A DNA stretch of 64,000 bases from Centipeda noxia ATCC 43541 (GTDB lineage: Bacteria; Bacillota; Negativicutes; Selenomonadales; Selenomonadaceae). Below the pieces are notes generated by a model. The model had not been told where the DNA came from. It ran no database searches and saw nothing but the letters and a program-made list of their open reading frames with translations. Positions 1 through 64,000 of the stretch are shown here, piece by piece. The first letter of the stretch is position 1. Every line of letters begins with the position of its first letter. The stretch spans positions 472,187 to 536,186 of the forward strand of contig NZ_GG749280.1 of assembly GCF_000160555.1 (NCBI RefSeq), read 5' to 3'. The translations under genes and the position numbers were made by a program.

Positions 1-1
1 C

Positions 2-1045
2 GAGATGACGGGCAACACGGCGAACTACGGCACCTCGACGCTCGAGGGGCTGAAGCTCGCGATCAAAGAGGCGAACGATGCCGGCGGCGTAAACGGCAAG
101 AAGATTGTCCTCGTCGAGGCGGACAACAAATCCGAGGCGGCAGAGTCCGTGAACGCGGCGACGAAGCTGATCTCCGACGATCATGTCCGCGCGATCATCG
201 GGCCCGCGACGACGGCAAACGTCATCGCCGAGTCGCAGGTCGCCTCGGACAACAAGGTTCCTGTCATCGCACCGGATGCAACGGCGGTTGACGTTACGGT
301 CGAGAACGGCGCCGTCAAGCCGTGGATCTTCCGCAGCTGCTTCATCGACCCGCAGCAGGGCGACGTTATGGCAAAGTTCGCGCTCGACACGCTGAAGGCC
401 AAGACGGCCGTCATCTATCTCGACAACTCCACGGACTACTCCAAGAGCCTCGCCGCGGTCTTTGAGAAGGTCTTTACCGCGGGCGGCGGCAAGGTTCTCA
501 TGACTGAGGCCTTCCTCTCGAAGGATCAGGACTTTAAGGCGACGCTGACGCGTCTGCGCGCGGCGAATGCGGACGTCATCTTCGTCCCCGCCTACTATGA
601 GGAGGTCGGCAAGATCGTCAAGCAGGCGCGCGAGATCGGCATCACAGCGCCCATCATCGGCACGGACGGCTGGGATGATCCGAAGGTCGCCGAACTCGCT
701 GGCGCAGCAGCGCTCAACAACACGTATTTCAGTACACACTACTCGGACAAGGACGCGTCGGTTCGTCCCTTCATCGACGCTTTCCAGAAGGAATACAACC
801 ATGCACCGAACGTCTTTGCCGCCCTCGGCTATGATGCGGGCAAGCTCCTCGTCGACGCTTTGAAGCGCGCGGGCTCGGATGATCCCGAGGCGCTGCGCAA
901 GGCGATCGAGGAGACGAAGGATCTCGTTGTCGGCACGGGCACGATCACGATGGACGCCCAGCACAACCCGATCAAGCAGGCGGTCATTCTTGAGAATAAG
1001 GACGGCGATCGCGTCGTCGTCGCAAAGATTATGCCGAGCATGTAA
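2..1045 (+). CDS. livK: Branched-chain amino acid ABC transporter substrate-binding protein (5' truncated)
   Basis: Periplasmic binding protein that delivers Leu/Ile/Val-type ligands to the LivHMGF permease. The frame is open to the window edge and begins inside the first Rossmann lobe (GNTANYGTSTLEGLKLAIKE...), so the signal peptide and the first roughly 35-50 residues lie outside the window; the ATG at 5 is an internal Met. Type I periplasmic-binding features follow: AIIGPATTANVIAESQVA (ligand-site loop), PWIFRSCFIDPQQG and a C-terminal FAALGYDAGKLLVDALKRAG helix. The gene ends at a TAA, followed by a strong hairpin and then livH, the usual order for liv operons. Exact ligand preference cannot be read from sequence. 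Confidence 0.93.
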   Translation, partial: EMTGNTANYGTSTLEGLKLAIKEANDAGGVNGKKIVLVEADNKSEAAESVNAATKLISDDHVRAIIGPATTANVIAESQVASDNKVPVIAPDATAVDVTVENGAVKPWIFRSCFIDPQQGDVMAKFALDTLKAKTAVIYLDNSTDYSKSLAAVFEKVFTAGGGKVLMTEAFLSKDQDFKATLTRLRAANADVIFVPAYYEEVGKIVKQAREIGITAPIIGTDGWDDPKVAELAGAAALNNTYFSTHYSDKDASVRPFIDAFQKEYNHAPNVFAALGYDAGKLLVDALKRAGSDDPEALRKAIEETKDLVVGTGTITMDAQHNPIKQAVILENKDGDRVVVAKIMPSM

Positions 1046-1065
1046 TTATTCGGCTGACAATGCAT

Positions 1066-1092
1066 AAGAGCCGCAGATCTGCGGCTCTTTTT
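1066..1092 (+). terminator. Intercistronic hairpin terminator between livK and livH
   Basis: A perfect 24-bp palindrome (12-bp arms centred on AGATCT, 1066-1089) runs into a T-run. It lies between the abundant binding-protein gene and the permease genes. Such partial terminators commonly lower permease mRNA relative to binding-protein mRNA; no new promoter is evident before livH, so read-through is inferred. Confidence 0.75.
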
Positions 1093-1144
1093 CATAGGAA
1101 TTACCGCTACATTGATTCCATCATTCCCAAAGGGAGGTTCATCT

Positions 1145-2029
1145 ATGGAGTTTATGCAAGAGATTCTGCAGCAGCTCATCAACGGGATCTCGCTCGGCAG
1201 CATCTACGCATTGATCGCTCTGGGCTACACGATGATCTACGGCATCATCAAGCTCATCAACTTCGCACACGGCGACATCTACATGGTCGGTGCCTATCTC
1301 GGGTTCTACGCGATCACGCTCGGCATCCCCGTCCTGCCGGCGATCCTCATATCCATGGCGGTTACATCGCTGCTCGGCGTTCTCGTCGAGCGGTTCGCCT
1401 ATCGGCCGCTGCGCCACGCGCCGCGCATCTCGGTGCTCATCACGGCGATCGGCATGTCGTTCCTGCTCGAATATGTCACGATGGCCATCGTCTCGCCGAC
1501 ACCGCGCACCTTCCCCGCAACGATCAGCGACATCTCCTTTGATGTGGCGGGACTTATCATCAGCGGGCAGCAGCTGCTCATCATGGGCGTGACGCTCGTA
1601 CTCATGCTGATTCTGACCTATATTGTGCGCTCGACGAAGATCGGCAAGGCGATGCGCGCGGCATCCTACGACACGGAGGCTGCGCAGCTCATGGGCATCA
1701 ACGCGGACCGCATCATCTCGATCACGTTCGCCATCGGCTCGGCCCTCGCCGCAGTCGCCGGCGTCCTCATCGGCATCTACTACAACGCGATCGACCCGCT
1801 GATGGGACTCATGCCGGGGATCAAGGCGTTTGTTGCGGCGGTCTTCGGCGGCATCGGCATCCTGCCGGGGGCCGTCGTCGGCGGTCTTGTCCTCGGCATT
1901 GTTGAGGCGTTTATCTCCGGCTTCGGCTTCTCGATGTTCCGCGACGCGGCGGCATTCGCCATCCTGATTCTCGTGCTGCTCGTGCGGCCTGCGGGCATCT
2001 TCGGCAAGAATGTCAAGGAAAAGGTCTGA
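1145..2029 (+). CDS. livH: Branched-chain amino acid ABC transporter permease LivH
   Basis: One of the two inner-membrane permease subunits of the liv importer, about 294 residues with roughly eight hydrophobic segments. Family signatures are visible: NGISLGSIYALIALGYTMIYGI near the N-terminus, INFAHGDIYMVGAY, and the late loop KAFVAAVFGGIGILPGAVVGG that contacts the ATPase. The start at 1145 is chosen because AAAGGGAGG precedes it at good spacing; an in-frame ATG at 1112 has no ribosome site and adds residues unlike the family. A short gap separates it from livM, whose ribosome site overlaps the livH stop. Confidence 0.95.
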   Translation: MEFMQEILQQLINGISLGSIYALIALGYTMIYGIIKLINFAHGDIYMVGAYLGFYAITLGIPVLPAILISMAVTSLLGVLVERFAYRPLRHAPRISVLITAIGMSFLLEYVTMAIVSPTPRTFPATISDISFDVAGLIISGQQLLIMGVTLVLMLILTYIVRSTKIGKAMRAASYDTEAAQLMGINADRIISITFAIGSALAAVAGVLIGIYYNAIDPLMGLMPGIKAFVAAVFGGIGILPGAVVGGLVLGIVEAFISGFGFSMFRDAAAFAILILVLLVRPAGIFGKNVKEKV

Positions 2030-2041
2030 GGAGGGGTGCTC

Positions 2042-2992
2042 ATGAACATATTGCAGAAAAATGACCTCAAGATGCTCATTGTCGCCCTCGTCATCTATGC
2101 CGTCATCATGGGATTGACCGAGGCGGGGATGCTCAGCGCCTTTTGGCAGCTGAACCTCATCTTTGCGGGTCTCAACATCATCCTCGCGGCGAGCCTCAAC
2201 CTCATCAACGGGTATACGGGGCAGTTCTCGCTCGGGCATGCGGGCTTTATGGCAGTCGGCGCCTACGTCGGCGTCGTGCTCACGACGAATTTCCAAATGC
2301 CGTTCCCCGTCGCACTTCTCGCGGGCGGCGTATCGGCAGGGCTTCTCGGCGCGCTCATCGGTCTGCCGACCCTGCGGCTGCGCGGCGACTATCTCGCGAT
2401 CGCAACGCTGGGTCTCGGCGAGATCGTCCGCATCGTCATCATCAACGTTCCCTACGTCGGCGGTGCAGCGGGATTCAAGGGCATCCAGCATCTGACGAAT
2501 TTCACCTGGGTGTTCTTCATCATGCTCGCGGCGCTCTTCATCATCAAAAATTTCGTGAATTCGCGCCACGGCCGCGCCTGTCTCGCCATCCGCGAGAACG
2601 AGATCGCGGCGGAGTCGATGGGCATCTACACGACGAAGTACAAGGTGCTCGCCTTCACCATCGGCGCGTTCTTTGCCGGCGTCGCAGGTACGCTCTTCGG
2701 GCACAACATGTACATCCTCAGCCCCGCCTCGTTCACATTCATGCAGTCATTCAACATCCTCATCATGGTCGTCATGGGCGGCCTCGGCTCGATGACCGGT
2801 TCGATTGCAGGCGCACTCGTCGTCACCTTCCTCTCGGCTGCGCTCGCGAGCTTCCCGAACGCGCGCATGATCATCTATGCACTTGCGCTCATCCTGCTCA
2901 TGTTCTACCGCCCGCAGGGTCTCTTCGGCTATGTTGAGGTCACGTCGATGCGTCCGCTGAACCGTTTCTTCCGGAAAGGAGGCGCAGCGTAA
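2042..2992 (+). CDS. livM: Branched-chain amino acid ABC transporter permease LivM
   Basis: Second membrane permease of the liv importer, about 316 residues and highly hydrophobic. Family motifs include [24 protein letters not shown] near residue 50, [24 protein letters not shown], and the ATPase-coupling region [17 protein letters not shown]. The ATG at 2042 follows GAGGAGGGG; an in-frame GTG two codons upstream lies inside that ribosome site and is less likely. The stop codon overlaps the livG start (TAATG), implying translational coupling. Confidence 0.95.
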
Positions 2993-3762
2993 TGGCAAAG
3001 GATCTTTTGACGGCGACGGATGTCTCGATGGTCTTCGGCGGCCTTAAGGCGGTTGTGGATTTCAACGTGCACATCAAATACGGCGAGCTGCTCGGGCTCA
3101 TCGGTCCGAACGGCGCGGGCAAGACGACCGCGTTCAACCTCTTTACGGGCGTCTACCAGCCGACGACGGGCGAGATTCTCTTTAAGGACAAGAGCATCGT
3201 CGGCCTCGCCCCCTATCAGATCACGGAGCGCGGCATCGCGCGCACATTCCAGAACATCCGCCTCTTCGGCGAGCTCACGGTGCTCGACAACGTCAAGATT
3301 GCGTACCACTGCCACATGAACTACGGTTTCATCGAGGCGGTGCTGCGCGTCGGCCGCTACTGGGAGGAGGAACGAAAACTCGAGGAGGAGGCATATCGTC
3401 TGCTCGAGATCTTCCACCTCGCGGATGCGGCACAGGAGAAGGCAAAGAACCTCCCCTACGGCGCACAGCGGCGCCTCGAGATTGCACGTGCGCTCGCGGC
3501 GCAGCCGAGCCTCCTGCTCCTCGACGAGCCGGCAGCGGGCATGAACCCGCAGGAGACACTCGAGCTCATGGAGATGATCCGCTGGGTGAAAAAGGAATTC
3601 GGCATCACGATTCTCCTCATTGAGCACGATATGTCCCTCGTCATGGGCATCTGCGAGCGCATCTATGTGCTTGAATACGGTGCGATCATTGCGAACGGCA
3701 GCCCGGAAGACATTCGGACGAATCCCGAGGTCATCCGCGCGTATCTGGGTGCGGAGGAATAA
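2992..3762 (+). CDS. livG: Branched-chain amino acid ABC transporter ATP-binding protein LivG
   Basis: Cytoplasmic ATPase subunit of the liv importer, 256 residues. Visible motifs are Walker [10 protein letters not shown] (about residue 39), the Q-loop region [18 protein letters not shown], the signature region [15 protein letters not shown], Walker [14 protein letters not shown] and the H-loop [11 protein letters not shown]. The signature reads YGAQRR rather than canonical LSGGQ, which is usual for LivG. It overlaps livM by TAATG and is followed two bases later by livF. Confidence 0.96.
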
Positions 3763-3764
3763 CT

Positions 3765-4514
<750 letters not shown>

Positions 4515-4518
4515 GAAA

Positions 4519-4579
4519 GCGCATCATGGTCCCGCTCCCCCGTTGCTGACCGCCGCGGGGGAGCGGGGCCATGATGCGC
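4519..4579 (+). terminator. Long stem-loop after livF
   Basis: Two 24-base arms (4519-4542 and 4556-4579) pair with a single G:T wobble around an 11-base loop. There is no long T-run after it, so it may act as an RNA 3'-end stabiliser or a weak intrinsic terminator rather than a canonical one. Confidence 0.6.
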
Positions 4580-4672
4580 CGCCGTTCTCCTAGAAAAAGA
4601 AGGAAAGCGCACCCGAAAGCGCGAATATAGAAAAAGGTATCTTTACGTTGCCATTGGCAAGGAGGGGCACTT

Positions 4673-5317
4673 ATGTTTGTTGCCGATTGTATGACCAAGA
4701 ATCCTGTCACCACTTCGCCGGACACAGGCATTGACGAGGCGGCAAAGCTCATGGACAAGGGGCATTTCCGCCGTCTGCCCGTCATGGATCACGGAAAGCT
4801 CGTCGGGTTCTTCACGAACCGCGATCTCCTGCGCGCATCGCCCTCGGCGGCAACTACGCTCGACCGCTATGAGATGCGCACCCTGCTCTCGAGGATCAAG
4901 GTTGCCGATGTCATGCAGAAGGACGTCATCACCGTCACGGATACAATGACGATTGAGGAAGCCGCGCTCATCATGACGCGCGAGAAGATCGGCGCCCTGC
5001 CTGTCCTCTCCGAGCTCGGCAAGCTCGTCGGCATTATCTCCTCCACGGACATCTTCCGCGCCTTCATCGCCGTCATGGGCCTCGACAGCGGAAAGACGCG
5101 CCTCACAATCGACGTTGCCGACCGCAAGGGGGTTCTGCGCGACATCTCGACCATCCTCGCCGATCTCGACATCAACATCGACAGCATGGTGACCATCCCG
5201 CAGCCGAGCGGCGCCTATCAGATCATCATCCGCGCCGACATCGCGGATGTGGACACCGTCAAGGACCGCCTCATGGCAAAGGGCTTCACCGTCAGCCACG
5301 TCACACATCTCGGCTGA
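4673..5317 (+). CDS. CBS-pair plus ACT domain protein (AcuB-like)
   Basis: A 214-residue cytoplasmic protein. Two CBS motifs lie at about residues 1-60 (MTKNPVTTSPDTGIDEAAKLM...) and 80-140 (MQKDVITVTDTMTIEEAALIM...), together a Bateman module for adenine nucleotides. A C-terminal ACT domain of about 70 residues follows (RLTIDVADRKGVLRDISTILADLDINIDSMV). This CBS-CBS-ACT order matches proteins annotated AcuB, whose biochemical role is poorly defined. Start chosen from GGAGG spacing before ATG 4673. It is likely monocistronic, bounded by the livF hairpin and the terminator at 5337. A link to amino acid or acetoin metabolism is only suggestive. Confidence 0.88.
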   Translation: MFVADCMTKNPVTTSPDTGIDEAAKLMDKGHFRRLPVMDHGKLVGFFTNRDLLRASPSAATTLDRYEMRTLLSRIKVADVMQKDVITVTDTMTIEEAALIMTREKIGALPVLSELGKLVGIISSTDIFRAFIAVMGLDSGKTRLTIDVADRKGVLRDISTILADLDINIDSMVTIPQPSGAYQIIIRADIADVDTVKDRLMAKGFTVSHVTHLG

Positions 5318-5336
5318 GCGCCTTCATCTACAAAAA

Positions 5337-5369
5337 AACTCTGCCGCAGCCAAAGCGGCAGAGTTTTTT
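5337..5369. terminator. Bidirectional intrinsic terminator between CBS-ACT gene and apbE
   Basis: Eleven-bp arms (5337-5347 and 5355-5365) around a 7-base loop, with a T-run downstream and an A-run upstream, so it can serve both converging genes. Confidence 0.9.
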
Positions 5370-5381
5370 GTATGAAACACC

Positions 5382-6431
5382 TTATTCTCCGATCGGCTTC
5401 CCATCCGTCCCGATCAGAACGACGAGCGCGGCGGGGAAATCTGCAAGAAGGGCTCTGCCCTTCTCCGGTCCGAGCACAAAGATCGCCGTCGAGAGCATGT
5501 CAGAGAGCATCCCCATATGCCCTTTCCACGTCGGCAGTGTTTCATTGTCCTCAAGCGGAAGCGTAACCGTTACGGAGGAAAGCCCCGTATCGGCAGGATA
5601 GCCCGTATGTGGGTCAATGAGATGATGATAGCGCCGTCCCTCGGAGATAAAGAAGTGCTCATCGTCTCCTGACGAAGAGAGCACCTCATCCGACAGCGGC
5701 AGCACCATCAAGAGATCGGTGCGGTCCTCGCCGCGCGGATTGCGGATGCCGATCTGCCACGGGTCCCCTGCCTCATTCACGCCCACGGCAAGAATCGAAC
5801 TGGTGCCGAGATCCGCCAATGCATTTTTGATCCCGGTATCCTGCCAGCTGTGCGCGATGCCGTCCAGCGCAAGCCCCTTGATGAGCGCGCCGCGGTCAAT
5901 CTTCATACCCGCCTTCCGCAGACGCGCTTCATATATTGTGCGACCATTCTCCTCCGCCGTGCGCAGCTCGAGCTGCGCATAGCCGACACGGTCGCGTGCC
6001 GCTGCGATCTCTTCGGGAGGCGGCGGCTGTTTCTCTGTCCGCGCACGCTCCCACAACTCTGTCAGCGCGCCCGCCGTCACGTCGAACGCGCCGTCCGAGC
6101 GGCGCGCGATCTCCTGCGCGAGCGTCAGCGTCTCATAGAGCGCGGGTGAAATCTCCCGCCACTCTCCCGTCCCTGCCGCAGCTTCAACGGCGGCGAGCGC
6201 AGCTCCGTCCGCATCGCGCTCCGTCTGTGCGAGCACCGCCATTCCGTCGCGCAGGCCCGCCTGTGCCGTGATCTCATCCGCGCGCACGGTCAGCCGCGCC
6301 AGGGTTCCCATGGCGATCTTCGTGTCCTCTGCAGTCACGGCAGAGTTTCGTCCGCAGCCGCCGAGGATCAGAACCGCAGCCAAAAGGAAGATGGCAGGAA
6401 TTTCGCGTGCTGCGAAGAATTTTAACAACAT
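5382..6431 (-). CDS. apbE: FAD:protein FMN transferase, lipoprotein (ApbE family)
   Basis: Periplasm-facing flavin transferase that attaches FMN from FAD to Thr of target proteins such as RNF/NQR subunits. The 349-residue product starts with a lipoprotein signal (MLLKFFAARE..., lipobox LGGC near residue 25). ApbE motifs are present: AFDVTAGALTELW, KGLALDGI, and the metal-site region HHLIDPHTGYPAD with the C-terminal SDMLSTAIFVLGPEKG. The ATG at 6431 follows GGAG; the frame stays open well upstream but that part lacks family similarity and lies over the divergent gtrA-like gene. The substrate protein is not in the window. Confidence 0.92.
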   Translation of the reverse strand: MLLKFFAAREIPAIFLLAAVLILGGCGRNSAVTAEDTKIAMGTLARLTVRADEITAQAGLRDGMAVLAQTERDADGAALAAVEAAAGTGEWREISPALYETLTLAQEIARRSDGAFDVTAGALTELWERARTEKQPPPPEEIAAARDRVGYAQLELRTAEENGRTIYEARLRKAGMKIDRGALIKGLALDGIAHSWQDTGIKNALADLGTSSILAVGVNEAGDPWQIGIRNPRGEDRTDLLMVLPLSDEVLSSSGDDEHFFISEGRRYHHLIDPHTGYPADTGLSSVTVTLPLEDNETLPTWKGHMGMLSDMLSTAIFVLGPEKGRALLADFPAALVVLIGTDGKPIGE

Positions 6432-6473
6432 ATATGCTCCTTTCGATGATCTATGATACTGCGAGGTACATCC

Positions 6474-6860
6474 ATGCCGCGTTCCAGACTCTATGAAATC
6501 GCGCGCTTCGTCCTGGTCGGCGGCGCTTGCTTCGTCCTCGACTACGGGCTGCTCTACGTCCTCACCGAGTACGTCGGGCTCTACTATCTTCTCTCGGCGG
6601 GCATCTCGTTCTCCGTCTCCGTCTTCGTCAACTACTGGCTCTGCCTCGCCTGCGTCTTTCGCGGGGCGGATGCTCAGACGCGCCGTGCGAAAATGCTCTT
6701 CTTCGGCTCGAGCATCGCGGGGCTCGGGCTCAATCAGCTGCTCATGTGGCTGCTCGTCGACTTCGCCCACATCTACTACATGATTGCAAAACTCATCGCC
6801 GCCGGCATCGTCATGATCTGGAACTATGTTCTCAAACGACGCGCCGTGCTCGGTCATTGA
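6474..6860 (+). CDS. GtrA-like small membrane protein
   Basis: A 128-residue protein with four predicted membrane helices (FVLVGGACFVLDYGLLYVL, YLLSAGISFSVSVFVNYWL, AKMLFFGSSIAGLGLNQLL, IAKLIAAGIVMIWNYVLKR). The layout and the closing IWNYVLKRRAVL match the GtrA/DPMS-associated family, proposed to flip polyprenyl-linked sugars. ATG 6474 is preferred because GCGAGG lies upstream; the in-frame ATG at 6453 has no such site. It is divergent from apbE and has no glycosyltransferase partner beside it, so its lipid-sugar substrate is unknown. Confidence 0.85.
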   Translation: MPRSRLYEIARFVLVGGACFVLDYGLLYVLTEYVGLYYLLSAGISFSVSVFVNYWLCLACVFRGADAQTRRAKMLFFGSSIAGLGLNQLLMWLLVDFAHIYYMIAKLIAAGIVMIWNYVLKRRAVLGH

Positions 6861-7145
6861 GACTATTCTATCATCCCCGGCACCTCTGTGCAAACAGAGA
6901 CAAAGGTCTTTCCCCGCAGCACATGAGCCGATCCGCATCCGATTTCCCATGCTGCGGCGAGATTTCCCGTTTCGCAGAGCGATCGCCTTCCCCTGCAAAT
7001 GCCCCAATTTCACACGTGTAAAGACGCAGTCATACAATCTTTTCAATTCGATCACCATATAATCGTATGCCAAAAAGGATGAATGGCCGCGATTGTCTAT
7101 TATAATAGAATATAGAGAATGAACTCTCTCCTATAAATTTAATTC

Positions 7146-7178
7146 AATAGATAAAATTGTCTTGCTATTTTATCTATT
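7146..7178. promoter_or_regulatory. Candidate operator: 11-bp inverted repeat upstream of DeoR-type regulator
   Basis: AATAGATAAAA (7146-7156) and TTTTATCTATT (7168-7178) are perfect inverted copies around an 11-base loop, with no poly-T tail in a position expected of a terminator. Placement upstream of a regulator gene suggests an autoregulatory site; no binding data are available. Confidence 0.45.
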
Positions 7179-7212
7179 TTGCGTTACACTGAAAAAAAGG
7201 ATGAACGGCTCA

Positions 7213-7242
7213 TTGACAGCAGATATGTGAGCGTTATTTTAT
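7213..7242 (+). promoter_or_regulatory. Candidate sigmaA promoter for DeoR-type regulator
   Basis: A consensus -35 TTGACA at 7213-7218 is followed after 18 bases by TTTTAT at 7237-7242 (4/6 to TATAAT). Transcription would start about 20 bases before the start codon. Confidence 0.5.
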
Positions 7243-7270
7243 TCTTATCTGCGCAAAGGGAGTGAATATC

Positions 7271-8038
7271 ATGTTTCTGGAGGAGCGCCAAGAGCTCATT
7301 GTCCGCATGGTAGAGCGTGACGGCAAGGTAAAGGTCAAAGAGCTCAGCGCAAAGTTCAAGGTAACCGAGGATTGTATCCGCAAGGACCTGGGGTCGCTGG
7401 AGCGCCAGGGGCGTCTCAAACGCACCTATGGCGGCGCTGTGAAACTGACACAGAGCATTCACATGATCGAGGTCAGCCGCCATCGTCACATGGATGTCGA
7501 GGCAAAGCGCCGCATCGCCCAGGCCGCCGTCTCACTCATCCGTGACAAGGACATGGTCTTCCTCGACGTCTCGACGAGCAACCTCGCCATTGCGGAGCTG
7601 CTGATGAAGAGCGACCGCGATCTGACAGTTGTGACGAATATGGTCGACGTACTCGGCGTGCTTGCGCGCAATCCCCGCATCGAACTGATCTTTGCGGGCG
7701 GGCAGATCAACCGCGGACGCGACGGATTCTGGGGCGGCATGACGCAGGAGTTTATCCGCAGGCTGAAGCCCGACATCGCCTTCGTCGGCGCAGTCGGCGT
7801 CGATGTTAAGGCGAACAGTGTCTCCACGTATGACATCGACGACGGCATCAACAAGGCGACGATCATTGCGCGCAGCAAGCGCTCCTATGTGTTGGCCGAG
7901 GCGCGCAAGCTCTCGACAGACGGCAACTACGACTACGCGCCGCTGAATGCGCTCGCAGGATTCGTGACGGATACGGAGCCGCCTTCCGATATCCGTGCGG
8001 CAGCAGCGGAGCTCGGTGTGGACATCGTTCTTCCGTAA
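7271..8038 (+). CDS. DeoR-family transcriptional regulator
   Basis: A 255-residue repressor-type regulator. The N-terminal winged helix (about 1-57, ERQELIVRMVERDGKVKVKELSAKF and EDCIRKDLGSLERQGRLKRTYGGA) is classical DeoR. The C-terminal sugar-phosphate sensing domain contains VFLDVSTSNLAIAELL, LTVVTNMVDVLGVL and ELIFAGGQINRGRDGFWGG. ATG 7271 is chosen over GTG 7262 because AGGGAG at 7256-7261 fits only the ATG. No metabolic gene follows, so the regulon is unclear; the fructose operon at 52.6 kb is one candidate since DeoR proteins often control fru operons, but that is inference. Confidence 0.92.
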   Translation: MFLEERQELIVRMVERDGKVKVKELSAKFKVTEDCIRKDLGSLERQGRLKRTYGGAVKLTQSIHMIEVSRHRHMDVEAKRRIAQAAVSLIRDKDMVFLDVSTSNLAIAELLMKSDRDLTVVTNMVDVLGVLARNPRIELIFAGGQINRGRDGFWGGMTQEFIRRLKPDIAFVGAVGVDVKANSVSTYDIDDGINKATIIARSKRSYVLAEARKLSTDGNYDYAPLNALAGFVTDTEPPSDIRAAAAELGVDIVLP

Positions 8039-8070
8039 ACGCCATCGCATATCCGATTGTTCGGAACGTG

Positions 8071-8103
8071 AAGCCGAGACGGTCTTGCCGTCTCGGCTTT
8101 CTT
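8071..8103 (+). terminator. Intrinsic terminator after DeoR-type gene
   Basis: Twelve-bp perfect arms (8071-8082, 8088-8099) with a 5-base loop, followed by TTTCTT. Confidence 0.85.
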
Positions 8104-8112
8104 GTGCGAAAA

Positions 8113-8200
8113 TGGAGGCGGATGCGGGGGAAGCAGGCTGTCGTCTCCCAAAGCGCCCCTGCCGAAGAGGAACCGCGTAAGCGGCAGCGGGGGCTTCCAT
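8113..8200. other. GC-rich structured intergenic segment, possible dispersed repeat
   Basis: The segment between the DeoR terminator and the radical SAM gene holds nested imperfect dyads. TGGAGGC near its start pairs with GCTTCCA near its end, and AGCGCCCCTGCCG pairs imperfectly with CGGCAGCGGGGGCT around a CCGC-GTAA-GCGG mini-hairpin. No gene is supported here. Only one copy is present in the window, so repeat status cannot be tested. Confidence 0.35.
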
Positions 8201-8230
8201 GCGAAAATCCAATAAAAAGGAGGGATATGT

Positions 8231-9118
8231 TTGGAGGATCTGCTCGATCGCTGCACGCTCTGCCCGCGGCGCTGCGGCGCAAACCGCAGCGCAGGACAAC
8301 GCGGCTTCTGCGGTGCCGGACAAACGGTCCGCATCGCGCGCACAATGCTGCACCGCTGGGAGGAACCGTGCCTTGTCGGCGCGCACGGCGCGGGCGCCGT
8401 GTTCTTTTCGCACTGCACGCTGCGCTGCATCTACTGTCAGAATGCGGCGATCAGCCACGAGGGCGACGGCAGCGACGTGACCGAAGAGGAGCTTGCCCGG
8501 CTCTTCCTCAGCCTTGCACGGCAGGGCGCGGCAACACTCGATCTGGTGACGCCGACGCATTATACACCGCAGATTCTCCGCGCGCTCTCCCTGGCACGAA
8601 AAAACGGCCTCACGCTGCCCGTCGTCTGGAACACGAGCGGCTATGAAACCGTGGAAAACGTCAGGCGGATCGCAGGGGCTGCAGACATCTTCCTGCCCGA
8701 TCTGAAATATGCCGCAGAGGAAAGCGGCCGTCTTTATTCCGCTGCGCCGGATTATGCTGCAGCGGCGCAGGCAGCCGTCACGGCGATGGTAAAGCAGCTC
8801 GGGCCCGTACAGTTCTCCGCGGACGGACAGCTGCTGCGCGGGGTGCTCGTGCGCCACCTCGTTCTGCCGGGACACCGCCGCGAGAGTATTGCACTCGTAC
8901 GCTGGCTGTGGGAGAATTTCGGCGATCGGGTTCAGCTCAGCCTGATGCGGCAGTATACGCCGCTCTTCCGCGCGGCAGAGTTCCCGCCCCTGCATCGGCA
9001 GCTGACGACCTTTGAATACGAATCCGTTGTCGACGCGGCACGCGCGCTCGGAATGACGCGGGTCTACGTGCAGGGAGCAGAGGCCGTCGGCGCGCAGTAC
9101 GTTCCGGATTTCAGGTAA
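8231..9118 (+). CDS. Radical SAM protein, PflX-like (pyruvate formate-lyase activating enzyme-related)
   Basis: A 295-residue radical SAM enzyme. The cluster motif CTLRCIYC gives CX3CX2C at C62/C66/C69. An N-terminal set of Cys (C8, C11, C15, C27 in CTLCPRRCG...GFC) is typical of the PflX subgroup annotated as putative PFL-activating enzymes. Downstream elements include VTPTHYTPQI, WNTSGYE and the LPDLKY strand. The start is a TTG at 8231 placed seven bases after AAAAAGGAGGG; no in-frame ATG fits. No pyruvate formate-lyase or other glycyl radical enzyme is adjacent, so the substrate is unknown. Confidence 0.88.
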   Translation: MEDLLDRCTLCPRRCGANRSAGQRGFCGAGQTVRIARTMLHRWEEPCLVGAHGAGAVFFSHCTLRCIYCQNAAISHEGDGSDVTEEELARLFLSLARQGAATLDLVTPTHYTPQILRALSLARKNGLTLPVVWNTSGYETVENVRRIAGAADIFLPDLKYAAEESGRLYSAAPDYAAAAQAAVTAMVKQLGPVQFSADGQLLRGVLVRHLVLPGHRRESIALVRWLWENFGDRVQLSLMRQYTPLFRAAEFPPLHRQLTTFEYESVVDAARALGMTRVYVQGAEAVGAQYVPDFR

Positions 9119-9135
9119 GCCGCCGTTCATCGCCC

Positions 9136-11808
9136 TCACGCCCGCAGGCGCATAAGCCCCATCCAGAGCGCCTTCCGCAGAAGATCGACGGGGATCATGG
9201 TCGCCGCGAGGAGGAATACCAGACCCCATCCCGCGGCATGGATTGGGGTGCAGCTGAACATCCCGCCGATCCATAGGCCGACAGAGTGCGGGATATAGGC
9301 GGCGTTGATGATCGCCGCCATGATGAGGACAATGCCCGCCCATACCTTGAGGAAGCCGATATTCTGCCCAAGCCCGCGGAATATCCCGAACCCGACGGAG
9401 CGCACGTTGAAGCCGTTCATCAGCGCGGCGAGGACAAAGAACAGGAAGTACGCCGTGCCGTGTTCTGCCCGTCCCTCAAAGAATGCGGCGATGCGCGGGT
9501 CTGTCAGGAAGACGAAGCTGAGGATGACGAGCCACGTCCCCATCCAAACGATCTGCGCGTTCATCTCCGGCGTGATGAGCCCCGCATCGCGCCGGCGCGG
9601 CTTCTCGCGCATATAGCTCTCATGCGCTGGCTCGTTGCCGAGCATGATGGCGCCGAGGCTGTCCATGACGAGATTGATGAAGAGGAGATGCGTCACGCGC
9701 AGCGGCTCGATGATGCCAAAGAACGGAGCGACGGCGCTGACGACGACCGCTGCGATGTTGATGACGAGCTGAAAGCGGCAGAATTTCAAAATATTGTTGT
9801 AGATCGTGCGTCCGTAGAGGATCGCGTCCTTGATCGAGCGGAAATTATCGTCGAGGATGACGATGTCCCCCGCGTCGCGCGCAGCCTCCGTGCCGCTGCC
9901 CATCGCAAAGCCGACATCTGCGCGCCGGAGCGCCGGAGAGTCGTTGACCCCGTCCCCCGTCATGCCGACGACGAGGTTCATCGTCTGCGAGAGGCGCACG
10001 ATGCGCGACTTGTCCGTCGGAAGCGCACGCGCGATAACACGCAGCTGGGGCAGAACGCGCTGCACCTCGGCATCGTTCATCTGAGCGAGGTCGCTGCTCG
10101 TCAGCACGAGATCGCTGTCCGCGCGCAGGAGCCCCGCCTCGCGCGCAATGGCAACGGCGGTCTCGCGGCGATCACCCGTCACCATGACAACCTGAACGCC
10201 CGCTTCCTGCACCTCCGTGATCGCTTCGCGCGCCTCGGGGCGCACGTCATCGCGGATGGCCGCAAAGCCGATGAGGACGACATCCTCGTTGATCTCGCTC
10301 TTTTGAAAGGGCTGCGCCGAATACCCGAACGCCAGCACGCGCATCGCACGCGTTGCATAGGCGTTTATTTTTTCGTTGAGCGCATCCGCATCGAAAGCCG
10401 CAAGCTCTCCCTCCGGGCGGAACGCATATTTTGCGCGCGCAAGGAGCGCTTCGGGCGCGCCCTTGTAGACCACAACACCACGCGCGGGCAGCTCCGCCTG
10501 GCTGAATTTATTCGTCGAGTTAAAGGTCTGACGCTTCCCTGCGCGGCAGTTTTCATCCGCCTGCATTGCGCGATAGGTCTCCGCTCCCAGAAAGCGCATG
10601 ACCGCCTGATCGGTCGGGTTGCCTCCGACAACGCTGCCCGTCTCGTCATACATGGCGGCACAGTTCGTGCCGATCGCCGTCTTCAGCTTCCCATACAGGA
10701 GCGGGTGCCGTTCCAGCTCCTCCGCAGAAAGCACGATCCCGTCCGCCGTGAAGAAGTCGACGACCTCGAGCTGCCCGCCCGTGATCGTCCCCGTCTTGTC
10801 GCTGAAGAGGATGTTCAGCGAGCCCGCCGTCTCGATGCCGACGGCACGGCGCACGAGCACGCCGCGCGCGAGCATGCGGCTCGTATTCTGCATGAGCACG
10901 AGGGAAATCATGAGCGGCAGCCCCTCGGGCACAGCGCAGACAATGATGAGGATGGCAAGGGATACCGCCTGAATGAGATCGACGAAGATCTGACTCCAGC
11001 CGAGCATGACATACGCCTCGAGCCCACCCGCACGCAGCGCAAAAAACATCATGTAGAGCGAGATGATGCCGACGCTCGAGATGTAGCCGAACGCCGCGAT
11101 CTGATCAGCGAGCTTCGCGAGTTTCACCTGCAGAGGGGAGTCGGGCTCGCGCGCCTGCATCTCCGAGGCCATGCGGCCCATCATGGTCTCGGTCCCGACG
11201 CGCCGCACCTCCATCACGCCCTCGCCGTCAAAGACGACAGCGCCGCGAAAGAGTGTCGCATCGTCGACAAAGGCATCGCCCGTAATCTCCTCCGGGAATG
11301 CGTAGGAGCTGTCCGCCGGTGCCTTCGGGCATTCCTCCGTCTCGCCGTTCAGTGCCGTGTTGTTGACGCGGAGCTCCCCTGCGATGAGCATGCCGTCCGC
11401 GGGGATCTTGTTGCCGCCCTGCAGGATCACGTGATCGCCCACAACGATGTCGTCCACGGGAAGGACGATCAGCCCGCCGTCGCGGCAGACCTTCGCCGTG
11501 TCCTTTGCCGATCGCACACGCAGGGCACGGTACTCCGTATCGCTCGCGACATTCGTCCGTGCCGTCACCGTTGCCACGATGATAACGGTCACGATTGTGC
11601 CGACCGGTTCGTAGATCTCCGCGTGTCCCGCGAAATACATGGCAATCATGAGCGCGGCCATCACGAGCAGGATGCGGATCATCGGGTCGCGGAACGTCGC
11701 GCGGAACGCCTGCCCGAATGTCGTCCATGCAGGCTCCGGGATGGCATTCGTGCCGTATTTCGCGCGCGACGCCTCCGCCTCAGCCGTCGTAAGTCCCGTG
11801 AATTTCAT
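9136..11808 (-). CDS. Calcium-translocating P-type ATPase (SERCA/PMCA type, P2)
   Basis: An 890-residue cation pump. The phosphorylation motif SDKTGT has its Asp at residue 337; the actuator motif is NGET (154-157), and TM4 carries CAVPEGLPL (291-299) with the conserved Glu of Ca2+ site II in P2A/P2B pumps. Later motifs are KGAPE, MVTGD and VGMTGDGVNDSPALRRADVGFAMG. The C-terminal third has six hydrophobic helices as expected. There is no N-terminal metal-binding domain. It converges with the radical SAM gene (17-bp gap) and lies downstream of the PepSY gene with only 35 bp between, so the two may share a transcript. Ca2+ specificity is inferred from motifs. Confidence 0.92.
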   Translation of the reverse strand: MKFTGLTTAEAEASRAKYGTNAIPEPAWTTFGQAFRATFRDPMIRILLVMAALMIAMYFAGHAEIYEPVGTIVTVIIVATVTARTNVASDTEYRALRVRSAKDTAKVCRDGGLIVLPVDDIVVGDHVILQGGNKIPADGMLIAGELRVNNTALNGETEECPKAPADSSYAFPEEITGDAFVDDATLFRGAVVFDGEGVMEVRRVGTETMMGRMASEMQAREPDSPLQVKLAKLADQIAAFGYISSVGIISLYMMFFALRAGGLEAYVMLGWSQIFVDLIQAVSLAILIIVCAVPEGLPLMISLVLMQNTSRMLARGVLVRRAVGIETAGSLNILFSDKTGTITGGQLEVVDFFTADGIVLSAEELERHPLLYGKLKTAIGTNCAAMYDETGSVVGGNPTDQAVMRFLGAETYRAMQADENCRAGKRQTFNSTNKFSQAELPARGVVVYKGAPEALLARAKYAFRPEGELAAFDADALNEKINAYATRAMRVLAFGYSAQPFQKSEINEDVVLIGFAAIRDDVRPEAREAITEVQEAGVQVVMVTGDRRETAVAIAREAGLLRADSDLVLTSSDLAQMNDAEVQRVLPQLRVIARALPTDKSRIVRLSQTMNLVVGMTGDGVNDSPALRRADVGFAMGSGTEAARDAGDIVILDDNFRSIKDAILYGRTIYNNILKFCRFQLVINIAAVVVSAVAPFFGIIEPLRVTHLLFINLVMDSLGAIMLGNEPAHESYMREKPRRRDAGLITPEMNAQIVWMGTWLVILSFVFLTDPRIAAFFEGRAEHGTAYFLFFVLAALMNGFNVRSVGFGIFRGLGQNIGFLKVWAGIVLIMAAIINAAYIPHSVGLWIGGMFSCTPIHAAGWGLVFLLAATMIPVDLLRKALWMGLMRLRA

Positions 11809-11843
11809 AAAACGCCTTTTCTAAGCGCCGTCCGAACGCACGA

Positions 11844-13136
11844 TCAGGCGCGCACGGCGCGGATGAAATAGAAGACCAGATAGGCACTGACAGCAAGGGC
11901 AAGCCCCTCTCCGGCGCTGCCGTACAGGGGCGCAATGAATACAACCATGCTCAGGACCGCAACGCGCACGGGTTCCTCCCACGTCTCAGTCGTCCTCTCC
12001 CGCGCAGCGGCTTCGGCGGCCGCAGAGACGATATTCCGCCAGCGCGTCAGCCAGAGCACGATCCCCGTAACGATCATCGCCGCCGTCATGAGGATGAGGA
12101 GTCCCCAGAAAATCTTTTCGGCAGGCACGTCATGATTGTGAATATGAATATTCAGGAAGAACGGCGCCATTGTCAGCCACGGAGACACGGGCACAAAGAG
12201 CGGCTCTCCGCCGCCCGCCGGAAGGTATGCATGCTCGCCGAGCGCAAAATCCGTCGCGCGCACACCGGGATCGGCAATCTGGAAGATGTAGTACCCATCC
12301 GCACCCGCAGGCAGCCGCATGGAGATGACATCCTTGTGCGGATAGCTCGCCTGTACCTGCGCCAGCGCATCCGCGGACGGGATCATCTCCGCGCGCTGCT
12401 CCTGCGCTGCGAAATGCTCCACGGCGATGCTGTGCGCCGTGCGGTGATAGTCGCGCATCCCGACGGAATAGAGCACGATAAAAATACCGCTCACGCACAT
12501 GACAACCGCCCACGTGCCGGCAAAGACAGAGGTCAGCTTATGCCAGTCCGACCAGAACAGGCGGCTGCTCTTTCGCCTGCGCGCGCCGAATGCGAGGTTC
12601 TTCATCATCGGCAGGTAGAGATAGATGCCGGTCACAATGGAGACAACCGAGAGTGCGCACATCAGCGCAAGGAAATCGCGCCCGCCCTCGCCCATCCCCA
12701 TGCGGACATGCAGGACATGCATCGTATGCATGAACTCCTGCACAGCCGCGAAGCGGTAAACGCGGTCCCTGCGGTTAAAGACGCTGCCTGTGCGCACATC
12801 ATACATGATCTGTTCGCCGCCCATGCGCATATGGGAGCGCGCCGCCTTTCCGCCGCGGTCCTTGACGAGGAAGTAGAGCGTCCCGTCTGACGCGTCCGGC
12901 GTTACGCCGAGGATTTCCTTGTCCGGGAATGCGCGCGCAACCGCCGCAGTTCCCTCCGGCAGCCCCTGCCAGATCTCCTCCATCGGCATAGGGCCCCCGC
13001 TCTCGGGCATATTCAGCGTGTTCCACGCATTGATCTCGCCGCGAAAGAGCAGCGGCAGTCCCGTCAGCGCCAGAAGCAGCAGGAACAGCGCACAGACGAG
13101 GCTCACCCACTTGTGAACGGCATAGATTTTTTGCAT
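11844..13136 (-). CDS. PepSY-associated transmembrane protein
   Basis: About 430 residues with the PepSY-TM layout: an N-terminal helix (VHKWVSLVCALFLLLLALTGLPLLF), periplasmic PepSY-type region, two central helices (FLALMCALSVVSIVTGIYLYLPMM and LTSVFAGTWAVVMCVSGIFIVLYS), another extracytoplasmic part and C-terminal helices. His residues in or near helices (VHKW, MHTMHVLHVRMG, DWHKLTS) recall family members tied to iron-siderophore reduction or heme. ATG 13136 follows GGGGGAG; the in-frame ATG at 13169 has no ribosome site. Function beyond a membrane redox or iron-related role is unproven. Confidence 0.82.
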   Translation of the reverse strand: MQKIYAVHKWVSLVCALFLLLLALTGLPLLFRGEINAWNTLNMPESGGPMPMEEIWQGLPEGTAAVARAFPDKEILGVTPDASDGTLYFLVKDRGGKAARSHMRMGGEQIMYDVRTGSVFNRRDRVYRFAAVQEFMHTMHVLHVRMGMGEGGRDFLALMCALSVVSIVTGIYLYLPMMKNLAFGARRRKSSRLFWSDWHKLTSVFAGTWAVVMCVSGIFIVLYSVGMRDYHRTAHSIAVEHFAAQEQRAEMIPSADALAQVQASYPHKDVISMRLPAGADGYYIFQIADPGVRATDFALGEHAYLPAGGGEPLFVPVSPWLTMAPFFLNIHIHNHDVPAEKIFWGLLILMTAAMIVTGIVLWLTRWRNIVSAAAEAAARERTTETWEEPVRVAVLSMVVFIAPLYGSAGEGLALAVSAYLVFYFIRAVRA

Positions 13137-13177
13137 CCGTCTCCCCCGATTCCACACAGATTTTTTCATTACGTTCT

Positions 13178-13186
13178 ATTATACCA
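13178..13186 (-). promoter_or_regulatory. Extended -10 promoter for PepSY gene
   Basis: On the minus strand TGGTATAAT forms a perfect extended -10 (TG-N-TATAAT), about 45 bases upstream of the chosen start. No good -35 is seen, as is common for extended -10 promoters. Confidence 0.5.
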
Positions 13187-13210
13187 CAAAATGAGAGAAA
13201 AAGGAGCGCA

Positions 13211-13244
13211 AAAAAAGACGGCTGCACGCATCGGCACAGCCGCC
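13211..13244 (-). terminator. Intrinsic terminator after hpf
   Basis: On the minus strand GGCGGCTG pairs with CAGCCGTC (one mismatch), followed by a seven-T run. Confidence 0.85.
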
Positions 13245-13256
13245 CCCATCTGCAGA

Positions 13257-13802
13257 TCAGCCTTCCTCGACCTCGATCGAGGCGTATTTCCCGTCATGAC
13301 GCCCGTAGACTACGTTGACCTCCCCCGTCTCCGCATTGCGGAAGACGAAGAAGTGGTGGTTCAGCAAATTCATCTGCATGATGGCCTCCTGTGCATCCAT
13401 CGGCTGCAGGGCAAATCGTTTCGTCTTGACGATTGGATAGATATCGTCCTCCTCCGGCACGGCCTGGGCAAAGGTCTCGACCGCCTCGGCCTTGAATCCG
13501 CCGTGACGGAAGCGGCGCTCGAGCTTCGTCTTCTGCTTGCGGATCTGGCGCTCGAGCTTCTCGATCACGAGATCAATGGAACTGTACATATCCTCGGAGT
13601 GCTCTTCGCCACGCAGCAGGACGCCGCGGACAATGGGCGCAGTCACCTCTACCTTGTGGTGCTTGCCCTCCACTGAGAGCAGGACCGATATCTCTCCGAT
13701 GTTTTCGAAATACTTCGTGATCTTGCCGACGCGCTTCTCCACGTAGTCGCGCAGCGCCGGCGTCACCTCGACATTCTTACCCCGAATCGTGAATGCAGCC
13801 AT
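13257..13802 (-). CDS. hpf: Ribosome hibernation promoting factor, long form
   Basis: Binds the 30S decoding region in stationary phase and dimerises 70S ribosomes into inactive 100S particles. The N-terminal RaiA/YfiA fold spans about residues 1-100 (FTIRGKNVEVTPALRDYVEKRVGKITKYF, then the basic helix DLVIEKLERQIRKQKTKLERR). A linker leads to the C-terminal dimerisation domain characteristic of long HPF (VKTKRFALQPMDAQEAIMQMNLL...FFVFRNAETG). Length of 181 residues fits. ATG 13802 is preferred; a GTG eight codons upstream is in frame but the extra residues are not family-like. AAGGGG lies upstream. Confidence 0.95.
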   Translation of the reverse strand: MAAFTIRGKNVEVTPALRDYVEKRVGKITKYFENIGEISVLLSVEGKHHKVEVTAPIVRGVLLRGEEHSEDMYSSIDLVIEKLERQIRKQKTKLERRFRHGGFKAEAVETFAQAVPEEDDIYPIVKTKRFALQPMDAQEAIMQMNLLNHHFFVFRNAETGEVNVVYGRHDGKYASIEVEEG

Positions 13803-13951
13803 GAAACACAGCCCCTTTCTATCCACGGGAGCGCCGTTCTCTATATCGCTCCCCTTTTATCTATGTATTTCGACGCAAACGGGAAAACCCCTTCCAGATT
13901 CCCTAAATTCTGATTTTTCTTCATACGCGCATACGTTTTTCTGCAAATGAA

Positions 13952-13980
13952 AAAGCCCGCTGTGTAAGCCGGGCTTTTCA
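13952..13980. terminator. Intrinsic terminator after cold-shock gene
   Basis: Nine-bp arms (13952-13960, 13971-13979), A-rich on one side and T-rich on the other, so active for the minus-strand csp transcript and potentially bidirectional. Confidence 0.85.
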
Positions 13981-13991
13981 AACCTGAGTTG

Positions 13992-14192
13992 CTACTCTTT
14001 TTTGATGACGTTGTCCGCCTGCGGACCGCGCGCGCCTTCGACGATATCGAACTCCACTTCCTGTCCTTCGCTGAGGGTCTTGTAGCCCTCGCCCTGGATC
14101 GAGGAAAAGTGTACGAACACGTCGTCGCCGTCCTCGCGGGAGATGAACCCATATCCCTTATCCGCGCTGAACCATTTTACCTTGCCCGTCAT
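13992..14192 (-). CDS. Cold-shock protein (CspA family)
   Basis: A 66-residue single OB-fold RNA chaperone. Both RNA-binding motifs are intact: RNP1 KGYGFI (about 16-21) and RNP2 VFVHF (about 28-32), with the usual [17 protein letters not shown] start and [10 protein letters not shown] end. ATG 14192 follows AAGGAGAG; six upstream in-frame codons are excluded. It is transcribed alone from a consensus promoter about 75 bases upstream and ended by the hairpin at 13952-13980. Whether it is cold-induced or constitutive cannot be told. Confidence 0.96.
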
Positions 14193-14269
14193 TGTCGGCT
14201 CTCCTTTCACTCAGAGAGAAATCCTGCTGCTGTCAGTGTTTCTCCGGACTCGCACGTATGCTTCCCTTT

Positions 14270-14298
14270 ATTATAAGAGCCCTATGTATTACTGTCAA
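14270..14298 (-). promoter_or_regulatory. Consensus sigmaA promoter of the csp gene
   Basis: On the minus strand TTGACA (14298-14293), a 17-base spacer, then TATAAT (14275-14270): a full consensus match. It predicts a 5' leader of about 70 nt. Confidence 0.88.
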
Positions 14299-14412
14299 TG
14301 GTCTATCACGAAACGCGGCAAAGAACGAGTATTCATACTCTTTGACCGTTGTCTCAGTCCGCTGTATTCACTCATGATAGAGATGAAAGGCGCCGTCGCA
14401 AAGCATAGGCCG

Positions 14413-14467
14413 AGGAAAATACGGATAAACAATCGTTTGGGCGCAGATATTCCGTCCGTATTTTCCT
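14413..14467 (-). terminator. Inverted repeat at the end of the glycosylation cluster
   Basis: Thirteen-bp perfect arms (14413-14425 and 14455-14467) overlap the stop codon of the last glycosyltransferase gene. The arms are T/A-rich at their ends but no separate T-run follows, so a transcription end point is likely but not certain. Confidence 0.5.
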
Positions 14468-17204
14468 ATAAATTCGGGAAGAATTTCTCCACGCGCTGAA
14501 GCCGCTCCCGTTCGAGCTCCTCCCTGCGCTCGAACAGCTCGCGATAGACCGCGGCATATTCGTCGATGTGCTGCGCGAGCAGGCGGTGCTCCGCCACATA
14601 GCGGTAGGCGTTCTCCGCGAGCATGCGCCGCAGATCGGCGCGCTTGACGAGGAGTTCAAGCTTCTGTGCGAACTCCTGCGGACTCCGATAGATCAGCCCC
14701 GTTTCGCCATCCTTCACCGTGCGTTCGTAGACCGTCGGCGCGGCGAGCACCGCCGCGCCGTGTCCCGCCGCCTCGATGAATTTCAGATCGGACTTGGCCC
14801 GGTTGAACGCTGTGTCATTCAGCGGCAGGAGAGCAATGTCCGAGGCATGCAGCGCCGCCGTATAGCGCTCGTAGGGAGCGACGATGCCGCCGTCCCGCAC
14901 GCCGCCGATATACTCCTTCGCCGCCGTCTCGAGCTCCTCATAGAAGCCGCGGTCCGAGACGACGCAAAAGTACAGACGATCGCCGCAGCGGCGGACTGCC
15001 TCATTGATCGCCGGCATCAGCGGCTCCCAGTCCGGGCGGCGGTTCAGCGCACCGAAGAAGATCGTCACGCGGCTTTGCTCTGCGTCATAGGAGCGCGGTT
15101 CCGGCAGCTGCACGAGCTGATTTTCAAAGAGATAGACGTATGGGTTGAACGCGCGCAGGACATCCGCAAGATACGGCGTCGAGGTCTGCACAGCAGAGAC
15201 GGCGCGGAACGAGAAGTAATTGTCGCCGACGCTTTTCTTGGAAATCTGCGGGTGATCGTCGATCTCTTGGAGGAGGATATTGCCGGCCTTTCCATACGCT
15301 GTCAAGAGACGGCTGACCTCCGAAGAACAGGTGATGGAGGCTCGTTCAAACAGGATAAAGCTGTCGTGAAGGCCGCCGAGGCGATATAAATTGAGCGCCT
15401 CATCCCCGCGCTGCACAGCTCCGGTCAACGAGACGATCCCTTTTGAAACCAACTGTCCCAGAGGCTTATCCAGGCGAATCGGCGCGCATTCCTCTACGCG
15501 GTTCATCATGATAATATGGAGAGACGGAATCCCCGTCTCATACTCGCGCCGCAGCGCCGGCGCCACCAGGGGCAGCAGGGGCTCAACGGATTCTTTGCAC
15601 TCTTCCTGCAGGAATTCCAGCGCTGCACGATAGTCCGCCTCCTCGGTCAGGAATATGCGGCGGCGCCAATATTCCCCGATCAGACGGCGCCACTCGATGC
15701 GGCTGAGGACCACGGCATCGGGCTGCTGCCCCTCCTGTCCGCCGTGCCGCCGATACAGGCTGAGCGGTCTGCTGAACACGGCCGCATCCCCGTGCTCAAG
15801 GAGTTCCAGCCACATCGCACAGTCCGATATGGTCTCATATCCGCGCGACTCTGCACGCCAATAATGATGCGTCAGATCGCGCCGCCGAAACAGGACCGCC
15901 GAGGGCTCCCCCAAGAAATTGATGCATTTCATCAACATGATGCGTCCGGCGGCAGCGCCGTCAAACTGATTGTAGAGGCCGTGCAGCGGCAGCCCGTATT
16001 CCCACAGCCCCATGAACGTCCCCGCGCCGTCGATGGCGCCACGTACGGACGTGACAAGTGCCGTCGACGGATGCCGCAGAAAGAGATCGACCATCAGCGT
16101 TATTTTATCCGGCAGGAGGATATCGTCGTCCATGCACCACTGCAGGAACTCCCCCTGCGCCAGATGCTCGAACGGCATAAAGTTCTCCGCCTTGGTCCGC
16201 GCGTCTTTGTTCCGCACATAGCGTACGCGCAGATCGTCCCGGTATTCCATCATCAGGGCCTGCGTCCGGTCGTCCGTACTGTTGTCGCAGACGATGATCT
16301 CGATGTTCGGATAGACCTGTGCACGCGCGCTCTCCAGCGTCTCGCGAAAATATTCCGGGCGGTTATAGGTCGGAATCATAATGCTGACGAGCGGCGTACG
16401 AAGGAGAGCGCTGCGGCAGGTAGCCTGCACGAGAGCGGCGCCCTGCGTCCAGTCGATCGCCTCCAGAGCCTCCTGCCAAAGGGTCTCCGGCACACCGATA
16501 TCGAGTCCCCAGCGCTCCGCGAGCGGCGTGCGCATCTGTGTGCGCGTGAGATCATAGAGATCGCAGATCTCCGCGCCCCGATGCGCAAGATAGACCGACG
16601 CACGCAGGAGGTGAAGCCCGGCGCATTTCAGGCGGAACGAGAGATCGAGATCCGCGCCGCCGCGGCCCTCAAACGACGCATCAAATCCACCTGCCTGCCG
16701 AAAAGCAGAGCGGCGCATAAGCAGGGCAAAATGCTCGAGGAAGAGGCTCTCCGTCGGATTGCTCAGATGCTTCTGCACCCAGAGAGCCGCATCCTCTCCC
16801 TCCGCCGCCATGCGCTCCGCATTCAGATACTGCCACGAGAACGCGGTTCGATTCGAAAAAGGACCCACGGCAGCAATCTGCGGGTCCAGCAGGAGGGTCT
16901 CCGTCATTTTTTGCAGGCCGTCCTGCGTGAGCACAACGCCCTCCTGCAGGAACAGCAGCAGTTCAGCGGACGCGGCATCTGCGCTGCGGTTGTTCCACGC
17001 GGCAAGGCTCTCCCCGGCGCAGGAAAGAAAACGGCACGGCACATCATGCAGCTGCTGCCGTGCCGCGCTCTCCTCTGTCTCCGCCGAAACAACGATCAGC
17101 TCTGCATCCACGCCGCATCCGACGGCGGAGGCGAGCGCCGCCTCCGCCGTCTCGCGCAGGTGCGTTCCCTCCGCTGCCGCGAGGATGATGCTGAGCGCGC
17201 TCAT
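14466..17204 (-). CDS. Multidomain glycosyltransferase (two GT2-type domains plus GT-B domain)
   Basis: A 912-residue cytoplasmic protein. Residues 1-270 resemble a divergent GT2 fold (SIILAAAEGTHLRETAEAAL, LLLFLQEGVVLT). A canonical GT2 domain starts near 275 (VSIMIPTYNRPEYFRETLESA, EIIVCDNSTDD, then the acidic FLQWCMDDDILLPDK nucleotide-metal motif). The last third is GT-B-like (FFGALNRRPDWEPLMPAINEAV, ALHASDIALLPLN, LKFIEAAGHGAAVLAA, DGETGLIYRSPQEFA). It overlaps the upstream TPR gene by ATGA and ends the seven-gene cluster. It probably adds further sugars to the glycan begun by the GT41 proteins; donor sugars cannot be assigned. Confidence 0.85.
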   Translation of the reverse strand: MSALSIILAAAEGTHLRETAEAALASAVGCGVDAELIVVSAETEESAARQQLHDVPCRFLSCAGESLAAWNNRSADAASAELLLFLQEGVVLTQDGLQKMTETLLLDPQIAAVGPFSNRTAFSWQYLNAERMAAEGEDAALWVQKHLSNPTESLFLEHFALLMRRSAFRQAGGFDASFEGRGGADLDLSFRLKCAGLHLLRASVYLAHRGAEICDLYDLTRTQMRTPLAERWGLDIGVPETLWQEALEAIDWTQGAALVQATCRSALLRTPLVSIMIPTYNRPEYFRETLESARAQVYPNIEIIVCDNSTDDRTQALMMEYRDDLRVRYVRNKDARTKAENFMPFEHLAQGEFLQWCMDDDILLPDKITLMVDLFLRHPSTALVTSVRGAIDGAGTFMGLWEYGLPLHGLYNQFDGAAAGRIMLMKCINFLGEPSAVLFRRRDLTHHYWRAESRGYETISDCAMWLELLEHGDAAVFSRPLSLYRRHGGQEGQQPDAVVLSRIEWRRLIGEYWRRRIFLTEEADYRAALEFLQEECKESVEPLLPLVAPALRREYETGIPSLHIIMMNRVEECAPIRLDKPLGQLVSKGIVSLTGAVQRGDEALNLYRLGGLHDSFILFERASITCSSEVSRLLTAYGKAGNILLQEIDDHPQISKKSVGDNYFSFRAVSAVQTSTPYLADVLRAFNPYVYLFENQLVQLPEPRSYDAEQSRVTIFFGALNRRPDWEPLMPAINEAVRRCGDRLYFCVVSDRGFYEELETAAKEYIGGVRDGGIVAPYERYTAALHASDIALLPLNDTAFNRAKSDLKFIEAAGHGAAVLAAPTVYERTVKDGETGLIYRSPQEFAQKLELLVKRADLRRMLAENAYRYVAEHRLLAQHIDEYAAVYRELFERREELERERLQRVEKFFPNL

Positions 17205-17998
17205 GATTTCAATGCGCGCAGCAGGAGGAAATCGGTCTTGCGCATCTTTGCCGCCAGCGCAATCGCCTTCTCATGATCTCCCATCTCATGCAGGAGCAGT
17301 GCCATGTTCCGAAGCGCGTCGATGTTGCCCGGATCGAGGCGGATCGTCTCCATGAGCAGGAGCTTTGCGCCCGCATAGTCGCCGTCCATATAGGCGACGC
17401 CTGCAAATGCGTTGAGTGCGCGGCACTTCTCCTGCGGGCGGATCTGCTTGCCGAGGATCTCCGCCGCCGTCGCCGCCGCATCAAACGCAGCGCTCTTTCC
17501 CCGCTCCGTGCCGCTCGAAGCAGCCGTCTGCAGCCCTGCAGATGGGGCAGTCCCGCATGCAGAACCGCCAAGTCCCAACAGGGCTGCCAGATGCGGATAC
17601 TCCGCACGCGTGCGATCCGGATGAAGGCGCGCATCGAGTCCCGCGCGGCGCTCTATTTCCGCACGCTGAGCGCTTGTGAGTGCCTTGCTGTGCACCGCCG
17701 CAATATTCTCATAGAGTTTCAGCGCATCGTCCGTGCGCTTCTCGCGCTGGCAGATACGCGCAAGCAGAATGCGCATGTCGATATCCCCCGGCACACGCGT
17801 GAGCCGGTTCGTGACCCAATTGGCTGCACGCGTATAGTCGCCGAGCTCGAAATAGGCATGTGCAACATCGCCGAAGCACTCCGCGGGCGGATCTCCCTGT
17901 TCCAGCAGGTCGGCAAAGGCATTGATCGCCTCCGCATACGCCCCCTTTTCCATATGTGCACGAATCTGCTCTGCCGTCACAATCTTCTGCTCTGCCAT
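17201..17998 (-). CDS. TPR-repeat protein of the glycosylation cluster
   Basis: A 265-residue all-helical protein with at least three TPR-like repeats (AECFGDVAHAYFELGDYTRAAN, DMRILLARICQREKRTDDALKLYE, IDALRNMALLLHEMGDHEKAIALA) and a low-complexity Ala/Gly/Ser linker near 155-185. No catalytic domain is seen, so it may be a scaffold or substrate-recognition partner. ATG 17998 follows AAAGGA. An in-frame ATG at 18088 would add a strongly basic leader (MKKRKKNRADRMQKKRAE) and overlap the upstream gene; a similar basic start opens the second GT41 gene, so that longer form remains possible. The stop overlaps the next start as ATGA. Confidence 0.75.
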   Translation of the reverse strand: MAEQKIVTAEQIRAHMEKGAYAEAINAFADLLEQGDPPAECFGDVAHAYFELGDYTRAANWVTNRLTRVPGDIDMRILLARICQREKRTDDALKLYENIAAVHSKALTSAQRAEIERRAGLDARLHPDRTRAEYPHLAALLGLGGSACGTAPSAGLQTAASSGTERGKSAAFDAAATAAEILGKQIRPQEKCRALNAFAGVAYMDGDYAGAKLLLMETIRLDPGNIDALRNMALLLHEMGDHEKAIALAAKMRKTDFLLLRALKS

Positions 17999-18074
17999 GG
18001 TCGTTGTTCCTTTCCCATTTCGTTTCTCTTCCCGCTCCGCACGTTTCTTTTGCATGCGGTCTGCGCGGTTTTTC

Positions 18075-19508
18075 TTACGTTTCTTCATCAAGGTATCGCT
18101 CCCATATTGTTTCATACGCCGCTTCCACGCTTCGGACATACCCCGCGCCGTCCATCAGCGGCGATGCCCGCATCATGCGCGGAACAGAGGCATGCAGCGC
18201 CGTCAGCAGCTCCCTGTCCTGCGCAAGGAGCGCGGCCCGCTCCGCATACGCCTGCACGCTGTCTGCAGCGAGTTCGCCCAGTCCCGCATTCTGCAGGAGG
18301 CTCACGCCGAAGCGCGCGCCGTGGCGCGTTCCGGCGAGAGTTACGACGGGCAGGCCCATGCAGAGGGCCTCGCACGTCGTACCTCCTCCCTGATAGGGGT
18401 ATGTGTCGAGGATAATGTCCGCGTCCAGATAGTCGCGGAGATAGTCTTTCGAACCGGGGCGCAGCTCAAGCCGCACCGGGTCAATCCCTGCCCGCTCCGC
18501 GCGCCGCTGCATACGGCGAAGTGTCTCCCTCTGCGGATGCACATTCTTCAGCAGGAGGTGCGCTCCGGGTACGGCGCGCAGGATCCCGCCCCAGATCTGC
18601 AGCATCTCGTCCGTGATCTTCGCAAAGTTGTTGAAACTCGCGAAGACAGGAGAATCATGCGGCACGCGCCGCAGATTTTCATACGTCCGAAACCGCTCCG
18701 ACGGCGTAAAGCAAAGATGCGTCCGGGGCAGGCGCAGAATCCGCTCGGTAAAGAGCGCGTCCGTCTCCGGCGGGTCGCAGATCGGATCGCCGAGGAAGTA
18801 ATCCATCGCGGCGAGTCCCGTCGTATTGAAGTACCCGATCCCGCAGATTTGAACAGGAGCAGGCTTATATGCCGCGATCTGCAGCGTCTTCCCGCCCGCC
18901 GAGTGCCCCGCGAGGTCAAAGAGGATATCCGTGCCGTCCGCATGGATCCGCTCTGCCGCCTCCTGCGGCGAAAGCGCCGACAGATCGGCATAGCCGTCCG
19001 CCATATCCGCCGCCCAGCGCGTCACCTCGGAGCGCTGGCCGCCCGCATCGTAGAGTCTGACCTCAAAGCGCGCACGATCATACGCCGAGAACAGCTGCAC
19101 GGCAAAGTTCAGCACGATGTGATCCGTGATGTTCGGCGAGAGATAGCCGATGCGCAGCTTCTCCCGCCCGTGCTTTTCGTGCGGGAACCGCGGCACGGAG
19201 CCGATCATCGCCGCATATGAGGCGTGCGCGTCCCGCAGTTCCTCATCAGAAATGCCGTCGGCATAGTGAAGATACATCAGATAGTTGCTCAGCGCCGCAA
19301 GGCGCTGCTCATGATTCCTGCGCGGGAGTTCCCATGCGAGGCGCAGATGCGGCAGCGCCTCCTTCAGATCTGCCAGCCAAAAGAGGATCTGCCCCATGAG
19401 TTCATGGAGTTCTGAGCCTCGCTCCGCGGGGAACAGCCCCTGCTGCTCCATCCGCCGCAGTCGGACAAGCGCCTGCTCCATCCGGCCTTCTGCAAGAGAC
19501 TTCTTCAC
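18075..19508 (-). CDS. GT41-family O-GlcNAc transferase-like protein (single catalytic module)
   Basis: OGT/SPINDLY-type transferase with a short TPR-like N-terminus (about 1-110) and one catalytic module. Key elements are LRIGYLSPNITDHIVLNF with the conserved His (about H130), DILFDLAGHSAGG, APVQICGIGYFNTTGL, FASFNNFAKITDEMLQIW (Lys equivalent to the nucleotide-contacting Lys of human OGT) and DTYPYQGGGTTCEALCMGLPVV. The family moves GlcNAc, fucose or other sugars onto Ser/Thr. The start is uncertain: GTG 19508 lies 17 bp after the upstream stop but has a weak ribosome site; GTG 19589 would overlap the upstream gene with family-unlike residues. Confidence 0.83.
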   Translation of the reverse strand: MKKSLAEGRMEQALVRLRRMEQQGLFPAERGSELHELMGQILFWLADLKEALPHLRLAWELPRRNHEQRLAALSNYLMYLHYADGISDEELRDAHASYAAMIGSVPRFPHEKHGREKLRIGYLSPNITDHIVLNFAVQLFSAYDRARFEVRLYDAGGQRSEVTRWAADMADGYADLSALSPQEAAERIHADGTDILFDLAGHSAGGKTLQIAAYKPAPVQICGIGYFNTTGLAAMDYFLGDPICDPPETDALFTERILRLPRTHLCFTPSERFRTYENLRRVPHDSPVFASFNNFAKITDEMLQIWGGILRAVPGAHLLLKNVHPQRETLRRMQRRAERAGIDPVRLELRPGSKDYLRDYLDADIILDTYPYQGGGTTCEALCMGLPVVTLAGTRHGARFGVSLLQNAGLGELAADSVQAYAERAALLAQDRELLTALHASVPRMMRASPLMDGAGYVRSVEAAYETIWERYLDEET

Positions 19509-19524
19509 TGCAGAGAATTCACGT

Positions 19525-22254
19525 TCAAACGTCTGCCTGCTCTGCGTTCCACTGCGCCCAGATCGCACGGTAGCATTCCTCCATCTCACGAATATAACGC
19601 TCCTGATCCATGACCGGAGAGGCCTTCATACGGGGGCGCAGCTCCCGGTGCAGCGCATCCAGCAGATCGAGATTTCCCGCAAGCGCCGCAGCCGTCTCGA
19701 TATAGTCCTCCAGCCGGTCGGAGGCAAGCTCCGCAAGCCCCATATTCGCAAGGAGACTGTATGTAAAGCGCGTGCTGTGCCGGTCCGTATAGTACGACAC
19801 AACGGGCACGCCCATATAGAGCGCATCGCAGGTCGTTCCGCCGCCCGGCCATGGAAATGTATCGAGCGCAATATCCACATCGAGATAGCGCAGCATATAG
19901 TCCCGCGACGCCCCCTCGAACTGCACGCGGCTCATATCAAAGCCGAGCCGTTTCAGGCGGTCATGCGCCAATACCGCAATGCCGGGCCGTCCGTAGTCGC
20001 TGTTCTTCAACAGCAGGCGCGCCGTCGGCACGCGCTCCATAATCCCGCGCCATGCATGCAGCATAGCATCGTGCAGTTTCAGATACTGGTTGAACGAGGC
20101 GAACTGAACATATCCTTTCGTGCGCGCAGGGGTTCCCGCCGATGCAGGCAGATGCGTATACCCATTATAGCAGAATTGACTCGTCAGGCGCAGTAATTTT
20201 TCGACATAGACGCGTTCACTGCCGCTGCCCTCGGGATCGCAGAAATGATCCGTCACGAAGTAATCCACCGCGGGCAGCCCCGTCGTCGCCATATAGCCGA
20301 GTCCCGAGATCTGCACCGGCGCCGGCTTCCACGCGAGCGCGGCGAGTCCGGAGTCCGACGTGTGCCCCCCGAGGTCAAAGAGGATATCGACCTCATCCGC
20401 ATGGATCTCGCGGGCGATCCGCTCCATGTCCCGTGTATGGTCCGAAAAATCGCGCCACTTTGTCACCAGCGTTTGAAAGAACTTCGAGTATTGGTCCGAC
20501 TTCCCCAGACTGTAAACATAGACCTCAAACTGCGTGCGGTCAAATCCCGCAAGAAACGGCCAGACAAAGTACTGCATGACATGCTGACGGAAATCGCCCG
20601 AAATATAGCCGATGCGTATCTTCTCCTTGACGCGGTGGTTTCGATGGGAGAACTGCTGTATCCCCGGGAAAAGATCCGCATAGCCGAGGCTCTTTTGATA
20701 CACCTCCTGCGCGGATACATCTGCCGCATTCAGTTTAAAAAGGCCGGCTCCGTAGTAGCAGCGCCGCATAAACACATCCGCTGTTTCCTGCGCATACGCC
20801 ATCGCATACGCGGACGCCGCCGCAGAGCCGCAGACAAATACGCCGTGGTCTGCGCCCATCTTGAGCAGTATCGTGCGCACATCCGATACGGCGGGGAGTC
20901 CGTCTTCGATCAGCGCAAGTCCCTCCTGCGCCCGTGCAAAGATCTCCATGCTCGTCCCGGGCGGCGCGGCGCTGACGACGGAAAGGTAGAGCCGCGCGCC
21001 CTCGCGGCCGCGCGGGACACCCTCCGCCGCAAGTGCCCAGCGTCCCGCAAGCGTCGGCATATCGCGAAAGAAATACGCCCATGCGAGATCCAGCCGCTGT
21101 TCGGGCCGCAGCTGTTCCATCCCGTCCAATGCATGCGCCGCATGCAGAACCGTATCCCAATCCTCCCGCGCAGAGGCATCTGCGATCACCGCCGCCAGCT
21201 CCTCTGCGGGCTCTGCCGCGTCTTTCATGAGTGCCCGCTCATAGGCGCGCTCCACCGAGAACTGGATCGCTCCCGGATCAAAGGCGTCGTGCAGGCGCCA
21301 GTGCAGAAGCTCGTGCAGTTCCGAGAGGCGCTGTAGATCAGTGCACAGCGCGCATGCCTGTACGGCAGCTTCCCCGATCGTCTGTGCCGGCGGCACTTTC
21401 AGCCGATTCAAAAGATCTGCCGCACGGCGGCCGCGCACAAGAGGCATCGCTGTGAGAAGAGGAACGCCGTGATCTGCGGCACGGCAGACATCAATCAGAT
21501 CGACGCCCGCACCGAGTGCCAGATCGATCGCATCATAGGACAGTTCGTCCACAAGGTCGAGGGAAGATTCCTCTGTTCCAGCCTCTGCCAAACGGTCAAA
21601 ATCCTCCGAGGAAAACGCACCCGCGACGGCGGCAGGCAGGATCAGACGAACGCCGCGCATCTGCCGCAGCATCTCCGCGAGCAGCTGCAAAAGCCCCTCT
21701 GCCTCGCCCGCGTGCAGGGTTCCGCCGATCCCGATCGTCGGCATGCCCGCATCCAAGAGCGGCGTGCGGTACGCATAGCGCGAAACGAGCTCAAACGGCG
21801 CATAGCAATAGGGAAAGACCTCTTTCCCCTCAACGGCGGGAAGCTGTTCGGCAAGCTCTGCGGGGCACATCTCGGCAAGAGAGATTATATGCGGCGCGGG
21901 CCGCAGCTCCATAACGCGCCGAATAAGCTCCGTCGGCGTCCCAAGGGAGAGATCGACGAGGAGATCGACCGCATCCCGGCGAATGAGCGCTGCCGCCTCC
22001 TCGGCCGAATTCCGGCCGATCTCGCGGAATTCTACCTCCTTGGAAAAGGATTCAACATCTCCGCCGATTCCCGTATGGTAGGCATATACCTCATAGCGCA
22101 GCTGATCATATCCGGAAAAGAACGCGGGGAGCAGATCACGTGCCCGCCCCATGCCGAAATCAGCGGAGAGATATCCCAAACGGATCTTTCGGCACATATG
22201 ATTTTGCGCGGCGTGTTTTTTCCGATGCCCGGCGTGCGCTCTCTTTTTCTTCAT
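19525..22254 (-). CDS. GT41-like protein with degenerate N-terminal and intact C-terminal catalytic module
   Basis: A 909-residue protein. Residues 22-330 keep the GT41 outline (KIRLGYLSADFGMGRARDLLPAFFSGYD, VDLLVDLSLGTPTEL, APHIISLAEM) but lack the conserved His, the FN-K motif and GGGTTCDAL. A helical TPR-like link follows. Residues 545-909 form an intact module: ISGDFRQHVMQYF (H558), DILFDLGGHTSD, APVQISGLGYMATTGL, FASFNQYLKLHDAM (K726), PWPGGGTTCDALYMGVPVV. It starts at ATG 22254, overlapping the upstream stop as ATGA, with a basic leader MKKKRAHAGHRKKH. The N-terminal half may bind substrate rather than catalyse. Confidence 0.85.
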   Translation of the reverse strand: MKKKRAHAGHRKKHAAQNHMCRKIRLGYLSADFGMGRARDLLPAFFSGYDQLRYEVYAYHTGIGGDVESFSKEVEFREIGRNSAEEAAALIRRDAVDLLVDLSLGTPTELIRRVMELRPAPHIISLAEMCPAELAEQLPAVEGKEVFPYCYAPFELVSRYAYRTPLLDAGMPTIGIGGTLHAGEAEGLLQLLAEMLRQMRGVRLILPAAVAGAFSSEDFDRLAEAGTEESSLDLVDELSYDAIDLALGAGVDLIDVCRAADHGVPLLTAMPLVRGRRAADLLNRLKVPPAQTIGEAAVQACALCTDLQRLSELHELLHWRLHDAFDPGAIQFSVERAYERALMKDAAEPAEELAAVIADASAREDWDTVLHAAHALDGMEQLRPEQRLDLAWAYFFRDMPTLAGRWALAAEGVPRGREGARLYLSVVSAAPPGTSMEIFARAQEGLALIEDGLPAVSDVRTILLKMGADHGVFVCGSAAASAYAMAYAQETADVFMRRCYYGAGLFKLNAADVSAQEVYQKSLGYADLFPGIQQFSHRNHRVKEKIRIGYISGDFRQHVMQYFVWPFLAGFDRTQFEVYVYSLGKSDQYSKFFQTLVTKWRDFSDHTRDMERIAREIHADEVDILFDLGGHTSDSGLAALAWKPAPVQISGLGYMATTGLPAVDYFVTDHFCDPEGSGSERVYVEKLLRLTSQFCYNGYTHLPASAGTPARTKGYVQFASFNQYLKLHDAMLHAWRGIMERVPTARLLLKNSDYGRPGIAVLAHDRLKRLGFDMSRVQFEGASRDYMLRYLDVDIALDTFPWPGGGTTCDALYMGVPVVSYYTDRHSTRFTYSLLANMGLAELASDRLEDYIETAAALAGNLDLLDALHRELRPRMKASPVMDQERYIREMEECYRAIWAQWNAEQADV

Positions 22255-25200
22255 TGCCTCTTCCCTTCCGTACGGTCCGACACGCTGTGATATGCCTGTT
22301 CCAATGCGCGCATATACCCCTCTTGATCCATGACAGGCGACGTTTCCATCCGCCCGCGCAGGCCGCGGTGCAGTGCGTCCAGTGCCGCGAGATCCCCCGC
22401 AAGAGACACCGCGCGTTCGATATAGTCCGCAGGCGTCTGCACGGCAAGATCGGTCTGACCAATATGGGCGAGCAGGGCATAGGAGAACCGTGTGCTCCGC
22501 CGCGCTCCGTACATGGTCACCACGGGCACGCCCATGTAGAGCGCATCGCAGGTCGTGCCGCCGCCCGGCCACGGATAGGTGTCGAGCGCGATGTCCACAT
22601 CGAGATAGCGCTGCATATAGTCCGTCGTCGCAGGCTCCAAAGCCACGCGCCGCAGGTCGAACCCGAGCCGCTTCATCCGCGCCCGCGCAGTCTCTGTCAT
22701 TGCAGGGGAAAAGAACACCTGCGACTTTATAAGCAGGCGCGCCGTCGGCACACGCTCCATGATCTCCCGCCAAACGGTCAGCATCGCATCCGTATATTTA
22801 CGGTACTGATTGAAGACGCCGAACGTAATATATCCCCGGCTGCGCGCGGGCGTCTCCGCCGCAGCCGGCAGACCTGCGCGCGGCACGTAGACAAACTGGC
22901 TCGGCAGCCGGATCAGTTTCTCGGTGAAATATCGCTCGCTCGTGCCGCCGACCGGATCGCAGACCGCATCCGTCAGGAAGTAATCCACGGCGCGCAGGCC
23001 TGACGTCGCCGTATAGCCGAGCCCCATCATCTGCACGGGCGCAGGCCTGCGGGCGAGAACGGGGAGCGCACCGCCCGCCGCATGACCGGCAAGATCGACG
23101 AGAATATCGATCTCGTCTTCCTGAATGCACGCGGCGATCTCCTCCGGCGCAGCGCCGCCCAGATCGCGCCATGCCGCCGCATGAGGCCGCAGCGCTGCCG
23201 TTGCCTCGTCCGGCTGCGCTGTCAGGCTGTAAGCGTATACATCAAAATGCGCGCGATCGTACATCGTCAGCATCGGCTGGATAAAATGCAGCATCACATT
23301 GCGGCGAAAATCCGGAGAAATATACCCAACGCGGATCTTCTTGTGCCGATAGGGCTCCCGTTTCGCGCAGCGCGGAACATCCTCAAAAATTTTCTCATAC
23401 GCGCAGTGGGCGCGGAACAATTCATCCATATCCGCCTCCTGCGCATTCTGTGCGAGGAGGAACGAACTGTACAGCGACGGATCCGACGGCTCTTCCTCAT
23501 ACGCGCTGCGGTAAAACTCCGCCGCCCGCACATCACCCATACGATAGGCGACGGCGGCCCGCAGCCGCATAAACGCATGCCGCAGAGGCGTGCGCCGCGC
23601 TGCAAGATACGCTTCTGCGAGCGCCATTGCCCGCGGCAGATCTCCCTGCCGCTCTACGGCATAGGCATGGAGATAGCACAGCATATCGTCCTGCACGCCG
23701 GCAGCAAACGCCGCTTCTGCGCACTCCTGCGCCTCTGCGCATTGCCCCGCCTCGAGCGCCGCAAAGATGCGCGCTCTTATCTCCTGGATGTCTCCACTGA
23801 TTCTATCGTCACGGACGGGCACCGACTTTAACCGCGCGGCATCTGCATATTCTGCCCAAACGCGCGCATACGCGGCGCCGAGATCCCGCCCGTAGCCCGC
23901 AGCGTCCATCACGGGCGACGTCTCCATCATCGCGCGCAGCCCTGCGTGAAGCGCATCCAGCGCGGCGGCATCCTGCGCGAGAGATACGGCGAGCGCGATA
24001 TAGTCTTCCTCCGTGTGCGCGGCGAGTTCCTTCGCCCCGATATTTTCCAAAAGCGATGCGCCGAAACGGCTGCCGAGGCTCGCCCCCGCGAGCGTCACAA
24101 CCGGCACACCCATGTAGAGTGCATCGCAGGTCGTGCCGCCGCCCGGATAGGGGAAGGGGTCGAGCGCAATATCCACCCGTGCATAGGCGGCAAGATAATC
24201 GGCCGACGCTCCCTCCGCATCGACGCGCACAAGGGGAATCCCTGCCGCCTCGATGCGTCTGAGCGCCTCCCTGCGGCTGTCCGCATAGGAGAACACATCC
24301 GTCTTGAGCAGGAGGCGGCTCTCCGGCACGCGCCGCAAAATCTCCGCCCATACGGAAAGCACGCGGTCATTCAGCTTCGTAAAGTTGTTGAAGCTCCCAA
24401 AGACAATGCTGCGCCCCGCTGCGGGCGCATGCGCGGGAACGGGAGCCGGATGCAGCGGCTGCCAGCAAAAATGTGAATGCGGCAGCACAAGCAGTTTCTC
24501 CGTGAAGCCCTCCGCCGCATTGCCCGCCGCCAGCACGGGATCGGCAAGGAAATAGTCCGCCGTGGGAAGCCCCGTCGAGGCGAAGTAGCCGATGCCCGAG
24601 ATCTGTACGGGCGCGGGCCGATATGCGAGGATCGGAAGCGTCCTGCCCGCCGTGTGTCCGGCAAGATCGACGAGGATATCGATGCCGTCGCGATAGATCG
24701 AACGCGCCGCTTCCTCAGCGGAAAGCTGCGAGAGGTTTCGAAAAACATCCACTGCGTTCCGCACTTTTTCCGTAAACGAGTCCGCGCGGTTCATCGCGTA
24801 GACAAACACCTCAAAACGGGCGGGGTCAAGCGCCGTCATCAGCGCATGCGAAAAGGAGAGCACGACATGCTCCCGCACATCGGGCGAAAGATACCCGATG
24901 CGGAGCCGCCGCTCCCTTGACCTATTGTGTTTTTCGTGCGTAAACGGCCGCACATCTGCAAAGAGCGCGCCGTATTCCTCTGCCGCGCGGCGATCCTCCG
25001 CAAGGGATGCGGGGAGATAGTGCCGATTAAAGAGCACATTGCTCGCGTTGAGCGCACGCAGCGAAAGCTCCTCCGCGGCATCGCGCGCCTGCGCATAATA
25101 GTGCACAGCCTCTGCCGCACGTCCGAGAAAGCGCGCGCACTGCCCCGCCAGATTGTATGCCTTCTCCGCAACAGCCGCGGGCAGTCGCTGCTCCAGCAGC

Positions 25201-25490
25201 GGCGCGAGCAGCGTCAGCGCGCATATCCGCTCGTTTTCCATAACGTGAATCCGCGCCCGCAGGAAAATCGTATAGGGATCATCGGGCGCGAGCGCCGCAC
25301 GCTGCTGCCACGCAGCAAACGCCTCGTCCGCACGCCCCGCCTCAATGTGAAGCGCCGTCCGAAGACCCGCCGCCTCTGCAGGCTCATATGCCTGCAGCTC
25401 CGCGATCCCGTTCTGCGCCTGTGCCTCATCTCCGTGTGCAAGCGCCGCAAAGATGCGCGCGCGCAACACTTCCAACACATCTCTTTTCAT
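22251..25490 (-). CDS. Double-headed GT41 O-GlcNAc transferase-like protein
   Basis: A 1079-residue protein with two complete TPR-plus-GT41 units. Unit 1: helical repeats 1-190, then LRIGYLSPDVREHVV (H208), FGSFNNFTKLND (K372), GGGTTCDALYMGVPVV (about 450). Unit 2: repeats from about 565, then VGYISPDFRRNVMLHF at 721-736, FNQYRKYTD (K898), GGGTTCDALYMGVPVV (about 977). Both units open with RARIFAAL-x2-G-x2-AEAQ-like sequence (about residues 10 and 572), showing whole-module duplication of about 560 residues. Unit 2 has Asn731 where unit 1 and OGT have His. ATGA overlaps join it to both neighbours. Probably glycosylates flagellin or another abundant protein; the donor is unknown. Confidence 0.87.
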   Translation of the reverse strand: MKRDVLEVLRARIFAALAHGDEAQAQNGIAELQAYEPAEAAGLRTALHIEAGRADEAFAAWQQRAALAPDDPYTIFLRARIHVMENERICALTLLAPLLEQRLPAAVAEKAYNLAGQCARFLGRAAEAVHYYAQARDAAEELSLRALNASNVLFNRHYLPASLAEDRRAAEEYGALFADVRPFTHEKHNRSRERRLRIGYLSPDVREHVVLSFSHALMTALDPARFEVFVYAMNRADSFTEKVRNAVDVFRNLSQLSAEEAARSIYRDGIDILVDLAGHTAGRTLPILAYRPAPVQISGIGYFASTGLPTADYFLADPVLAAGNAAEGFTEKLLVLPHSHFCWQPLHPAPVPAHAPAAGRSIVFGSFNNFTKLNDRVLSVWAEILRRVPESRLLLKTDVFSYADSRREALRRIEAAGIPLVRVDAEGASADYLAAYARVDIALDPFPYPGGGTTCDALYMGVPVVTLAGASLGSRFGASLLENIGAKELAAHTEEDYIALAVSLAQDAAALDALHAGLRAMMETSPVMDAAGYGRDLGAAYARVWAEYADAARLKSVPVRDDRISGDIQEIRARIFAALEAGQCAEAQECAEAAFAAGVQDDMLCYLHAYAVERQGDLPRAMALAEAYLAARRTPLRHAFMRLRAAVAYRMGDVRAAEFYRSAYEEEPSDPSLYSSFLLAQNAQEADMDELFRAHCAYEKIFEDVPRCAKREPYRHKKIRVGYISPDFRRNVMLHFIQPMLTMYDRAHFDVYAYSLTAQPDEATAALRPHAAAWRDLGGAAPEEIAACIQEDEIDILVDLAGHAAGGALPVLARRPAPVQMMGLGYTATSGLRAVDYFLTDAVCDPVGGTSERYFTEKLIRLPSQFVYVPRAGLPAAAETPARSRGYITFGVFNQYRKYTDAMLTVWREIMERVPTARLLIKSQVFFSPAMTETARARMKRLGFDLRRVALEPATTDYMQRYLDVDIALDTYPWPGGGTTCDALYMGVPVVTMYGARRSTRFSYALLAHIGQTDLAVQTPADYIERAVSLAGDLAALDALHRGLRGRMETSPVMDQEGYMRALEQAYHSVSDRTEGKRQ

Positions 25491-26965
25491 CCGCGCATCT
25501 CCGCAATCCGTCCGATGCGCCGCCGCATGCGCTGTGCCTCAGGCGCATGTGAGGTTCCTTTGCAGGAGTCCGGCAGGAGGAGCGCCATCGCTGCACGCTG
25601 TTCGGGCGAGAATACATCCCCATACGCCGCGGTCACAGCCGCCGCGCGCTCCATATCCTCAATGAGCGAAGCTGCAGCAGCGCAGGCGTCCCCCGCCAGC
25701 AGGAAACGGCGGCGCTGATCAAATTTCACGCTGCTGCGGCGATCATAGTAAAGCGACGCCAAGTGAAAAGGGGAACCCGCGAGCACGGATGCGAGAAGTG
25801 CCGCATCCGAATCCCGGCGGTAGATCCCGCCGAGCGTCTCGATCACTGCCGCATCGTCTGCTCCGATGCGGTGCAGCATCCGAACGAATCCGGCAAGGAA
25901 CGGAGCGAAGTGCGGATTGAGGCGCAGCCCCTGCTCATAGAGCAGCACCGCCTCCTCCATATTCCCGCGCAGAGCCGCGGCCTCGCCCATCCGCACATAT
26001 GCGGACGGCACAAGAATCCCCGAGAAATCCCCCGCGCGGTAATACGCCTCATGCAGGCGAATGCCCTCTCCATACGCATCACATGCCGTTGCAAACCAGC
26101 CCTGATCCCACGCATACGTACCGTAGATCAGCGGGAAATCCGCCTTTTCCGGAAATGCTTTCCGCGCCTTATCATATGCCTCCGCAATCTCCGCATCCTC
26201 TGCGCCCATCAGGATGAGCGATTGGAGCAGAACCGCATGCGGACGATCCTCCGATCCCACCGGACGGTCCGCGCTGTCCCGCGCCGCGCGCGCGTACTGC
26301 GCCGCATGCAGATAGTCCTCCAGCGAATAGTAGCAGTCCATCAGGTGGTATTCGTCCAGTTTATTCCGCTCGCCCTTCGCGCGGCGGGCGAGCAGCAGCT
26401 CCAAATCACGCCGCGACTTCTGCTTGATGATGCGCGGCGAATAGCCCGTATGATAGAGCGTCAGCCCGGGCGCCATCATCATCTCCCGCCCGAGATCGCC
26501 GCTGAGGTTCTCCACGTGCTCGTGGATGCTGCCCACAAACCGTATGTGCGGCGCGCGGCGGAAGATGCGCTGCACCTTTGCCGTCGTCCCGAGCAGCGCC
26601 CCCGTATCCATATCGATGTTGACGAGATGCACGATGAACCCGTCGATCTTCGCGCGCCGATCGTACTCCTCGATCAGAGGACGCACGCGCGGTGCACTCT
26701 CCTCCGTAAAGTACTCGTCCGCGTCGGTAAAGACCACCCAGTCGCCCGACGCCGCATCGAGCGCAAAATTCTTTGCCGCAGAAAAATCATTGACCCAGTC
26801 GAAGCGCAGCACCTGCGCACCGCCCGCGCGCGCGATCTGCACGGTCGCGTCCGTCGATCCCGTATCGACCACGATCATCTCATCGGCAAAGACGCGCATC
26901 GATGCGAGCCAGCGCGGCAGATTTTCCGCCTCATTCTTTGCAATAACGCAGGCAGAGATCTTCAT
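25487..26965 (-). CDS. GT2 glycosyltransferase with C-terminal TPR-like region
   Basis: A 492-residue protein. Residues 1-220 are a GT2 domain: [63 protein letters not shown] with the DxD motif at D81/D83. The rest is helical with TPR-like repeats ([28 protein letters not shown]). This GT2+TPR arrangement is shared with peptide glycosyltransferases such as SunS and the flagellin transferase GmaR. ATG 26965 overlaps the upstream stop as ATGA; the frame is open upstream but that part is an out-of-frame read of the neighbour. Likely acts directly on protein. Confidence 0.85.
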
Positions 26966-29805
26966 CGTATCAGCTCCAGTAATTCCTTCGACTTTCGGTG
27001 CGCCGCGTCCGCAGCGAGCGCCTGCGCCAGATATTCCCGCGCCTTCTCGCGCCCTCCGAGGTGCAGGGAGGCGAGCCCCATCCCATAGAGATCGTCCGCC
27101 CCGGATTTCTCCAAACCGGTGCAGCACTCAAATGCCGCAAATGCCGCGCGCCAGCGCTGCGCCGCCGCAAACGACTCCGCCGCCGACCGGAGCGCATCTG
27201 CGCCGTATTCTGCAGCGATCTCCAAAAATCGTGCCGCCTGCGCATCATCCGCATGATGAACAAATGCTTCCCGCACGAGTTCATAGCCCTCCATGTTCCC
27301 AGGGAGCTCCGCTGCATCCGGCTCATCGTAATGCCGCCAAAACGCCTGCATCGATCCGGGCAGGAGCCCGCGCAGGCGATGGCGAAGATGCATGCTCTCC
27401 GCGTGCGCATCGCGCTCCAGATCCAGAAGAATCTCCGGAATCTCGCGCGCATATCCCGCCAGAACAGACACCAGCCGCTGACCGAGAGCCTCCAGCGCAG
27501 AGGCGTGCAGTTCCTCATAGAGCGAGGGCTCCGGCACGCGATGCCCCGTCTCCTGTGCGAGCGCCGCACGCGCCTGTTCGGCAAGGCGCAGCCATCCGTA
27601 GCTGTCTGCAAAGCGCGCGAGATAGGACAGCGTCTCGGCATCCGTCCCGAGCATCCTGCGCAGTTGCGCCAGAAGCTGCGGCGCGCCGTCTGCCGCATGA
27701 AGCTCCGCATAGACATCCAGAGCCTCCTCGCGCGCCGTACCGAGAGAGAGCGCACGCGCCGCTTCCTCCTCTGCCGCAGGAGTATCCCCCGCCTCCATCA
27801 ACACGCGTGCGCGCGCCGCAGAAACAGCGCCTGCCCATGCGGAGAACTCCGACGCCTCGCCGCTCTCGTCCATCGGATTCTCCCAAAGTGTCAGCGCCCG
27901 CGTCAGTTCGCCGCGTGCCGCCGCGTCGCCCGCCGCCGCAAGCAGCAGCCCGAGCCTCCCGTGGAAATCCGGCAGGAGGGGATATGCCTCGCATCCTGCG
28001 CGCGCGGCGGCGGTCTGTTCTGCCAGAGATATATTTTCCTTTTCCATCGCATCCAGCAGAAGATGATGGAGATGACTCTGCGCCCCGACGGATCTCACAT
28101 CCTCGTCCAGCGCCGCACGCGCATAGATGAGTGCTGCCGCATATTGCCCGAGGCCGTAATACGTATCCGCAAGATAACGGCAGTCTCCGGGCTGCAGTCC
28201 CGTCTCTTCGATGCGGCGCTCCATCAGCGCGAGATTGCGCTCGTGTTTGGCGCGCATGCGCCCCGCAGAGTAGCCCACGTGACGGATGGAGAGCGCAGCA
28301 GGTTCATGATAGAGCACAGGCTCTCCGCCGGCCTTCGTCAGCGCCTCATGCACCCGCCCCTCATAGGAGAGGCCTCGTCCGAGACGCAGGAGGCGGACAT
28401 GCGGCGCGCGCCCCGTCTCACGATCCCCCGCGTCCTCATCCACGTGCACGATCGGCACCAGCACGGCATCCACATGCGGCATGATCACATCCATCATCGC
28501 AAGATACGCACGCACCTCGGTCGGATCGAAGAAGCTCTCGTCCGCGTCCAAAACAGCCGCCCAGTCCCCATTCGCCTCTGCAAGAGAGGCATTGCGCGCG
28601 GCCGCAAAATCGTCCTGCCATGCAAAATCAAAAACGCGTGCGCCGGCGGCCTCTGCCATGGAGCGCGTGCCGTCGGTCGATCCCGTATCGACGACGACCC
28701 GCTCGTCCGCATAGGCAGCGGCATTCGAGAGCCACGTCTTCATATCCTTCGCATCATTGCGCACAAATACACAGGCAGAGACGCGGAGATTCTCCGCACG
28801 CGCAGCGATGCGCCGCCAGATCTCCATCCGCCGCCGCAGCTCCGCCGCCATATCCTCCGTGAAGAGAGAGACTTCCAATCCGCTCTCCTGCGCGGGAGAC
28901 GAAACTGCCTTCTCCGCCGCCGCAGCCGCCTCAGAATAGCGATGGAGCGCGGCCAGCGCCTCGGCCAGCTCCGCGCACATCTCAGGCAGCTCCGGGAACT
29001 CCTGCGCGGCCTGCTCCGCGATCGTCAGACGTTTTTCCCGCAGCTGCGGATGCGTGCCGTAAAGACGCAGCAGAATCCGATACGAACGGGCCGCATAGAC
29101 GACGGATCTCCGTCCGCGTGCAACATCGAGGAGAGCGTAATGCTCCGCCATTCGTTCATTGCCGAGATTGTCATAGGTCTCCGCGAGATAGCGCCAGCAG
29201 CGCTCCGGTGCATCGGTCTGCCGCAGTTCCTCGAGAAGGAGCCGCAGATTGCGCTCTCCCTTTTCCCGAGTCAGCGCGGCGGAGTAGCCCGTATGCACGA
29301 GCGTCAGCAGCTCCGGCGCGATAATGCGCGCCGGCGGCACACTGCCGTCCGCGTCGCGCAGCTCCTCATGGATACGCCCCTCATAGCGGCGCCCCTCCCG
29401 CCGGCGAAAGATCCGCGGCGCATAGGAGTCGAGCAGCGTTTCCCCCGTCGCCTCGTCGATGTTATGCCAGGGCACCAGAAGGACCTCGCTGCGCTCCGCC
29501 TCCGCCTGCTCAACAGCGCAGCGAAGGTTCTCCCGCGTCTCGGCAGAAAAATATTCGTCCGCATCAATAAAGACAATCCAATCGCCTGTCGCATGCGAGA
29601 GCGCCGCGTTGCGCGCGGAAGAAAAATCATCTTGCCACACGAAATCATGGACCGCCGCGTGAAAATCCACCGCCGTCTCTGCAACACCTCTGTCTCCTGC
29701 TGTCGAGACGACAATGATCTCGTCTGCCGCATCCCGGAGAGACGCGAGAGAGCGGCGAAGCTCATGCGCTTCGTCTTTTGCGATATAACATGCAGAGATC
29801 TTCAT
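26962..29805 (-). CDS. Double GT2 glycosyltransferase with TPR-like C-terminus
   Basis: First gene of the glycosylation cluster, 947 residues. GT2 domain 1 (1-210): [19 protein letters not shown] and [12 protein letters not shown] with D81/D83. Helical linker, then GT2 domain 2 (about 340-560): [47 protein letters not shown] with D420/D422. The last 380 residues are Ala/Leu-rich helices like TPRs. The two heads resemble each other and the next gene, so internal and gene duplication are likely. ATG 29805 follows AAGGAAGG; an upstream in-frame ATG at 29826 lacks a site. A TTGCCA-N17-TATAAT promoter lies just upstream. Confidence 0.85.
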
Positions 29806-29834
29806 GCCGCATGACCTTCCTTTCATATAGAAAT

Positions 29835-29863
29835 ATTATAAGCGATCTGCTGAAATTTGGCAA
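29835..29863 (-). promoter_or_regulatory. sigmaA-type promoter of the glycosylation cluster
   Basis: On the minus strand TTGCCA (29863-29858), a 17-base spacer and TATAAT (29840-29835), about 30 bases before the first start codon. It sits just past the fliC terminator, so the cluster can be transcribed independently of flagellin. Confidence 0.8.
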
Positions 29864-29868
29864 AGAAA

Positions 29869-29902
29869 AAGAACCCCTCCCCGAAGGGAGAGGTTCTTTT
29901 TT
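29869..29902. terminator. Intrinsic terminator after fliC
   Basis: AAGAACC-(C)-CTCCC pairs with GGGAG-(A)-GGTTCTT around CGAA; T-runs occur on both strands. It ends the fliC transcript and separates it from the glycosylation operon. Confidence 0.88.
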
Positions 29903-29926
29903 CCGTAATATTGAGCCGAAGCTGAA

Positions 29927-31261
29927 TTACTGGAGAAGCGAGAGAACTGCCGAGCTATTCTGGTTCGCCTGCGCGAGCATGGACTGCGCAGCCTGGAGCA
30001 GCACGTTGTTCTTCGTGTAGTTCGTCATCTCCTTCGCCATGTCCGCATCACGGATCACAGACTCGGAGTTCTGAACGTTCTCGGAAGCCGTCGTGAGGTT
30101 CGAGCTCGTGTAAGCGAGGCGGGTCTGGACAGCGCCGATGTTCGCCTGCTCGTCAAGAGCCTTCTGGAGCGCAGTCTCGATCGCGTTGATCGCTGCGTTT
30201 GCCTTATCCTGCGTCTGGACGCTGATCACCGAACCGTCGCGGCCCTTCATGCCGAGTGCGAGCGAACGCATATCGGACATGCTGACCTTGATCGCCTGGT
30301 TTGCACGCGTGCCAGTCTGGAGGGTAAGAGCATTGTCCTCAGACTTGTTCTCTGCACGAACGCGCTCCGTGAACGCATCGAGTGCATTGTTTGCCGTCTT
30401 GCGGAGCGCACCCGTGTTGTCCTTGATCGCGATCGTGAACGAGGAGATCTGGTAGGTTGTACCTGTGCCGGCAGCGCTGATCGAGAGCGCCGACTTGTTG
30501 TCTGCCGTGTAGACGCTGTTCTTCGCCTTGTCGAGGCCAATGAAGGCCGAGTTCTGCGTAGAACCGGAAGCAACAGCGGCCGTGCCTGCGAGAGACTCAG
30601 CACCGTTGAACGCCGTGCTCTTGATGATATCAGCGAGCGTGTTGGTGCTGCCGACCGAGAACGTCGTCGTGTAGGTGCGGCCCTCACGGACGTAGGAGAC
30701 CGAGATGCTGTCCGTCGACTGAATGTTGAGGCTCTCATCCGTGCGGCTCTTGAGGTCCGTCAGTGCATCCGTCCAAGAAGCGGACGTGCTCAGCGAAGAG
30801 TTCGTGAGAATCGTGCAGGTTGCGGTACCGATGCTGTTGCGCGAACCGTCGACGAGGTACTTGCCGTTGTACGTAGCAAGCGCGTTGTCGTCGATCTGGT
30901 CAACCATCTGGTTGATCTCTTTCTGGATCGTACGACGATCCTCATCGGTGTTCGTGTCGTTCGCTGCGTTGATCGCCTTTTCCTTCAGGGTCTTGAGGAT
31001 CTCAACCGTGCTCGCGACAGCGCCCTCAGCGGTCTTCATCATGCTGTTGCCGTTCTGGGTGTTCTGGTTGTCCTGATCGAGCGAACGGATCTGGACGCGC
31101 ATACGCTCAGAGATGGCGTAGCCGGAAGCATCATCGCCTGCATCGTTGATCTTCATCCCCGAGGAGACCTTCTGGAGGCTCTTCGCGAGTGCTGACTGAT
31201 TCTTGTTCAGGATGTTGAGCGTGTTGACCGCCGACATGTTGTTCTTAACTACCATTGCCAT
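29927..31261 (-). CDS. fliC: Flagellin
   Basis: Filament subunit of 444 residues. The conserved N-terminal D0/D1 helices begin MAMVVKNNMSAVNTLNILNKNQ and include LQKVSSGMKINDAGDDASGYAISERM; the C-terminal D0 ends AQSMLAQANQNSSAVLSLLQ. The middle (about 150-330) is rich in Ser, Thr, Asn and Ala, a typical surface for O-linked glycans, and contains one Cys (TATCTILTN). ATG 31261 follows AGGGAGG; upstream in-frame codons belong to the leader. Dual promoters and a GGA-loop hairpin in the leader suggest sigma28 and CsrA control. It is the last gene of the late flagellar cluster. Confidence 0.97.
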   Translation of the reverse strand: MAMVVKNNMSAVNTLNILNKNQSALAKSLQKVSSGMKINDAGDDASGYAISERMRVQIRSLDQDNQNTQNGNSMMKTAEGAVASTVEILKTLKEKAINAANDTNTDEDRRTIQKEINQMVDQIDDNALATYNGKYLVDGSRNSIGTATCTILTNSSLSTSASWTDALTDLKSRTDESLNIQSTDSISVSYVREGRTYTTTFSVGSTNTLADIIKSTAFNGAESLAGTAAVASGSTQNSAFIGLDKAKNSVYTADNKSALSISAAGTGTTYQISSFTIAIKDNTGALRKTANNALDAFTERVRAENKSEDNALTLQTGTRANQAIKVSMSDMRSLALGMKGRDGSVISVQTQDKANAAINAIETALQKALDEQANIGAVQTRLAYTSSNLTTASENVQNSESVIRDADMAKEMTNYTKNNVLLQAAQSMLAQANQNSSAVLSLLQ

Positions 31262-31267
31262 GTGTAA

Positions 31268-31330
31268 ATTCCTCCCTGGTGTGGTTCCGGTTGCCCGGAA
31301 TGAAATGTATGTGCGGACATCCGTGCCCGC
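31268..31330 (-). promoter_or_regulatory. Candidate CsrA-binding leader of fliC
   Basis: In the minus-strand leader a 5-bp stem (31313-31317 with 31326-31330) presents an 8-base loop CACGGATG with the GGA core of CsrA sites. A second GGA lies in the ribosome site AGGGAGGAATTT just before the start. Two-site architecture with one site on the Shine-Dalgarno parallels the Bacillus hag leader. csrA and fliW lie about 3.5 kb upstream in the same cluster. Confidence 0.6.
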
Positions 31331-31426
31331 TTTCATAATAAGCAAGTGACGCGTCTATCCTTGTTGGCTGCTAGCTAGCCGTCCATGGCAGCCGCACCGC
31401 TTGCATATTATCATCTTACACTAAGT

Positions 31427-31453
31427 ATATCGTCAGGAAGAGGACATACTTAA
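31427..31453 (-). promoter_or_regulatory. sigma28/sigmaD-like flagellin promoter
   Basis: On the minus strand TTAAGTAT (31453-31446), an 11-base spacer and GACGATAT (31434-31427). The -10 matches GCCGATAT at 7 of 8 positions and the -35 is close to TAAAGTTT. FlgM, the antagonist of this sigma factor, is encoded in the cluster. Confidence 0.6.
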
Positions 31454-31469
31454 GTACTTGATTGGAAAT

Positions 31470-31498
31470 ATTTTACTTTTTTTATGACGGCTTGTCAA
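31470..31498 (-). promoter_or_regulatory. sigmaA-type promoter upstream of fliC
   Basis: On the minus strand TTGACA (31498-31493), 17-base spacer, TAAAAT (31475-31470). It lies just upstream of the sigma28-like element, giving fliC a possible vegetative promoter as well. Confidence 0.65.
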
Positions 31499-31543
31499 GT
31501 ATTCGCCTCCTATTTATGAGAGACAAATTTGCAAGCCTTAACG

Positions 31544-31888
31544 TCAATAACGCCGATTGAGATTGCCACCGAGCGGGTTCGCCTCCGTGAGGTCATAGCT
31601 GTGCACGGCAGCGTTCTGGCGGCGCGAGCGGTTCAGCCACGCGCGCGCCTTGTACTGGATCTGCATCTCGAGCGGACGGATCTCCGCATCGAGCGCGCCC
31701 CATTCCTCCGAGCCGCGGTAGGGATCCGCCGGCAGCTCTTTGAGCATGTCCACGATGCGCTCGCGCTGGTCGACCAGATCAATGAAGGTATCAATCTCTT
31801 CTTCGTCAATGAACTTCATCAGCTCATGCGTGAGCACGCGGTATTTTTCCCAAAGGGACTGCGCCGCCTCATATGCTTTATCCGGCAT
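31544..31888 (-). CDS. FliT-like small flagellar protein
   Basis: A 114-residue helical protein immediately after fliS with an 11-bp overlap. FliT, the FliD chaperone, occupies this slot in Bacillus-type clusters and is of similar size and helical makeup. Visible pattern: AYEAAQSLWEKYRVLTHELMKFIDEEEIDTFIDLVDQRERIVDML, a helix pair with a following DxR-ER segment common in FliT-like proteins. Sequence similarity alone is weak, so the name rests mainly on context. It is the last gene before fliC. Confidence 0.7.
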   Translation of the reverse strand: MPDKAYEAAQSLWEKYRVLTHELMKFIDEEEIDTFIDLVDQRERIVDMLKELPADPYRGSEEWGALDAEIRPLEMQIQYKARAWLNRSRRQNAAVHSYDLTEANPLGGNLNRRY

Positions 31889-32294
31889 AGACGCCGCTCC
31901 CCTCCATCCCCTGCGCTCCCTTCTCTTCGCGCGCCGTCTTCATCGCCTGCACCCATGCATCGCGCAGCTCCGTGATGATGTCGGTCGCTTCCTGGATGAT
32001 CGCGGGGTCGCTCTTCATATTGCCCTCGACCAGACGATCGTACGCATAATTGTAGAGGGGGAGCAGCTGATGGGAGATCTCGTAGTCCATATTGAGCGTG
32101 ACACGAAACTCGGAGATGATGTTCTGCGCCTTCTGAAGACAGATGTTTGCGTTCTCGTACTTCTTTTCCGCAAGTGCGTCGACGCCTTCTTTGATAAACT
32201 TCAGGCACCCGTTGTAGAGCATGAGGGTCAGCGCCTCAGGCGTCGCCGTCAGCACCTGCTGCTTCTTATATGCTTCCGCAGCACTGTTTACCAT
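31878..32294 (-). CDS. fliS: Flagellar export chaperone FliS
   Basis: Binds the disordered C-terminus of flagellin in the cytosol and prevents premature polymerisation; in Bacillus it also ties FliW to flagellin levels. The 138-residue product has the family start AAEAYKKQQVLTATPEALTLMLYNGCLKFI and the long helices ANICLQKAQNIISEFRVTLNMDYEISHQLLPLYNYAYDRL. Gene order fliD-fliS-fliT-like is standard. AGGGGG precedes ATG 32294. Confidence 0.95.
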   Translation of the reverse strand: MVNSAAEAYKKQQVLTATPEALTLMLYNGCLKFIKEGVDALAEKKYENANICLQKAQNIISEFRVTLNMDYEISHQLLPLYNYAYDRLVEGNMKSDPAIIQEATDIITELRDAWVQAMKTAREEKGAQGMEGSGVYAG

Positions 32295-32312
32295 ATGGGA
32301 ATCCCCCTTGCA

Positions 32313-33950
32313 TCATTGTGCAGCAAAGAAATTGAACTGCGTCGACAGACGCGAGATCGCAGTCTCCATCGCGTTGTACTTTTTGTAGAGGCTGTCTTCA
32401 AACGAGGTCATGAGCTTCTTGAAGTCGCTCATCTGCTTCTCGTAATTCTGAATGAGTCTGCCCAGCTCGCTCATATCGGTCTTGTCCGCTGATATGCCCG
32501 CATGGGATTCCAGCGATTTGAGCCGCCCGTTCAGCCGGTTGTAGATACGGGATGCAACGCCGTTGTTGCCGTAGTCGTCGTTCTCGTCATCGAAGGAAAT
32601 GAGACGGTAAACTGCATCCGGCTCCGCTGCGATCGCGTTCTTGAGCTTTGCCTCATCCAGCTGCAGATGCCCCGTCTGGTCCTTCGCCGTGATGCCGATG
32701 GACGAGAGTGTGCTGTAACGCCCCGGAGCGGACTGCACGCGGTTGATGACCGCATCGCGCAGATCGCCGATAATGGAGCGTACATAGCTGTCGCGGAAAA
32801 GCAGTCCGGACTTTGCCTTCTCGTTCCACTTGTCGACCTGGTCCTTCGTCATTCCCTCTTCCTGGGATTTCGTGAGGACGCCGTAGTCTCTGTACTTATT
32901 CTCGCCGTAGCGCTTCACGAGATCGTCGAGCAGCGCGTTGTACTCCTCGACGAACTTCTTGACGTTCTCGACGGCCTTGTCCTGGTCCTGCGCGATGTTG
33001 ATCTGCGCCGCAGTCCCCCCTGTCGTCTTCTTGAATGTATACGTAACGCCGTTTACCGTGAGCGTGTTATCCTGCAGGTTGTTGTAGTCGCGTCCGTCGA
33101 TCTTTACGCGCGCGTTCGTTCCCTGCGTCTCCATGGAGGAGGTTGTCCCGCTTGTCGACAGCGATACCGCCGGGCCGACCGTTCCGCCTGCGACCACACC
33201 CATGTTCAGATTATTGAGCAGCGTCGTCGTGTGTGCGGCCGAGGAGGCCGTTGTCTCCACGGACAGATTGATCTTATTCCCGTCGCCGGTCTTGCCGTTA
33301 AAGAGCGAGAAACCGTCCGATACGGAGTCATAGCTCGCACGGATGTCGAGCGAGGTCTTCTTGCCCTCCGAATCCGTGTAGCGCGCGTTGTTGATGCGCG
33401 CCGCGAGATCGTTGAGCGTCAGATTTTTGGTGAATACCTCTTCTGCCGTAAAGCTCACCGTCGCACTGCCCGTGCCGTTCGAGATCTTAAAGCTGAGCGC
33501 CGTATCCCCGGCCGCCATGCCCGCCGGCATTGTCCCGCCCGCAAAGGCGATGTCCCTGAGCTGGATGCCCGTCGATCCCGTATTGGCATGCGTTATCTTC
33601 TGCCCCGTAGTCGTCATCAGATAGGCGTTCGTCGCCGCCTGCGTGACCTCGACCGAATGCGCCATGAGGCCTGCGCTCGCATTTGCCGTCGCCGTCACGG
33701 CGTCCGCATTCGAGCTCGTCGCGGTCATGGGCTTGGTCGTCGAGCTCAGCCGGTAGTCCGACATCCTGCTGCGGAACGTGTTTACCTTATCGTAAACGTT
33801 CGCGTAGGCTTCCTTGCGCCACTCGGTCTCGACTTCCTTCTTATAGATGCGGTCGTATCTTTTCTGCTGGGAGATCATGCCGACCTTGACCAGCGACTCG
33901 ACGTCAAGACCGGAGCCGGAAAGCCCGTAGATTCCTTTTGTCGATGCCAT
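32313..33950 (-). CDS. fliD: Flagellar hook-associated protein 2 (filament cap)
   Basis: Capping protein that folds flagellin at the filament tip, 545 residues. The N-terminal FliD_N motif GIYGLSGSGLDVESLVKVGMISQQKRYDRIYKKEVETEWRKEA region is clear in pieces, the centre is variable and Thr/Ser-rich, and the C-terminus has the FliD_C coiled coil (ASRIYNRLNGRLKSLESHAG... NYEKQMSDFKKLMTSFEDSLYKKYNAMETAISRL). AAGGAGG precedes ATG 33950. It lies between flaG and fliS. Confidence 0.95.
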   Translation of the reverse strand: MASTKGIYGLSGSGLDVESLVKVGMISQQKRYDRIYKKEVETEWRKEAYANVYDKVNTFRSRMSDYRLSSTTKPMTATSSNADAVTATANASAGLMAHSVEVTQAATNAYLMTTTGQKITHANTGSTGIQLRDIAFAGGTMPAGMAAGDTALSFKISNGTGSATVSFTAEEVFTKNLTLNDLAARINNARYTDSEGKKTSLDIRASYDSVSDGFSLFNGKTGDGNKINLSVETTASSAAHTTTLLNNLNMGVVAGGTVGPAVSLSTSGTTSSMETQGTNARVKIDGRDYNNLQDNTLTVNGVTYTFKKTTGGTAAQINIAQDQDKAVENVKKFVEEYNALLDDLVKRYGENKYRDYGVLTKSQEEGMTKDQVDKWNEKAKSGLLFRDSYVRSIIGDLRDAVINRVQSAPGRYSTLSSIGITAKDQTGHLQLDEAKLKNAIAAEPDAVYRLISFDDENDDYGNNGVASRIYNRLNGRLKSLESHAGISADKTDMSELGRLIQNYEKQMSDFKKLMTSFEDSLYKKYNAMETAISRLSTQFNFFAAQ

Positions 33951-33971
33951 AATGTTCCTCCTTCCCCTTCC

Positions 33972-34400
33972 TTAGGCCGTCTTGTCCAAGAATGCGCCGA
34001 TCCAGTCATGCACCTTGATCATATGCTCGACCATTGCCTCGGGCGGAACTTCGCGCAAAACCTCGCCGGTTTTTTTGTCAAGCATGCGCACAGACATAAA
34101 GTTCACTTCTTTATGATACTGGAACTGCAGATTCACGTCGATATTCCGCATGATCTCGTTGAGCTGTTCCGTGATAAACGAGGTCTGCTCCTCTGTGAGC
34201 GGCTCGTGCTGCGCTTGTGCGCGCGCATCCTGTTCCTGTTTCTGTGCGGCATCTGCGGCGGACATCTCATTCATCGCCGTCTGCTGCGGCGAATCCTGCA
34301 CCGACGATTCAGCCGCATTCGGCTGCGGCGCATCGTATCCGTCCATGCTGCTGACGGCAACCGCCGCCAGCATAACATCCTGAACACTTCCTACGGTCAT
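33972..34400 (-). CDS. flaG: FlaG family flagellar protein
   Basis: A 142-residue protein with a variable Gln/Ala-rich N-terminal half and the conserved FlaG C-terminal domain (LNEIMRNIDVNLQFQYHKEVNFMSVRMLDKKTGEVLREVPPEAMVEHM). FlaG proteins influence filament length. ATG 34400 follows GGAGGAG; five in-frame codons upstream are excluded. Position just before fliD matches Bacillus yvyC. Confidence 0.9.
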   Translation of the reverse strand: MTVGSVQDVMLAAVAVSSMDGYDAPQPNAAESSVQDSPQQTAMNEMSAADAAQKQEQDARAQAQHEPLTEEQTSFITEQLNEIMRNIDVNLQFQYHKEVNFMSVRMLDKKTGEVLREVPPEAMVEHMIKVHDWIGAFLDKTA

Positions 34401-34473
34401 AAGGCACTCCTCCATGTGTACGGGGAACGCATCCGGCGTTCCCGCTCAGTTCTTCCTTGACTCCTCTATATCA

Positions 34474-34695
34474 TTAACTCTTGGGCAATGTGCTGAGGTC
34501 AACGTTCGCGGACGCAGCCGCGGCCTTTTGATTTTCCTCTTGAATTGCCCGGTAGATTTCACCGCGGTAGATCTTGACGCTCCGCGGCGCATCAATGGCG
34601 ATGCGCACATTGTCGCCCTGAACTTCCACGATATTGACGACGACATTGTCGCCGATCATGATCTGCTGTCTGGGTTTGCGTGTGAGTACGAGCAT
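34474..34695 (-). CDS. csrA: Carbon storage regulator CsrA
   Basis: RNA-binding translational repressor of 73 residues. It has the CsrA fold from MLVLTRKPRQQIMIGDNVVV through VRIAIDAPRSVKIYRGEIY, with Arg/Lys positions of the RNA-binding face (R6, K7 and R44-like) retained. In Bacillus-type systems it represses flagellin translation until FliW sequesters it. The start overlaps the fliW stop as TAATG, giving coupled synthesis with its antagonist. Confidence 0.97.
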   Translation of the reverse strand: MLVLTRKPRQQIMIGDNVVVNIVEVQGDNVRIAIDAPRSVKIYRGEIYRAIQEENQKAAAASANVDLSTLPKS

Positions 34696-35141
34696 TACTT
34701 GTCCTCCTCATCCGCAGGGAACAGGCGGTGCTTCGTCGTATATGGGCTGTGGTCAAGTACGATCTGTTTCGCCTTGCGCGTCTTCGCATTGATCACAATC
34801 GGGGCCATCAGATTCGCCGTGAGATCCCGGATCTCCTTTCCGTCGAGCGTGAGAATGGCATAGATCAGCACGTCCTCGGGCGAGGTCAGTTCGAGTTCCT
34901 TTTCCACATCGTCGTCGATGGTGAACTCATAGTCCGGAAAGAAGATGAGCGGCATCGTCATCAGAAACGCCAGCTCCGGCGTCTTGACCGACTGGAGGAA
35001 GACATACGGACTGCCCTCCTCGTAGGGAATGATGAGGAACTCCCGCTCCTCTTCAAATGCGGGAATCCCTGTCCCGAAATGGATGATTGCATCTTCTGCC
35101 GCTTCGATTTCGCCAAAACGGCTCGTGGTAATTTTCTTCAT
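34695..35141 (-). CDS. fliW: Flagellar assembly factor FliW
   Basis: Antagonist of CsrA that alternatively binds flagellin, forming the FliC-FliW-CsrA switch. A 148-residue protein with family motifs ITTSRFGEIEAAEDAIIHFGTGIPAFEEEREFLII (read in parts) and VLIYAILTLDG followed by NLMAPIVINAKTRKAKQIVL. ATG 35141 follows AGGAG; the TTG codon just before it is less likely. It overlaps csrA by TAATG. Confidence 0.96.
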   Translation of the reverse strand: MKKITTSRFGEIEAAEDAIIHFGTGIPAFEEEREFLIIPYEEGSPYVFLQSVKTPELAFLMTMPLIFFPDYEFTIDDDVEKELELTSPEDVLIYAILTLDGKEIRDLTANLMAPIVINAKTRKAKQIVLDHSPYTTKHRLFPADEEDK

Positions 35142-35153
35142 CAAAGACTCCTA

Positions 35154-35738
35154 TTATGCACGTATATCGTATTTGCCTTCGCTGACCCAGCGGTGAATAT
35201 CGCCCTTCTGCTGCAGATAGGTCTCGATGCTGCCGCGGTTGTAATGGATGCGTGCCTGCGCATCCGTATGCCACTGCGGCGTCGTACGCCCTATGGTCGG
35301 CGTGCCGACCGCCTCGCCCACATCAAAACGGATCTCAGGATCCGGAATCGCCTGCGCGACGATGTAGCGGTTCTGATCGGCGATGCTTTTCACATCGTTC
35401 CGGATGAATTCGAGCGCCACCTGCCGTCCGGGCTTCGGCCCGTCCTCGGCGAGCGCCCACGCCATCTGCGTATGCTTCGAGGTCCCTCGGCTCACATCGA
35501 CAAAGCCCTGCTGTCCGTGCTCGCGGGCAAAGTCTGTGTGATTCGTAAAGCCGTAGCTGTGCCGGCTCGGGTAGCTGTCAATGAAGAGCTTCGGCTGCGT
35601 TGCGCCCCGGTTGGAGCGGGCCTGCTGCGTCTGCTGCGCATAGCGCGGCTGATTGATACTGCTGTCCAGCGTATTCTTCTGCGCCCGTATCCCGATCATC
35701 GGGAGCGTGTGGCGCACATTGAGATAAAGCATGGGCAT
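35154..35738 (-). CDS. DUF6470 family protein (YviE-like)
   Basis: A 194-residue protein of unknown function located between flgL and fliW, exactly the position of Bacillus yviE. It begins with MPMLYLNVRHTLPMIGIRAQKNTL, a short beta-rich start typical of this family, and has a long Gln/Arg-rich middle. No signal peptide or membrane helix. AAAGGA precedes ATG 35738. A flagellar role is inferred only from conserved position. Confidence 0.8.
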   Translation of the reverse strand: MPMLYLNVRHTLPMIGIRAQKNTLDSSINQPRYAQQTQQARSNRGATQPKLFIDSYPSRHSYGFTNHTDFAREHGQQGFVDVSRGTSKHTQMAWALAEDGPKPGRQVALEFIRNDVKSIADQNRYIVAQAIPDPEIRFDVGEAVGTPTIGRTTPQWHTDAQARIHYNRGSIETYLQQKGDIHRWVSEGKYDIRA

Positions 35739-35792
35739 AATGGGCGTCCTTTCCCGTTATGATAATGCTGAATGCATCAGTGCTTCCGTAAT

Positions 35793-37145
35793 TTACCGCA
35801 GATAATCCACGAGCGAGAGCGGCAGGATGCGTGCCCCCATCGAGAGCGACATGCTCATGATCGTCTGCTGCTGCATCATCTTCGTTGCAAGCTCCGCAAC
35901 GTCCGTCGCGGAGACGTTCGTAATGTCGCGCGTGATGTTCTCGGCATGGTCCGTGAGAATGCTCGTCATATCCGTGTAGAGGCGGCTGCGCGACCCCGTC
36001 TCGGTATGGGCCTGCAGCGTGACCTGGTTCGCCACGTCGGCAAGCGTGACGCCGTCGGAACTGAGCCAGCGGGCATCGGCGGACTTTGTCCTCTCGTAGA
36101 CCGTCAGCATGTTGTTGACCATCGCCGTTCCCGAGGGCTCGTTGCCGGAGTTCTTGTCGTCAAAGAGATCGCGGCCGAAGACATCCACGCCTGTCTTGTT
36201 GACTGTATCGGCCGTGGGTTCCGTCGAGCCGTTCTGCTTGACCATCGAGATATAGCGCATGTCGCCGCTGTACGTGACGATCTGCTGGCGAACCGTGGAG
36301 AACTTCAGCGTTACGCCGGGGACCGCCGTCGTGTCGCTCCAGTTCGCTCCCATGCCCGGAGCGCCCACCGGATCGTTGACGATCTCTCCCGTGTTTTTGA
36401 AGTTGTTCTTGATAAAGTTCGCACCGGTCGTAATGTTGCCGACCCGATCAGCGGTGGAAACTGTGGAACGCCCGCTCGCGACGACATCCTTATAGCCTTC
36501 CTGCACGAATTCCTTCGTATAGATATCGCCCGTCAGCGTGTTGAGGTAGTATGTATTGCCGTCGCTGCCGTCGAGGGAAAGCATCTGGTGCAGGAAGTCC
36601 GCGCTGTCGTTGTTGCTCGCGTTGTTAAAGAATGCCGCCTGTCGGTCATCCAGGGTCTTTGCAAGGCCGCGCCGGCGCATATCCGCCTCGCTCGTCATCG
36701 TGAACGGCTGCTTGAGATCGGCCTGCCCGGAGAAGATATAGCGGTCGCCGAGCTGCGTGTTGCCGAGTGAGATGATCTGCTGCACCCCGGCCTTCATCTC
36801 GCGCGCAATGGCGGGCCAGTCGCCGCTTTTTTCATCCTTATCGTCGTTCGCGCCCTGGATCGTCTTTGCCTTGAACGTCTTCTGGATGTCCTCCATGCCG
36901 GAGAGTGCCGTCTGTGTCGAATTCATCCACGAGATCCCGGCCTTTACGCTGCTCTGATAGCGATCATTCTCGCTCTCGGAGATATCATACCGCAGATAGC
37001 GGGAATAGTCCACCGAATTATCTGAGGGACGATGCAGCTTGCTGCCGTCGCCCTGCTCCATGAGTTTGCTCTTCGTATAGTCCAGTTCGTTCAGATCTTT
37101 CTGATACCGCTGCACCATATAGTTGCTGCTGATGCGGATTGCCAT
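35793..37145 (-). CDS. flgL: Flagellar hook-associated protein 3 FlgL
   Basis: Junction protein between hook and filament, 450 residues. The flagellin-like N-terminal helix MAIRISSNYMVQRYQKDLNELDYTKSKLMEQGDGSKLHRPSDN and C-terminal helix (DVAELATKMMQQQTIMSMSLSMGARILPLSLVDYL in segments) identify FlgL. The middle is a variable surface domain. GAGGTGAC precedes ATG 37145, 11 bp after flgK. Confidence 0.95.
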   Translation of the reverse strand: MAIRISSNYMVQRYQKDLNELDYTKSKLMEQGDGSKLHRPSDNSVDYSRYLRYDISESENDRYQSSVKAGISWMNSTQTALSGMEDIQKTFKAKTIQGANDDKDEKSGDWPAIAREMKAGVQQIISLGNTQLGDRYIFSGQADLKQPFTMTSEADMRRRGLAKTLDDRQAAFFNNASNNDSADFLHQMLSLDGSDGNTYYLNTLTGDIYTKEFVQEGYKDVVASGRSTVSTADRVGNITTGANFIKNNFKNTGEIVNDPVGAPGMGANWSDTTAVPGVTLKFSTVRQQIVTYSGDMRYISMVKQNGSTEPTADTVNKTGVDVFGRDLFDDKNSGNEPSGTAMVNNMLTVYERTKSADARWLSSDGVTLADVANQVTLQAHTETGSRSRLYTDMTSILTDHAENITRDITNVSATDVAELATKMMQQQTIMSMSLSMGARILPLSLVDYLR

Positions 37146-37156
37146 GCTGTCACCTC

Positions 37157-38881
37157 TTACCTTCCGACAACGCCGGTGCTGTTGATCAGCCGGTCAAGCA
37201 TCTCGTCCATCGACGTGAGCACGCGTGAGCATGCGCCGTAGCCCGTCTGGAACTTGAGCATATTCGTCAGTTCCTCGTTCCAGTCGACCCCGGATGTGGA
37301 CTGCCGCCACTGTTCGATCTGCGTGATGAGATCGTCCTGCTGCTTGAGTTTCTTGTCCACATTCTCCGCATTTGCGCCGAGATGGCTCATGATGCCGTTG
37401 TAGTACTGATTGATCGAAACATTGTTGATCGGGCGCTCCGTTCCCAGCGGGTTCTTTGCGCCCGACGGGTTCGTCACGGCGTCGTACTGTTCAACGTTGA
37501 AGAGTTTGCTCAGCTCGACCGCATTCGTACCGTCGCCCGTTCCGTTGACGTTGGCTGTGGCATAGGTGTACCCCATGCCCGCACCGGTAATCGTTCCATT
37601 CTCGATCTGACGGGCGGCAACGAGATTCTGCCCGCCCTGTGCCGTCAGCTCATCGCTGACCTTGAGTGCGTTGATGATCTGCATCGAACGCATCTCGTGG
37701 ATATCGGCAGCGTTGGACGTATCGACCGTCGTGACGGTCGTCGTGCCGGCGGCCGTCGTGCGCGTCACCTGCTGCCCCGTCGCCGTCATCCACCGGTCAC
37801 CCGTGGTCGGGTCTACGTGCCATGTATAGCGCTCACCCGTATAGTTGCTGCCGGTCGCATTGCTGTGGAACGAGTTCCGGCCGAAGAAATTCATCCATGA
37901 TGTCGCGTTGTTGTCAATTCCCGCGCCGAGTTTGTGCACATCGTTGAATGTCGTGAGGAGCGTCGCTGCGATGTCGGCAACGTTGTCAATATAGCCCTTG
38001 TCCTGCACGATCGTATCCTGCAGGGCTTTGAGGATCCCGCCCTGCGGCACATAGCCGAGGCCGCCCGCCTCCTTGATGCGGATGGTATAGTCCGTAATCC
38101 CGTAGCGGTCGTTGTTGATCGGCTCGCTCATCTCGAGGGTGAGACGGTTGTCGCGCTGAACGAGCGTCATGCCGTTCGAGACGACTGTATACTGTCCGTT
38201 GGCCTCTTCGTAAACGTTGACATTCGTGATTTCCGAGAGCTTATCCACGAGAAGGTCGCGCTGGTCGCGCAGATCGTTTGCCTTCGCACCGTTCGTCTCG
38301 GCAAGCATGATATTCTTGTTGAGCCGCGCTATTTCCTCTGTAATGCCGTTGACCTTGCCGACCTGGATGCGCATCTCATCATACTGTGCCGTGATCTGAT
38401 CCTGCAGCTGCTTCGCCCCCGTCTTGATGCGGTCGACGAGGTTGTTCCCCTTCGTCAGGACTGCCGTCCGCGACGCCGCATCGCTCGCATAGTCGGAGAG
38501 GTTGACCCACGCGCTGTAAAACTGCTGCATCGCATTGAGAATGCCGGTCTTCTTGGCATCATTGAAGATGCTCTCCACTTTATCGTAGTTCGTCTTATAG
38601 GTCTTATAGAGATTCTGCGACGAGGTCTCGGACCAATACTGCTTATCGGCGTAGACATTGCGCGCGCGGTTCAGCGCGACCACATCAACGCCGCCGCCGA
38701 CGTAGACATTCCCATAGAGGGACGGGCGCTCCTGATAGTTCGTCGCCGCGGAGTCAACGCGCTGGCGCGAGTACCCCTCCGTCGAGGCATTCGTGATATT
38801 GTGGCCGACGGTATCGAGCGAGAGCTGATTGTTCTGGATGCCCCGCACCATTGTATTGAGTCCGGCAAAAGTTGACCGCAT
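37157..38881 (-). CDS. flgK: Flagellar hook-associated protein 1 FlgK
   Basis: 574-residue protein linking hook to FlgL. The N-terminus has the rod/hook family motif (FAGLNTMVRGIQNNQLSLDTVGHNITNASTEGYSRQRV in parts), the D1 region QQFYSAWVNLSDYASDAASR and a C-terminal helix (ELTNMLKFQTGYGACSRVLTSMDEMLDRLINSTGVVG in parts). The central domain is Thr-rich. Transcribed with flgN-like genes upstream and flgL downstream. Confidence 0.95.
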   Translation of the reverse strand: MRSTFAGLNTMVRGIQNNQLSLDTVGHNITNASTEGYSRQRVDSAATNYQERPSLYGNVYVGGGVDVVALNRARNVYADKQYWSETSSQNLYKTYKTNYDKVESIFNDAKKTGILNAMQQFYSAWVNLSDYASDAASRTAVLTKGNNLVDRIKTGAKQLQDQITAQYDEMRIQVGKVNGITEEIARLNKNIMLAETNGAKANDLRDQRDLLVDKLSEITNVNVYEEANGQYTVVSNGMTLVQRDNRLTLEMSEPINNDRYGITDYTIRIKEAGGLGYVPQGGILKALQDTIVQDKGYIDNVADIAATLLTTFNDVHKLGAGIDNNATSWMNFFGRNSFHSNATGSNYTGERYTWHVDPTTGDRWMTATGQQVTRTTAAGTTTVTTVDTSNAADIHEMRSMQIINALKVSDELTAQGGQNLVAARQIENGTITGAGMGYTYATANVNGTGDGTNAVELSKLFNVEQYDAVTNPSGAKNPLGTERPINNVSINQYYNGIMSHLGANAENVDKKLKQQDDLITQIEQWRQSTSGVDWNEELTNMLKFQTGYGACSRVLTSMDEMLDRLINSTGVVGR

Positions 38882-38913
38882 AGATCCCTCACTCTTTCCC
38901 TTTATGATTTCGC

Positions 38914-39405
38914 TTATACGCCTGCATCAAATATTGCAGTCTCGCGCCGCACGCCTGCCGCGGGCCCCGCGATGGGCTGCGAGCGTCCGTAGACATCATC
39001 GGCGGCCGTGCCGGAGATGACGTTCAGCTGATAATTGACAAAGTCTGCGCTCTGCTGGAGGAGCTCTCCGCAGACCTGCACCGCGGCGCGCAGTTCGTCA
39101 TGCCGCAGGGCAGCAGCGTGAAGAACGCGCCCCACAGCGAGCCGCTCGCGCAGATTCGGCTCGCGGTCGATGATATCGGCAAGATTTGCGGCCTGTGCCT
39201 GCACAAGCAGGTCCTCCTGCTGCCGAGCCAGCGACCGCACTGCCGCGAGACTGCGCTCCGCCTCTGCCGTAGACTCTGTCATAGCGCCGCCGGACGCGCT
39301 CTGCTGGAGCGTGTCCTTGAGCGCGGCAAAGCGGCGCGCGGCCTCCTCGCAGGCGGCAAGCTGCGCCTTTAGAAGCACAAGCGTCTTGCGGGTCTCATTC
39401 GTCAT
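38914..39405 (-). CDS. FlgN-like flagellar protein (second copy)
   Basis: A 163-residue helical protein between flgN and flgK. The long N-terminal coiled coil (KTLVLLKAQLAACEEAARRFAALKDTL) and the C-terminal ending NYQLNVISGTAADDVYGRSQ resemble the FlgN tail. FlgN family genes are usually single, so this looks like a diverged paralogue or a hook-associated chaperone specialised for FlgK or FlgL. Function is inferred from context. Confidence 0.6.
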   Translation of the reverse strand: MTNETRKTLVLLKAQLAACEEAARRFAALKDTLQQSASGGAMTESTAEAERSLAAVRSLARQQEDLLVQAQAANLADIIDREPNLRERLAVGRVLHAAALRHDELRAAVQVCGELLQQSADFVNYQLNVISGTAADDVYGRSQPIAGPAAGVRRETAIFDAGV

Positions 39406-39411
39406 CGCCGT

Positions 39412-39900
39412 TCACGCCTTATAATCCAGATTCTTCTTGAGATGCCGCACCTGCTCGCCGCCGCCGCTCCCGTACACGGGATCGACTACGGCGCCGCCGA
39501 TTCTGCCGAGCTGCCGGTTCACGGCGAGCAGCGCCCCCTCGATCAGGAGGGCGTTCGCCTCGCTGAGCTCCTTCGTCTCCTTGACGATGCGGCTCAGCCG
39601 ACGGCTAGCGTCAAGCACCGTGCGATGTTCGGCGTCCGTCGGCGCGAGCAGCGCCAGCTCCTCCATATTCGTCTCGGCCGTTACGCCCGGCGTCACCTGC
39701 GCAATGTGCGCCAGCTGGGAGATCCTCTGCTTCTCGAGCTGCTCGACCGCGCGCGCAAGGAAGTCCTCCTCGGCGACGAGCTTTTCGAGCCCCTCCATGT
39801 CAAGCGCAACAAGAAACCCGCGCTTTCTCTCCTGCACCGCGCGAATCTTCTCATACTGCGCATACAGCTGAGCAAGCGTTTCCGTGAACGTACTCCACAT
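39412..39900 (-). CDS. flgN: Flagellar export chaperone FlgN
   Basis: 162-residue helical chaperone for FlgK and FlgL. Family features are the N-terminal LAQLYAQYEKIRAVQERKRGFLVALDMEGLEKLVAEE helix pair (in parts), RISQLAHIAQ and the C-terminal ALLAVNRQLGRIGG...DPVYGSGG. It lies between flgM and flgK as in Bacillus (yvyG). Six bp separate it from the paralogue downstream. Confidence 0.85.
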   Translation of the reverse strand: MWSTFTETLAQLYAQYEKIRAVQERKRGFLVALDMEGLEKLVAEEDFLARAVEQLEKQRISQLAHIAQVTPGVTAETNMEELALLAPTDAEHRTVLDASRRLSRIVKETKELSEANALLIEGALLAVNRQLGRIGGAVVDPVYGSGGGEQVRHLKKNLDYKA

Positions 39901-39915
39901 AAAAGAGTCCCTGTA

Positions 39916-40185
39916 TCAGTAGCGCATCGCGAGCATCTTGGCCGCGATGTCCGCCGACGCGGGTTCATGCGTACGTGCGGAAAGCGCTTCCACGCGCTCA
40001 GCACGCACATCGTCCATGCCGCGCAGCTTTTGCAGGATGTCGCCGAAGCTCTGGGCCTCGCCGGAGAGTTCGAGCGCATCCGGAGGCTGCACGGTCCCCG
40101 CCGCATTCACGCGGCGCGTGCCCGATGTCTGGCTGCCTGCATACAGACGGCTCACTGCCGAAATTGCATGATTGCTGATCAACAT
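39916..40185 (-). CDS. flgM: Anti-sigma28 factor FlgM
   Basis: 89-residue, largely disordered inhibitor of the flagellar sigma factor, exported on hook completion. The N-terminus holds a Ser/Thr/Gln-rich export region; the C-terminal half (ALELSGEAQSFGDILQKLRGMDDVRAERVEALSA) is the sigma-binding helix region. ATG 40185 follows AGGTGG; two upstream GTG codons are excluded. Order yvyF-flgM-flgN is conserved with Bacillus. Confidence 0.88.
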   Translation of the reverse strand: MLISNHAISAVSRLYAGSQTSGTRRVNAAGTVQPPDALELSGEAQSFGDILQKLRGMDDVRAERVEALSARTHEPASADIAAKMLAMRY

Positions 40186-40251
40186 ATTTTTCACCACCTA
40201 TGTATTTCAGAAGCGCCGCTGCTGCCGACGGCCGCATCCGCGTTTCTGTCC

Positions 40252-40271
40252 CTCCGGGGAGGTCCCCGGAG
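40252..40271. promoter_or_regulatory. 20-bp dyad in flgM leader
   Basis: CTCCGGGGA and TCCCCGGAG separated by two bases form a tight GC-rich dyad upstream of flgM. It has no T-run, so it may be an operator or an RNA hairpin affecting flgM translation. Confidence 0.4.
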
Positions 40272-40285
40272 TCCTTTTACATTTT

Positions 40286-40313
40286 TTATCGAAAAAAAAA
40301 GACGCGTACTTAA
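40286..40313 (-). promoter_or_regulatory. Possible sigma28-like promoter of flgM
   Basis: On the minus strand TTAAGTAC (40313-40306), 12 bases, then TTCGATAA (40293-40286). It shares the CTTAAGTA core with the fliC promoter but the -10 matches less well and it overlaps the yvyF terminator, so support is modest. Confidence 0.35.
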
Positions 40314-40339
40314 GAAATTTTTCCTAAGCGCGCGTCTTT
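40291..40339 (-). terminator. Intrinsic terminator after yvyF
   Basis: AAAGACGCG pairs with CGCGTCTTT (40298-40306 with 40331-40339), with an inner CTTA/TAAG pair, followed on the minus strand by nine Ts. Confidence 0.85.
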
Positions 40340-40347
40340 CCTCTTTA

Positions 40348-40767
40348 TTACTTTTTGCCGAGCGTCACATAACCGCGGTGACCCTGTCCGCCGTCACCGC
40401 TCTTGCTTTTCCCTGCGGGACGCTGCTTCGCCATGTGCGCAGCCAGATCGTCGCGGAGCTCTTTCTGGCACTTTTCGCAGTACTGCCCTCTCTGAATGGG
40501 CGAACCGCATTTTTCACACGGATAGAAAAGCTCTGCACCCGTCGATACGAAGCGTCCCTCGCGAATCATGCGGCGGATAATCGGCTCCTGCACGCCGGTT
40601 GCCTCGACGATCTCGGAAATCTGGCTCTTTGGATGATCGCGCACATACGTGACGACCTCCTTCTCCCACTGCTCTTCCTTTTCGCGGCAATCCATACAGA
40701 TGCGGGAATTATTGATCGAGATGAACACCTTCCCGCAGCTTGAGCAGTTCTTCATCTTTCCTGCCAT
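40348..40767 (-). CDS. Flagellar operon zinc-ribbon protein (YvyF/TIGR03826-like)
   Basis: 139-residue protein found next to flgM in Bacillus-type clusters. Cys pairs NCSSCG...ICMDC and PCEKCG...YCEKC suggest two zinc knuckles, with a helical winged-helix-like middle (ISEIVEATGVQEPIIRRMIREGRF). It may regulate late flagellar genes. ATG 40767 follows GAGGGGG; ATG 40755 is an alternative. A strong terminator separates it from flgM. Confidence 0.85.
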   Translation of the reverse strand: MAGKMKNCSSCGKVFISINNSRICMDCREKEEQWEKEVVTYVRDHPKSQISEIVEATGVQEPIIRRMIREGRFVSTGAELFYPCEKCGSPIQRGQYCEKCQKELRDDLAAHMAKQRPAGKSKSGDGGQGHRGYVTLGKK

Positions 40768-40789
40768 TGATAAAACGCCCCCTCAAAGA

Positions 40790-40816
40790 TCGGATCGGCG
40801 GTGCGCAGCGATCCGA
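40790..40816. promoter_or_regulatory. Inverted repeat upstream of yvyF
   Basis: TCGGATCG and CGATCCGA (8-bp arms, 11-base loop) in the presumed 5' leader of yvyF. No T-run; role unknown. Confidence 0.35.
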
Positions 40817-40902
40817 AACGATCTCTCCATTTGATTTCTATCGTATTCTACAACAGGATAAAAGAAAAAGCAATACTGCCCCGATTCGGATGCGGGACTC
40901 CC

Positions 40903-43014
40903 TCAGCGGGTCTTCCCCCGCGCAAACACGCCTCCCTCCGGCGCCAGTACGCGGCAGCTGTTCAGCACCACGCCGAGCGTTGCCGTGTTGTGGATTGCCG
41001 CTGCCGCGAGCGGGCTGATCGCCCCGAGTGCGCCGAGCAGCATCGCCGAGGAATTGATGAGCAGGGTCGCCTTAAAGTTCTGATGCACGAGGTGCATGGT
41101 CCGCTGTCCGAGACGCAGTGCCTCCACAAGACGAGCGGGATCCTCCGAGTGAATCGTCACCGCCGAGGACTCCGCCGCAATATCCGTCTGCCGCCCGCCG
41201 AGCGAGACGCCCACATCCGCAAATGCGAGCGCCGGCGCATCGTTGATGCCGTCGCCGACCATCATGACCGTCCCGCGCTGCTTGAGCTGATTGACATAGC
41301 GCGACTTATCCTCGGGCAGGATCTCCGCGTGATAGGAGTCCACATCCATTGCGCGCGCCACCTCTGCAGCAACTGCTTTCGCATCGCCTGTGAGCATGAC
41401 GATCTCGTCCACGCCGCAGCGGCGCATCTGGTTCAGCGTCTTCTTCATCTTTGGCCGAATGGGGTCCTCGATGCCGATGATGCCGATGAGCTTTTTATCG
41501 CGCGCGACGTAAAGGAGATTCTTGCCCCGCACGGCAGCGCTGAGGTCCTCCTCGTCCGCAACGCCGTTCTCCTGCAGGAAGCGGCGGCTGCCGACCCGAA
41601 CCGTACCGCCCGCAAATCCCTCGAAATCCGGCACCTCGGCCAACATGCCGCGCGCCACGACCGTCTCGGACGAGCGGTGCTGCGGAGCCTTCCACGCATG
41701 CTCTTCCACATATTTTTGAATCGCGACCGCGAGCGGATGCACAGAGTGCTCCTCTGCCGACGCCGCGAGCAGGACGACTTCCTTCTCCTCCACGCCTGCC
41801 GCCGTGCGGATGAACGTAATCTCCGGCACGCCGACCGTCAGCGTCCCTGTCTTGTCCAGCACAACCGTATCCGTGCGGGCCAGCGCCTCGATGTAGTTGC
41901 CCCCCTTGACGAGGATGCCGCGCTTGGCCGCAGCTGCAATCGACGCCGACATCGCCGTCGCCGTCGAGAGCTTCAGCCCGCAGGAAAAATCGATAAAGAG
42001 CAGGTTCAGCACCCGCCCCCAGTCGCGCGTTGCCCCGTAGACAATCGCTGCGCCGAGGAAGGACACGGGCACGAGGTAGTTGGCCATCTGATCGGCGAAG
42101 TTCTGCACGGGCGCGCGGCGCGTCTGCGCCTCCTCGACGAGATGGACAATGTGCGCGAGCGAGGTATCGCCGCCCACCTTCTCCACCGCAACGACGAGCT
42201 CGCCCGCCTCAACTACGCTGCCCGCATAGACAGGTGCGCCCTCGCTCTTCATCGCAGGCGCGGATTCGCCCGTGATGGATGCCTGCGTCACCGCCGCATC
42301 ACCGCGCAGGACGCGCCCGTCGATGACAATCTTTTCCCCTGCGTGCACGGCAATCGTGTCGCCGGGGCGGACCTCCTCCACGGGCACCTTCCGCTCAACC
42401 TCGCCGTCGGGCGTCTCTTCGACAAGCCAGACATCGCGCTGTCCGAGCGAAAGCAGCCCCGAAATATGCGTGCGGGCTTTCTCCGCTGCATAGCTTGTCA
42501 GCATCTCCGCACCGTTGCTGAGTGCGAGGAGCATGAGGCTCGACTCAGGTTTTCCCGCGAGCACCGAGGCAACGACCGCCGTCGTTGTCAGTGTGTCGGC
42601 ATTCGGCTGGCGGTCGCGGATCAGCCCGCCGATCCCTGTCTTGATGAAATTGCGCGCGATGCCGAGCACGAGCAGGGAGCGCAGGATCTTAACCGCGGCA
42701 AAGACCTCCGGCGCGCCGCGCCGCAGGAGCTCCATCGCCGCAAAGCCCGCAAGCGAGATCACGGCATCGCGGCGGAACTCCGCCATCTGCTCCGTCGGTG
42801 TCACCGCCTTCTCCGCCGCCTCGCGCACCGCACGCGCCGCCGCCGCACAAATGCGTGCCGACGGAATCGCGCCCTCATGCCAGAGATCGATACGCCCCTC
42901 CCGCACGGATGCCGCCGCCACCGCAGGAAAACGGCGCATGCGTGCCGCAAGGCGCAGCGCATCTGCGCGCGGCAGATCTGCATACAGACGGAGCCGCGTA
43001 TGCGTCAGCTTCAT
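40903..43014 (-). CDS. P1B-type heavy-metal ATPase with SCG transmembrane motif
   Basis: 703-residue metal exporter or importer. Motifs: TGES at about 248-251, DKTGTLTVG with Asp387, HP-type SVHPLAVAI, and GDGINDAPALAFADVG. The TM metal-binding motif normally CPC or SPC is FSCGLKLSTA (C345), so the metal is not obvious. An N-terminal HMA-like domain (about 1-70) lacks a CxxC. ATG 43014 overlaps the upstream stop as ATGA. It is the last gene of an operon with two HMA_2-like proteins and a small membrane protein. Mn, Fe or Zn transport are possible; no substrate is proven. Confidence 0.85.
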   Translation of the reverse strand: MKLTHTRLRLYADLPRADALRLAARMRRFPAVAAASVREGRIDLWHEGAIPSARICAAAARAVREAAEKAVTPTEQMAEFRRDAVISLAGFAAMELLRRGAPEVFAAVKILRSLLVLGIARNFIKTGIGGLIRDRQPNADTLTTTAVVASVLAGKPESSLMLLALSNGAEMLTSYAAEKARTHISGLLSLGQRDVWLVEETPDGEVERKVPVEEVRPGDTIAVHAGEKIVIDGRVLRGDAAVTQASITGESAPAMKSEGAPVYAGSVVEAGELVVAVEKVGGDTSLAHIVHLVEEAQTRRAPVQNFADQMANYLVPVSFLGAAIVYGATRDWGRVLNLLFIDFSCGLKLSTATAMSASIAAAAKRGILVKGGNYIEALARTDTVVLDKTGTLTVGVPEITFIRTAAGVEEKEVVLLAASAEEHSVHPLAVAIQKYVEEHAWKAPQHRSSETVVARGMLAEVPDFEGFAGGTVRVGSRRFLQENGVADEEDLSAAVRGKNLLYVARDKKLIGIIGIEDPIRPKMKKTLNQMRRCGVDEIVMLTGDAKAVAAEVARAMDVDSYHAEILPEDKSRYVNQLKQRGTVMMVGDGINDAPALAFADVGVSLGGRQTDIAAESSAVTIHSEDPARLVEALRLGQRTMHLVHQNFKATLLINSSAMLLGALGAISPLAAAAIHNTATLGVVLNSCRVLAPEGGVFARGKTR

Positions 43015-43751
43015 ACCCTCCATCCTCTCATCAGCGTCAGTGCCCACCAGAGCATCTGCGAGCCAGGCGGCGTATTATTCGACAGGACGAGCTGACGAAT
43101 CCCGCGCAGGACAAAGATCGCGGCAACCGTGGAACTCAGATCGAGCGCTCCGCCCGTATGCCGCTGGATCCAACCGCTGAAATCATGCACGGACCGGCGT
43201 ATGCTCTGCGCGAGCGTCGCCGGCGGCGGCGCTGTCCGCCCCTCTGCAAAGATCGCCTCCAGCCCCTCCGCGAGCACGAGAATGTGCGCCTCGTCCTCCG
43301 GCGGATAGATCAGCAGAATGCTCCCGGAGGCAGCGTTTGCACGCACCGTGCGCACAAACGGCAGGCGCATCAGGCACACTTCGAGCACATTTGCAAATTC
43401 TTCCGTCAGATACGGTGTTCGATAGCGGCGCCGCCCGGAGGACGCGTGGACACACGTGAACGCCGCCTCTGCCGTATTGTTTGCCCGATACCGCGGCGGC
43501 GAGACAGTCTCTGCCGTCCCTGCAGGAACTCCTGCCGCACCGCCCGTTCGCCCGGGCAGGCCGAAAAGACTCGTCGGCAGGCCGCCCGTCAGAGCGCCCG
43601 AAAGAGACGGGAACATCCCGCTCTGTGCCGTGCGTACACGGCCGCCGCGCGTTCCCTGGGCCGCAAAGGCTCCCGCATCGCGCGCACCGAGCGTCTGGCG
43701 CAGCATATTCGCAAGCGATGCGCCGAGCATCAGCCCCGAAAGATACGTCAT
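43011..43751 (-). CDS. HMA_2-like membrane-anchored protein
   Basis: 246-residue protein encoded directly before the metal ATPase. The N-terminal segment (YLSGLMLGASLANML) may be a membrane anchor; the middle is Gly/Ala/Thr-rich; about residues 90-180 resemble an HMA-type fold without Cys (FANVLEVCLMRLPFVRTVRANAASGSILLIYPP). The C-terminus has a hydrophobic helix. ATGA overlaps link it to both neighbours, so it probably works with the ATPase, perhaps as a cytosolic or membrane partner. Function is not established. Confidence 0.65.
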   Translation of the reverse strand: MTYLSGLMLGASLANMLRQTLGARDAGAFAAQGTRGGRVRTAQSGMFPSLSGALTGGLPTSLFGLPGRTGGAAGVPAGTAETVSPPRYRANNTAEAAFTCVHASSGRRRYRTPYLTEEFANVLEVCLMRLPFVRTVRANAASGSILLIYPPEDEAHILVLAEGLEAIFAEGRTAPPPATLAQSIRRSVHDFSGWIQRHTGGALDLSSTVAAIFVLRGIRQLVLSNNTPPGSQMLWWALTLMRGWRV

Positions 43752-44059
43752 GATGACCGCCTCCTCGCATGTGCGCGCATATACTCCTCCACACGCCGCA
43801 GCTCTGCATTCGCACGCAGACGCTCCGGCTCATAGGTGATGAGAATCGAGCCCGTCGCGATATTCGTATCCACACGCTCGATCTCTGCGAACGTGCCAAG
43901 ATGTGCCTGCACCTGCTTCTCCAGCGCCGCATTGTTCACCAGCTGCTTGCTGTAAAGGCGCACGCGCCCCGGCATATAGGAGGCGATGTCGGTGGAGCGG
44001 ACGAAGAGATCCGCCGCCGACTGCGGAACCGCGTTCTTAATCACATCGAAAATATTCAT
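43748..44059 (-). CDS. Small HMA_2-like protein
   Basis: 103-residue protein with an HMA-like pattern (IASYMPGRVRLYSKQLVNNAALEKQVQAHLGTFAEIERVDTNIATGSILITYEP in parts) but no metal-binding CxxC. It begins the three-gene block ending in the P1B ATPase. ATG 44059 follows AAAGGA; ten upstream in-frame residues are excluded. Proteins of this type are recurrent neighbours of Cys-poor P1B ATPases and may act as docking partners. Confidence 0.65.
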   Translation of the reverse strand: MNIFDVIKNAVPQSAADLFVRSTDIASYMPGRVRLYSKQLVNNAALEKQVQAHLGTFAEIERVDTNIATGSILITYEPERLRANAELRRVEEYMRAHARRRSS

Positions 44060-44074
44060 AGGAAGTATCCTTTC

Positions 44075-44109
44075 AAAAAAGGGCTGCACGCGATACCGCG
44101 CGGCAGCCC
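44075..44109 (-). terminator. Hairpin between the small membrane protein and HMA_2 gene
   Basis: GGGCTGC pairs with GCAGCCC (44081-44087 with 44103-44109) and is followed on the minus strand by a run of six Ts just before the next ribosome site, so it can attenuate downstream genes. Confidence 0.75.
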
Positions 44110-44126
44110 CGGATCCCTGAGAACTC

Positions 44127-44327
44127 TTACTGCTCCGCCGCGGACTGTGCCGCGATCAGATCCTCAAGCTCTTCCTTCTGACGCTGGAGCTCCGCCAGCG
44201 ACAGCTCCGCCTGGCCGGCCTCCAGTGCAGCCATCTGCTGCGTGCGCTCCTGCATGAAGCGATAGCCGAAAATACCCGCTACCGCGCCGACCGCAAGGCC
44301 GATCCAAAAATCTGTCTTTGAGAACAT
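44127..44327 (-). CDS. Small single-pass membrane protein of the metal operon
   Basis: 66-residue protein with one helix (WIGLAVGAVAGIFGYRFM) followed by a coiled coil of Gln/Glu/Leu. AAAGGAGG precedes ATG 44327. It is the first gene after the structured leader and a partial terminator separates it from the HMA_2 gene. It could be a regulatory or assembly subunit of the ATPase; similarity to a named family was not recognised. Confidence 0.65.
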   Translation of the reverse strand: MFSKTDFWIGLAVGAVAGIFGYRFMQERTQQMAALEAGQAELSLAELQRQKEELEDLIAAQSAAEQ

Positions 44328-44439
44328 GATGGTTCCTCCTTTGTCATACCGTCCCCTTTGGGGGCACCTTCGCTCCTTGGCGCTTTGCCTCACCAGTGAG
44401 TGAACGTCTCGTCAAAATCCCGTCCCAGAAAATACTTCT

Positions 44440-44559
44440 GAACAAAAAAGGCCGCCCATATGGCAGCCTTGACGGATCTCTCCGTGAGACGATGACAATT
44501 CCTGCGCCGTGAGAATCCCGGCAGTGTGCCGCCGCAATTCTCTCTGGAATCATCTCGTT
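44440..44559 (-). ncRNA. Structured 5' leader with intrinsic terminator (riboswitch-like)
   Basis: The minus-strand leader between the promoter and the small membrane protein folds in stages. P1 is 8 bp (44549-44556 with 44486-44493, one G:T); inside it GAGAAT/ATTCTC (44537-44542 with 44511-44516) encloses a GGC-GCC hairpin. A separate CGGA-GAGA-TCCG hairpin (44473-44484) precedes a 9-bp terminator stem (44462-44470 with 44448-44456, one G:T) and six Ts. This is the layout of a transcription-terminating riboswitch or attenuator. No known class was recognised by eye; metal sensing is inferred only from the operon. Confidence 0.55.
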
Positions 44560-44560
44560 G

Positions 44561-44579
44561 TTCTCAGTATAGTTGAGAA
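44561..44579. promoter_or_regulatory. 19-bp palindrome overlapping the metal-operon promoter
   Basis: TTCTCA-N7-TGAGAA covers the -10 of the leader promoter. A second element of the same geometry lies 69 bp away. Confidence 0.5.
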
Positions 44580-44594
44580 TAATCGACATGTCAA
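44566..44594 (-). promoter_or_regulatory. sigmaA-type promoter of the P1B ATPase operon leader
   Basis: On the minus strand TTGACA (44594-44589), 17-base spacer, TATACT (44571-44566). Confidence 0.75.
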
Positions 44595-44647
44595 TGCTTT
44601 CGGCGTAATCAAGAATAAGTATTGGCATCATTCTCATATAAATATCA

Positions 44648-44666
44648 TTATCAGCGTATATGATAA
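44648..44666. promoter_or_regulatory. Second 19-bp palindrome in the divergent region
   Basis: TTATCA-N7-TGATAA, the same 6-7-6 geometry as the element at 44561-44579, in the AT-rich region upstream of the YibE/F gene. A shared metal-responsive repressor is plausible. Confidence 0.5.
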
Positions 44667-44703
44667 TTTTGATCATTCCCGCACGCAACGAAAGGGGCCC
44701 CTC

Positions 44704-45870
44704 ATGAAAATACATCCGCAGCGCTTTGCCCGCTTCCTCGCCGTCTGCTTCTCCATCTCGGCCCTCTGCTATATCCTCTTTCACCTGCCCGGCGGAGAGG
44801 ACGGCGATCCGCCGACCTATAAGGCGGAGGTTCTGAGCGTCCAGGAGCTCGAGGGCGGCGCGACCGCATTCGCGCCGGGCAGCGCGCAGTATGAGGTGCG
44901 CATTCGTCTCGACTCCGGCCCCGCGGAGGGAACCGAGGCGACGATCACGCATCAGACGATGAACAATCCCGCCTTCGACATTCATCCGAAGGCAGATGAA
45001 AACATCATCGTGCGCGCCGAGGGGGAGGGCTACGCCATCGTCGACTACGACCGTCTGCCCGCAATGCTCTTTCTCTTGATCGGCTTCGCTGCGCTCCTCA
45101 TTCTCTTCGGCGGGATGACAGGACTCAAAGCGCTCCTGGTCCTTCTCTTTGCCGTTCTCCTCATCGCAAAGGGGCTCATCGGCTTTATCCTCTTCTCTCC
45201 GACGCATATCCTGCTCTGGACCTTCCTCATCGGCTCCGCCATTACGCTTGCCACGCAGCTCCTCGTCAACGGATGCAACGTAAAATCCGCGGGCGCCATC
45301 ATCGGCACCATCGGCGGCATCCTGATCGCCGGGATTCTCGCCATCCTCGCCATCCACTTTACCTACCTCACGGGCGTCGCCGAGGAACAGGCCGGCATGC
45401 TCAAGGTACTTTATCTGCAGGACGTGGACTTTCGTGAGCTCCTCTTCTCCGGCATCGTACTCGGCGCGCTCGGCGCCGTCATGGATGTCGCCGTCTCCAT
45501 CGCCTCTGCCCAGTACGAGATGAAGGCACTCGCGCCCAACACCAAATTCCGTGCGCTCGTCGCCTCCGGCATGAACGTCGGCCGCGACGTCATGGGCACG
45601 ATGGCGAATACGCTCGTCCTCGCCTACATCGGCGGCGCGCTCCCGCTCATCCTGCTCATCTCCGCACAGCCCGACATCTCGCTCCTGCACGTCATGAACC
45701 TCAACATGATCGCAACGGAAATCGTGCGCTCCCTCATCGGCAGCATCGGCCTCCTCTGTGCCATCCCCATCACCGCCTACGCCACCGCATTTCTCATCTG
45801 TCTGCCCCCGCGCAGCAAAAAGAAAAAGGCGAAGGACGAACCTCCGCCGTATGATTTCGTGCGCTGCTGA
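44704..45870 (+). CDS. YibE/F family membrane protein
   Basis: 388-residue membrane protein with an N-terminal signal-like helix, an extracytoplasmic OB-like part (YKAEVLSVQELEGGATAFAPGSAQYEVRIRLDSG in parts) and about seven further helices. Family motifs are VLLFAVLLIAKGLIGF, GTIGGILIAGILAILAI, VLGALGAVMDVAVSIASAQYEM and GRDVMGTMANTLVLAYIGGALP. ATG 44704 follows AAAGGGG; longer in-frame starts run through the regulatory region. Divergent from the metal ATPase operon. Function unknown. Confidence 0.85.
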   Translation: MKIHPQRFARFLAVCFSISALCYILFHLPGGEDGDPPTYKAEVLSVQELEGGATAFAPGSAQYEVRIRLDSGPAEGTEATITHQTMNNPAFDIHPKADENIIVRAEGEGYAIVDYDRLPAMLFLLIGFAALLILFGGMTGLKALLVLLFAVLLIAKGLIGFILFSPTHILLWTFLIGSAITLATQLLVNGCNVKSAGAIIGTIGGILIAGILAILAIHFTYLTGVAEEQAGMLKVLYLQDVDFRELLFSGIVLGALGAVMDVAVSIASAQYEMKALAPNTKFRALVASGMNVGRDVMGTMANTLVLAYIGGALPLILLISAQPDISLLHVMNLNMIATEIVRSLIGSIGLLCAIPITAYATAFLICLPPRSKKKKAKDEPPPYDFVRC

Positions 45871-45875
45871 TTCCC

Positions 45876-47207
45876 CTACCTTTTTCGTACGGATTCTCTC
45901 ACGGTACGCGCCATATAGTCAATCATCTCATCGGTAAGGCCCGGATACACGCCGAGCCAGAACGTGTCGTTCATAATGCGGTCGGTCGTGTCGAGGCAAC
46001 CGACGATTCGGTATCCTTCCCCCGATGCGCGCATCTGATCAAAGCACGGATGCTTTGTCAGATTCCCCGCAAAGAGCATCCGCGTCTGAATCCCCTTCGC
46101 CTCGATGTTGCGGACAACTGCCGTCCGATCAATCCCCGCACGGCATGTCAGGAGGAATCCGAACCAGCTGGGATCCGCATGCGGCGTCGCCTCCGGCAGG
46201 ATGAATGCGTCCTCCATTTCTGCGAGCGCCGCGCGAAGACGCGCGAAATTATGCCGGCGCCGCTGCACAAAGCCCGGCAGCTTCTTCAGCTGCGCGGTGC
46301 CGATGGCTGCCTGCATATCCGTTGCCTTGAGATTGTAACCGAAATGTGAATAGACATATTTGTGGTCATAGCCGCGCGGTAGTTCTCCATCCTGCCGATC
46401 AAAGCGGTGCCCGCACAGATTATCCTGCCCTGATGCACAGACACAGTCGCGCCCCCAGTCCCTGAGGGAGCGCACGATGCGGTGCAGCAGGGCATTATTC
46501 GTATAGACTGCACCGCCCTCACCCATCGTCATGTGGTGCGGCGGATAGAAACTCGACGTGCCGATGTCGCCGATTGTCCCCGTATAGTGTACCGCGCCGT
46601 CCAGCGTATACGCGGACCCGAGCGCATCGCAGTTATCCTCGACGAGCCAGAGATCATGCGCATCGCAGAACGATTTGACCGCTGCCAGGTCAAACGGATT
46701 GCCGAGCGTGTGCGCGATCATCACCGCCTTTGTCCGCGGCGAAAGCGCACTCTCAAGCATGGACACATCCGCATTGTACGTCGGCAGGGTCACATCGATA
46801 AAGACGGGCACGGCGCCGTGCTGGATGATCGGGGCAACCGTCGTCGGGAATCCCGCCGCCACCGTGATCACCTCGTCGCCGCGCCCGACGGCACGCGCTC
46901 CGAGGAGCGGTGAGGTGAGCGCCATAAAGGCGAGCAGATTCGCCGATGAGCCCGAGTTGACGAGAGAACAGTGCCGGACGCCGAGGAAATCGGCAAAGCC
47001 GCGCTCAAATGCATCCGTATAATGCCCCGCCGTCAGCCAGAACTCCAGTGCACTCTGGACGAGGTTCTCCATCTCCTCGTGGTCGTAGACACGCGCCGCA
47101 TAGGGCAGGCGATCGCCGGGAGCAAAGTCCGCCTTCGGCGCATGATATTTCGCGCAGTATTCCCGCACCAGCGCAAGGATCTCCCCGCGCATCTCGCGCT
47201 CACTCAT
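45876..47207 (-). CDS. rfbH: CDP-6-deoxy-4-keto-hexose 3-dehydrase (RfbH/E1)
   Basis: PMP and [2Fe-2S]-dependent enzyme removing the C3 hydroxyl of CDP-4-keto-6-deoxyglucose. The 443-residue DegT-like fold has SGSSANLLAFMAL, GFPTTVAPI and, in place of the PLP lysine, a His in FYPPHHMTMGEGG (about H225), the hallmark of E1. Candidate cluster Cys are C193 (EDNCDAL), C255, C257 and C265 (DCVCASGQDNLC). ATG 47207 follows GGGAGAG. Last gene of rfbF-rfbG-rfbH. No E3 reductase (RfbI) gene is adjacent. Confidence 0.94.
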   Translation of the reverse strand: MSEREMRGEILALVREYCAKYHAPKADFAPGDRLPYAARVYDHEEMENLVQSALEFWLTAGHYTDAFERGFADFLGVRHCSLVNSGSSANLLAFMALTSPLLGARAVGRGDEVITVAAGFPTTVAPIIQHGAVPVFIDVTLPTYNADVSMLESALSPRTKAVMIAHTLGNPFDLAAVKSFCDAHDLWLVEDNCDALGSAYTLDGAVHYTGTIGDIGTSSFYPPHHMTMGEGGAVYTNNALLHRIVRSLRDWGRDCVCASGQDNLCGHRFDRQDGELPRGYDHKYVYSHFGYNLKATDMQAAIGTAQLKKLPGFVQRRRHNFARLRAALAEMEDAFILPEATPHADPSWFGFLLTCRAGIDRTAVVRNIEAKGIQTRMLFAGNLTKHPCFDQMRASGEGYRIVGCLDTTDRIMNDTFWLGVYPGLTDEMIDYMARTVRESVRKR

Positions 47208-47219
47208 CACATTCTCTCC

Positions 47220-48293
47220 CTAAAACACATAAGATTTATCCTGCGAAAGAAACATATCGATCTGCTTCTCCGTAAAAGCGCGCATATCTGCGCCGGCTTC
47301 CCACGCCTTGGCCCATTCTGTCGTTTTCTCCACGGCGTCTGCAATATGCCAGCGCGGGTTCCACCCGAGCGTGCTCCTCAGCTTCGAGCAGTCAAGCTTC
47401 AAAAAATGTGCCTCATGCGGACCGTCGCTCTCGACCGCCTGCCACCGTGCGCCGCCGCCCCATGCCGTGCAGAAAATATCGGCGAGCTCTCCTGTCGTCA
47501 CGCAGTCCGCATCGTCGGGGCCGACGTTCCACGCGCCGACAAGGGAAGCATCCTCTGTCTGCCGCGCCGCAAGCATCAGATAGGCCGAGAGCGGTTCGAG
47601 CACATGCTGATAGGGGCGCGTCGAATGGGGGCTGCGGATGTGGATCACCTGCCCGCGCACGACGGCACGGATGCAGTCGGGGATGACGCGGTCAGGCGCA
47701 AAATCCCCGCCGCCGATCACATTGCCCGCACGCGCACTCGAGAGGCGTACGCCGCCGTCGGCAAAAAAACTCTGCCGATAGCTGTAAACGGCAAGTTCCG
47801 CACAGCTTTTGCTCGCCGCATACGGATCATAGCCCATCAGCGGCTCGTTCTCACGGTATCCCCATACCCACTCTCTGTTCTCATAGACCTTGTCCGTCGT
47901 CACGACGAGGACAGCATGTGCAGTACTCGATGTGCGGACGCATTCGAGCAGGTTGACCGTGCCCATTACATTCGCCGCGAACGTATCCACAGGCTGACGG
48001 TAACTCTCGCGCACGATGGGCTGCGCCGCGAGATGGAACACGACCTCCGGCCGCGCTTCGTCAAACGCGCGGGAGAGTGCGGAGAGATCCCGCACATCAC
48101 CGCGCACATCGCGCATCTCCTTCAAGACGCCGAGGCGTTCGAGCGCTTTTCTGCCGCCCTGCGTCGGCGCGTCCAGCGCGAAGCCCGTTACCTCCGCCCC
48201 CGCACGCAGGAGCAGGAGCGCGAGCCACATGCCCTTAAAGCCCGTATGCCCCGTGAGGAAAACGCGTTTCCCGCGATAGAAATCGATCTCCAT
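47220..48293 (-). CDS. rfbG: CDP-glucose 4,6-dehydratase
   Basis: NAD-dependent SDR enzyme making CDP-4-keto-6-deoxyglucose. The 357-residue protein has YRGKRVFLTGHTGFKGMWLALLL with the TGxxGFxG dinucleotide motif, TTDKVYEN and the catalytic YDPYAASKSCAEL (YxxxK). ATG 48293 gives the family start MEIDFYRGKRVF; an upstream in-frame start is unlike the family. Between rfbF and rfbH. Confidence 0.95.
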   Translation of the reverse strand: MEIDFYRGKRVFLTGHTGFKGMWLALLLLRAGAEVTGFALDAPTQGGRKALERLGVLKEMRDVRGDVRDLSALSRAFDEARPEVVFHLAAQPIVRESYRQPVDTFAANVMGTVNLLECVRTSSTAHAVLVVTTDKVYENREWVWGYRENEPLMGYDPYAASKSCAELAVYSYRQSFFADGGVRLSSARAGNVIGGGDFAPDRVIPDCIRAVVRGQVIHIRSPHSTRPYQHVLEPLSAYLMLAARQTEDASLVGAWNVGPDDADCVTTGELADIFCTAWGGGARWQAVESDGPHEAHFLKLDCSKLRSTLGWNPRWHIADAVEKTTEWAKAWEAGADMRAFTEKQIDMFLSQDKSYVF

Positions 48294-48363
48294 CCTCTCA
48301 CCGCCTCCCGCTGTCTCATAAATCCGAAGGGTCCTTGATACGGGTCCTCCCCGCTCAGCGCGC

Positions 48364-49146
48364 TCATTCATCCCACGTCCGCCACGGCGCTTTATTCTCC
48401 TGCCACATCTTTTCCAAAAGCATCTTTTCCCGCAGCGTATCCATGCACTGCCAGAACCCTTCGTGCTTATAGCTCATCAGCTGTCCCTCGGAGGCAATGC
48501 GCTCAAGCGGGGCGCCCTCGAACACCTCTTGATCCCCCTCTCCGATGTAGGAGAACACCTCCGGCTCAAGGACCATATAGCCCGCATTGATCGGCGCGGC
48601 GTCCTCCATCGCCTTCTCACGGAAGGAACGCACGGAATTATCCACCTCAATCGAGAGGATCCCTTTTTGCTGCTTCTGCATCACAGTCGTCAGCGTAGCG
48701 ATCTTCCCATGCGCGCGATGAAACTCAACCAGCTTTGCGATATCGACATCGCAGACGCCGTCGCCGTAGGTCATCATGAAGGGTTCATCGCCGATGTATT
48801 TCCGGATCCGCCGAATACGCGAGCCGGTCATCGTATGGAGGCCGGTGTCCACGACCGTAACCCTCCACGGCTCCGTATGCTGATTGTGAACGATGGTGCG
48901 GCTGCCCTGCGTAAAGTCAAATGTGATATCCGACGTGTAGAGGAAGTAGTCGGCAAACCACTCCTTGATCATGTGCTGCTTATAACCTGCACAGATGATG
49001 AACTCATAGAAACCATAATGGCTGTATTCCTTCATGATGTGCCAAAGAATCGGCATGCCCCCGATCTCGACCATCGGCTTCGGGCGCAGCTCGGACTCCT
49101 CCGCAATGCGCGTGCCCCATCCCCCGGCGAGCAGTACCACTTTCAT
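48364..49146 (-). CDS. rfbF: Glucose-1-phosphate cytidylyltransferase
   Basis: First committed step to CDP-dideoxyhexoses: CTP + glucose-1-P to CDP-glucose. 260 residues with the nucleotidyltransferase signature MKVVLLAGGWGTRIAEESELRPKPMVEIGG (in parts), YGDGVCDVD with the metal Asp, and INAGYMVLEPEVF. ATG 49146 follows GGGAGG. Product feeds RfbG. Confidence 0.95.
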   Translation of the reverse strand: MKVVLLAGGWGTRIAEESELRPKPMVEIGGMPILWHIMKEYSHYGFYEFIICAGYKQHMIKEWFADYFLYTSDITFDFTQGSRTIVHNQHTEPWRVTVVDTGLHTMTGSRIRRIRKYIGDEPFMMTYGDGVCDVDIAKLVEFHRAHGKIATLTTVMQKQQKGILSIEVDNSVRSFREKAMEDAAPINAGYMVLEPEVFSYIGEGDQEVFEGAPLERIASEGQLMSYKHEGFWQCMDTLREKMLLEKMWQENKAPWRTWDE

Positions 49147-49215
49147 AGGATGTCCTCCCGTCAAACAGTTTCTCTCATAATGATGCGCCGCGTAGATTCC
49201 CTTCTCCGCGCAGCC

Positions 49216-51294
49216 TCAGCCGGCAATCTCAGGCCAGCGATGTCCTTCGTGGTCGATCGCGCCCCTTGTAAACTCCGCTGCAATGCGGTAAAAGTACTGA
49301 AAGACCTCCTCATCATCGACATTCTCATGTGCGGGCGTTCTCTTCCACACAGCCATCTTCGCATCCGCAAGGTCAACGGTGCCGTCCATGCCGACGATAT
49401 CCTCCGAGGCAAGCCGGAACTCATAATCCGATGTACGAATCCCAAGTTCGTAGCGTTTGCCGGGATAGATGGAATTGGAGATGACATAGGCGCGCTCTTT
49501 CCCGCCGAGCACCGCGGGGAGGCTGCCGTCGGTATTCTCTCCGACCGGGAAGCCGACATTATGCGCCACGATATGATAGATATCGACGCCGCTCGTCAGT
49601 TCCTGCACAATTCCGCGCGTAGGAATATCCCCGCCGCGCATCATCAGCGCTGCCCCCGCCTGCTTCTCGCTCGTGAGATAGGGCTCTGCCTCATAGACAG
49701 GCACGCCGTGATCCGAGTACAGATGCACAATGTATTCATCGTCGCTGAAATGGTTTTCCAAATACTCAAAGAGCACGCCGAGCACACGATCCGCGTGGCG
49801 GATGTTGTCCCGGTTCGCGGCGATATAGATAGGGCGGCTCGGCAGGTTCACACTGGTCTCCTGATCGGCACTCCCCTCCATGCGCTGCCCGAGCGGCAAA
49901 TGCGTCTGAACGGAGGTCGGCGGCGCCTGCGCGCCTGCAGAATAGACATGCGGATCGGCAAAATGCATCCATAGGAACTGATCGCATTCGTCAAATGCCT
50001 CGATGTGGCGAATCGTACGCTCCACCGCCTCATACCCCGGCAGGTAGGTTGCATCCACAATGATGCGGTCAAACCCGCGCGTCACGCCGTTGTATATCCC
50101 GTCCCCCTCGCCCATGACATTGACGCAGAGATAGCCGCGTTCCTTCATGCGCTCAGAGATGGTCACATAGGACGGGTCGATCTCCTGTCCGAACATCTCG
50201 TTGAACACTTGGTTGTGATGCAGATACATCCCCGTCTCAATCGACGCAAGTGACGGATAGGTATACTCCGCCGCCGAAAAATGATTGTTGAAAATAATGC
50301 CTTTGGAAAAGAAGCGCATGAGATTGGGCACGTCCGCATACTGGAATTCTTTGACCGCGCCCCAGCTCAGCGCGTCCACGAGGATATTGAGCACAAGCTT
50401 CCTTCGTTTCGGACTGTGCCCGAGACGAATGGGGCACGCTGCCGCAAAGGGCTGCGCGGAGCAAATCTTGACGGGGTTCTCCACACGATAAAACAGATAG
50501 CGGTACTGCCCGCCGCGGTCAAAGAAACGCTGCTCCCCAACGGAAAAATCAATCTTTTGCGACGGCTCTGTCCCGGCGACGGGCAGCAGATAGGTCTCTC
50601 CGGGCGCGCACGGGACCTCCAGCGCGGTCTGCACCGTCGAGCGCCAAATGTCAAAGGTGAAATCCGCGCCGTAGTGATCTGCGAATTCGGAATCCTCCCG
50701 GCTGCGCGCGAGCAGCCATCCGTGCGAGTTCAGCTCCCCGCGCTCGAGGTAGGCGCCCACCCAATACGGATACGCCTCCGGCAATACATGAGGGATGCAT
50801 TCTCCCGCATAGACGCCCTGCTTCCATTCGATCCTTCCGCACACAAATCTTGCCCGAGAAATATACGGCGCATAGGGGCCCATGCGGGCAGCGCACGTGA
50901 AGAGATCGAGGTACCTCTGCTCCTCTCCCGCCGATACGGATACGCGCAGCGGCCGTCGGCAGTGCACGCGCAGATAGGCACGGTAAAGAGCGCTCTCACA
51001 GCGTATTCCGAGGCGTTCATAGCATTCTGCCAAGAGTTCCCAGAGAACAGGACTCACCCTGCGCTTGCGCTCTCCGTCCTGCGCGATCGCAAGCGCAAGC
51101 GCTGCATTGCCCTGTGCCAGTGCATATTTTGCGTAGAACACTTCGAACTTCTCGGACGCCGGATAGAGTTTTTGATATTCGATCAAAAGGAGCAGATATT
51201 CGTCGTCCCACTCCTCATTGCCGGCCTTTTCCAACAGCCGGTCAAACAGCCGGCGTCCCGCCGGATTCCCCTGATTCCATCGGTAGATTTTCAT
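49216..51294 (-). CDS. Alkaline phosphatase superfamily (sulfatase-like) protein with helical N-terminus
   Basis: 692-residue protein at the head of the rfbFGH block. Residues 1-130 are helical and TPR-like. From about 300 a sulfatase/alkaline-phosphatase fold appears: LNILVDALSWG (metal-binding Asp), NNHFSAAEYTYPSLASIETGMY, WMHFADPHVY and HLYSDHG (metal-binding Asp-His). The nucleophile position appears as Thr/Ser in YTYPS. Such proteins act as sulfatases, phosphoethanolamine or phosphoglycerol transferases, here perhaps on the glycan. No transmembrane anchor is seen. Start uncertain: ATG 51294 is chosen, 51315 also possible. Confidence 0.75.
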   Translation of the reverse strand: MKIYRWNQGNPAGRRLFDRLLEKAGNEEWDDEYLLLLIEYQKLYPASEKFEVFYAKYALAQGNAALALAIAQDGERKRRVSPVLWELLAECYERLGIRCESALYRAYLRVHCRRPLRVSVSAGEEQRYLDLFTCAARMGPYAPYISRARFVCGRIEWKQGVYAGECIPHVLPEAYPYWVGAYLERGELNSHGWLLARSREDSEFADHYGADFTFDIWRSTVQTALEVPCAPGETYLLPVAGTEPSQKIDFSVGEQRFFDRGGQYRYLFYRVENPVKICSAQPFAAACPIRLGHSPKRRKLVLNILVDALSWGAVKEFQYADVPNLMRFFSKGIIFNNHFSAAEYTYPSLASIETGMYLHHNQVFNEMFGQEIDPSYVTISERMKERGYLCVNVMGEGDGIYNGVTRGFDRIIVDATYLPGYEAVERTIRHIEAFDECDQFLWMHFADPHVYSAGAQAPPTSVQTHLPLGQRMEGSADQETSVNLPSRPIYIAANRDNIRHADRVLGVLFEYLENHFSDDEYIVHLYSDHGVPVYEAEPYLTSEKQAGAALMMRGGDIPTRGIVQELTSGVDIYHIVAHNVGFPVGENTDGSLPAVLGGKERAYVISNSIYPGKRYELGIRTSDYEFRLASEDIVGMDGTVDLADAKMAVWKRTPAHENVDDEEVFQYFYRIAAEFTRGAIDHEGHRWPEIAG

Positions 51295-51310
51295 TCGTCC
51301 GCTCTTTTCC

Positions 51311-51334
51311 GACATACAAGCCCATTTGTATGTC
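51311..51334. promoter_or_regulatory. Inverted repeat in leader of the sulfatase-like gene
   Basis: Nine-bp perfect arms GACATACAA and TTGTATGTC around a 6-base loop, overlapping the alternative start. It may form a translation-modulating hairpin. Confidence 0.4.
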
Positions 51335-51379
51335 CGACATTCCCCTATATGCCCATCACAGTTGTGCTGCTTCTCTGTC

Positions 51380-51388
51380 ATTATAGCA
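51380..51388 (-). promoter_or_regulatory. Extended -10 promoter of the sulfatase-rfbFGH block
   Basis: On the minus strand TGC-TATAAT forms an extended -10 about 85 bases before the start. The -35 is weak. Confidence 0.5.
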
Positions 51389-51405
51389 AAGATCCGCGTA
51401 AAATC

Positions 51406-51442
51406 ATACCTCCTGCAAAAATCTGCCGCAGGAGGTATTTTT
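51406..51442 (+). terminator. Hairpin with T-run
   Basis: Eleven-bp arms (51406-51416, 51428-51438) followed on the plus strand by Ts. No plus-strand gene obviously ends here, so its purpose may be to block antisense transcription into the yitT gene. Confidence 0.5.
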
Positions 51443-51448
51443 CATACA

Positions 51449-51477
51449 AAAAGAGCTGCGCCGACACCGGCGCAGCC
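51449..51477 (-). terminator. Intrinsic terminator after yitT gene
   Basis: GCTGCGCC pairs with GGCGCAGC (51455-51462 with 51469-51476), followed on the minus strand by TCTTTTTG. Confidence 0.85.
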
Positions 51478-51488
51478 GCGCAGATTTT

Positions 51489-52430
51489 TCAGTGAATCGC
51501 TTTCTTCTTGAACCGTCCGCCCACGATGTCGTGCACGGCGTTGATGGTGACGAAGGCGTTCTCATCCTTATCGAGAACAATCTCCTTGAGCTTATCGATC
51601 TCGAGGCGTGTGACGACGCAGTAGAGGACCTCCTTCGCCTCACCCGTATAGCCGCCCGCGCCGTGCAGCAGGGTTACGCCGCGCCCGAGCCGCTCGTTCA
51701 GTGCAGCCGTCATCTCCTCGTGCTCGTTCGTGACGATCATCACCGCATAGGACTCGTCCAGACCTTTGAGCACGACATCGATCATCTTTGCGATGACGAA
51801 GTAGGCAAACAGCGAGTACATCGCCTTGTCCCAACCATAGAGGAGGCCCGCCGAGGAGAGGATGAAGAGGTTGATGAACATAACAACTTCACCGACGGAG
51901 AACTGCGTCCGTGCATCGAGAATGATGGCGACAATCTCCGTCCCGTCGAAGCATCCGCCCGTGCGCATGACGATGCCGACGCCGAGCCCCGTCACCACGC
52001 CGCCGAAGATCGCAGCGAGGAAAGGGTCATTCGTCACCTGGGAGACGTTGTGCAGCAGACTCGACCAGATCGAGAGCATGATGATCGCGAACACCGTAGA
52101 GAGCGCAAAGTTCTTGCCGATCTGCTTGTACCCCATGTAGACGAACGGGATGTTGTAGAGCACGAGAAAAACGCCGAGCCCCATGCCTGTGATCGTCTGC
52201 GACATGATCGAGAGGCCGACCACGCCGCCGTCAATGACGTTGTTCGGGATGAGGAAGAGCTCGAGGCCCGCAGCGGTGATGAGTGCACCGAGAATGAGCC
52301 ACAGGCATTTCTTGAGATAAAAAAGCGGCCCCTTGGGGTGGGGCGTTTTCTTCGGCTTCACCGCCGCAGGCGTTCCCCCCTCAGCCGGCATCTCAACGTG
52401 CGGCTCCGCTGCCGTAACTGTTTCCGTCAT
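51489..52430 (-). CDS. YitT family membrane protein
   Basis: 313-residue protein with about five helices (LGALITAAGLELFLIPNNVIDGGVVGLSIM, FLVLYNIPFVYMGY, FLAAIFGGVVTGLGVGIVMRTGGCFDGTEIVA, in parts) and a C-terminal DUF2179 domain (VMIVTNEHEEMTAALNERLGRGVTLLHGAGGYTGE in parts). The family is conserved but of unknown function. An N-terminal 35-residue Pro/Lys-rich tail precedes the first helix. GGGGAG precedes ATG 52430. Divergent from fruK. Confidence 0.92.
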   Translation of the reverse strand: MTETVTAAEPHVEMPAEGGTPAAVKPKKTPHPKGPLFYLKKCLWLILGALITAAGLELFLIPNNVIDGGVVGLSIMSQTITGMGLGVFLVLYNIPFVYMGYKQIGKNFALSTVFAIIMLSIWSSLLHNVSQVTNDPFLAAIFGGVVTGLGVGIVMRTGGCFDGTEIVAIILDARTQFSVGEVVMFINLFILSSAGLLYGWDKAMYSLFAYFVIAKMIDVVLKGLDESYAVMIVTNEHEEMTAALNERLGRGVTLLHGAGGYTGEAKEVLYCVVTRLEIDKLKEIVLDKDENAFVTINAVHDIVGGRFKKKAIH

Positions 52431-52468
52431 ATATACTCCCCTGTTCCTGTGCAGATTCCTGTTTGTTT

Positions 52469-52497
52469 ATTATAAAGGAAAGAAAAAGCACTGACAA
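52469..52497 (-). promoter_or_regulatory. sigmaA promoter of yitT gene
   Basis: On the minus strand TTGTCA (52497-52492), 17-base spacer, TATAAT (52474-52469). Confidence 0.8.
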
Positions 52498-52522
52498 GTC
52501 CGCCCGTACAGAAAGGGATTCC

Positions 52523-52551
52523 TTGACTTTAGCCGCCCCGCCATATATGAT
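52523..52551 (+). promoter_or_regulatory. sigmaA promoter of fruKA
   Basis: TTGACT (52523-52528), 17-base spacer, TATGAT (52546-52551), about 57 bases before the fruK start. Confidence 0.75.
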
Positions 52552-52608
52552 ATTTTCAATGGGAATAGGGTCATTCCATCGGGTAATTTTTAAGGGAGGG
52601 ATACTTGC

Positions 52609-53517
52609 ATGATCTATACCGTCACCTTCAATCCGTCGATCGACTACATCGTCCGATTGGAGCAGTTCACCACGGGCGAGATCAACCGCGTGAACTACGA
52701 GCAGATCCTGCCGGGGGGCAAGGGGATCAACGTCTCCATCGTGCTGAGGAATCTCGGACACGACTCAACGGCGCTGGGCTTTCTCGCAGGCTTTACGGGG
52801 ATCGCAATGCAGCAGCAGCTCTGCTCGTTCGGCGTCACGGATGACTTTGTCCGCCTGGACGAGGGATTCTCACGCATCAATGTGAAGATCAAGGCCGAAA
52901 GCGAAACTGAGATCAACGGACAGGGGCCCGTCATTACAGAGGAGGCGCAGCGCGCACTCTTTGAAAAACTGGATCGGCTCACGCACGGCGACACACTCGT
53001 CCTCGCAGGTTCGATCCCGAACACGCTGCCGGATGACATCTACGAGCGCATCATGGAGCGTCTCGACGGGCGCGGCATCCGCATCGTCGTCGACGCGACG
53101 AAGAATCTCCTGCGGCGTGTCCTAAAGTACCGTCCCTTCCTCATCAAGCCGAACAATCATGAGCTCGGCGAGATGTTCGGCGCAGAGCTGAAAACAGACG
53201 ATGAGATCGTCTTCCATGCGAAAAAACTGCAGGAGGAAGGCGCGACAAACGTGCTCATCTCGATGGCAAGCGACGGTGCAATTCTCCTCACGGCCGAGGG
53301 CGTATTCTACCGCTCCGCCGCACCGAAGGGGACCCTCGTCAACTCCGTGGGCGCAGGCGATTCGATGGTCGCGGGCTTCCTCGCGGGCTTCATGGAGTCG
53401 GGCGGCAGCTATGAGCGCGCCTTTTACATGGGCGTTGCGGCCGGCTCCGCCTCCGCGTTCTCGCCGAACCTCGCCACGCGCGCGGAGACGCTCGCACTGC
53501 TCAAGACGATTGTTTGA
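52609..53517 (+). CDS. fruK: 1-phosphofructokinase
   Basis: PfkB-family kinase converting fructose-1-P to fructose-1,6-bisphosphate. The 302-residue protein has MIYTVTFNPSIDYIVRL, GGKGINVSIVLRNLG, a mid-protein LAGSIPNTLPDDIY and the catalytic ATP motif VNSVGAGDSMVAGFLAG with its base Asp. It precedes fruA, giving the usual uptake-plus-kinase operon. AGGGAGGG precedes ATG 52609. Confidence 0.96.
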   Translation: MIYTVTFNPSIDYIVRLEQFTTGEINRVNYEQILPGGKGINVSIVLRNLGHDSTALGFLAGFTGIAMQQQLCSFGVTDDFVRLDEGFSRINVKIKAESETEINGQGPVITEEAQRALFEKLDRLTHGDTLVLAGSIPNTLPDDIYERIMERLDGRGIRIVVDATKNLLRRVLKYRPFLIKPNNHELGEMFGAELKTDDEIVFHAKKLQEEGATNVLISMASDGAILLTAEGVFYRSAAPKGTLVNSVGAGDSMVAGFLAGFMESGGSYERAFYMGVAAGSASAFSPNLATRAETLALLKTIV

Positions 53518-53631
53518 TTTTCTTCTTGTTCTGTGCGCCGCACGAAGTCTCTTGATACGTTTTGCGAATGAACTTGTGCGCGCTCGTATGGCGCAGCAAG
53601 TCAAAACACAAATAAAAGGAGGGATTTCCCC

Positions 53632-55533
53632 TTGCATATCAACGATCTTTTAAAACCCGAAAGCATTGCCCTCGGTATTTCTGCCCCCGCCTCGAAGGAA
53701 GAAGCCATCCGCCTGCTCGCTGATTTCATGGAAAAGGGCGGCAATCTCAGCGATAAAGAGCAGTACGTCAAGGATGTCCTCATCCGCGAGGAGAGCGGCA
53801 CAACAGGCCTCGGCGACGGCATTGCGACGCCGCACGCCAAGAGCGACGGCGTAAAAGCGCCGGGGCTTGCCGCCATGACCGTCCCGGACGGGATGGATTT
53901 TGCCGCAATGGACGGCAATCCGAGCCGCCTCTTCTTCATGATCGCAGCGCCGAACGGCGCGAACGACGAACACCTCGCCATTCTCTCGAAGCTCGCGACC
54001 ATGATCATGGACCCCGACTTCAAGGAGGCGCTCATCGCCGCCAAGACCGTCGCGGAGTTCCGCCGGCTGATCGACGATAAGGAAAACGACCGATTCGCAC
54101 CGCCGCGCGCAGAGGAAGCAGCCGAGGAGGAAGCCCCCGCCGCCGATCACATCCAGATTCTCGCCGTTACCGCCTGCCCCACGGGCATCGCGCACACCTT
54201 CATGGCTGCCGAGAGCATCGAACAGCACGCGAAGAAGCGCGGTCTCACGGTCAAGGTCGAGACAAACGGCTCGGCGGGCGTGAAGAATGTCCTCACACCG
54301 GAGGAAATCGCCGCTGCCGACGGCATCATCGTCGCTGCGGACAAGAACGTCCCGATGGCGCGCTTTGACGGCCGCCGCGTCGTCATCACAAAGGTCGCGG
54401 ACGGCATCAACAAGGCAGACGAGCTCATCGACCGCGCGCTCGGGGGGGACGCTCCCGTCTACCATTCCGCTGGTGCGGACACGGCGGAGGGTGCAGACAA
54501 TGCCGAGGAGGAAAGTCTCGCGCGCCAGATCTACAAGCATCTCATGAACGGTGTCTCGCACATGCTGCCGTTCGTTGTCGGCGGCGGCATTCTCATCGCG
54601 CTCGCCTTCCTCTTCGACGACTACACGATTGACCCGTCGAAGTTCGGCTCGAATACCCCACTCGCACAGTTCTTCATGCAGGTCGGCGGCGCATCGTTCG
54701 GCTTTATGCTCCCCGTTCTCGCAGGATTCATCGGCATGTCCATTGCCGACCGGCCGGGTCTTGCCGTCGGCTTCGTCGGCGGGGCACTCGCAGGCACGAC
54801 AGGCACCGGCTTCCTCGGGGCGCTCCTCGCAGGGTTCGTCTCAGGCTATGCCGTCAACGCACTCAAGAAGGTCTTTGCGGGGCTCCCGGCATCGCTTGAC
54901 GGCATCAAGCCCATCCTGCTCTATCCGTTCTTCGGCATTCTCATCATGGGCTTTATCTCGCTCTTCATCATCGCCCCGCCGGTCTCCGCCATCAACACAT
55001 GGATGGTCTCAACCCTCGGCGGCATGGATCCCTCGGCACGCATCCTCATGGGCATCATCGTCGGCGGCATGATGGCGATCGATATGGGCGGCCCGATCAA
55101 CAAGGCGGCCTACGTCACGGGCACGGGACTGCTCGCCTCGGGCGAGTATCATGTCATGGCCGCGGTTATGGCAGGAGGCATGGTTCCGCCTCTTGCGATC
55201 GCGCTCGCGACCACGTTCTTTAAGAACCGCTTCACCGAGAGCCAGCGCAAGGCAGGCGTCACGAACTACGTCATGGGTCTCTCCTTCATCACCGAGGGCG
55301 CGATCCCGTTCGCGGCCGCGGATCCCGTCCGTGTCATCCCCTCGATGGTCGTCGGCTCCGCGCTTGCGGGCGCGCTCACGATGCTCTTTGACTGCACCCT
55401 GCGCGCACCGCACGGCGGCATCTTCGTCGTCCCGACCATCGGCAATCCGCTCATGTACCTCGTGAGCATCTTCGCCGGCGCTGTCGTCGGCGCTGTGATC
55501 CTGTCGCTGCTCAAAAAGCCGATCAAGGAATAA
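53632..55533 (+). CDS. fruA: PTS fructose transporter EIIABC
   Basis: Fructose-specific phosphotransferase permease, 633 residues. EIIA (1-150) has its active His68 in GDGIATPHAKSDG; EIIB (about 172-275) has Cys182 in VTACPTGIAHTF; EIIC (about 300-633) is the multi-helix channel with LPFVVGGGILIAL and GAIPFAAADP. Fructose is imported as fructose-1-P for FruK. The start is TTG 53632, eight bases after AGGAGGG. A 114-bp gap separates it from fruK. Confidence 0.96.
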   Translation: MHINDLLKPESIALGISAPASKEEAIRLLADFMEKGGNLSDKEQYVKDVLIREESGTTGLGDGIATPHAKSDGVKAPGLAAMTVPDGMDFAAMDGNPSRLFFMIAAPNGANDEHLAILSKLATMIMDPDFKEALIAAKTVAEFRRLIDDKENDRFAPPRAEEAAEEEAPAADHIQILAVTACPTGIAHTFMAAESIEQHAKKRGLTVKVETNGSAGVKNVLTPEEIAAADGIIVAADKNVPMARFDGRRVVITKVADGINKADELIDRALGGDAPVYHSAGADTAEGADNAEEESLARQIYKHLMNGVSHMLPFVVGGGILIALAFLFDDYTIDPSKFGSNTPLAQFFMQVGGASFGFMLPVLAGFIGMSIADRPGLAVGFVGGALAGTTGTGFLGALLAGFVSGYAVNALKKVFAGLPASLDGIKPILLYPFFGILIMGFISLFIIAPPVSAINTWMVSTLGGMDPSARILMGIIVGGMMAIDMGGPINKAAYVTGTGLLASGEYHVMAAVMAGGMVPPLAIALATTFFKNRFTESQRKAGVTNYVMGLSFITEGAIPFAAADPVRVIPSMVVGSALAGALTMLFDCTLRAPHGGIFVVPTIGNPLMYLVSIFAGAVVGAVILSLLKKPIKE

Positions 55534-55542
55534 AATTACTGC

Positions 55543-55586
55543 AAAAAATCCCGCTGCGCCGGATGAACCGGTGCAGCGGGATTTTT
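55543..55586. terminator. Intrinsic terminator between fruA and dyp
   Basis: AAATCCCGCTGCGCCGG pairs with CCGGTGCAGCGGGATTT (one mismatch) around ATGAA; A/T-runs on both sides make it bidirectional for the two converging genes. Confidence 0.9.
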
Positions 55587-55597
55587 GCGTCCGTATT

Positions 55598-56542
55598 TTA
55601 GAACAATTCGCCCGCGGCAATGCGCCCGAGGAGATCCTTCGACGGGATGAAGAAGAGCTGCCCCTTCTCCGCCGTCGAGTACTCGAGCAGGCGATCGTCC
55701 TGCGTGAACATATTGTTGATCATTGTGCGCGTCACATCCCAATGGCGCGCGTAGCCGATGAAATAGGTGCCGCGCACCCCCTCGCCGGGATTTGCAAAGA
55801 CAACGTTCATGCGCACGATCTTGTGCTCCTCGCCGCCGCGGTTGTCCTGCGAGATGATGTTGTGCGCGCGCGGGTCCTTCTCCTCATCGGAGAGTTCGAG
55901 ATCGCTGTACTTCCTGCGGCCGATGTATTTCTCCTGCACCTCGGTCGGCAGCGCCCGCCATGCGTCGAGATCGTGTACGTATTTCTGCGCGAACGCATAG
56001 GAGCCGTTGATGAAGTCGGGATCCTCCGCGCCGATGATCGCCCACTCCTTTGCCTCCTCGCCGACGGGGTTCTCCGTGCCGTCGATGAAGTCGATGATCG
56101 CGCGCCCTTCATGGTAGTGAAAGCCGTGCGTCTCGTCCACCACGTCCACGACGGAGCGCAGGAAGCCCATGATCTGATCGACGACGAGATAGGTGGTCGC
56201 CGCCTGCGCTGCGCGCACATGGAGAAAGAGATCGGCGGGCGTTGCGGGCGCTGTGTGATGCGCTCCGCTCACGCCCTGAAAGTCCTCGAGTTCCTTTGGC
56301 CTCTTCGCTTTTGGAAAAAGATATTCCCACGCGCGGTTGCTGAACCCCAGCGTGAGCTTCACCGTCTCCGGCGCGACGCGGATGTTCATCGACCGCTGGA
56401 TCGCCGCGATGCGGTCCGCCATATCGGCGATGATCTCCCGCTCCTTCGCCGCGTCCGCGCGTTTCAGCGAGAGCATGAGGAAGATGACGCTCTCCCCCGC
56501 ATCCTTGAACACATCCTGCGCCAGATTTGCATTGACCTCCAT
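55598..56542 (-). CDS. DyP-type heme peroxidase
   Basis: 314-residue dye-decolorising peroxidase. The GXXDG motif with catalytic Asp is DFIDGTENP, and the distal/proximal region contains the HYH-like FHYHEGR and ARHWDVTRTMINNM with the heme Arg. There is no Tat signal, so it should be cytosolic, as in class B DyPs. GAGGGGAG precedes ATG 56542. Likely role is peroxide removal. Confidence 0.93.
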   Translation of the reverse strand: MEVNANLAQDVFKDAGESVIFLMLSLKRADAAKEREIIADMADRIAAIQRSMNIRVAPETVKLTLGFSNRAWEYLFPKAKRPKELEDFQGVSGAHHTAPATPADLFLHVRAAQAATTYLVVDQIMGFLRSVVDVVDETHGFHYHEGRAIIDFIDGTENPVGEEAKEWAIIGAEDPDFINGSYAFAQKYVHDLDAWRALPTEVQEKYIGRRKYSDLELSDEEKDPRAHNIISQDNRGGEEHKIVRMNVVFANPGEGVRGTYFIGYARHWDVTRTMINNMFTQDDRLLEYSTAEKGQLFFIPSKDLLGRIAAGELF

Positions 56543-56612
56543 AGGGCTCCCCTCTCCTTTACATACACAGCATTTGCTCCTTTATTGTACGCTGTTTCAG
56601 CGTGCGGCGCAA

Positions 56613-56639
56613 GAAAAAACCGCCGATTTTCTCGGCGGT
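56613..56639 (-). terminator. Intrinsic terminator after short chemoreceptor gene
   Basis: ACCGCCGA pairs with TCGGCGGT (56619-56626 with 56632-56639), followed on the minus strand by TTTTTT. Confidence 0.88.
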
Positions 56640-56655
56640 CCGATGTCATCGCTTG

Positions 56656-57858
56656 CTATACCTTGAACCGTCCGACGAGACGATCCAGCTTTGCGGCAAG
56701 GCCCTTGAGCTGTTCTGCCGTCGCGGCGAACGCCTCGAGCGATGCGGTCTGCTGCTCGATCGCCGCCGCCGAATCCTGCGTCAGTTCTGCAATCTCCTGC
56801 GCTGTCTTTGCCGTCTCCCCGGATGCGTCCGCAGCCGTCTGCGCATCTCTGCGTGCCGCCTCAATAGAGGCAGCGAGCGCGGCCCGATCCGGTTCATCTG
56901 CCTGCGCATATGCCTGCATCTCATTCATGCGCTTCGAAAGTCCCGCGATGCTTGCGGCAAGCTGCTGTATATCATTGTTCTGCTCATTCGTATGGCCGGC
57001 GAGACTGGTGACCGCAACGGCATTGTACTCGACGGCCTTGCTGTTCTCGATACTCGCCTGCCAGACGGTATCCGAGAGTCCCGAGACCTCCGTCGAATAC
57101 TCCCGCGCACGCTGCACCAGATGACGCAGATCACTGACAAAGCTGTTAAAGGAGTGCACGATCCGGCCGATCTCATCATAGCGCTCCGCCTGGAGCTGCT
57201 GCGTAAGATCCGCCTCCTTGCCCGCGACTTCACGGAAGGATGCCGTGATCGCCGCGAGCGGATGCAGAATCTGCGTAATCATGAGATAGGAGGACCCGGC
57301 AAAAATGAGAAATGCCACTACGATCACTGCGATTTCGATCTTTTTCGATACAGCAATTTTCGCCTGGCTCGCGTTGTCAAATGCCATGACGAGCTTGTCG
57401 ACATTATTCACGTAGGCATCAACTGCGGCCGCCACCTCAGCGTTCGCTGCGCTCCTCGCGCCCTCATCGCCAGCTTCCGTAACCGCGCGCACATCATCGC
57501 GATAGGTCTGCCAGAGCGGCTGCAGGGTATGGAGCTGCGTCAGAACTTCCTCATCGGATGCGGCACCGAGGCCGAGCTCCGCGTCGCCCTTCTCGAGACC
57601 TTTTAGAATACGGTCATATTCCTCGATCCGCGTGAGCATCGCAGTGCGAATATGCGGCGCCTCGGCTTCGTCTGCCGAAACCAGGCATGCCGACAGCCAC
57701 GCGAGCTGATACGCGCGCATACGCAGCGAGCCCGAGGCATTCACCGCCGGTGAGTCTCCCTCAAGCTGCGCAAAGGTAAGAAAGTTGAGCCCGACGAGTC
57801 CGACGATGAACACGAATAGGACAACAAGCGTCGCCCGCAGTTTATTGCGAATCGTCAT
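56656..57858 (-). CDS. Tip-less chemoreceptor paralogue (PilJ/NarX-type sensor, HAMP, truncated signalling domain)
   Basis: 400-residue transmembrane protein colinear with the full chemoreceptor downstream of it in coordinates. It has TM1, a PilJ/NarX-like sensor with the motif [15 protein letters not shown]2 (about 172-194), HAMP (TQILHPLAAIT...DEIGRI) and the coiled coil. The highly conserved signalling tip ([18 protein letters not shown]...[12 protein letters not shown]) is absent. The length difference is 154 residues, exactly 22 heptads, so the coiled coil stays in register. It cannot bind CheA/CheW in the usual way; it may form mixed dimers or act as a decoy. AGGAG precedes ATG 57858. 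Confidence 0.88.
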   Translation of the reverse strand: MTIRNKLRATLVVLFVFIVGLVGLNFLTFAQLEGDSPAVNASGSLRMRAYQLAWLSACLVSADEAEAPHIRTAMLTRIEEYDRILKGLEKGDAELGLGAASDEEVLTQLHTLQPLWQTYRDDVRAVTEAGDEGARSAANAEVAAAVDAYVNNVDKLVMAFDNASQAKIAVSKKIEIAVIVVAFLIFAGSSYLMITQILHPLAAITASFREVAGKEADLTQQLQAERYDEIGRIVHSFNSFVSDLRHLVQRAREYSTEVSGLSDTVWQASIENSKAVEYNAVAVTSLAGHTNEQNNDIQQLAASIAGLSKRMNEMQAYAQADEPDRAALAASIEAARRDAQTAADASGETAKTAQEIAELTQDSAAAIEQQTASLEAFAATAEQLKGLAAKLDRLVGRFKV

Positions 57859-57900
57859 ATTTCTCCTCTCATCTCACAGGACATTTCACTCATCTTGGCC

Positions 57901-57909
57901 ATTATGGCA
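57901..57909 (-). promoter_or_regulatory. Extended -10-like element of tip-less chemoreceptor
   Basis: On the minus strand TGC-CATAAT preceded by TTTTA, shared with the paralogue promoter at 59714 (TTTTATGC-YATAAT). Confidence 0.45.
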
Positions 57910-57996
57910 TAAAACATTCTGACAGATACACCCGAACATGCATAAATTTATTCGCAAATATGCAGAAGCCCCCATAGAGGCAAGAGCGCTGCGGGA

Positions 57997-59661
57997 TTAT
58001 ACTTTGAACTTCCCGACGAGCCCGTCCAGTTTCTCGGCAAGTCCCGAAAGCTGTTCTGCCGTCGCAGCAAATTCCTCCAGAGAGGCTGTCTGCTCTTCAA
58101 TGGAAGCTGCAGAATCCTCAGAGAGTCCGGCGATCTGCTTGGCTGCCTTCGCAACGTTCTCGGAGGTATCTGCCACGCTGCGCGCCCCTCCGGATGCGGT
58201 CTTGTTGAGCTGCACAATGTCACCCACCGCCGCACGGCTGGCCGCAGAACTCTCGGCAATCGCATGGAGGGAACTGCGAACCTCATCGATGGCGTCTGTG
58301 ATCTTTCCGAGTTCGCTCACAAGCTCCTGATTTGCTGTATGTGTCTCATGAACCTGCTCACGAATGCTGGTCATTTTCACCGTAACATCATCTGCGGCAA
58401 GGCTTGAGCTCTCAGCCAGCTTGCGAACCTCTTCCGCAACAACAGCGAACCCCCGACCGCTCTCCCCGGCACGTGCAGCCTCAATCGCTGCATTGAGCGC
58501 GAGCAGATTTGTCTGTCCGGAGATCCCCTTGATCATATCGATGATCTGGTTGATATCCTCAGCGTACTGCGTCAGCGTCTGCACATTTTTATCCATCGCC
58601 GCAACAATGCCGCGCAGGACACCCGCCTGCGCCGCAACAGCCTCAGCATTGCCGCGCCCGTTCTCCGCCTTTTCCTGGGAGTCGGCAGAGAGTGCCGCAG
58701 AGTTCTCAGCGTACTTCAGCATCTGAGACATATGCGCGGCAATCTGCGCCACGTTGTCCGCCAAATTCTGCATATCATCATTCTGCGTATTTGCCTCTCC
58801 GGCGACATTTGTAACCGCACCGGCAACATGCTCGACGGCACGGCTGCTCTCTCCGCTTGCCTGCGACAGTGCAGTGGACAGGCTGGATACCTCAGCAGCG
58901 CTCTCCTGTGCACCGCGCATGATCGTACGCAGCTTGCCGATAAAGGTATTGAAGTAACGGACGATCCGTCCAATCTCGTCGTCCCTCTCTGCATGCAGCT
59001 GCTGTGTTAAATCCCCTTCTCCCTCGGCGATCTCGCTGAATGATTTGGTCAGCGCTGCAAGGGGGCGCAGAATCTGCACGAGAATCAGCCAGAGCGCGCC
59101 GCCGACGATGAACAGCGCAAGAACGATGACCCCCAGCTGAATATCCTTTGACATTGCAATCTTCGCCTGGCTGGCTGCATCATATGCCGCGACGAGTTTA
59201 TTGACCTCAGCAACATAGGATGCAACTTCCCCCGCAACCTTTGCATCTGCCGTGCGTCTCGTCTCCTCATCCGCTGCATCTGAGACGGCGCGCACATCGC
59301 TGCGGTAGCTTTCCCACAGCGGTTTTACGGCAGCAAGCTGCTGCTGAACCGCCGCATCCTCAACGGGAAGGAGATTCAGCTCGGCATCGCCTTTCTCAAG
59401 ACCTGCAAGAATACGATCGTAGGCCGTGACATACTCCTGCATGGTCTTGCGCAGCGCCGCCGCCTGCTCCTCGTCCGCCGATACGAGACGCGCGGACAGC
59501 CAAGACAGCTGATAGGCGCGCATGCGCAGCGAGCCCGATGCGTTAACCGCCGGTGAGTCGCCCTTGAGTTCGTTGAATGTAGAAAAGTTTAACCCAACTA
59601 GGCCAATGATAAATACAAAAAGCACGATCAGAATCGCCTGCAGTTTTGTACGTATTGTCAT
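57997..59661 (-). CDS. Methyl-accepting chemotaxis protein (PilJ/NarX-type sensor)
   Basis: 554-residue chemoreceptor. TM1 (about 9-28), extracytoplasmic sensor with [13 protein letters not shown] (P-box-like motif of nitrate/nitrite sensors NarX and PilJ N-termini), TM2 (about 175-195), HAMP, and a full signalling domain with [48 protein letters not shown] (in parts). It should control CheA for taxis. ATG 59661 matches the paralogue start MTIRxKL; ATG 59676 is less likely. The ligand is unknown. Confidence 0.93.
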
Positions 59662-59713
59662 TTCCCTATGCCCCATTTCTTTGCAAAAAATAAAATGTTC
59701 TCCGATACAGTCA

Positions 59714-59722
59714 ATTATAGCA
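59714..59722 (-). promoter_or_regulatory. Extended -10 promoter of chemoreceptor gene
   Basis: On the minus strand TGC-TATAAT in an AT-rich region, about 55 bases before the start; -35 is weak. Confidence 0.55.
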
Positions 59723-59773
59723 TAAAATGATATTTAAAAAAGATAAAAATTCTATACAGTTCTCTGACCGGCA

Positions 59774-59809
59774 TAAAAATACCGCCTGCAAACATCGTAT
59801 GCAGGCGGT
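59774..59809 (-). terminator. Intrinsic terminator after MsrA-like gene
   Basis: Ten-bp perfect arms ACCGCCTGCA/TGCAGGCGGT (59781-59790, 59800-59809), followed on the minus strand by ATTTTTA. Confidence 0.85.
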
Positions 59810-59824
59810 GTATGTCGCTATATT

Positions 59825-60382
59825 TTACAGTTGGACGAGTTCGCGCAGGCGCGCGAGATCGATATAGGTCTCGGTCTCCGGATGACGCTTCAGATAGCCC
59901 TGATGAGAATCGTCTGCTGCCTGGAAGGAGGTCAGCCGCTCCATGGTCGCATGCATGACGCGCCGCGCATCCGCGCTGCTGTTCGGATCGTTGAGCGTCA
60001 GATGCTCGCCAGTCGCAGGGCAGCGCCCCTTCCCCGCGAGGAAGGTAAGGTAGAGCTGAATCTGCGGCTCATCCTCGGCGCTCTCATAGAAAACGCCCGC
60101 ACGGTACATGCTGCCGCGCACATAGCCCTGTCCGTCGATGCTGTACGGCGTAACGACGGCAAAGTGCAGGTCGAGCAGCTGTGAGATGTCGATCTTCTTC
60201 GGATCGTAAACAATCTCGACGCCCATACGTCCGCCTGCCGTCCCGTTTGCCACATCTTCATGCGCCGCCTTCGGCGCAGCGTTGATATAGCCCGTGCGGA
60301 CGGAGGCGATGCCGCGCCGTCCGGCGAATACCTCCTCGAGTTCATACATATCCGCGCCCGAGAGGCAAATGCGTTTGGTCAT
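59825..60382 (-). CDS. MsrA-like protein lacking the catalytic cysteine
   Basis: 185-residue protein with the MsrA scaffold: SVRTGYINA, EIVYDPKKIDISQLLDLHF, a mid QGYVRGSMYRAGVFYES resembling the NRQGxDxGxQYRS motif, and a C-terminal YLKRHP region. The usual GCFWG catalytic motif is replaced by SGADMYELE, so the nucleophilic Cys is missing (Cys6 is upstream). It is therefore unlikely to be a methionine sulfoxide reductase and may have another role. It follows meaB by 12 bp in the mutase operon. AGGAGG precedes ATG 60382. Confidence 0.8.
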   Translation of the reverse strand: MTKRICLSGADMYELEEVFAGRRGIASVRTGYINAAPKAAHEDVANGTAGGRMGVEIVYDPKKIDISQLLDLHFAVVTPYSIDGQGYVRGSMYRAGVFYESAEDEPQIQLYLTFLAGKGRCPATGEHLTLNDPNSSADARRVMHATMERLTSFQAADDSHQGYLKRHPETETYIDLARLRELVQL

Positions 60383-60394
60383 AGGATCACCTCC

Positions 60395-61573
60395 TCAGTT
60401 CGTAAAGAGGTCCACCTGCCGCCCCGCTGCACGATGAACGTCGAACACGCCAAGGAGCTCAGCGACCGCCTGCGTCGGGGAAATCTCCCCCGAAAGCACA
60501 GCATCGCGCACCTCAGGCATGCGTCCGCGCACAACGGCATCCTCAAAGAAGAGGTTGTGCAGGTGCTCGTCAATCATGCTGTTCATCCAGTCGAGGAGCT
60601 GGCCCTCGCGGCGTTTTTTCCAAACGCCGCTCTCCGTGGTCTTCTCGCGGAAGATGCGGATGACCTCCCAGAGTTCGGCAAGCCCCGTCTTCTCGATCGC
60701 CGAGGCGAGATAGGCATGCGTCTCCCAGCCCGGCGTCGCGGGGCGGATGAACTCGATCATGCGCTCGTATTGCCCGCGTGCGACCTTCGCCTTGATGAGG
60801 TTGTCCCCGTCCGCCTTGTTGATGACGATCGCGTCCGCAAGCTCCATAATGCCTTTCTTGATGCCTTGGAGTTCATCGCCCGCGCCCGTCAGCACAACGA
60901 GCAGGAAAAAGTCGACCATGGAGCGTACCGTCGTCTCGGACTGCCCGACGCCGACGGTCTCGATGATGATAACGTCGTAGCCGGCCGCCTCGCAGAGCAG
61001 CATGGTCTCACGGCTCTTGCGCGCAACGCCGCCGAGCGTCCCGCCCGCGGGCGAGGGACGGATGAATGCCTCGGGGCGGCGCGAAAGCGTACCCATGCGC
61101 GTCTTATCGCCGAGGATGGAGCCCTTTGTCACGGAGCTCGTCGGGTCGACGGTCAGCACAGCAACGCGGTGTCCCGCATCGCAGAGCATGTTGCCGAACG
61201 CCTCGATCATCGTGGACTTGCCCGCCCCCGGAACACCGGTGAATCCGATGCGCAGAGCGTTGCCCGTCTTCGGCAGGAGACGCTGCAGCACACGTTGCGC
61301 CAATTTGAAATGCCGGCTGCTGTTGCTCTCGATGAGCGTGATCGCGCGCGAGAGCGTCATGCGGTCGCCGCGTTCCACGCCCGCGACATAGTCATCCTCG
61401 GAGAGAACGAGTTTGCGGTGCGGCATGCCCTTTCCATTCAACAGGTTCGGATTGATATTCCCGACGGTCAGATCCTTGATTCCCTCAATACCGCCCATAA
61501 CACTCGTCGTGAATTTGCAGTCGGCATCCTCAGGCACCCAGTCCGGCCGCTCAGTGGAGTACTTTTTGCTCAT
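60395..61573 (-). CDS. meaB: Methylmalonyl-CoA mutase accessory GTPase MeaB
   Basis: G3E GTPase that protects and reloads the B12-dependent mutase. The 392-residue protein has Walker A GFTGVPGAGKST, VDPTSSVTKGSILGDKTRM, ETVGVGQSE (switch) and NKADGDNL (guanine motif). ATG 61573 follows AAAGGAGGA. It lies downstream of the mutase gene across a hairpin and a structured element, followed by the MsrA-like gene. Confidence 0.95.
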   Translation of the reverse strand: MSKKYSTERPDWVPEDADCKFTTSVMGGIEGIKDLTVGNINPNLLNGKGMPHRKLVLSEDDYVAGVERGDRMTLSRAITLIESNSSRHFKLAQRVLQRLLPKTGNALRIGFTGVPGAGKSTMIEAFGNMLCDAGHRVAVLTVDPTSSVTKGSILGDKTRMGTLSRRPEAFIRPSPAGGTLGGVARKSRETMLLCEAAGYDVIIIETVGVGQSETTVRSMVDFFLLVVLTGAGDELQGIKKGIMELADAIVINKADGDNLIKAKVARGQYERMIEFIRPATPGWETHAYLASAIEKTGLAELWEVIRIFREKTTESGVWKKRREGQLLDWMNSMIDEHLHNLFFEDAVVRGRMPEVRDAVLSGEISPTQAVAELLGVFDVHRAAGRQVDLFTN

Positions 61574-61601
61574 AGTTCCTCCTTTCATGGTATGGCAAAA
61601 C

Positions 61602-61625
61602 GCCGCCCTCGTGTGTGAGGGCGGC
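61602..61625 (-). terminator. Hairpin before meaB
   Basis: GCCGCCCTC pairs with GAGGGCGGC (61602-61610 with 61617-61625) around GTGTGT, followed on the minus strand by GTTTTG. It lies between the structured element and the meaB ribosome site, so it may attenuate meaB. Confidence 0.7.
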
Positions 61626-61630
61626 GCCAT

Positions 61631-61793
61631 AGGGGAGCACGGATGAATTGAATCCGCTCAGATTGGTGTAGATTTTTTGTCCTGTCAAGGAGACAAACCG
61701 GACGCATAGTGGTTCTATGCGGAGGATTTGGCGACGATGGCAGGGCGAAAAAGATGCACTTAGATGAGTGGATGATTTCGTCCGTGTTCCCCT
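61631..61793. repeat. 163-bp highly structured intergenic element
   Basis: The outer arms (61631-61660 with 61765-61793) form a near-continuous stem of about 28 pairs, including AGGGGAGCACGGATGAA with TTCGTCCGTGTTCCCCT and ATCCGCTCA with TGAGTGGAT. Inside lie hairpins such as CGCATAG-TGGTT-CTATGCG (61703-61721) and TGTC...GACA (about 61679-61695). It begins three bases after the mutase stop. It could be a structured RNA or a MITE-like mobile repeat; no target-site duplication is evident. Confidence 0.6.
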
Positions 61794-61796
61794 GTA

Positions 61797-63994
61797 TCAG
61801 CCTGCGGCTTCTTCCTTCGCCCGCTCGATGAGAAGGGTCAGGAGCTTGATGCCTGCCTCGGGGATATTCGTGCCCGGTGCGAAGATCGCCACGGCACCGT
61901 GCTCGTAGAGATTATCGTAGTCCTGCACGGGGATAACGCCGCCGATGCAGACCATGATGTCGTCGCGGCCGAGCTTCTTCAGCTCATCTACCAGCTGCGG
62001 CAGGAGCGTGTTGTGTCCTGCAGCGAGCGAGCTGAACCCGACCATGTGCACGTCGTTGTCGACCGCATCCTGCGCCGTCTCTGCCGGCGTCTGGAAGAGC
62101 GGGCCCACATCGACGTCCCAGCCCATGTCGGCGAAGGAGGACGCGATGACCTTCTGTCCGCGGTCGTGTCCGTCCTGTCCCATCTTCGCGACGAAGATAC
62201 GCGGACGGCGGCCTGTGAGTTCCTCGAACTCGTCGGCCATCTCGCGGGCGCGGTCGAGCTCGGTTTTGTCCGTGAACTCGGAGGAATAGACCCCGGAAAT
62301 GGTGTGGATAACCGCCTGGAAACGGCCGGAGACCTTCTCCACAGCGTCGGAGATCTCGCCGAGCGAAGCGCGGGCGCGGGCAGCGTCGACGGCCGCCTCG
62401 AGGAGGTTGCCGTTGTCGCGGCTCTCCGCCGCCTTCGTGATGCCCTCGAGGCAGCGGCGCACATCGTCCGGATTGCGCTCTGCGCGCAGCTTCTCGAGGC
62501 GCTCGACCTGTGCCTGACGCACGGCCGTGTTGTCGATCGCGAGGATCTGGAGGGGGTCCTCCTTCTCGAGACGGTATTTGTTCACGCCAACGATGCTCTC
62601 GATGCCGGAGTCGATCTGTGCCTGGCGGCGTGCAGCCGCCTCCTCGATGCGCATCTTCGGCAGGCCCGTCGAGATGGCCTTCGCCATGCCGCCGAGAGCC
62701 TCGACCTCCTGGATATGCGCCCAAGCACGGCGGATGATCTCGTTCGTGAGGGCCTCGACGTAGTACGAGCCGCCCCACGGATCGATGATCTTGCGACACT
62801 CGTCTCATCCTGGATATAGAGCTGCGTGTTGCGCGCAATGCGTGCCGAGAAGTCCGTCGGCAGAGCAATCGCCTCATCGAGTGCGTTCGTATGGAGCGAC
62901 TGCGTGTGCCCGAGGGCTGCACCCATTGCCTCCATCGCCGTGCGCGCGATGTTGTTGAACGGATCCTGCGCCGTCAGCGACCAGCCGGATGTCTGGCTGT
63001 GCGTACGCAGCGCCATCGACTTGTCGTTCTTCGCGTCGAACGACTTGACGATCTTCGCCCAGAGGACGCGCGCCGCACGCATCTTTGCAATCTCCATGAA
63101 GTAGTTCTTGCCGATCGCCCAGAAGAACGAGAGACGCTTTGCGAAGTCGTCGACGGCAAGCCCTGCCTTGATGCCCGTGCGGATGTATTCGAGACCGTCG
63201 GCCAGTGTGTAGCCGAGCTCGATGTCCGCCGGAGCGCCGGCCTCCTGCATATGGTAGCCGGAGATGGAGATGCTGTTGAACTTCGGCATATACTTCGTCG
63301 TGTACTCGAAGATGTCGCCGATGATGCGCATGGACATATCCGGCGGGTAGATGTAGGTGTTGCGGACCATGAACTCTTTCAGAATATCATTCTGAATCGT
63401 GCCCGCCATAATCTTCTTGTCAACGCCCTGCTCCTCGCCCGAGACGATGAAGAAAGCGAGAACCGGCAGAACCGCACCATTCATCGTCATAGAGACGGAC
63501 ATCTGATCAAGCGGAATGCCCGAGAACAGGATGTTCATATCCAGCATGGAGCAGACCGAAACGCCCGCCTTGCCGACGTCGCCGACGACGCGCGGATTGT
63601 CCGCATCATAGCCGCGATGGGTCGGGAGGTCAAACGCGATCGAGAGACCTTTCTGACCAGCCGCGAGGTTGCGGCGATAGAACGCATTGGACTCCTCTGC
63701 CGTCGAGAAACCTGCGTACTGGCGCACCGTCCACGGACGGAAGACGTACATTGTGGAGTACGGCCCGCGCAGGCAGGGCGGAATTCCGCTCGCGAAATCG
63801 AGGTGGTTCATGTGCGCATATTCATCAATGTCGTAATACGGCTTGACGGGAACGCGCTCCATGGTCTTATGCGTGAGCGCCTCGAAGGTCCGCCCGGTCG
63901 ATCCCTCAAAGAGGGCACGCCACTCTTTGGAGTCTGCGGACGGGCTTTCGCCGAGGCTCATCCCGGTGAAATCCGGGTTGGTAAAAGCTGCCAT
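61797..63994 (-). pseudogene. mutB: Methylmalonyl-CoA mutase large subunit, frameshifted
   Basis: Adenosylcobalamin-dependent isomerase of methylmalonyl-CoA and succinyl-CoA, about 732 codons if the frame is repaired. The N-terminal piece (62812-63994 in frame, nominal ORF to 62582) has the TIM-barrel part with [29 protein letters not shown] (in parts), [12 protein letters not shown] and [16 protein letters not shown]. The C-terminal piece (frame open from about 62790, nominal ATG 62687 to 61797) has the B12-binding KMGQDGHDRGQKVIA (DxHxxG). The frames break near 62794: GTC-GC-AAG reads through if one base (TGC) is restored, giving [14 protein letters not shown]. Either a real inactivation or a sequence error. 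Confidence 0.9.
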
Positions 63995-64000
63995 TACGCA

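What the first reader, a model, noticed from the sequence alone, without database searches (positions are those of the whole stretch)
14466..29805. Seven-gene glycosylation island abutting flagellin, centred on GT41 enzymes
Seven minus-strand genes (two GT2-TPR, three GT41, one TPR, one multidomain GT) are joined mostly by ATGA overlaps and follow fliC directly, with a terminator and a separate promoter between. The position and the Ser/Thr-rich flagellin centre point to flagellin O-glycosylation, but with an OGT-like set rather than the pseudaminic acid/Maf system known from other bacteria. I recall published glycoproteomics of Selenomonas sputigena flagellin reporting unusual O-glycans, which fits; the enzymes here are candidates for it.
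Basis: partly seen in the sequence, partly recalled or inferred. Interest (0 to 1): 0.88.

Follow-up and report, generated by a model that had tools for sequence, protein, structure and literature searches.

The report
Flagellin sugar-coating gene island
Next to the main flagellum protein gene of an oral Selenomonas-type bacterium lie seven genes that very probably decorate that protein with sugars inside the cell, using an unusual set of enzymes related to the plant sugar-transfer enzyme SPINDLY rather than the better-known bacterial ones.

Summary
Seven minus-strand genes (14466-29805) follow fliC after a terminator-like and a promoter-like site; four of six junctions are ATGA overlaps. Contents are as described: GmaR/SunS-like GT2 enzymes, three GT41 genes, a TPR protein, a multidomain GT. 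The island stands beside fliC in 14 of 14 genus genomes examined. It accompanies the Ser/Thr-rich flagellin (14 of 14), never the second flagellin (0 of 14). No Maf protein was found in the genus (0 of 14). Flagellin O-glycosylation is therefore the best reading. Three refinements. (1) The GT41 proteins match SPINDLY best, and all four intact domains carry SPY's base-contact lysine K689 where human OGT has leucine, so UDP-GlcNAc is a less likely donor for them; other pocket positions are mixed. The GT2 enzymes are better GlcNAc candidates. (2) One gene is a tandem GT41; another carries a catalytically dead GT41 domain, kept dead across the genus, before an intact one. (3) rmlD (dTDP-L-rhamnose) is present in 14 of 14 genus genomes, gmd in 11 of 14, which suits the rhamnose-linked flagellin glycans cited for S. 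sputigena. Donor and acceptor were not shown experimentally. New variant of a known kind.

The parts
29927..31261 (-). fliC, the island-linked flagellin (444 aa), presumed acceptor; central region about 28% Ser+Thr
   Evidence: Pfam Flagellin_N/C; Ser/Thr counts; start at 31261 after GGAGG
29835..29893 (-). terminator-like hairpin (29893-29876) and sigma-70-like promoter site (29863-29835) between fliC and g1
   Evidence: pattern matches only
26962..29805 (-). g1: double GT2, GmaR/SunS-like; DAD motif seen in both GT2 domains by eye; candidate initiating O-glycosyltransferase
   Evidence: Pfam; PDB best hit GmaR 22ao E 4.4e-27, then SunS 6.7e-17; NCBIfam SunS 119 bits, below its 350 cut-off; start 29805 preferred over 29826
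25487..26965 (-). g2: GT2-TPR, GmaR/SunS-like
   Evidence: Pfam; NCBIfam SunS 80 bits, below cut-off; ATGA overlap with g1
22251..25490 (-). g3: tandem GT41; residues at 689/731/744 are K/A/Y (first domain) and K/R/W (second); helical, probably TPR-like, stretches before each GT41 domain
   Evidence: Pfam; PDB SPINDLY E 1.5e-87; residues; helices from a low-confidence model
19525..22254 (-). g4: N-terminal catalytically dead GT41 domain (about 21205-22210) plus intact GT41 domain (K/R/W)
   Evidence: hhalign E 2.8e-33 on 13 rows, catalytic positions lost in 13 of 13; reversed control E 0.88; PDB SPINDLY E 2e-62 over residues 544-902 only; distribution
18075..19589 (-). g5: single GT41 (K/D/Y); longest ORF given, start uncertain
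   Evidence: Pfam; PDB SPINDLY E 2.2e-66; start candidates
17201..18139 (-). g6: TPR protein, possible acceptor-binding or scaffold subunit; start uncertain (17998 or 18088 also possible)
   Evidence: Pfam TPR
14466..17204 (-). g7: two GT2-type domains and a GT4-like domain, probable chain-extending enzyme
   Evidence: Pfam; ATGA overlap with g6

Best explanation
This is a cytoplasmic flagellin O-glycosylation island. It very likely acts on the island-linked, Ser/Thr-rich FliC before export. GmaR/SunS-like GT2 enzymes (g1, g2) attach a first sugar, probably GlcNAc, to Ser/Thr. The SPINDLY-like GT41 enzymes (g3, g4, g5) act as further protein O-glycosyltransferases, or early extenders, using a donor other than UDP-GlcNAc, most likely a 6-deoxyhexose such as L-rhamnose. 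The TPR parts (g6, g2, the helical parts of g3, and possibly the dead GT41 domain of g4) hold the flagellin, as the TPR part of Caulobacter FlmG does. g7 extends the chains. Shown here: gene content, conserved linkage to fliC, GT41 residue signatures, the dead domain, no Maf match in the genus. Inferred: acceptor, donors, order of action, division of labour.
For: Island beside fliC in the same order in 13 of 13 genus relatives; 24 of 78 named flagellin loci, from several genera, have both GT2 and GT41 within the fetched flanks. Paired test in 14 genus genomes: GT41 and GT2 matches near the linked flagellin in 14 of 14 and near the second flagellin in 0 of 14; central Ser+Thr 26.0% (23.9-28.4) against 18.7% (17.3-21.2). 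PDB best match of g3, g4, g5 is SPINDLY. Position 689 is K in the four intact window domains and in all 43 genus-relative domains of 250 residues or more (12 g3 first, 8 g3 second, 12 g4, 11 g5); PMC10027727 names K689/L866 as a donor discriminator. g1's best PDB match is GmaR, and the GT gene next to fliC in C. difficile (CD0240) is needed for O-GlcNAc on flagellin (PMC4441256, passages). FlmG's TPR part binds flagellins (PMC7591256, passages). Maf 0 of 14 genus genomes; rmlD 14 of 14. S. sputigena flagella are cited as carrying rhamnose-linked O-glycans (PMC13339959, passage).
Against: No activity or glycan was measured. Three more GT41 genes lie elsewhere in the genome, so GT41 function is not confined to flagellin. 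In the wider set linkage is patchy: of 78 named flagellin loci 10 have GT2 only, 4 GT41 only, 40 neither; many are cut by contig ends or are other flagellin copies. The donor call rests on few residues: 731 is A, R, R, D and 744 is Y, W, W, Y in the window domains, and the bacterial OGT homologue XcOGT also has Y at 744; 747/748 are GG, not TT; PMC10027727 reports mixed patterns in prokaryotes. gmd is present in the window genome and one paper calls the S. sputigena sugar fucose (PMC10202936, passage). Central Ser/Thr positions of FliC are not more conserved than others (28 of 61 kept as S/T; 86 of 159 other positions identical). The window genome lacks the fliC-proximal GT2 that 13 of 13 relatives have.
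Confidence: 0.75

Rival explanations
1. The GT41 enzymes are ordinary UDP-GlcNAc O-GlcNAc transferases, as the first reader's OGT label implies, and the island adds GlcNAc-based chains only.
For: Pfam family is shared with OGT; R at the OGT R904 position in two of four window domains; the Y at 744 in two window domains is also in XcOGT. GlcNAc-linked glycans in S. sputigena flagellin are recalled from the Rath 2018 abstract.
Against: K instead of L at 689/866 and Y or W instead of C at 744/917 in all four domains; PMC10027727 argues that K689 and Y744 disfavour uridine and the N-acetyl group; best PDB match is SPINDLY.
Confidence: 0.11
2. The GT41 enzymes transfer a nonulosonic acid (pseudaminic, legionaminic or sialic type) without Maf, like Caulobacter FlmG.
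For: FlmG is a TPR-GT-B enzyme that modifies flagellins with pseudaminic acid (PMC7591256, passages). Strong NeuB-family matches in 12 of 14 genus genomes; in G004 and G006 one lies about 19 kb from fliC and in G007 a partial one about 15 kb away.
Against: G010 and G011 have only weak NeuB matches (best E 5.5e-13 and 3.3e-10; probably DAHP synthase, inferred), yet G010 has all seven island genes (L025).
Confidence: 0.06
3. The island acts mainly on another target (LPS, capsule or a cell-surface adhesin), and fliC is merely a neighbour.
For: Three GT41 genes elsewhere in the genome; GT41 in one class-level genome without a flagellin match (G036); sugar-nucleotide genes lie about 15 kb upstream of fliC.
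Against: Same order next to fliC in 13 of 13 genus relatives; 14 of 14 against 0 of 14 linkage and the Ser/Thr contrast between the two flagellins; no Pfam match to a polymerase, flippase or membrane enzyme in the seven proteins.
Confidence: 0.06
4. The GT41 genes are HMW1C-like N-glucosyltransferases that modify Asn.
For: NCBIfam NGT model matches g3 at 53.6 bits, and PDB NGT chains match g3 and g5 weakly.
Against: Far below the model's cut-off of 1000 bits; NGT E about 1e-6 against SPINDLY 1.5e-87 for g3; no NGT chain among the matches of g4.
Confidence: 0.02

Closest known systems
Caulobacter FlmG (PMC7591256, passages)
   Same: Cytoplasmic TPR plus GT-B enzyme that O-glycosylates flagellins; TPR part binds flagellin
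   Different: One enzyme, using pseudaminic acid; here three GT41 genes, a tandem GT41 and a dead GT41 domain beside GmaR-like GT2 enzymes
Enterobacteriaceae flagellin glycosylation islands with GT41 (PMC4875605, passages)
   Same: GT41 (COG3914, SPINDLY-type) genes in flagellin glycosylation islands, known from genomics
   Different: There each strain carries GTs of one family only and most GT41 proteins also hold methyltransferase domains; here GT2 and GT41 coexist, one GT41 protein is tandem, and Pfam gave no methyltransferase domain in the seven proteins
Clostridioides difficile CD0240 type A island (PMC4441256, passages)
   Same: Glycosyltransferase gene directly downstream of fliC that starts flagellin O-GlcNAc modification
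   Different: No GT41 gene mentioned in the passages seen
Listeria GmaR and Bacillus SunS
   Same: Closest solved structures to g1 by sequence
   Different: g1 has two GT2 domains; GmaR is also an anti-repressor and SunS modifies Cys of a peptide (recalled); neither role tested here
Arabidopsis SPINDLY (GT41 protein O-fucosyltransferase)
   Same: Closest solved relative of g3, g4, g5; K665 and K689 shared by the four intact domains, Y744 by two
   Different: A731 only in the first g3 domain; T747 and T748 replaced by Gly in all four; bacterial, tandem in one gene, linked to flagellin

Membership tests
GT41 (Pfam Glyco_transf_41) | Whole-protein score above the curated cut-off | tested here: met
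   g3 311.5, g4 145.7, g5 138.9 bits against 25
GT41 (Pfam Glyco_transf_41) | Catalytic lysine equivalent to human K842 / SPY K665 | tested here: met
   K in all four intact window domains; no K at the aligned column of the g4 N-terminal domain in 13 of 13 rows
OGT/SEC-like clan of GT41 (PMC10027727) | L866, R904, C917 pattern | tested here: not met
   Window domains read K/A/Y, K/R/W, K/R/W, K/D/Y
SPY-like clan of GT41 (PMC10027727) | K689, A731, Y744 pattern | tested here: inconclusive
   The first g3 domain meets all three; g5 keeps K and Y; the second g3 domain and g4 keep K only
SPY-like clan of GT41 (PMC10027727) | Placement in a family tree | tested here: inconclusive
   SPY, XcOGT and TtOGT fall in an unresolved fork
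SPY-like clan of GT41 (PMC10027727) | GDP-fucose protein O-fucosyltransferase activity | not testable with these tools
   Needs an enzyme assay
HMW1C-like N-glucosyltransferase | NCBIfam NGTferase equivalog score | tested here: not met
   53.6, 19.6 and 21.7 bits for g3, g4, g5 against 1000
SunS family S-glycosyltransferase | TIGR04195 equivalog score | tested here: not met
   119.2 and 80.2 bits for g1, g2 against 350
Maf-type flagellin glycosylation | Maf protein (PF01973) | tested here: not met
   0 of 14 genus genomes; 2 of 25 searched, both outside the family
Flagellin glycosylation island | Glycosyltransferase genes adjacent to fliC, conserved in relatives | tested here: met
   14 of 14 genus genomes counting the window
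Flagellin glycosylation island | Glycosylated flagellin that depends on the genes | not testable with these tools
   Needs mass spectrometry and mutants

The most novel reading that the evidence does not exclude
The GT41 set is a family of dTDP-L-rhamnose-dependent (or otherwise deoxyhexose-dependent) protein O-glycosyltransferases that start rhamnose-linked flagellin glycans, a donor use that I know of for no GT41 enzyme. In one of them a duplicated GT41 domain has been turned into a dead domain that reads or holds the flagellin substrate for the active domain.
Probability: 0.3. Interest if true: 0.78.

Novelty: new variant of a known kind. Interest (0 to 1): 0.6.

Why it matters
A heavily glycosylated flagellin is reported for S. 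sputigena (PMC10202936, passage); the rhamnose- and GlcNAc-linked structures are recalled from Rath 2018, and I know of no assigned enzymes. This island offers a small, conserved candidate set in close relatives, with testable donor predictions. If right, it extends the GT41 family (O-GlcNAc, O-fucose, N-glucose) to another donor, separates GT2 and GT41 roles within one island, and supplies a natural pseudo-glycosyltransferase domain for studying how flagellin is recognised before export.

Tried and rejected
HMW1C-like N-glycosyltransferase: rejected on scores. Plain OGT label: weakened by residues. Maf system: no match in the genus. Structure prediction: g4 on 3 sequences gave mean pLDDT 42 and was not searched; g3 on 5 sequences gave pLDDT 56 and pTM 0.31. 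The 50 Foldseek rows listed for g3 are GT41 structures with SPINDLY first, but TM-scores are 0.16-0.33, so this adds little beyond sequence. A GT41 tree on 69 domains, from the window, 8 of 13 genus loci, other loci and three references, grouped window domains by their place in the island but left SPY, XcOGT and TtOGT unresolved.

Paper searches with nothing on point in the listings: SPINDLY with flagellin beyond PMC4875605, Selenomonas with flagellin and glycosyltransferase, rhamnosyltransferase with flagellin. Rath 2018 is not held; its content is recalled or taken from citing papers. The recalled sites Thr149, Ser182, Thr199, Thr259, Ser334 fall near conserved S/T positions here, but this was not checked against that protein.

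Limits of counts; in the genus table 18 domain hits under 250 residues were set aside (14 assigned to g4 N-terminal, 2 each to g4 and g3 second domain). Its tally of 82 domains outside the 13 genus loci (300 residues or more) gave K at 689 in 67, Q in 8, R in 7, L in none; it includes named records of genomes also counted as unnamed ones, so rows are not independent. One search compared 13 linked flagellins with 7 paralogs; one search repeats this with 14 and 14. One search had three unsuitable rows of 16; one search dropped them, and so holds the window and 12 of 13 relatives (L022 left out). TtOGT 5djs is a K341M mutant, so its missing catalytic lysine is artificial. Searches gave capped lists.

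Full report
WHAT WAS CHECKED. The window is contig C17:472187-536186 of a 2.05-Mb genome in 19 contigs, 99.98% complete. It is an oral Selenomonas/Centipeda-type organism; no call shows that it is S. sputigena.

ANATOMY. Seven ORFs lie on the minus strand from 29805 down to 14466. Pfam gives g1 two GT2 domains; g2 GT2 plus TPR; g3, g4, g5 GT41; g6 TPR; g7 two GT2-type domains and a GT4-like one. Between fliC and g1 stand a terminator-like hairpin and a promoter-like site matching 11 of 12 bases. Because the -10 box ends 9 nt before ATG 29826, ATG 29805 is the better start. ATGA overlaps join 4 of 6 junctions. The starts of g5 and g6 are open, and promoter-like sites inside the island exceed the shuffles (13 against 4.6, both strands, 13700-29700), so a single transcript is likely but not shown. 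Downstream is the ribosome hibernation factor gene. Upstream are flagellar genes, named by eye from the ORF list as fliS, fliD, flaG, csrA, flgL, flgK, flgN.

CONSERVATION. I fetched the fliC region of 13 genus relatives and searched it with the window proteins. g1, g2, g4 and g6 are there in 13 of 13. g7 matches in 13 of 13, at nearly full length in 10; it is partial in G001, G003 and G005. The first GT41 domain of g3 is in 12 of 13 and g5 in 11 of 13. G002 lacks g3 and g5; G011 lacks g5; G004, G007 and G011 keep only the first half of g3; in G003 and G013 g3 is split into several pieces. In G001, G005 and G006 a second g7-like match follows. A further GT2 gene lies between fliC and g1 in 13 of 13. 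A search of the window genome with one of these (from G001) found only g1 and g2, at 31-39% identity, so the window genome lacks it.

Wider spread. Of 78 named flagellin loci (a capped list, many cut by contig ends), 24 have both GT2 and GT41 in the flanks, 10 GT2 only, 4 GT41 only and 40 neither. Those with both include Mitsuokella, Schwartzia, Anaerovibrio, S. ruminantium and Pectinatus. A genome of another family (G040, L035) has GT2 and GT41 behind fliC too. Of the 41 genomes have both GT41 and flagellin, 5 flagellin only, 1 GT41 only and 6 neither; they are related, so this is no independence test. In the listed matches G017, G024, G026, G029, G031 and G037 have GT41 on another contig than flagellin or far from it; positions for G028 were not listed.

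ACCEPTOR. Each genus genome has a second flagellin. In 14 genomes, 17-20 kb around it hold no GT41 or GT2 match in 14 of 14, while the linked flagellin has both in 14 of 14. The central region of the linked flagellin is 26.0% Ser+Thr on average (23.9-28.4), the paralog 18.7% (17.3-21.2), without overlap. Against this, the central Ser/Thr positions are not more conserved than others: 28 of 61 stay Ser/Thr in 14 sequences, and 86 of 159 other positions are identical. The linked flagellin is the likely acceptor, by inference.

GT41 ENZYMES. The best solved relative of g3, g4 and g5 is Arabidopsis SPINDLY (E 1.5e-87, 2e-62, 2.2e-66), ahead of OGTs and far ahead of N-glycosyltransferases. PMC10027727 (section 7 read in full) names three residues that separate SPY from human OGT: K689/L866, A731/R904, Y744/C917. 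The window domains read K/A/Y (g3 first), K/R/W (g3 second), K/R/W (g4) and K/D/Y (g5), all with the catalytic lysine. In the genus relatives: g3 first K/A/Y in 11 of 12 and K/S/Y in 1; g3 second K/R/W in 8 of 8; g4 K/R/W in 12 of 12; g5 K/D/Y in 11 of 11 (domains of 250 residues or more). The second g3 domain has N in place of SPY H495 / human H558 in all 8 and in the window. None matches the OGT pattern. But XcOGT reads L/R/Y, so a tyrosine at 744 alone does not mark a SPY-type enzyme, and the same paper reports mixed patterns in prokaryotes. This is a lead on the donor, not proof.

DEAD DOMAIN. The first 340 or so residues of g4 align over 323 columns with the GT41 profile (hhalign E 2.8e-33 on 13 rows; reversed control E 0.88 and GT2 control E 0.15). 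At the aligned columns there is no lysine for K665 and none for K689, and the GGGTTCD motif is gone, in 13 of 13 rows (gap placement near K665 is uncertain). A protein search at E 1e-15 finds the domain in 14 of 14 genus genomes and in 1 of 107 other family genomes sampled. It is a conserved, essentially genus-specific pseudo-GT41 domain.

GT2 ENZYMES. g1 matches GmaR (E 4.4e-27) and SunS in the PDB. GmaR is recalled as a flagellin O-GlcNAc transferase of Listeria; a reference title says so. In C. difficile the GT next to fliC is needed for O-GlcNAc on flagellin (PMC4441256, passages). These GT2 enzymes are the better GlcNAc candidates.

DONORS. In the 14 genus genomes: rmlD in 14, gmd in 11 (missing in G005, G008, G010 at E 1e-20), strong NeuB in 12, Maf in 0. 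G010 lacks gmd and strong NeuB yet carries all seven island genes, so neither sugar is a general requirement, fucose salvage aside. dTDP-L-rhamnose is the one tested deoxyhexose route common to all. GDP-mannose was not tested. PMC13339959 cites S. [quoted passage not shown] PMC10202936 calls fucose a major constituent (passage). Both cite Rath 2018, which I could not read.

VERDICT. The GT41 enzymes are better called SPINDLY-like than OGT-like. GT41 genes in flagellin islands are already known from Enterobacteriaceae (PMC4875605, passages), and cytoplasmic TPR-GT glycosylation of flagellin from Caulobacter. The mixed GT2/GT41 set, the tandem GT41 and the conserved dead GT41 domain make this a new variant of a known kind.

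Noticed in passing
window 45876-49164 (-): RfbH-, CDP-glucose 4,6-dehydratase- and glucose-1-phosphate cytidylyltransferase-type genes above their curated cut-offs, about 15 kb from fliC; possibly a sugar supply for surface or flagellar glycans.
   Followed up: no
window 29827-29926: A GT2 gene that sits between fliC and g1 in 13 of 13 genus relatives is missing in the window genome, although it is the position of the initiating enzyme in C. difficile.
   Followed up: partly
L039:7182-8567 (genome C17:350144): Second flagellin, 58% identical to fliC, lower Ser/Thr in its centre, directly followed by an ORF of about 2400 codons.
   Followed up: partly
L036, L037, L038: Three further GT41 genes in the genome with other pocket signatures (K/E/Y, K/Q/Y, Q/S/Y); their targets are unknown.
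   Followed up: partly
L016, L020, L021: A second g7-like match follows g7 in three relatives, cut by the end of the fetched stretch.
   Followed up: no
L043-L046: A different GT41 type (about 30% identical to g5) in class-level relatives; it forms its own clade.
   Followed up: no
window 14298-14270 (-): A 12-of-12 sigma-70-like promoter site just downstream of g7, before the hibernation-factor gene.
   Followed up: no
literature: Two papers citing the same S. sputigena flagellin study name the deoxyhexose differently: rhamnose (PMC13339959) and fucose (PMC10202936).
   Followed up: partly
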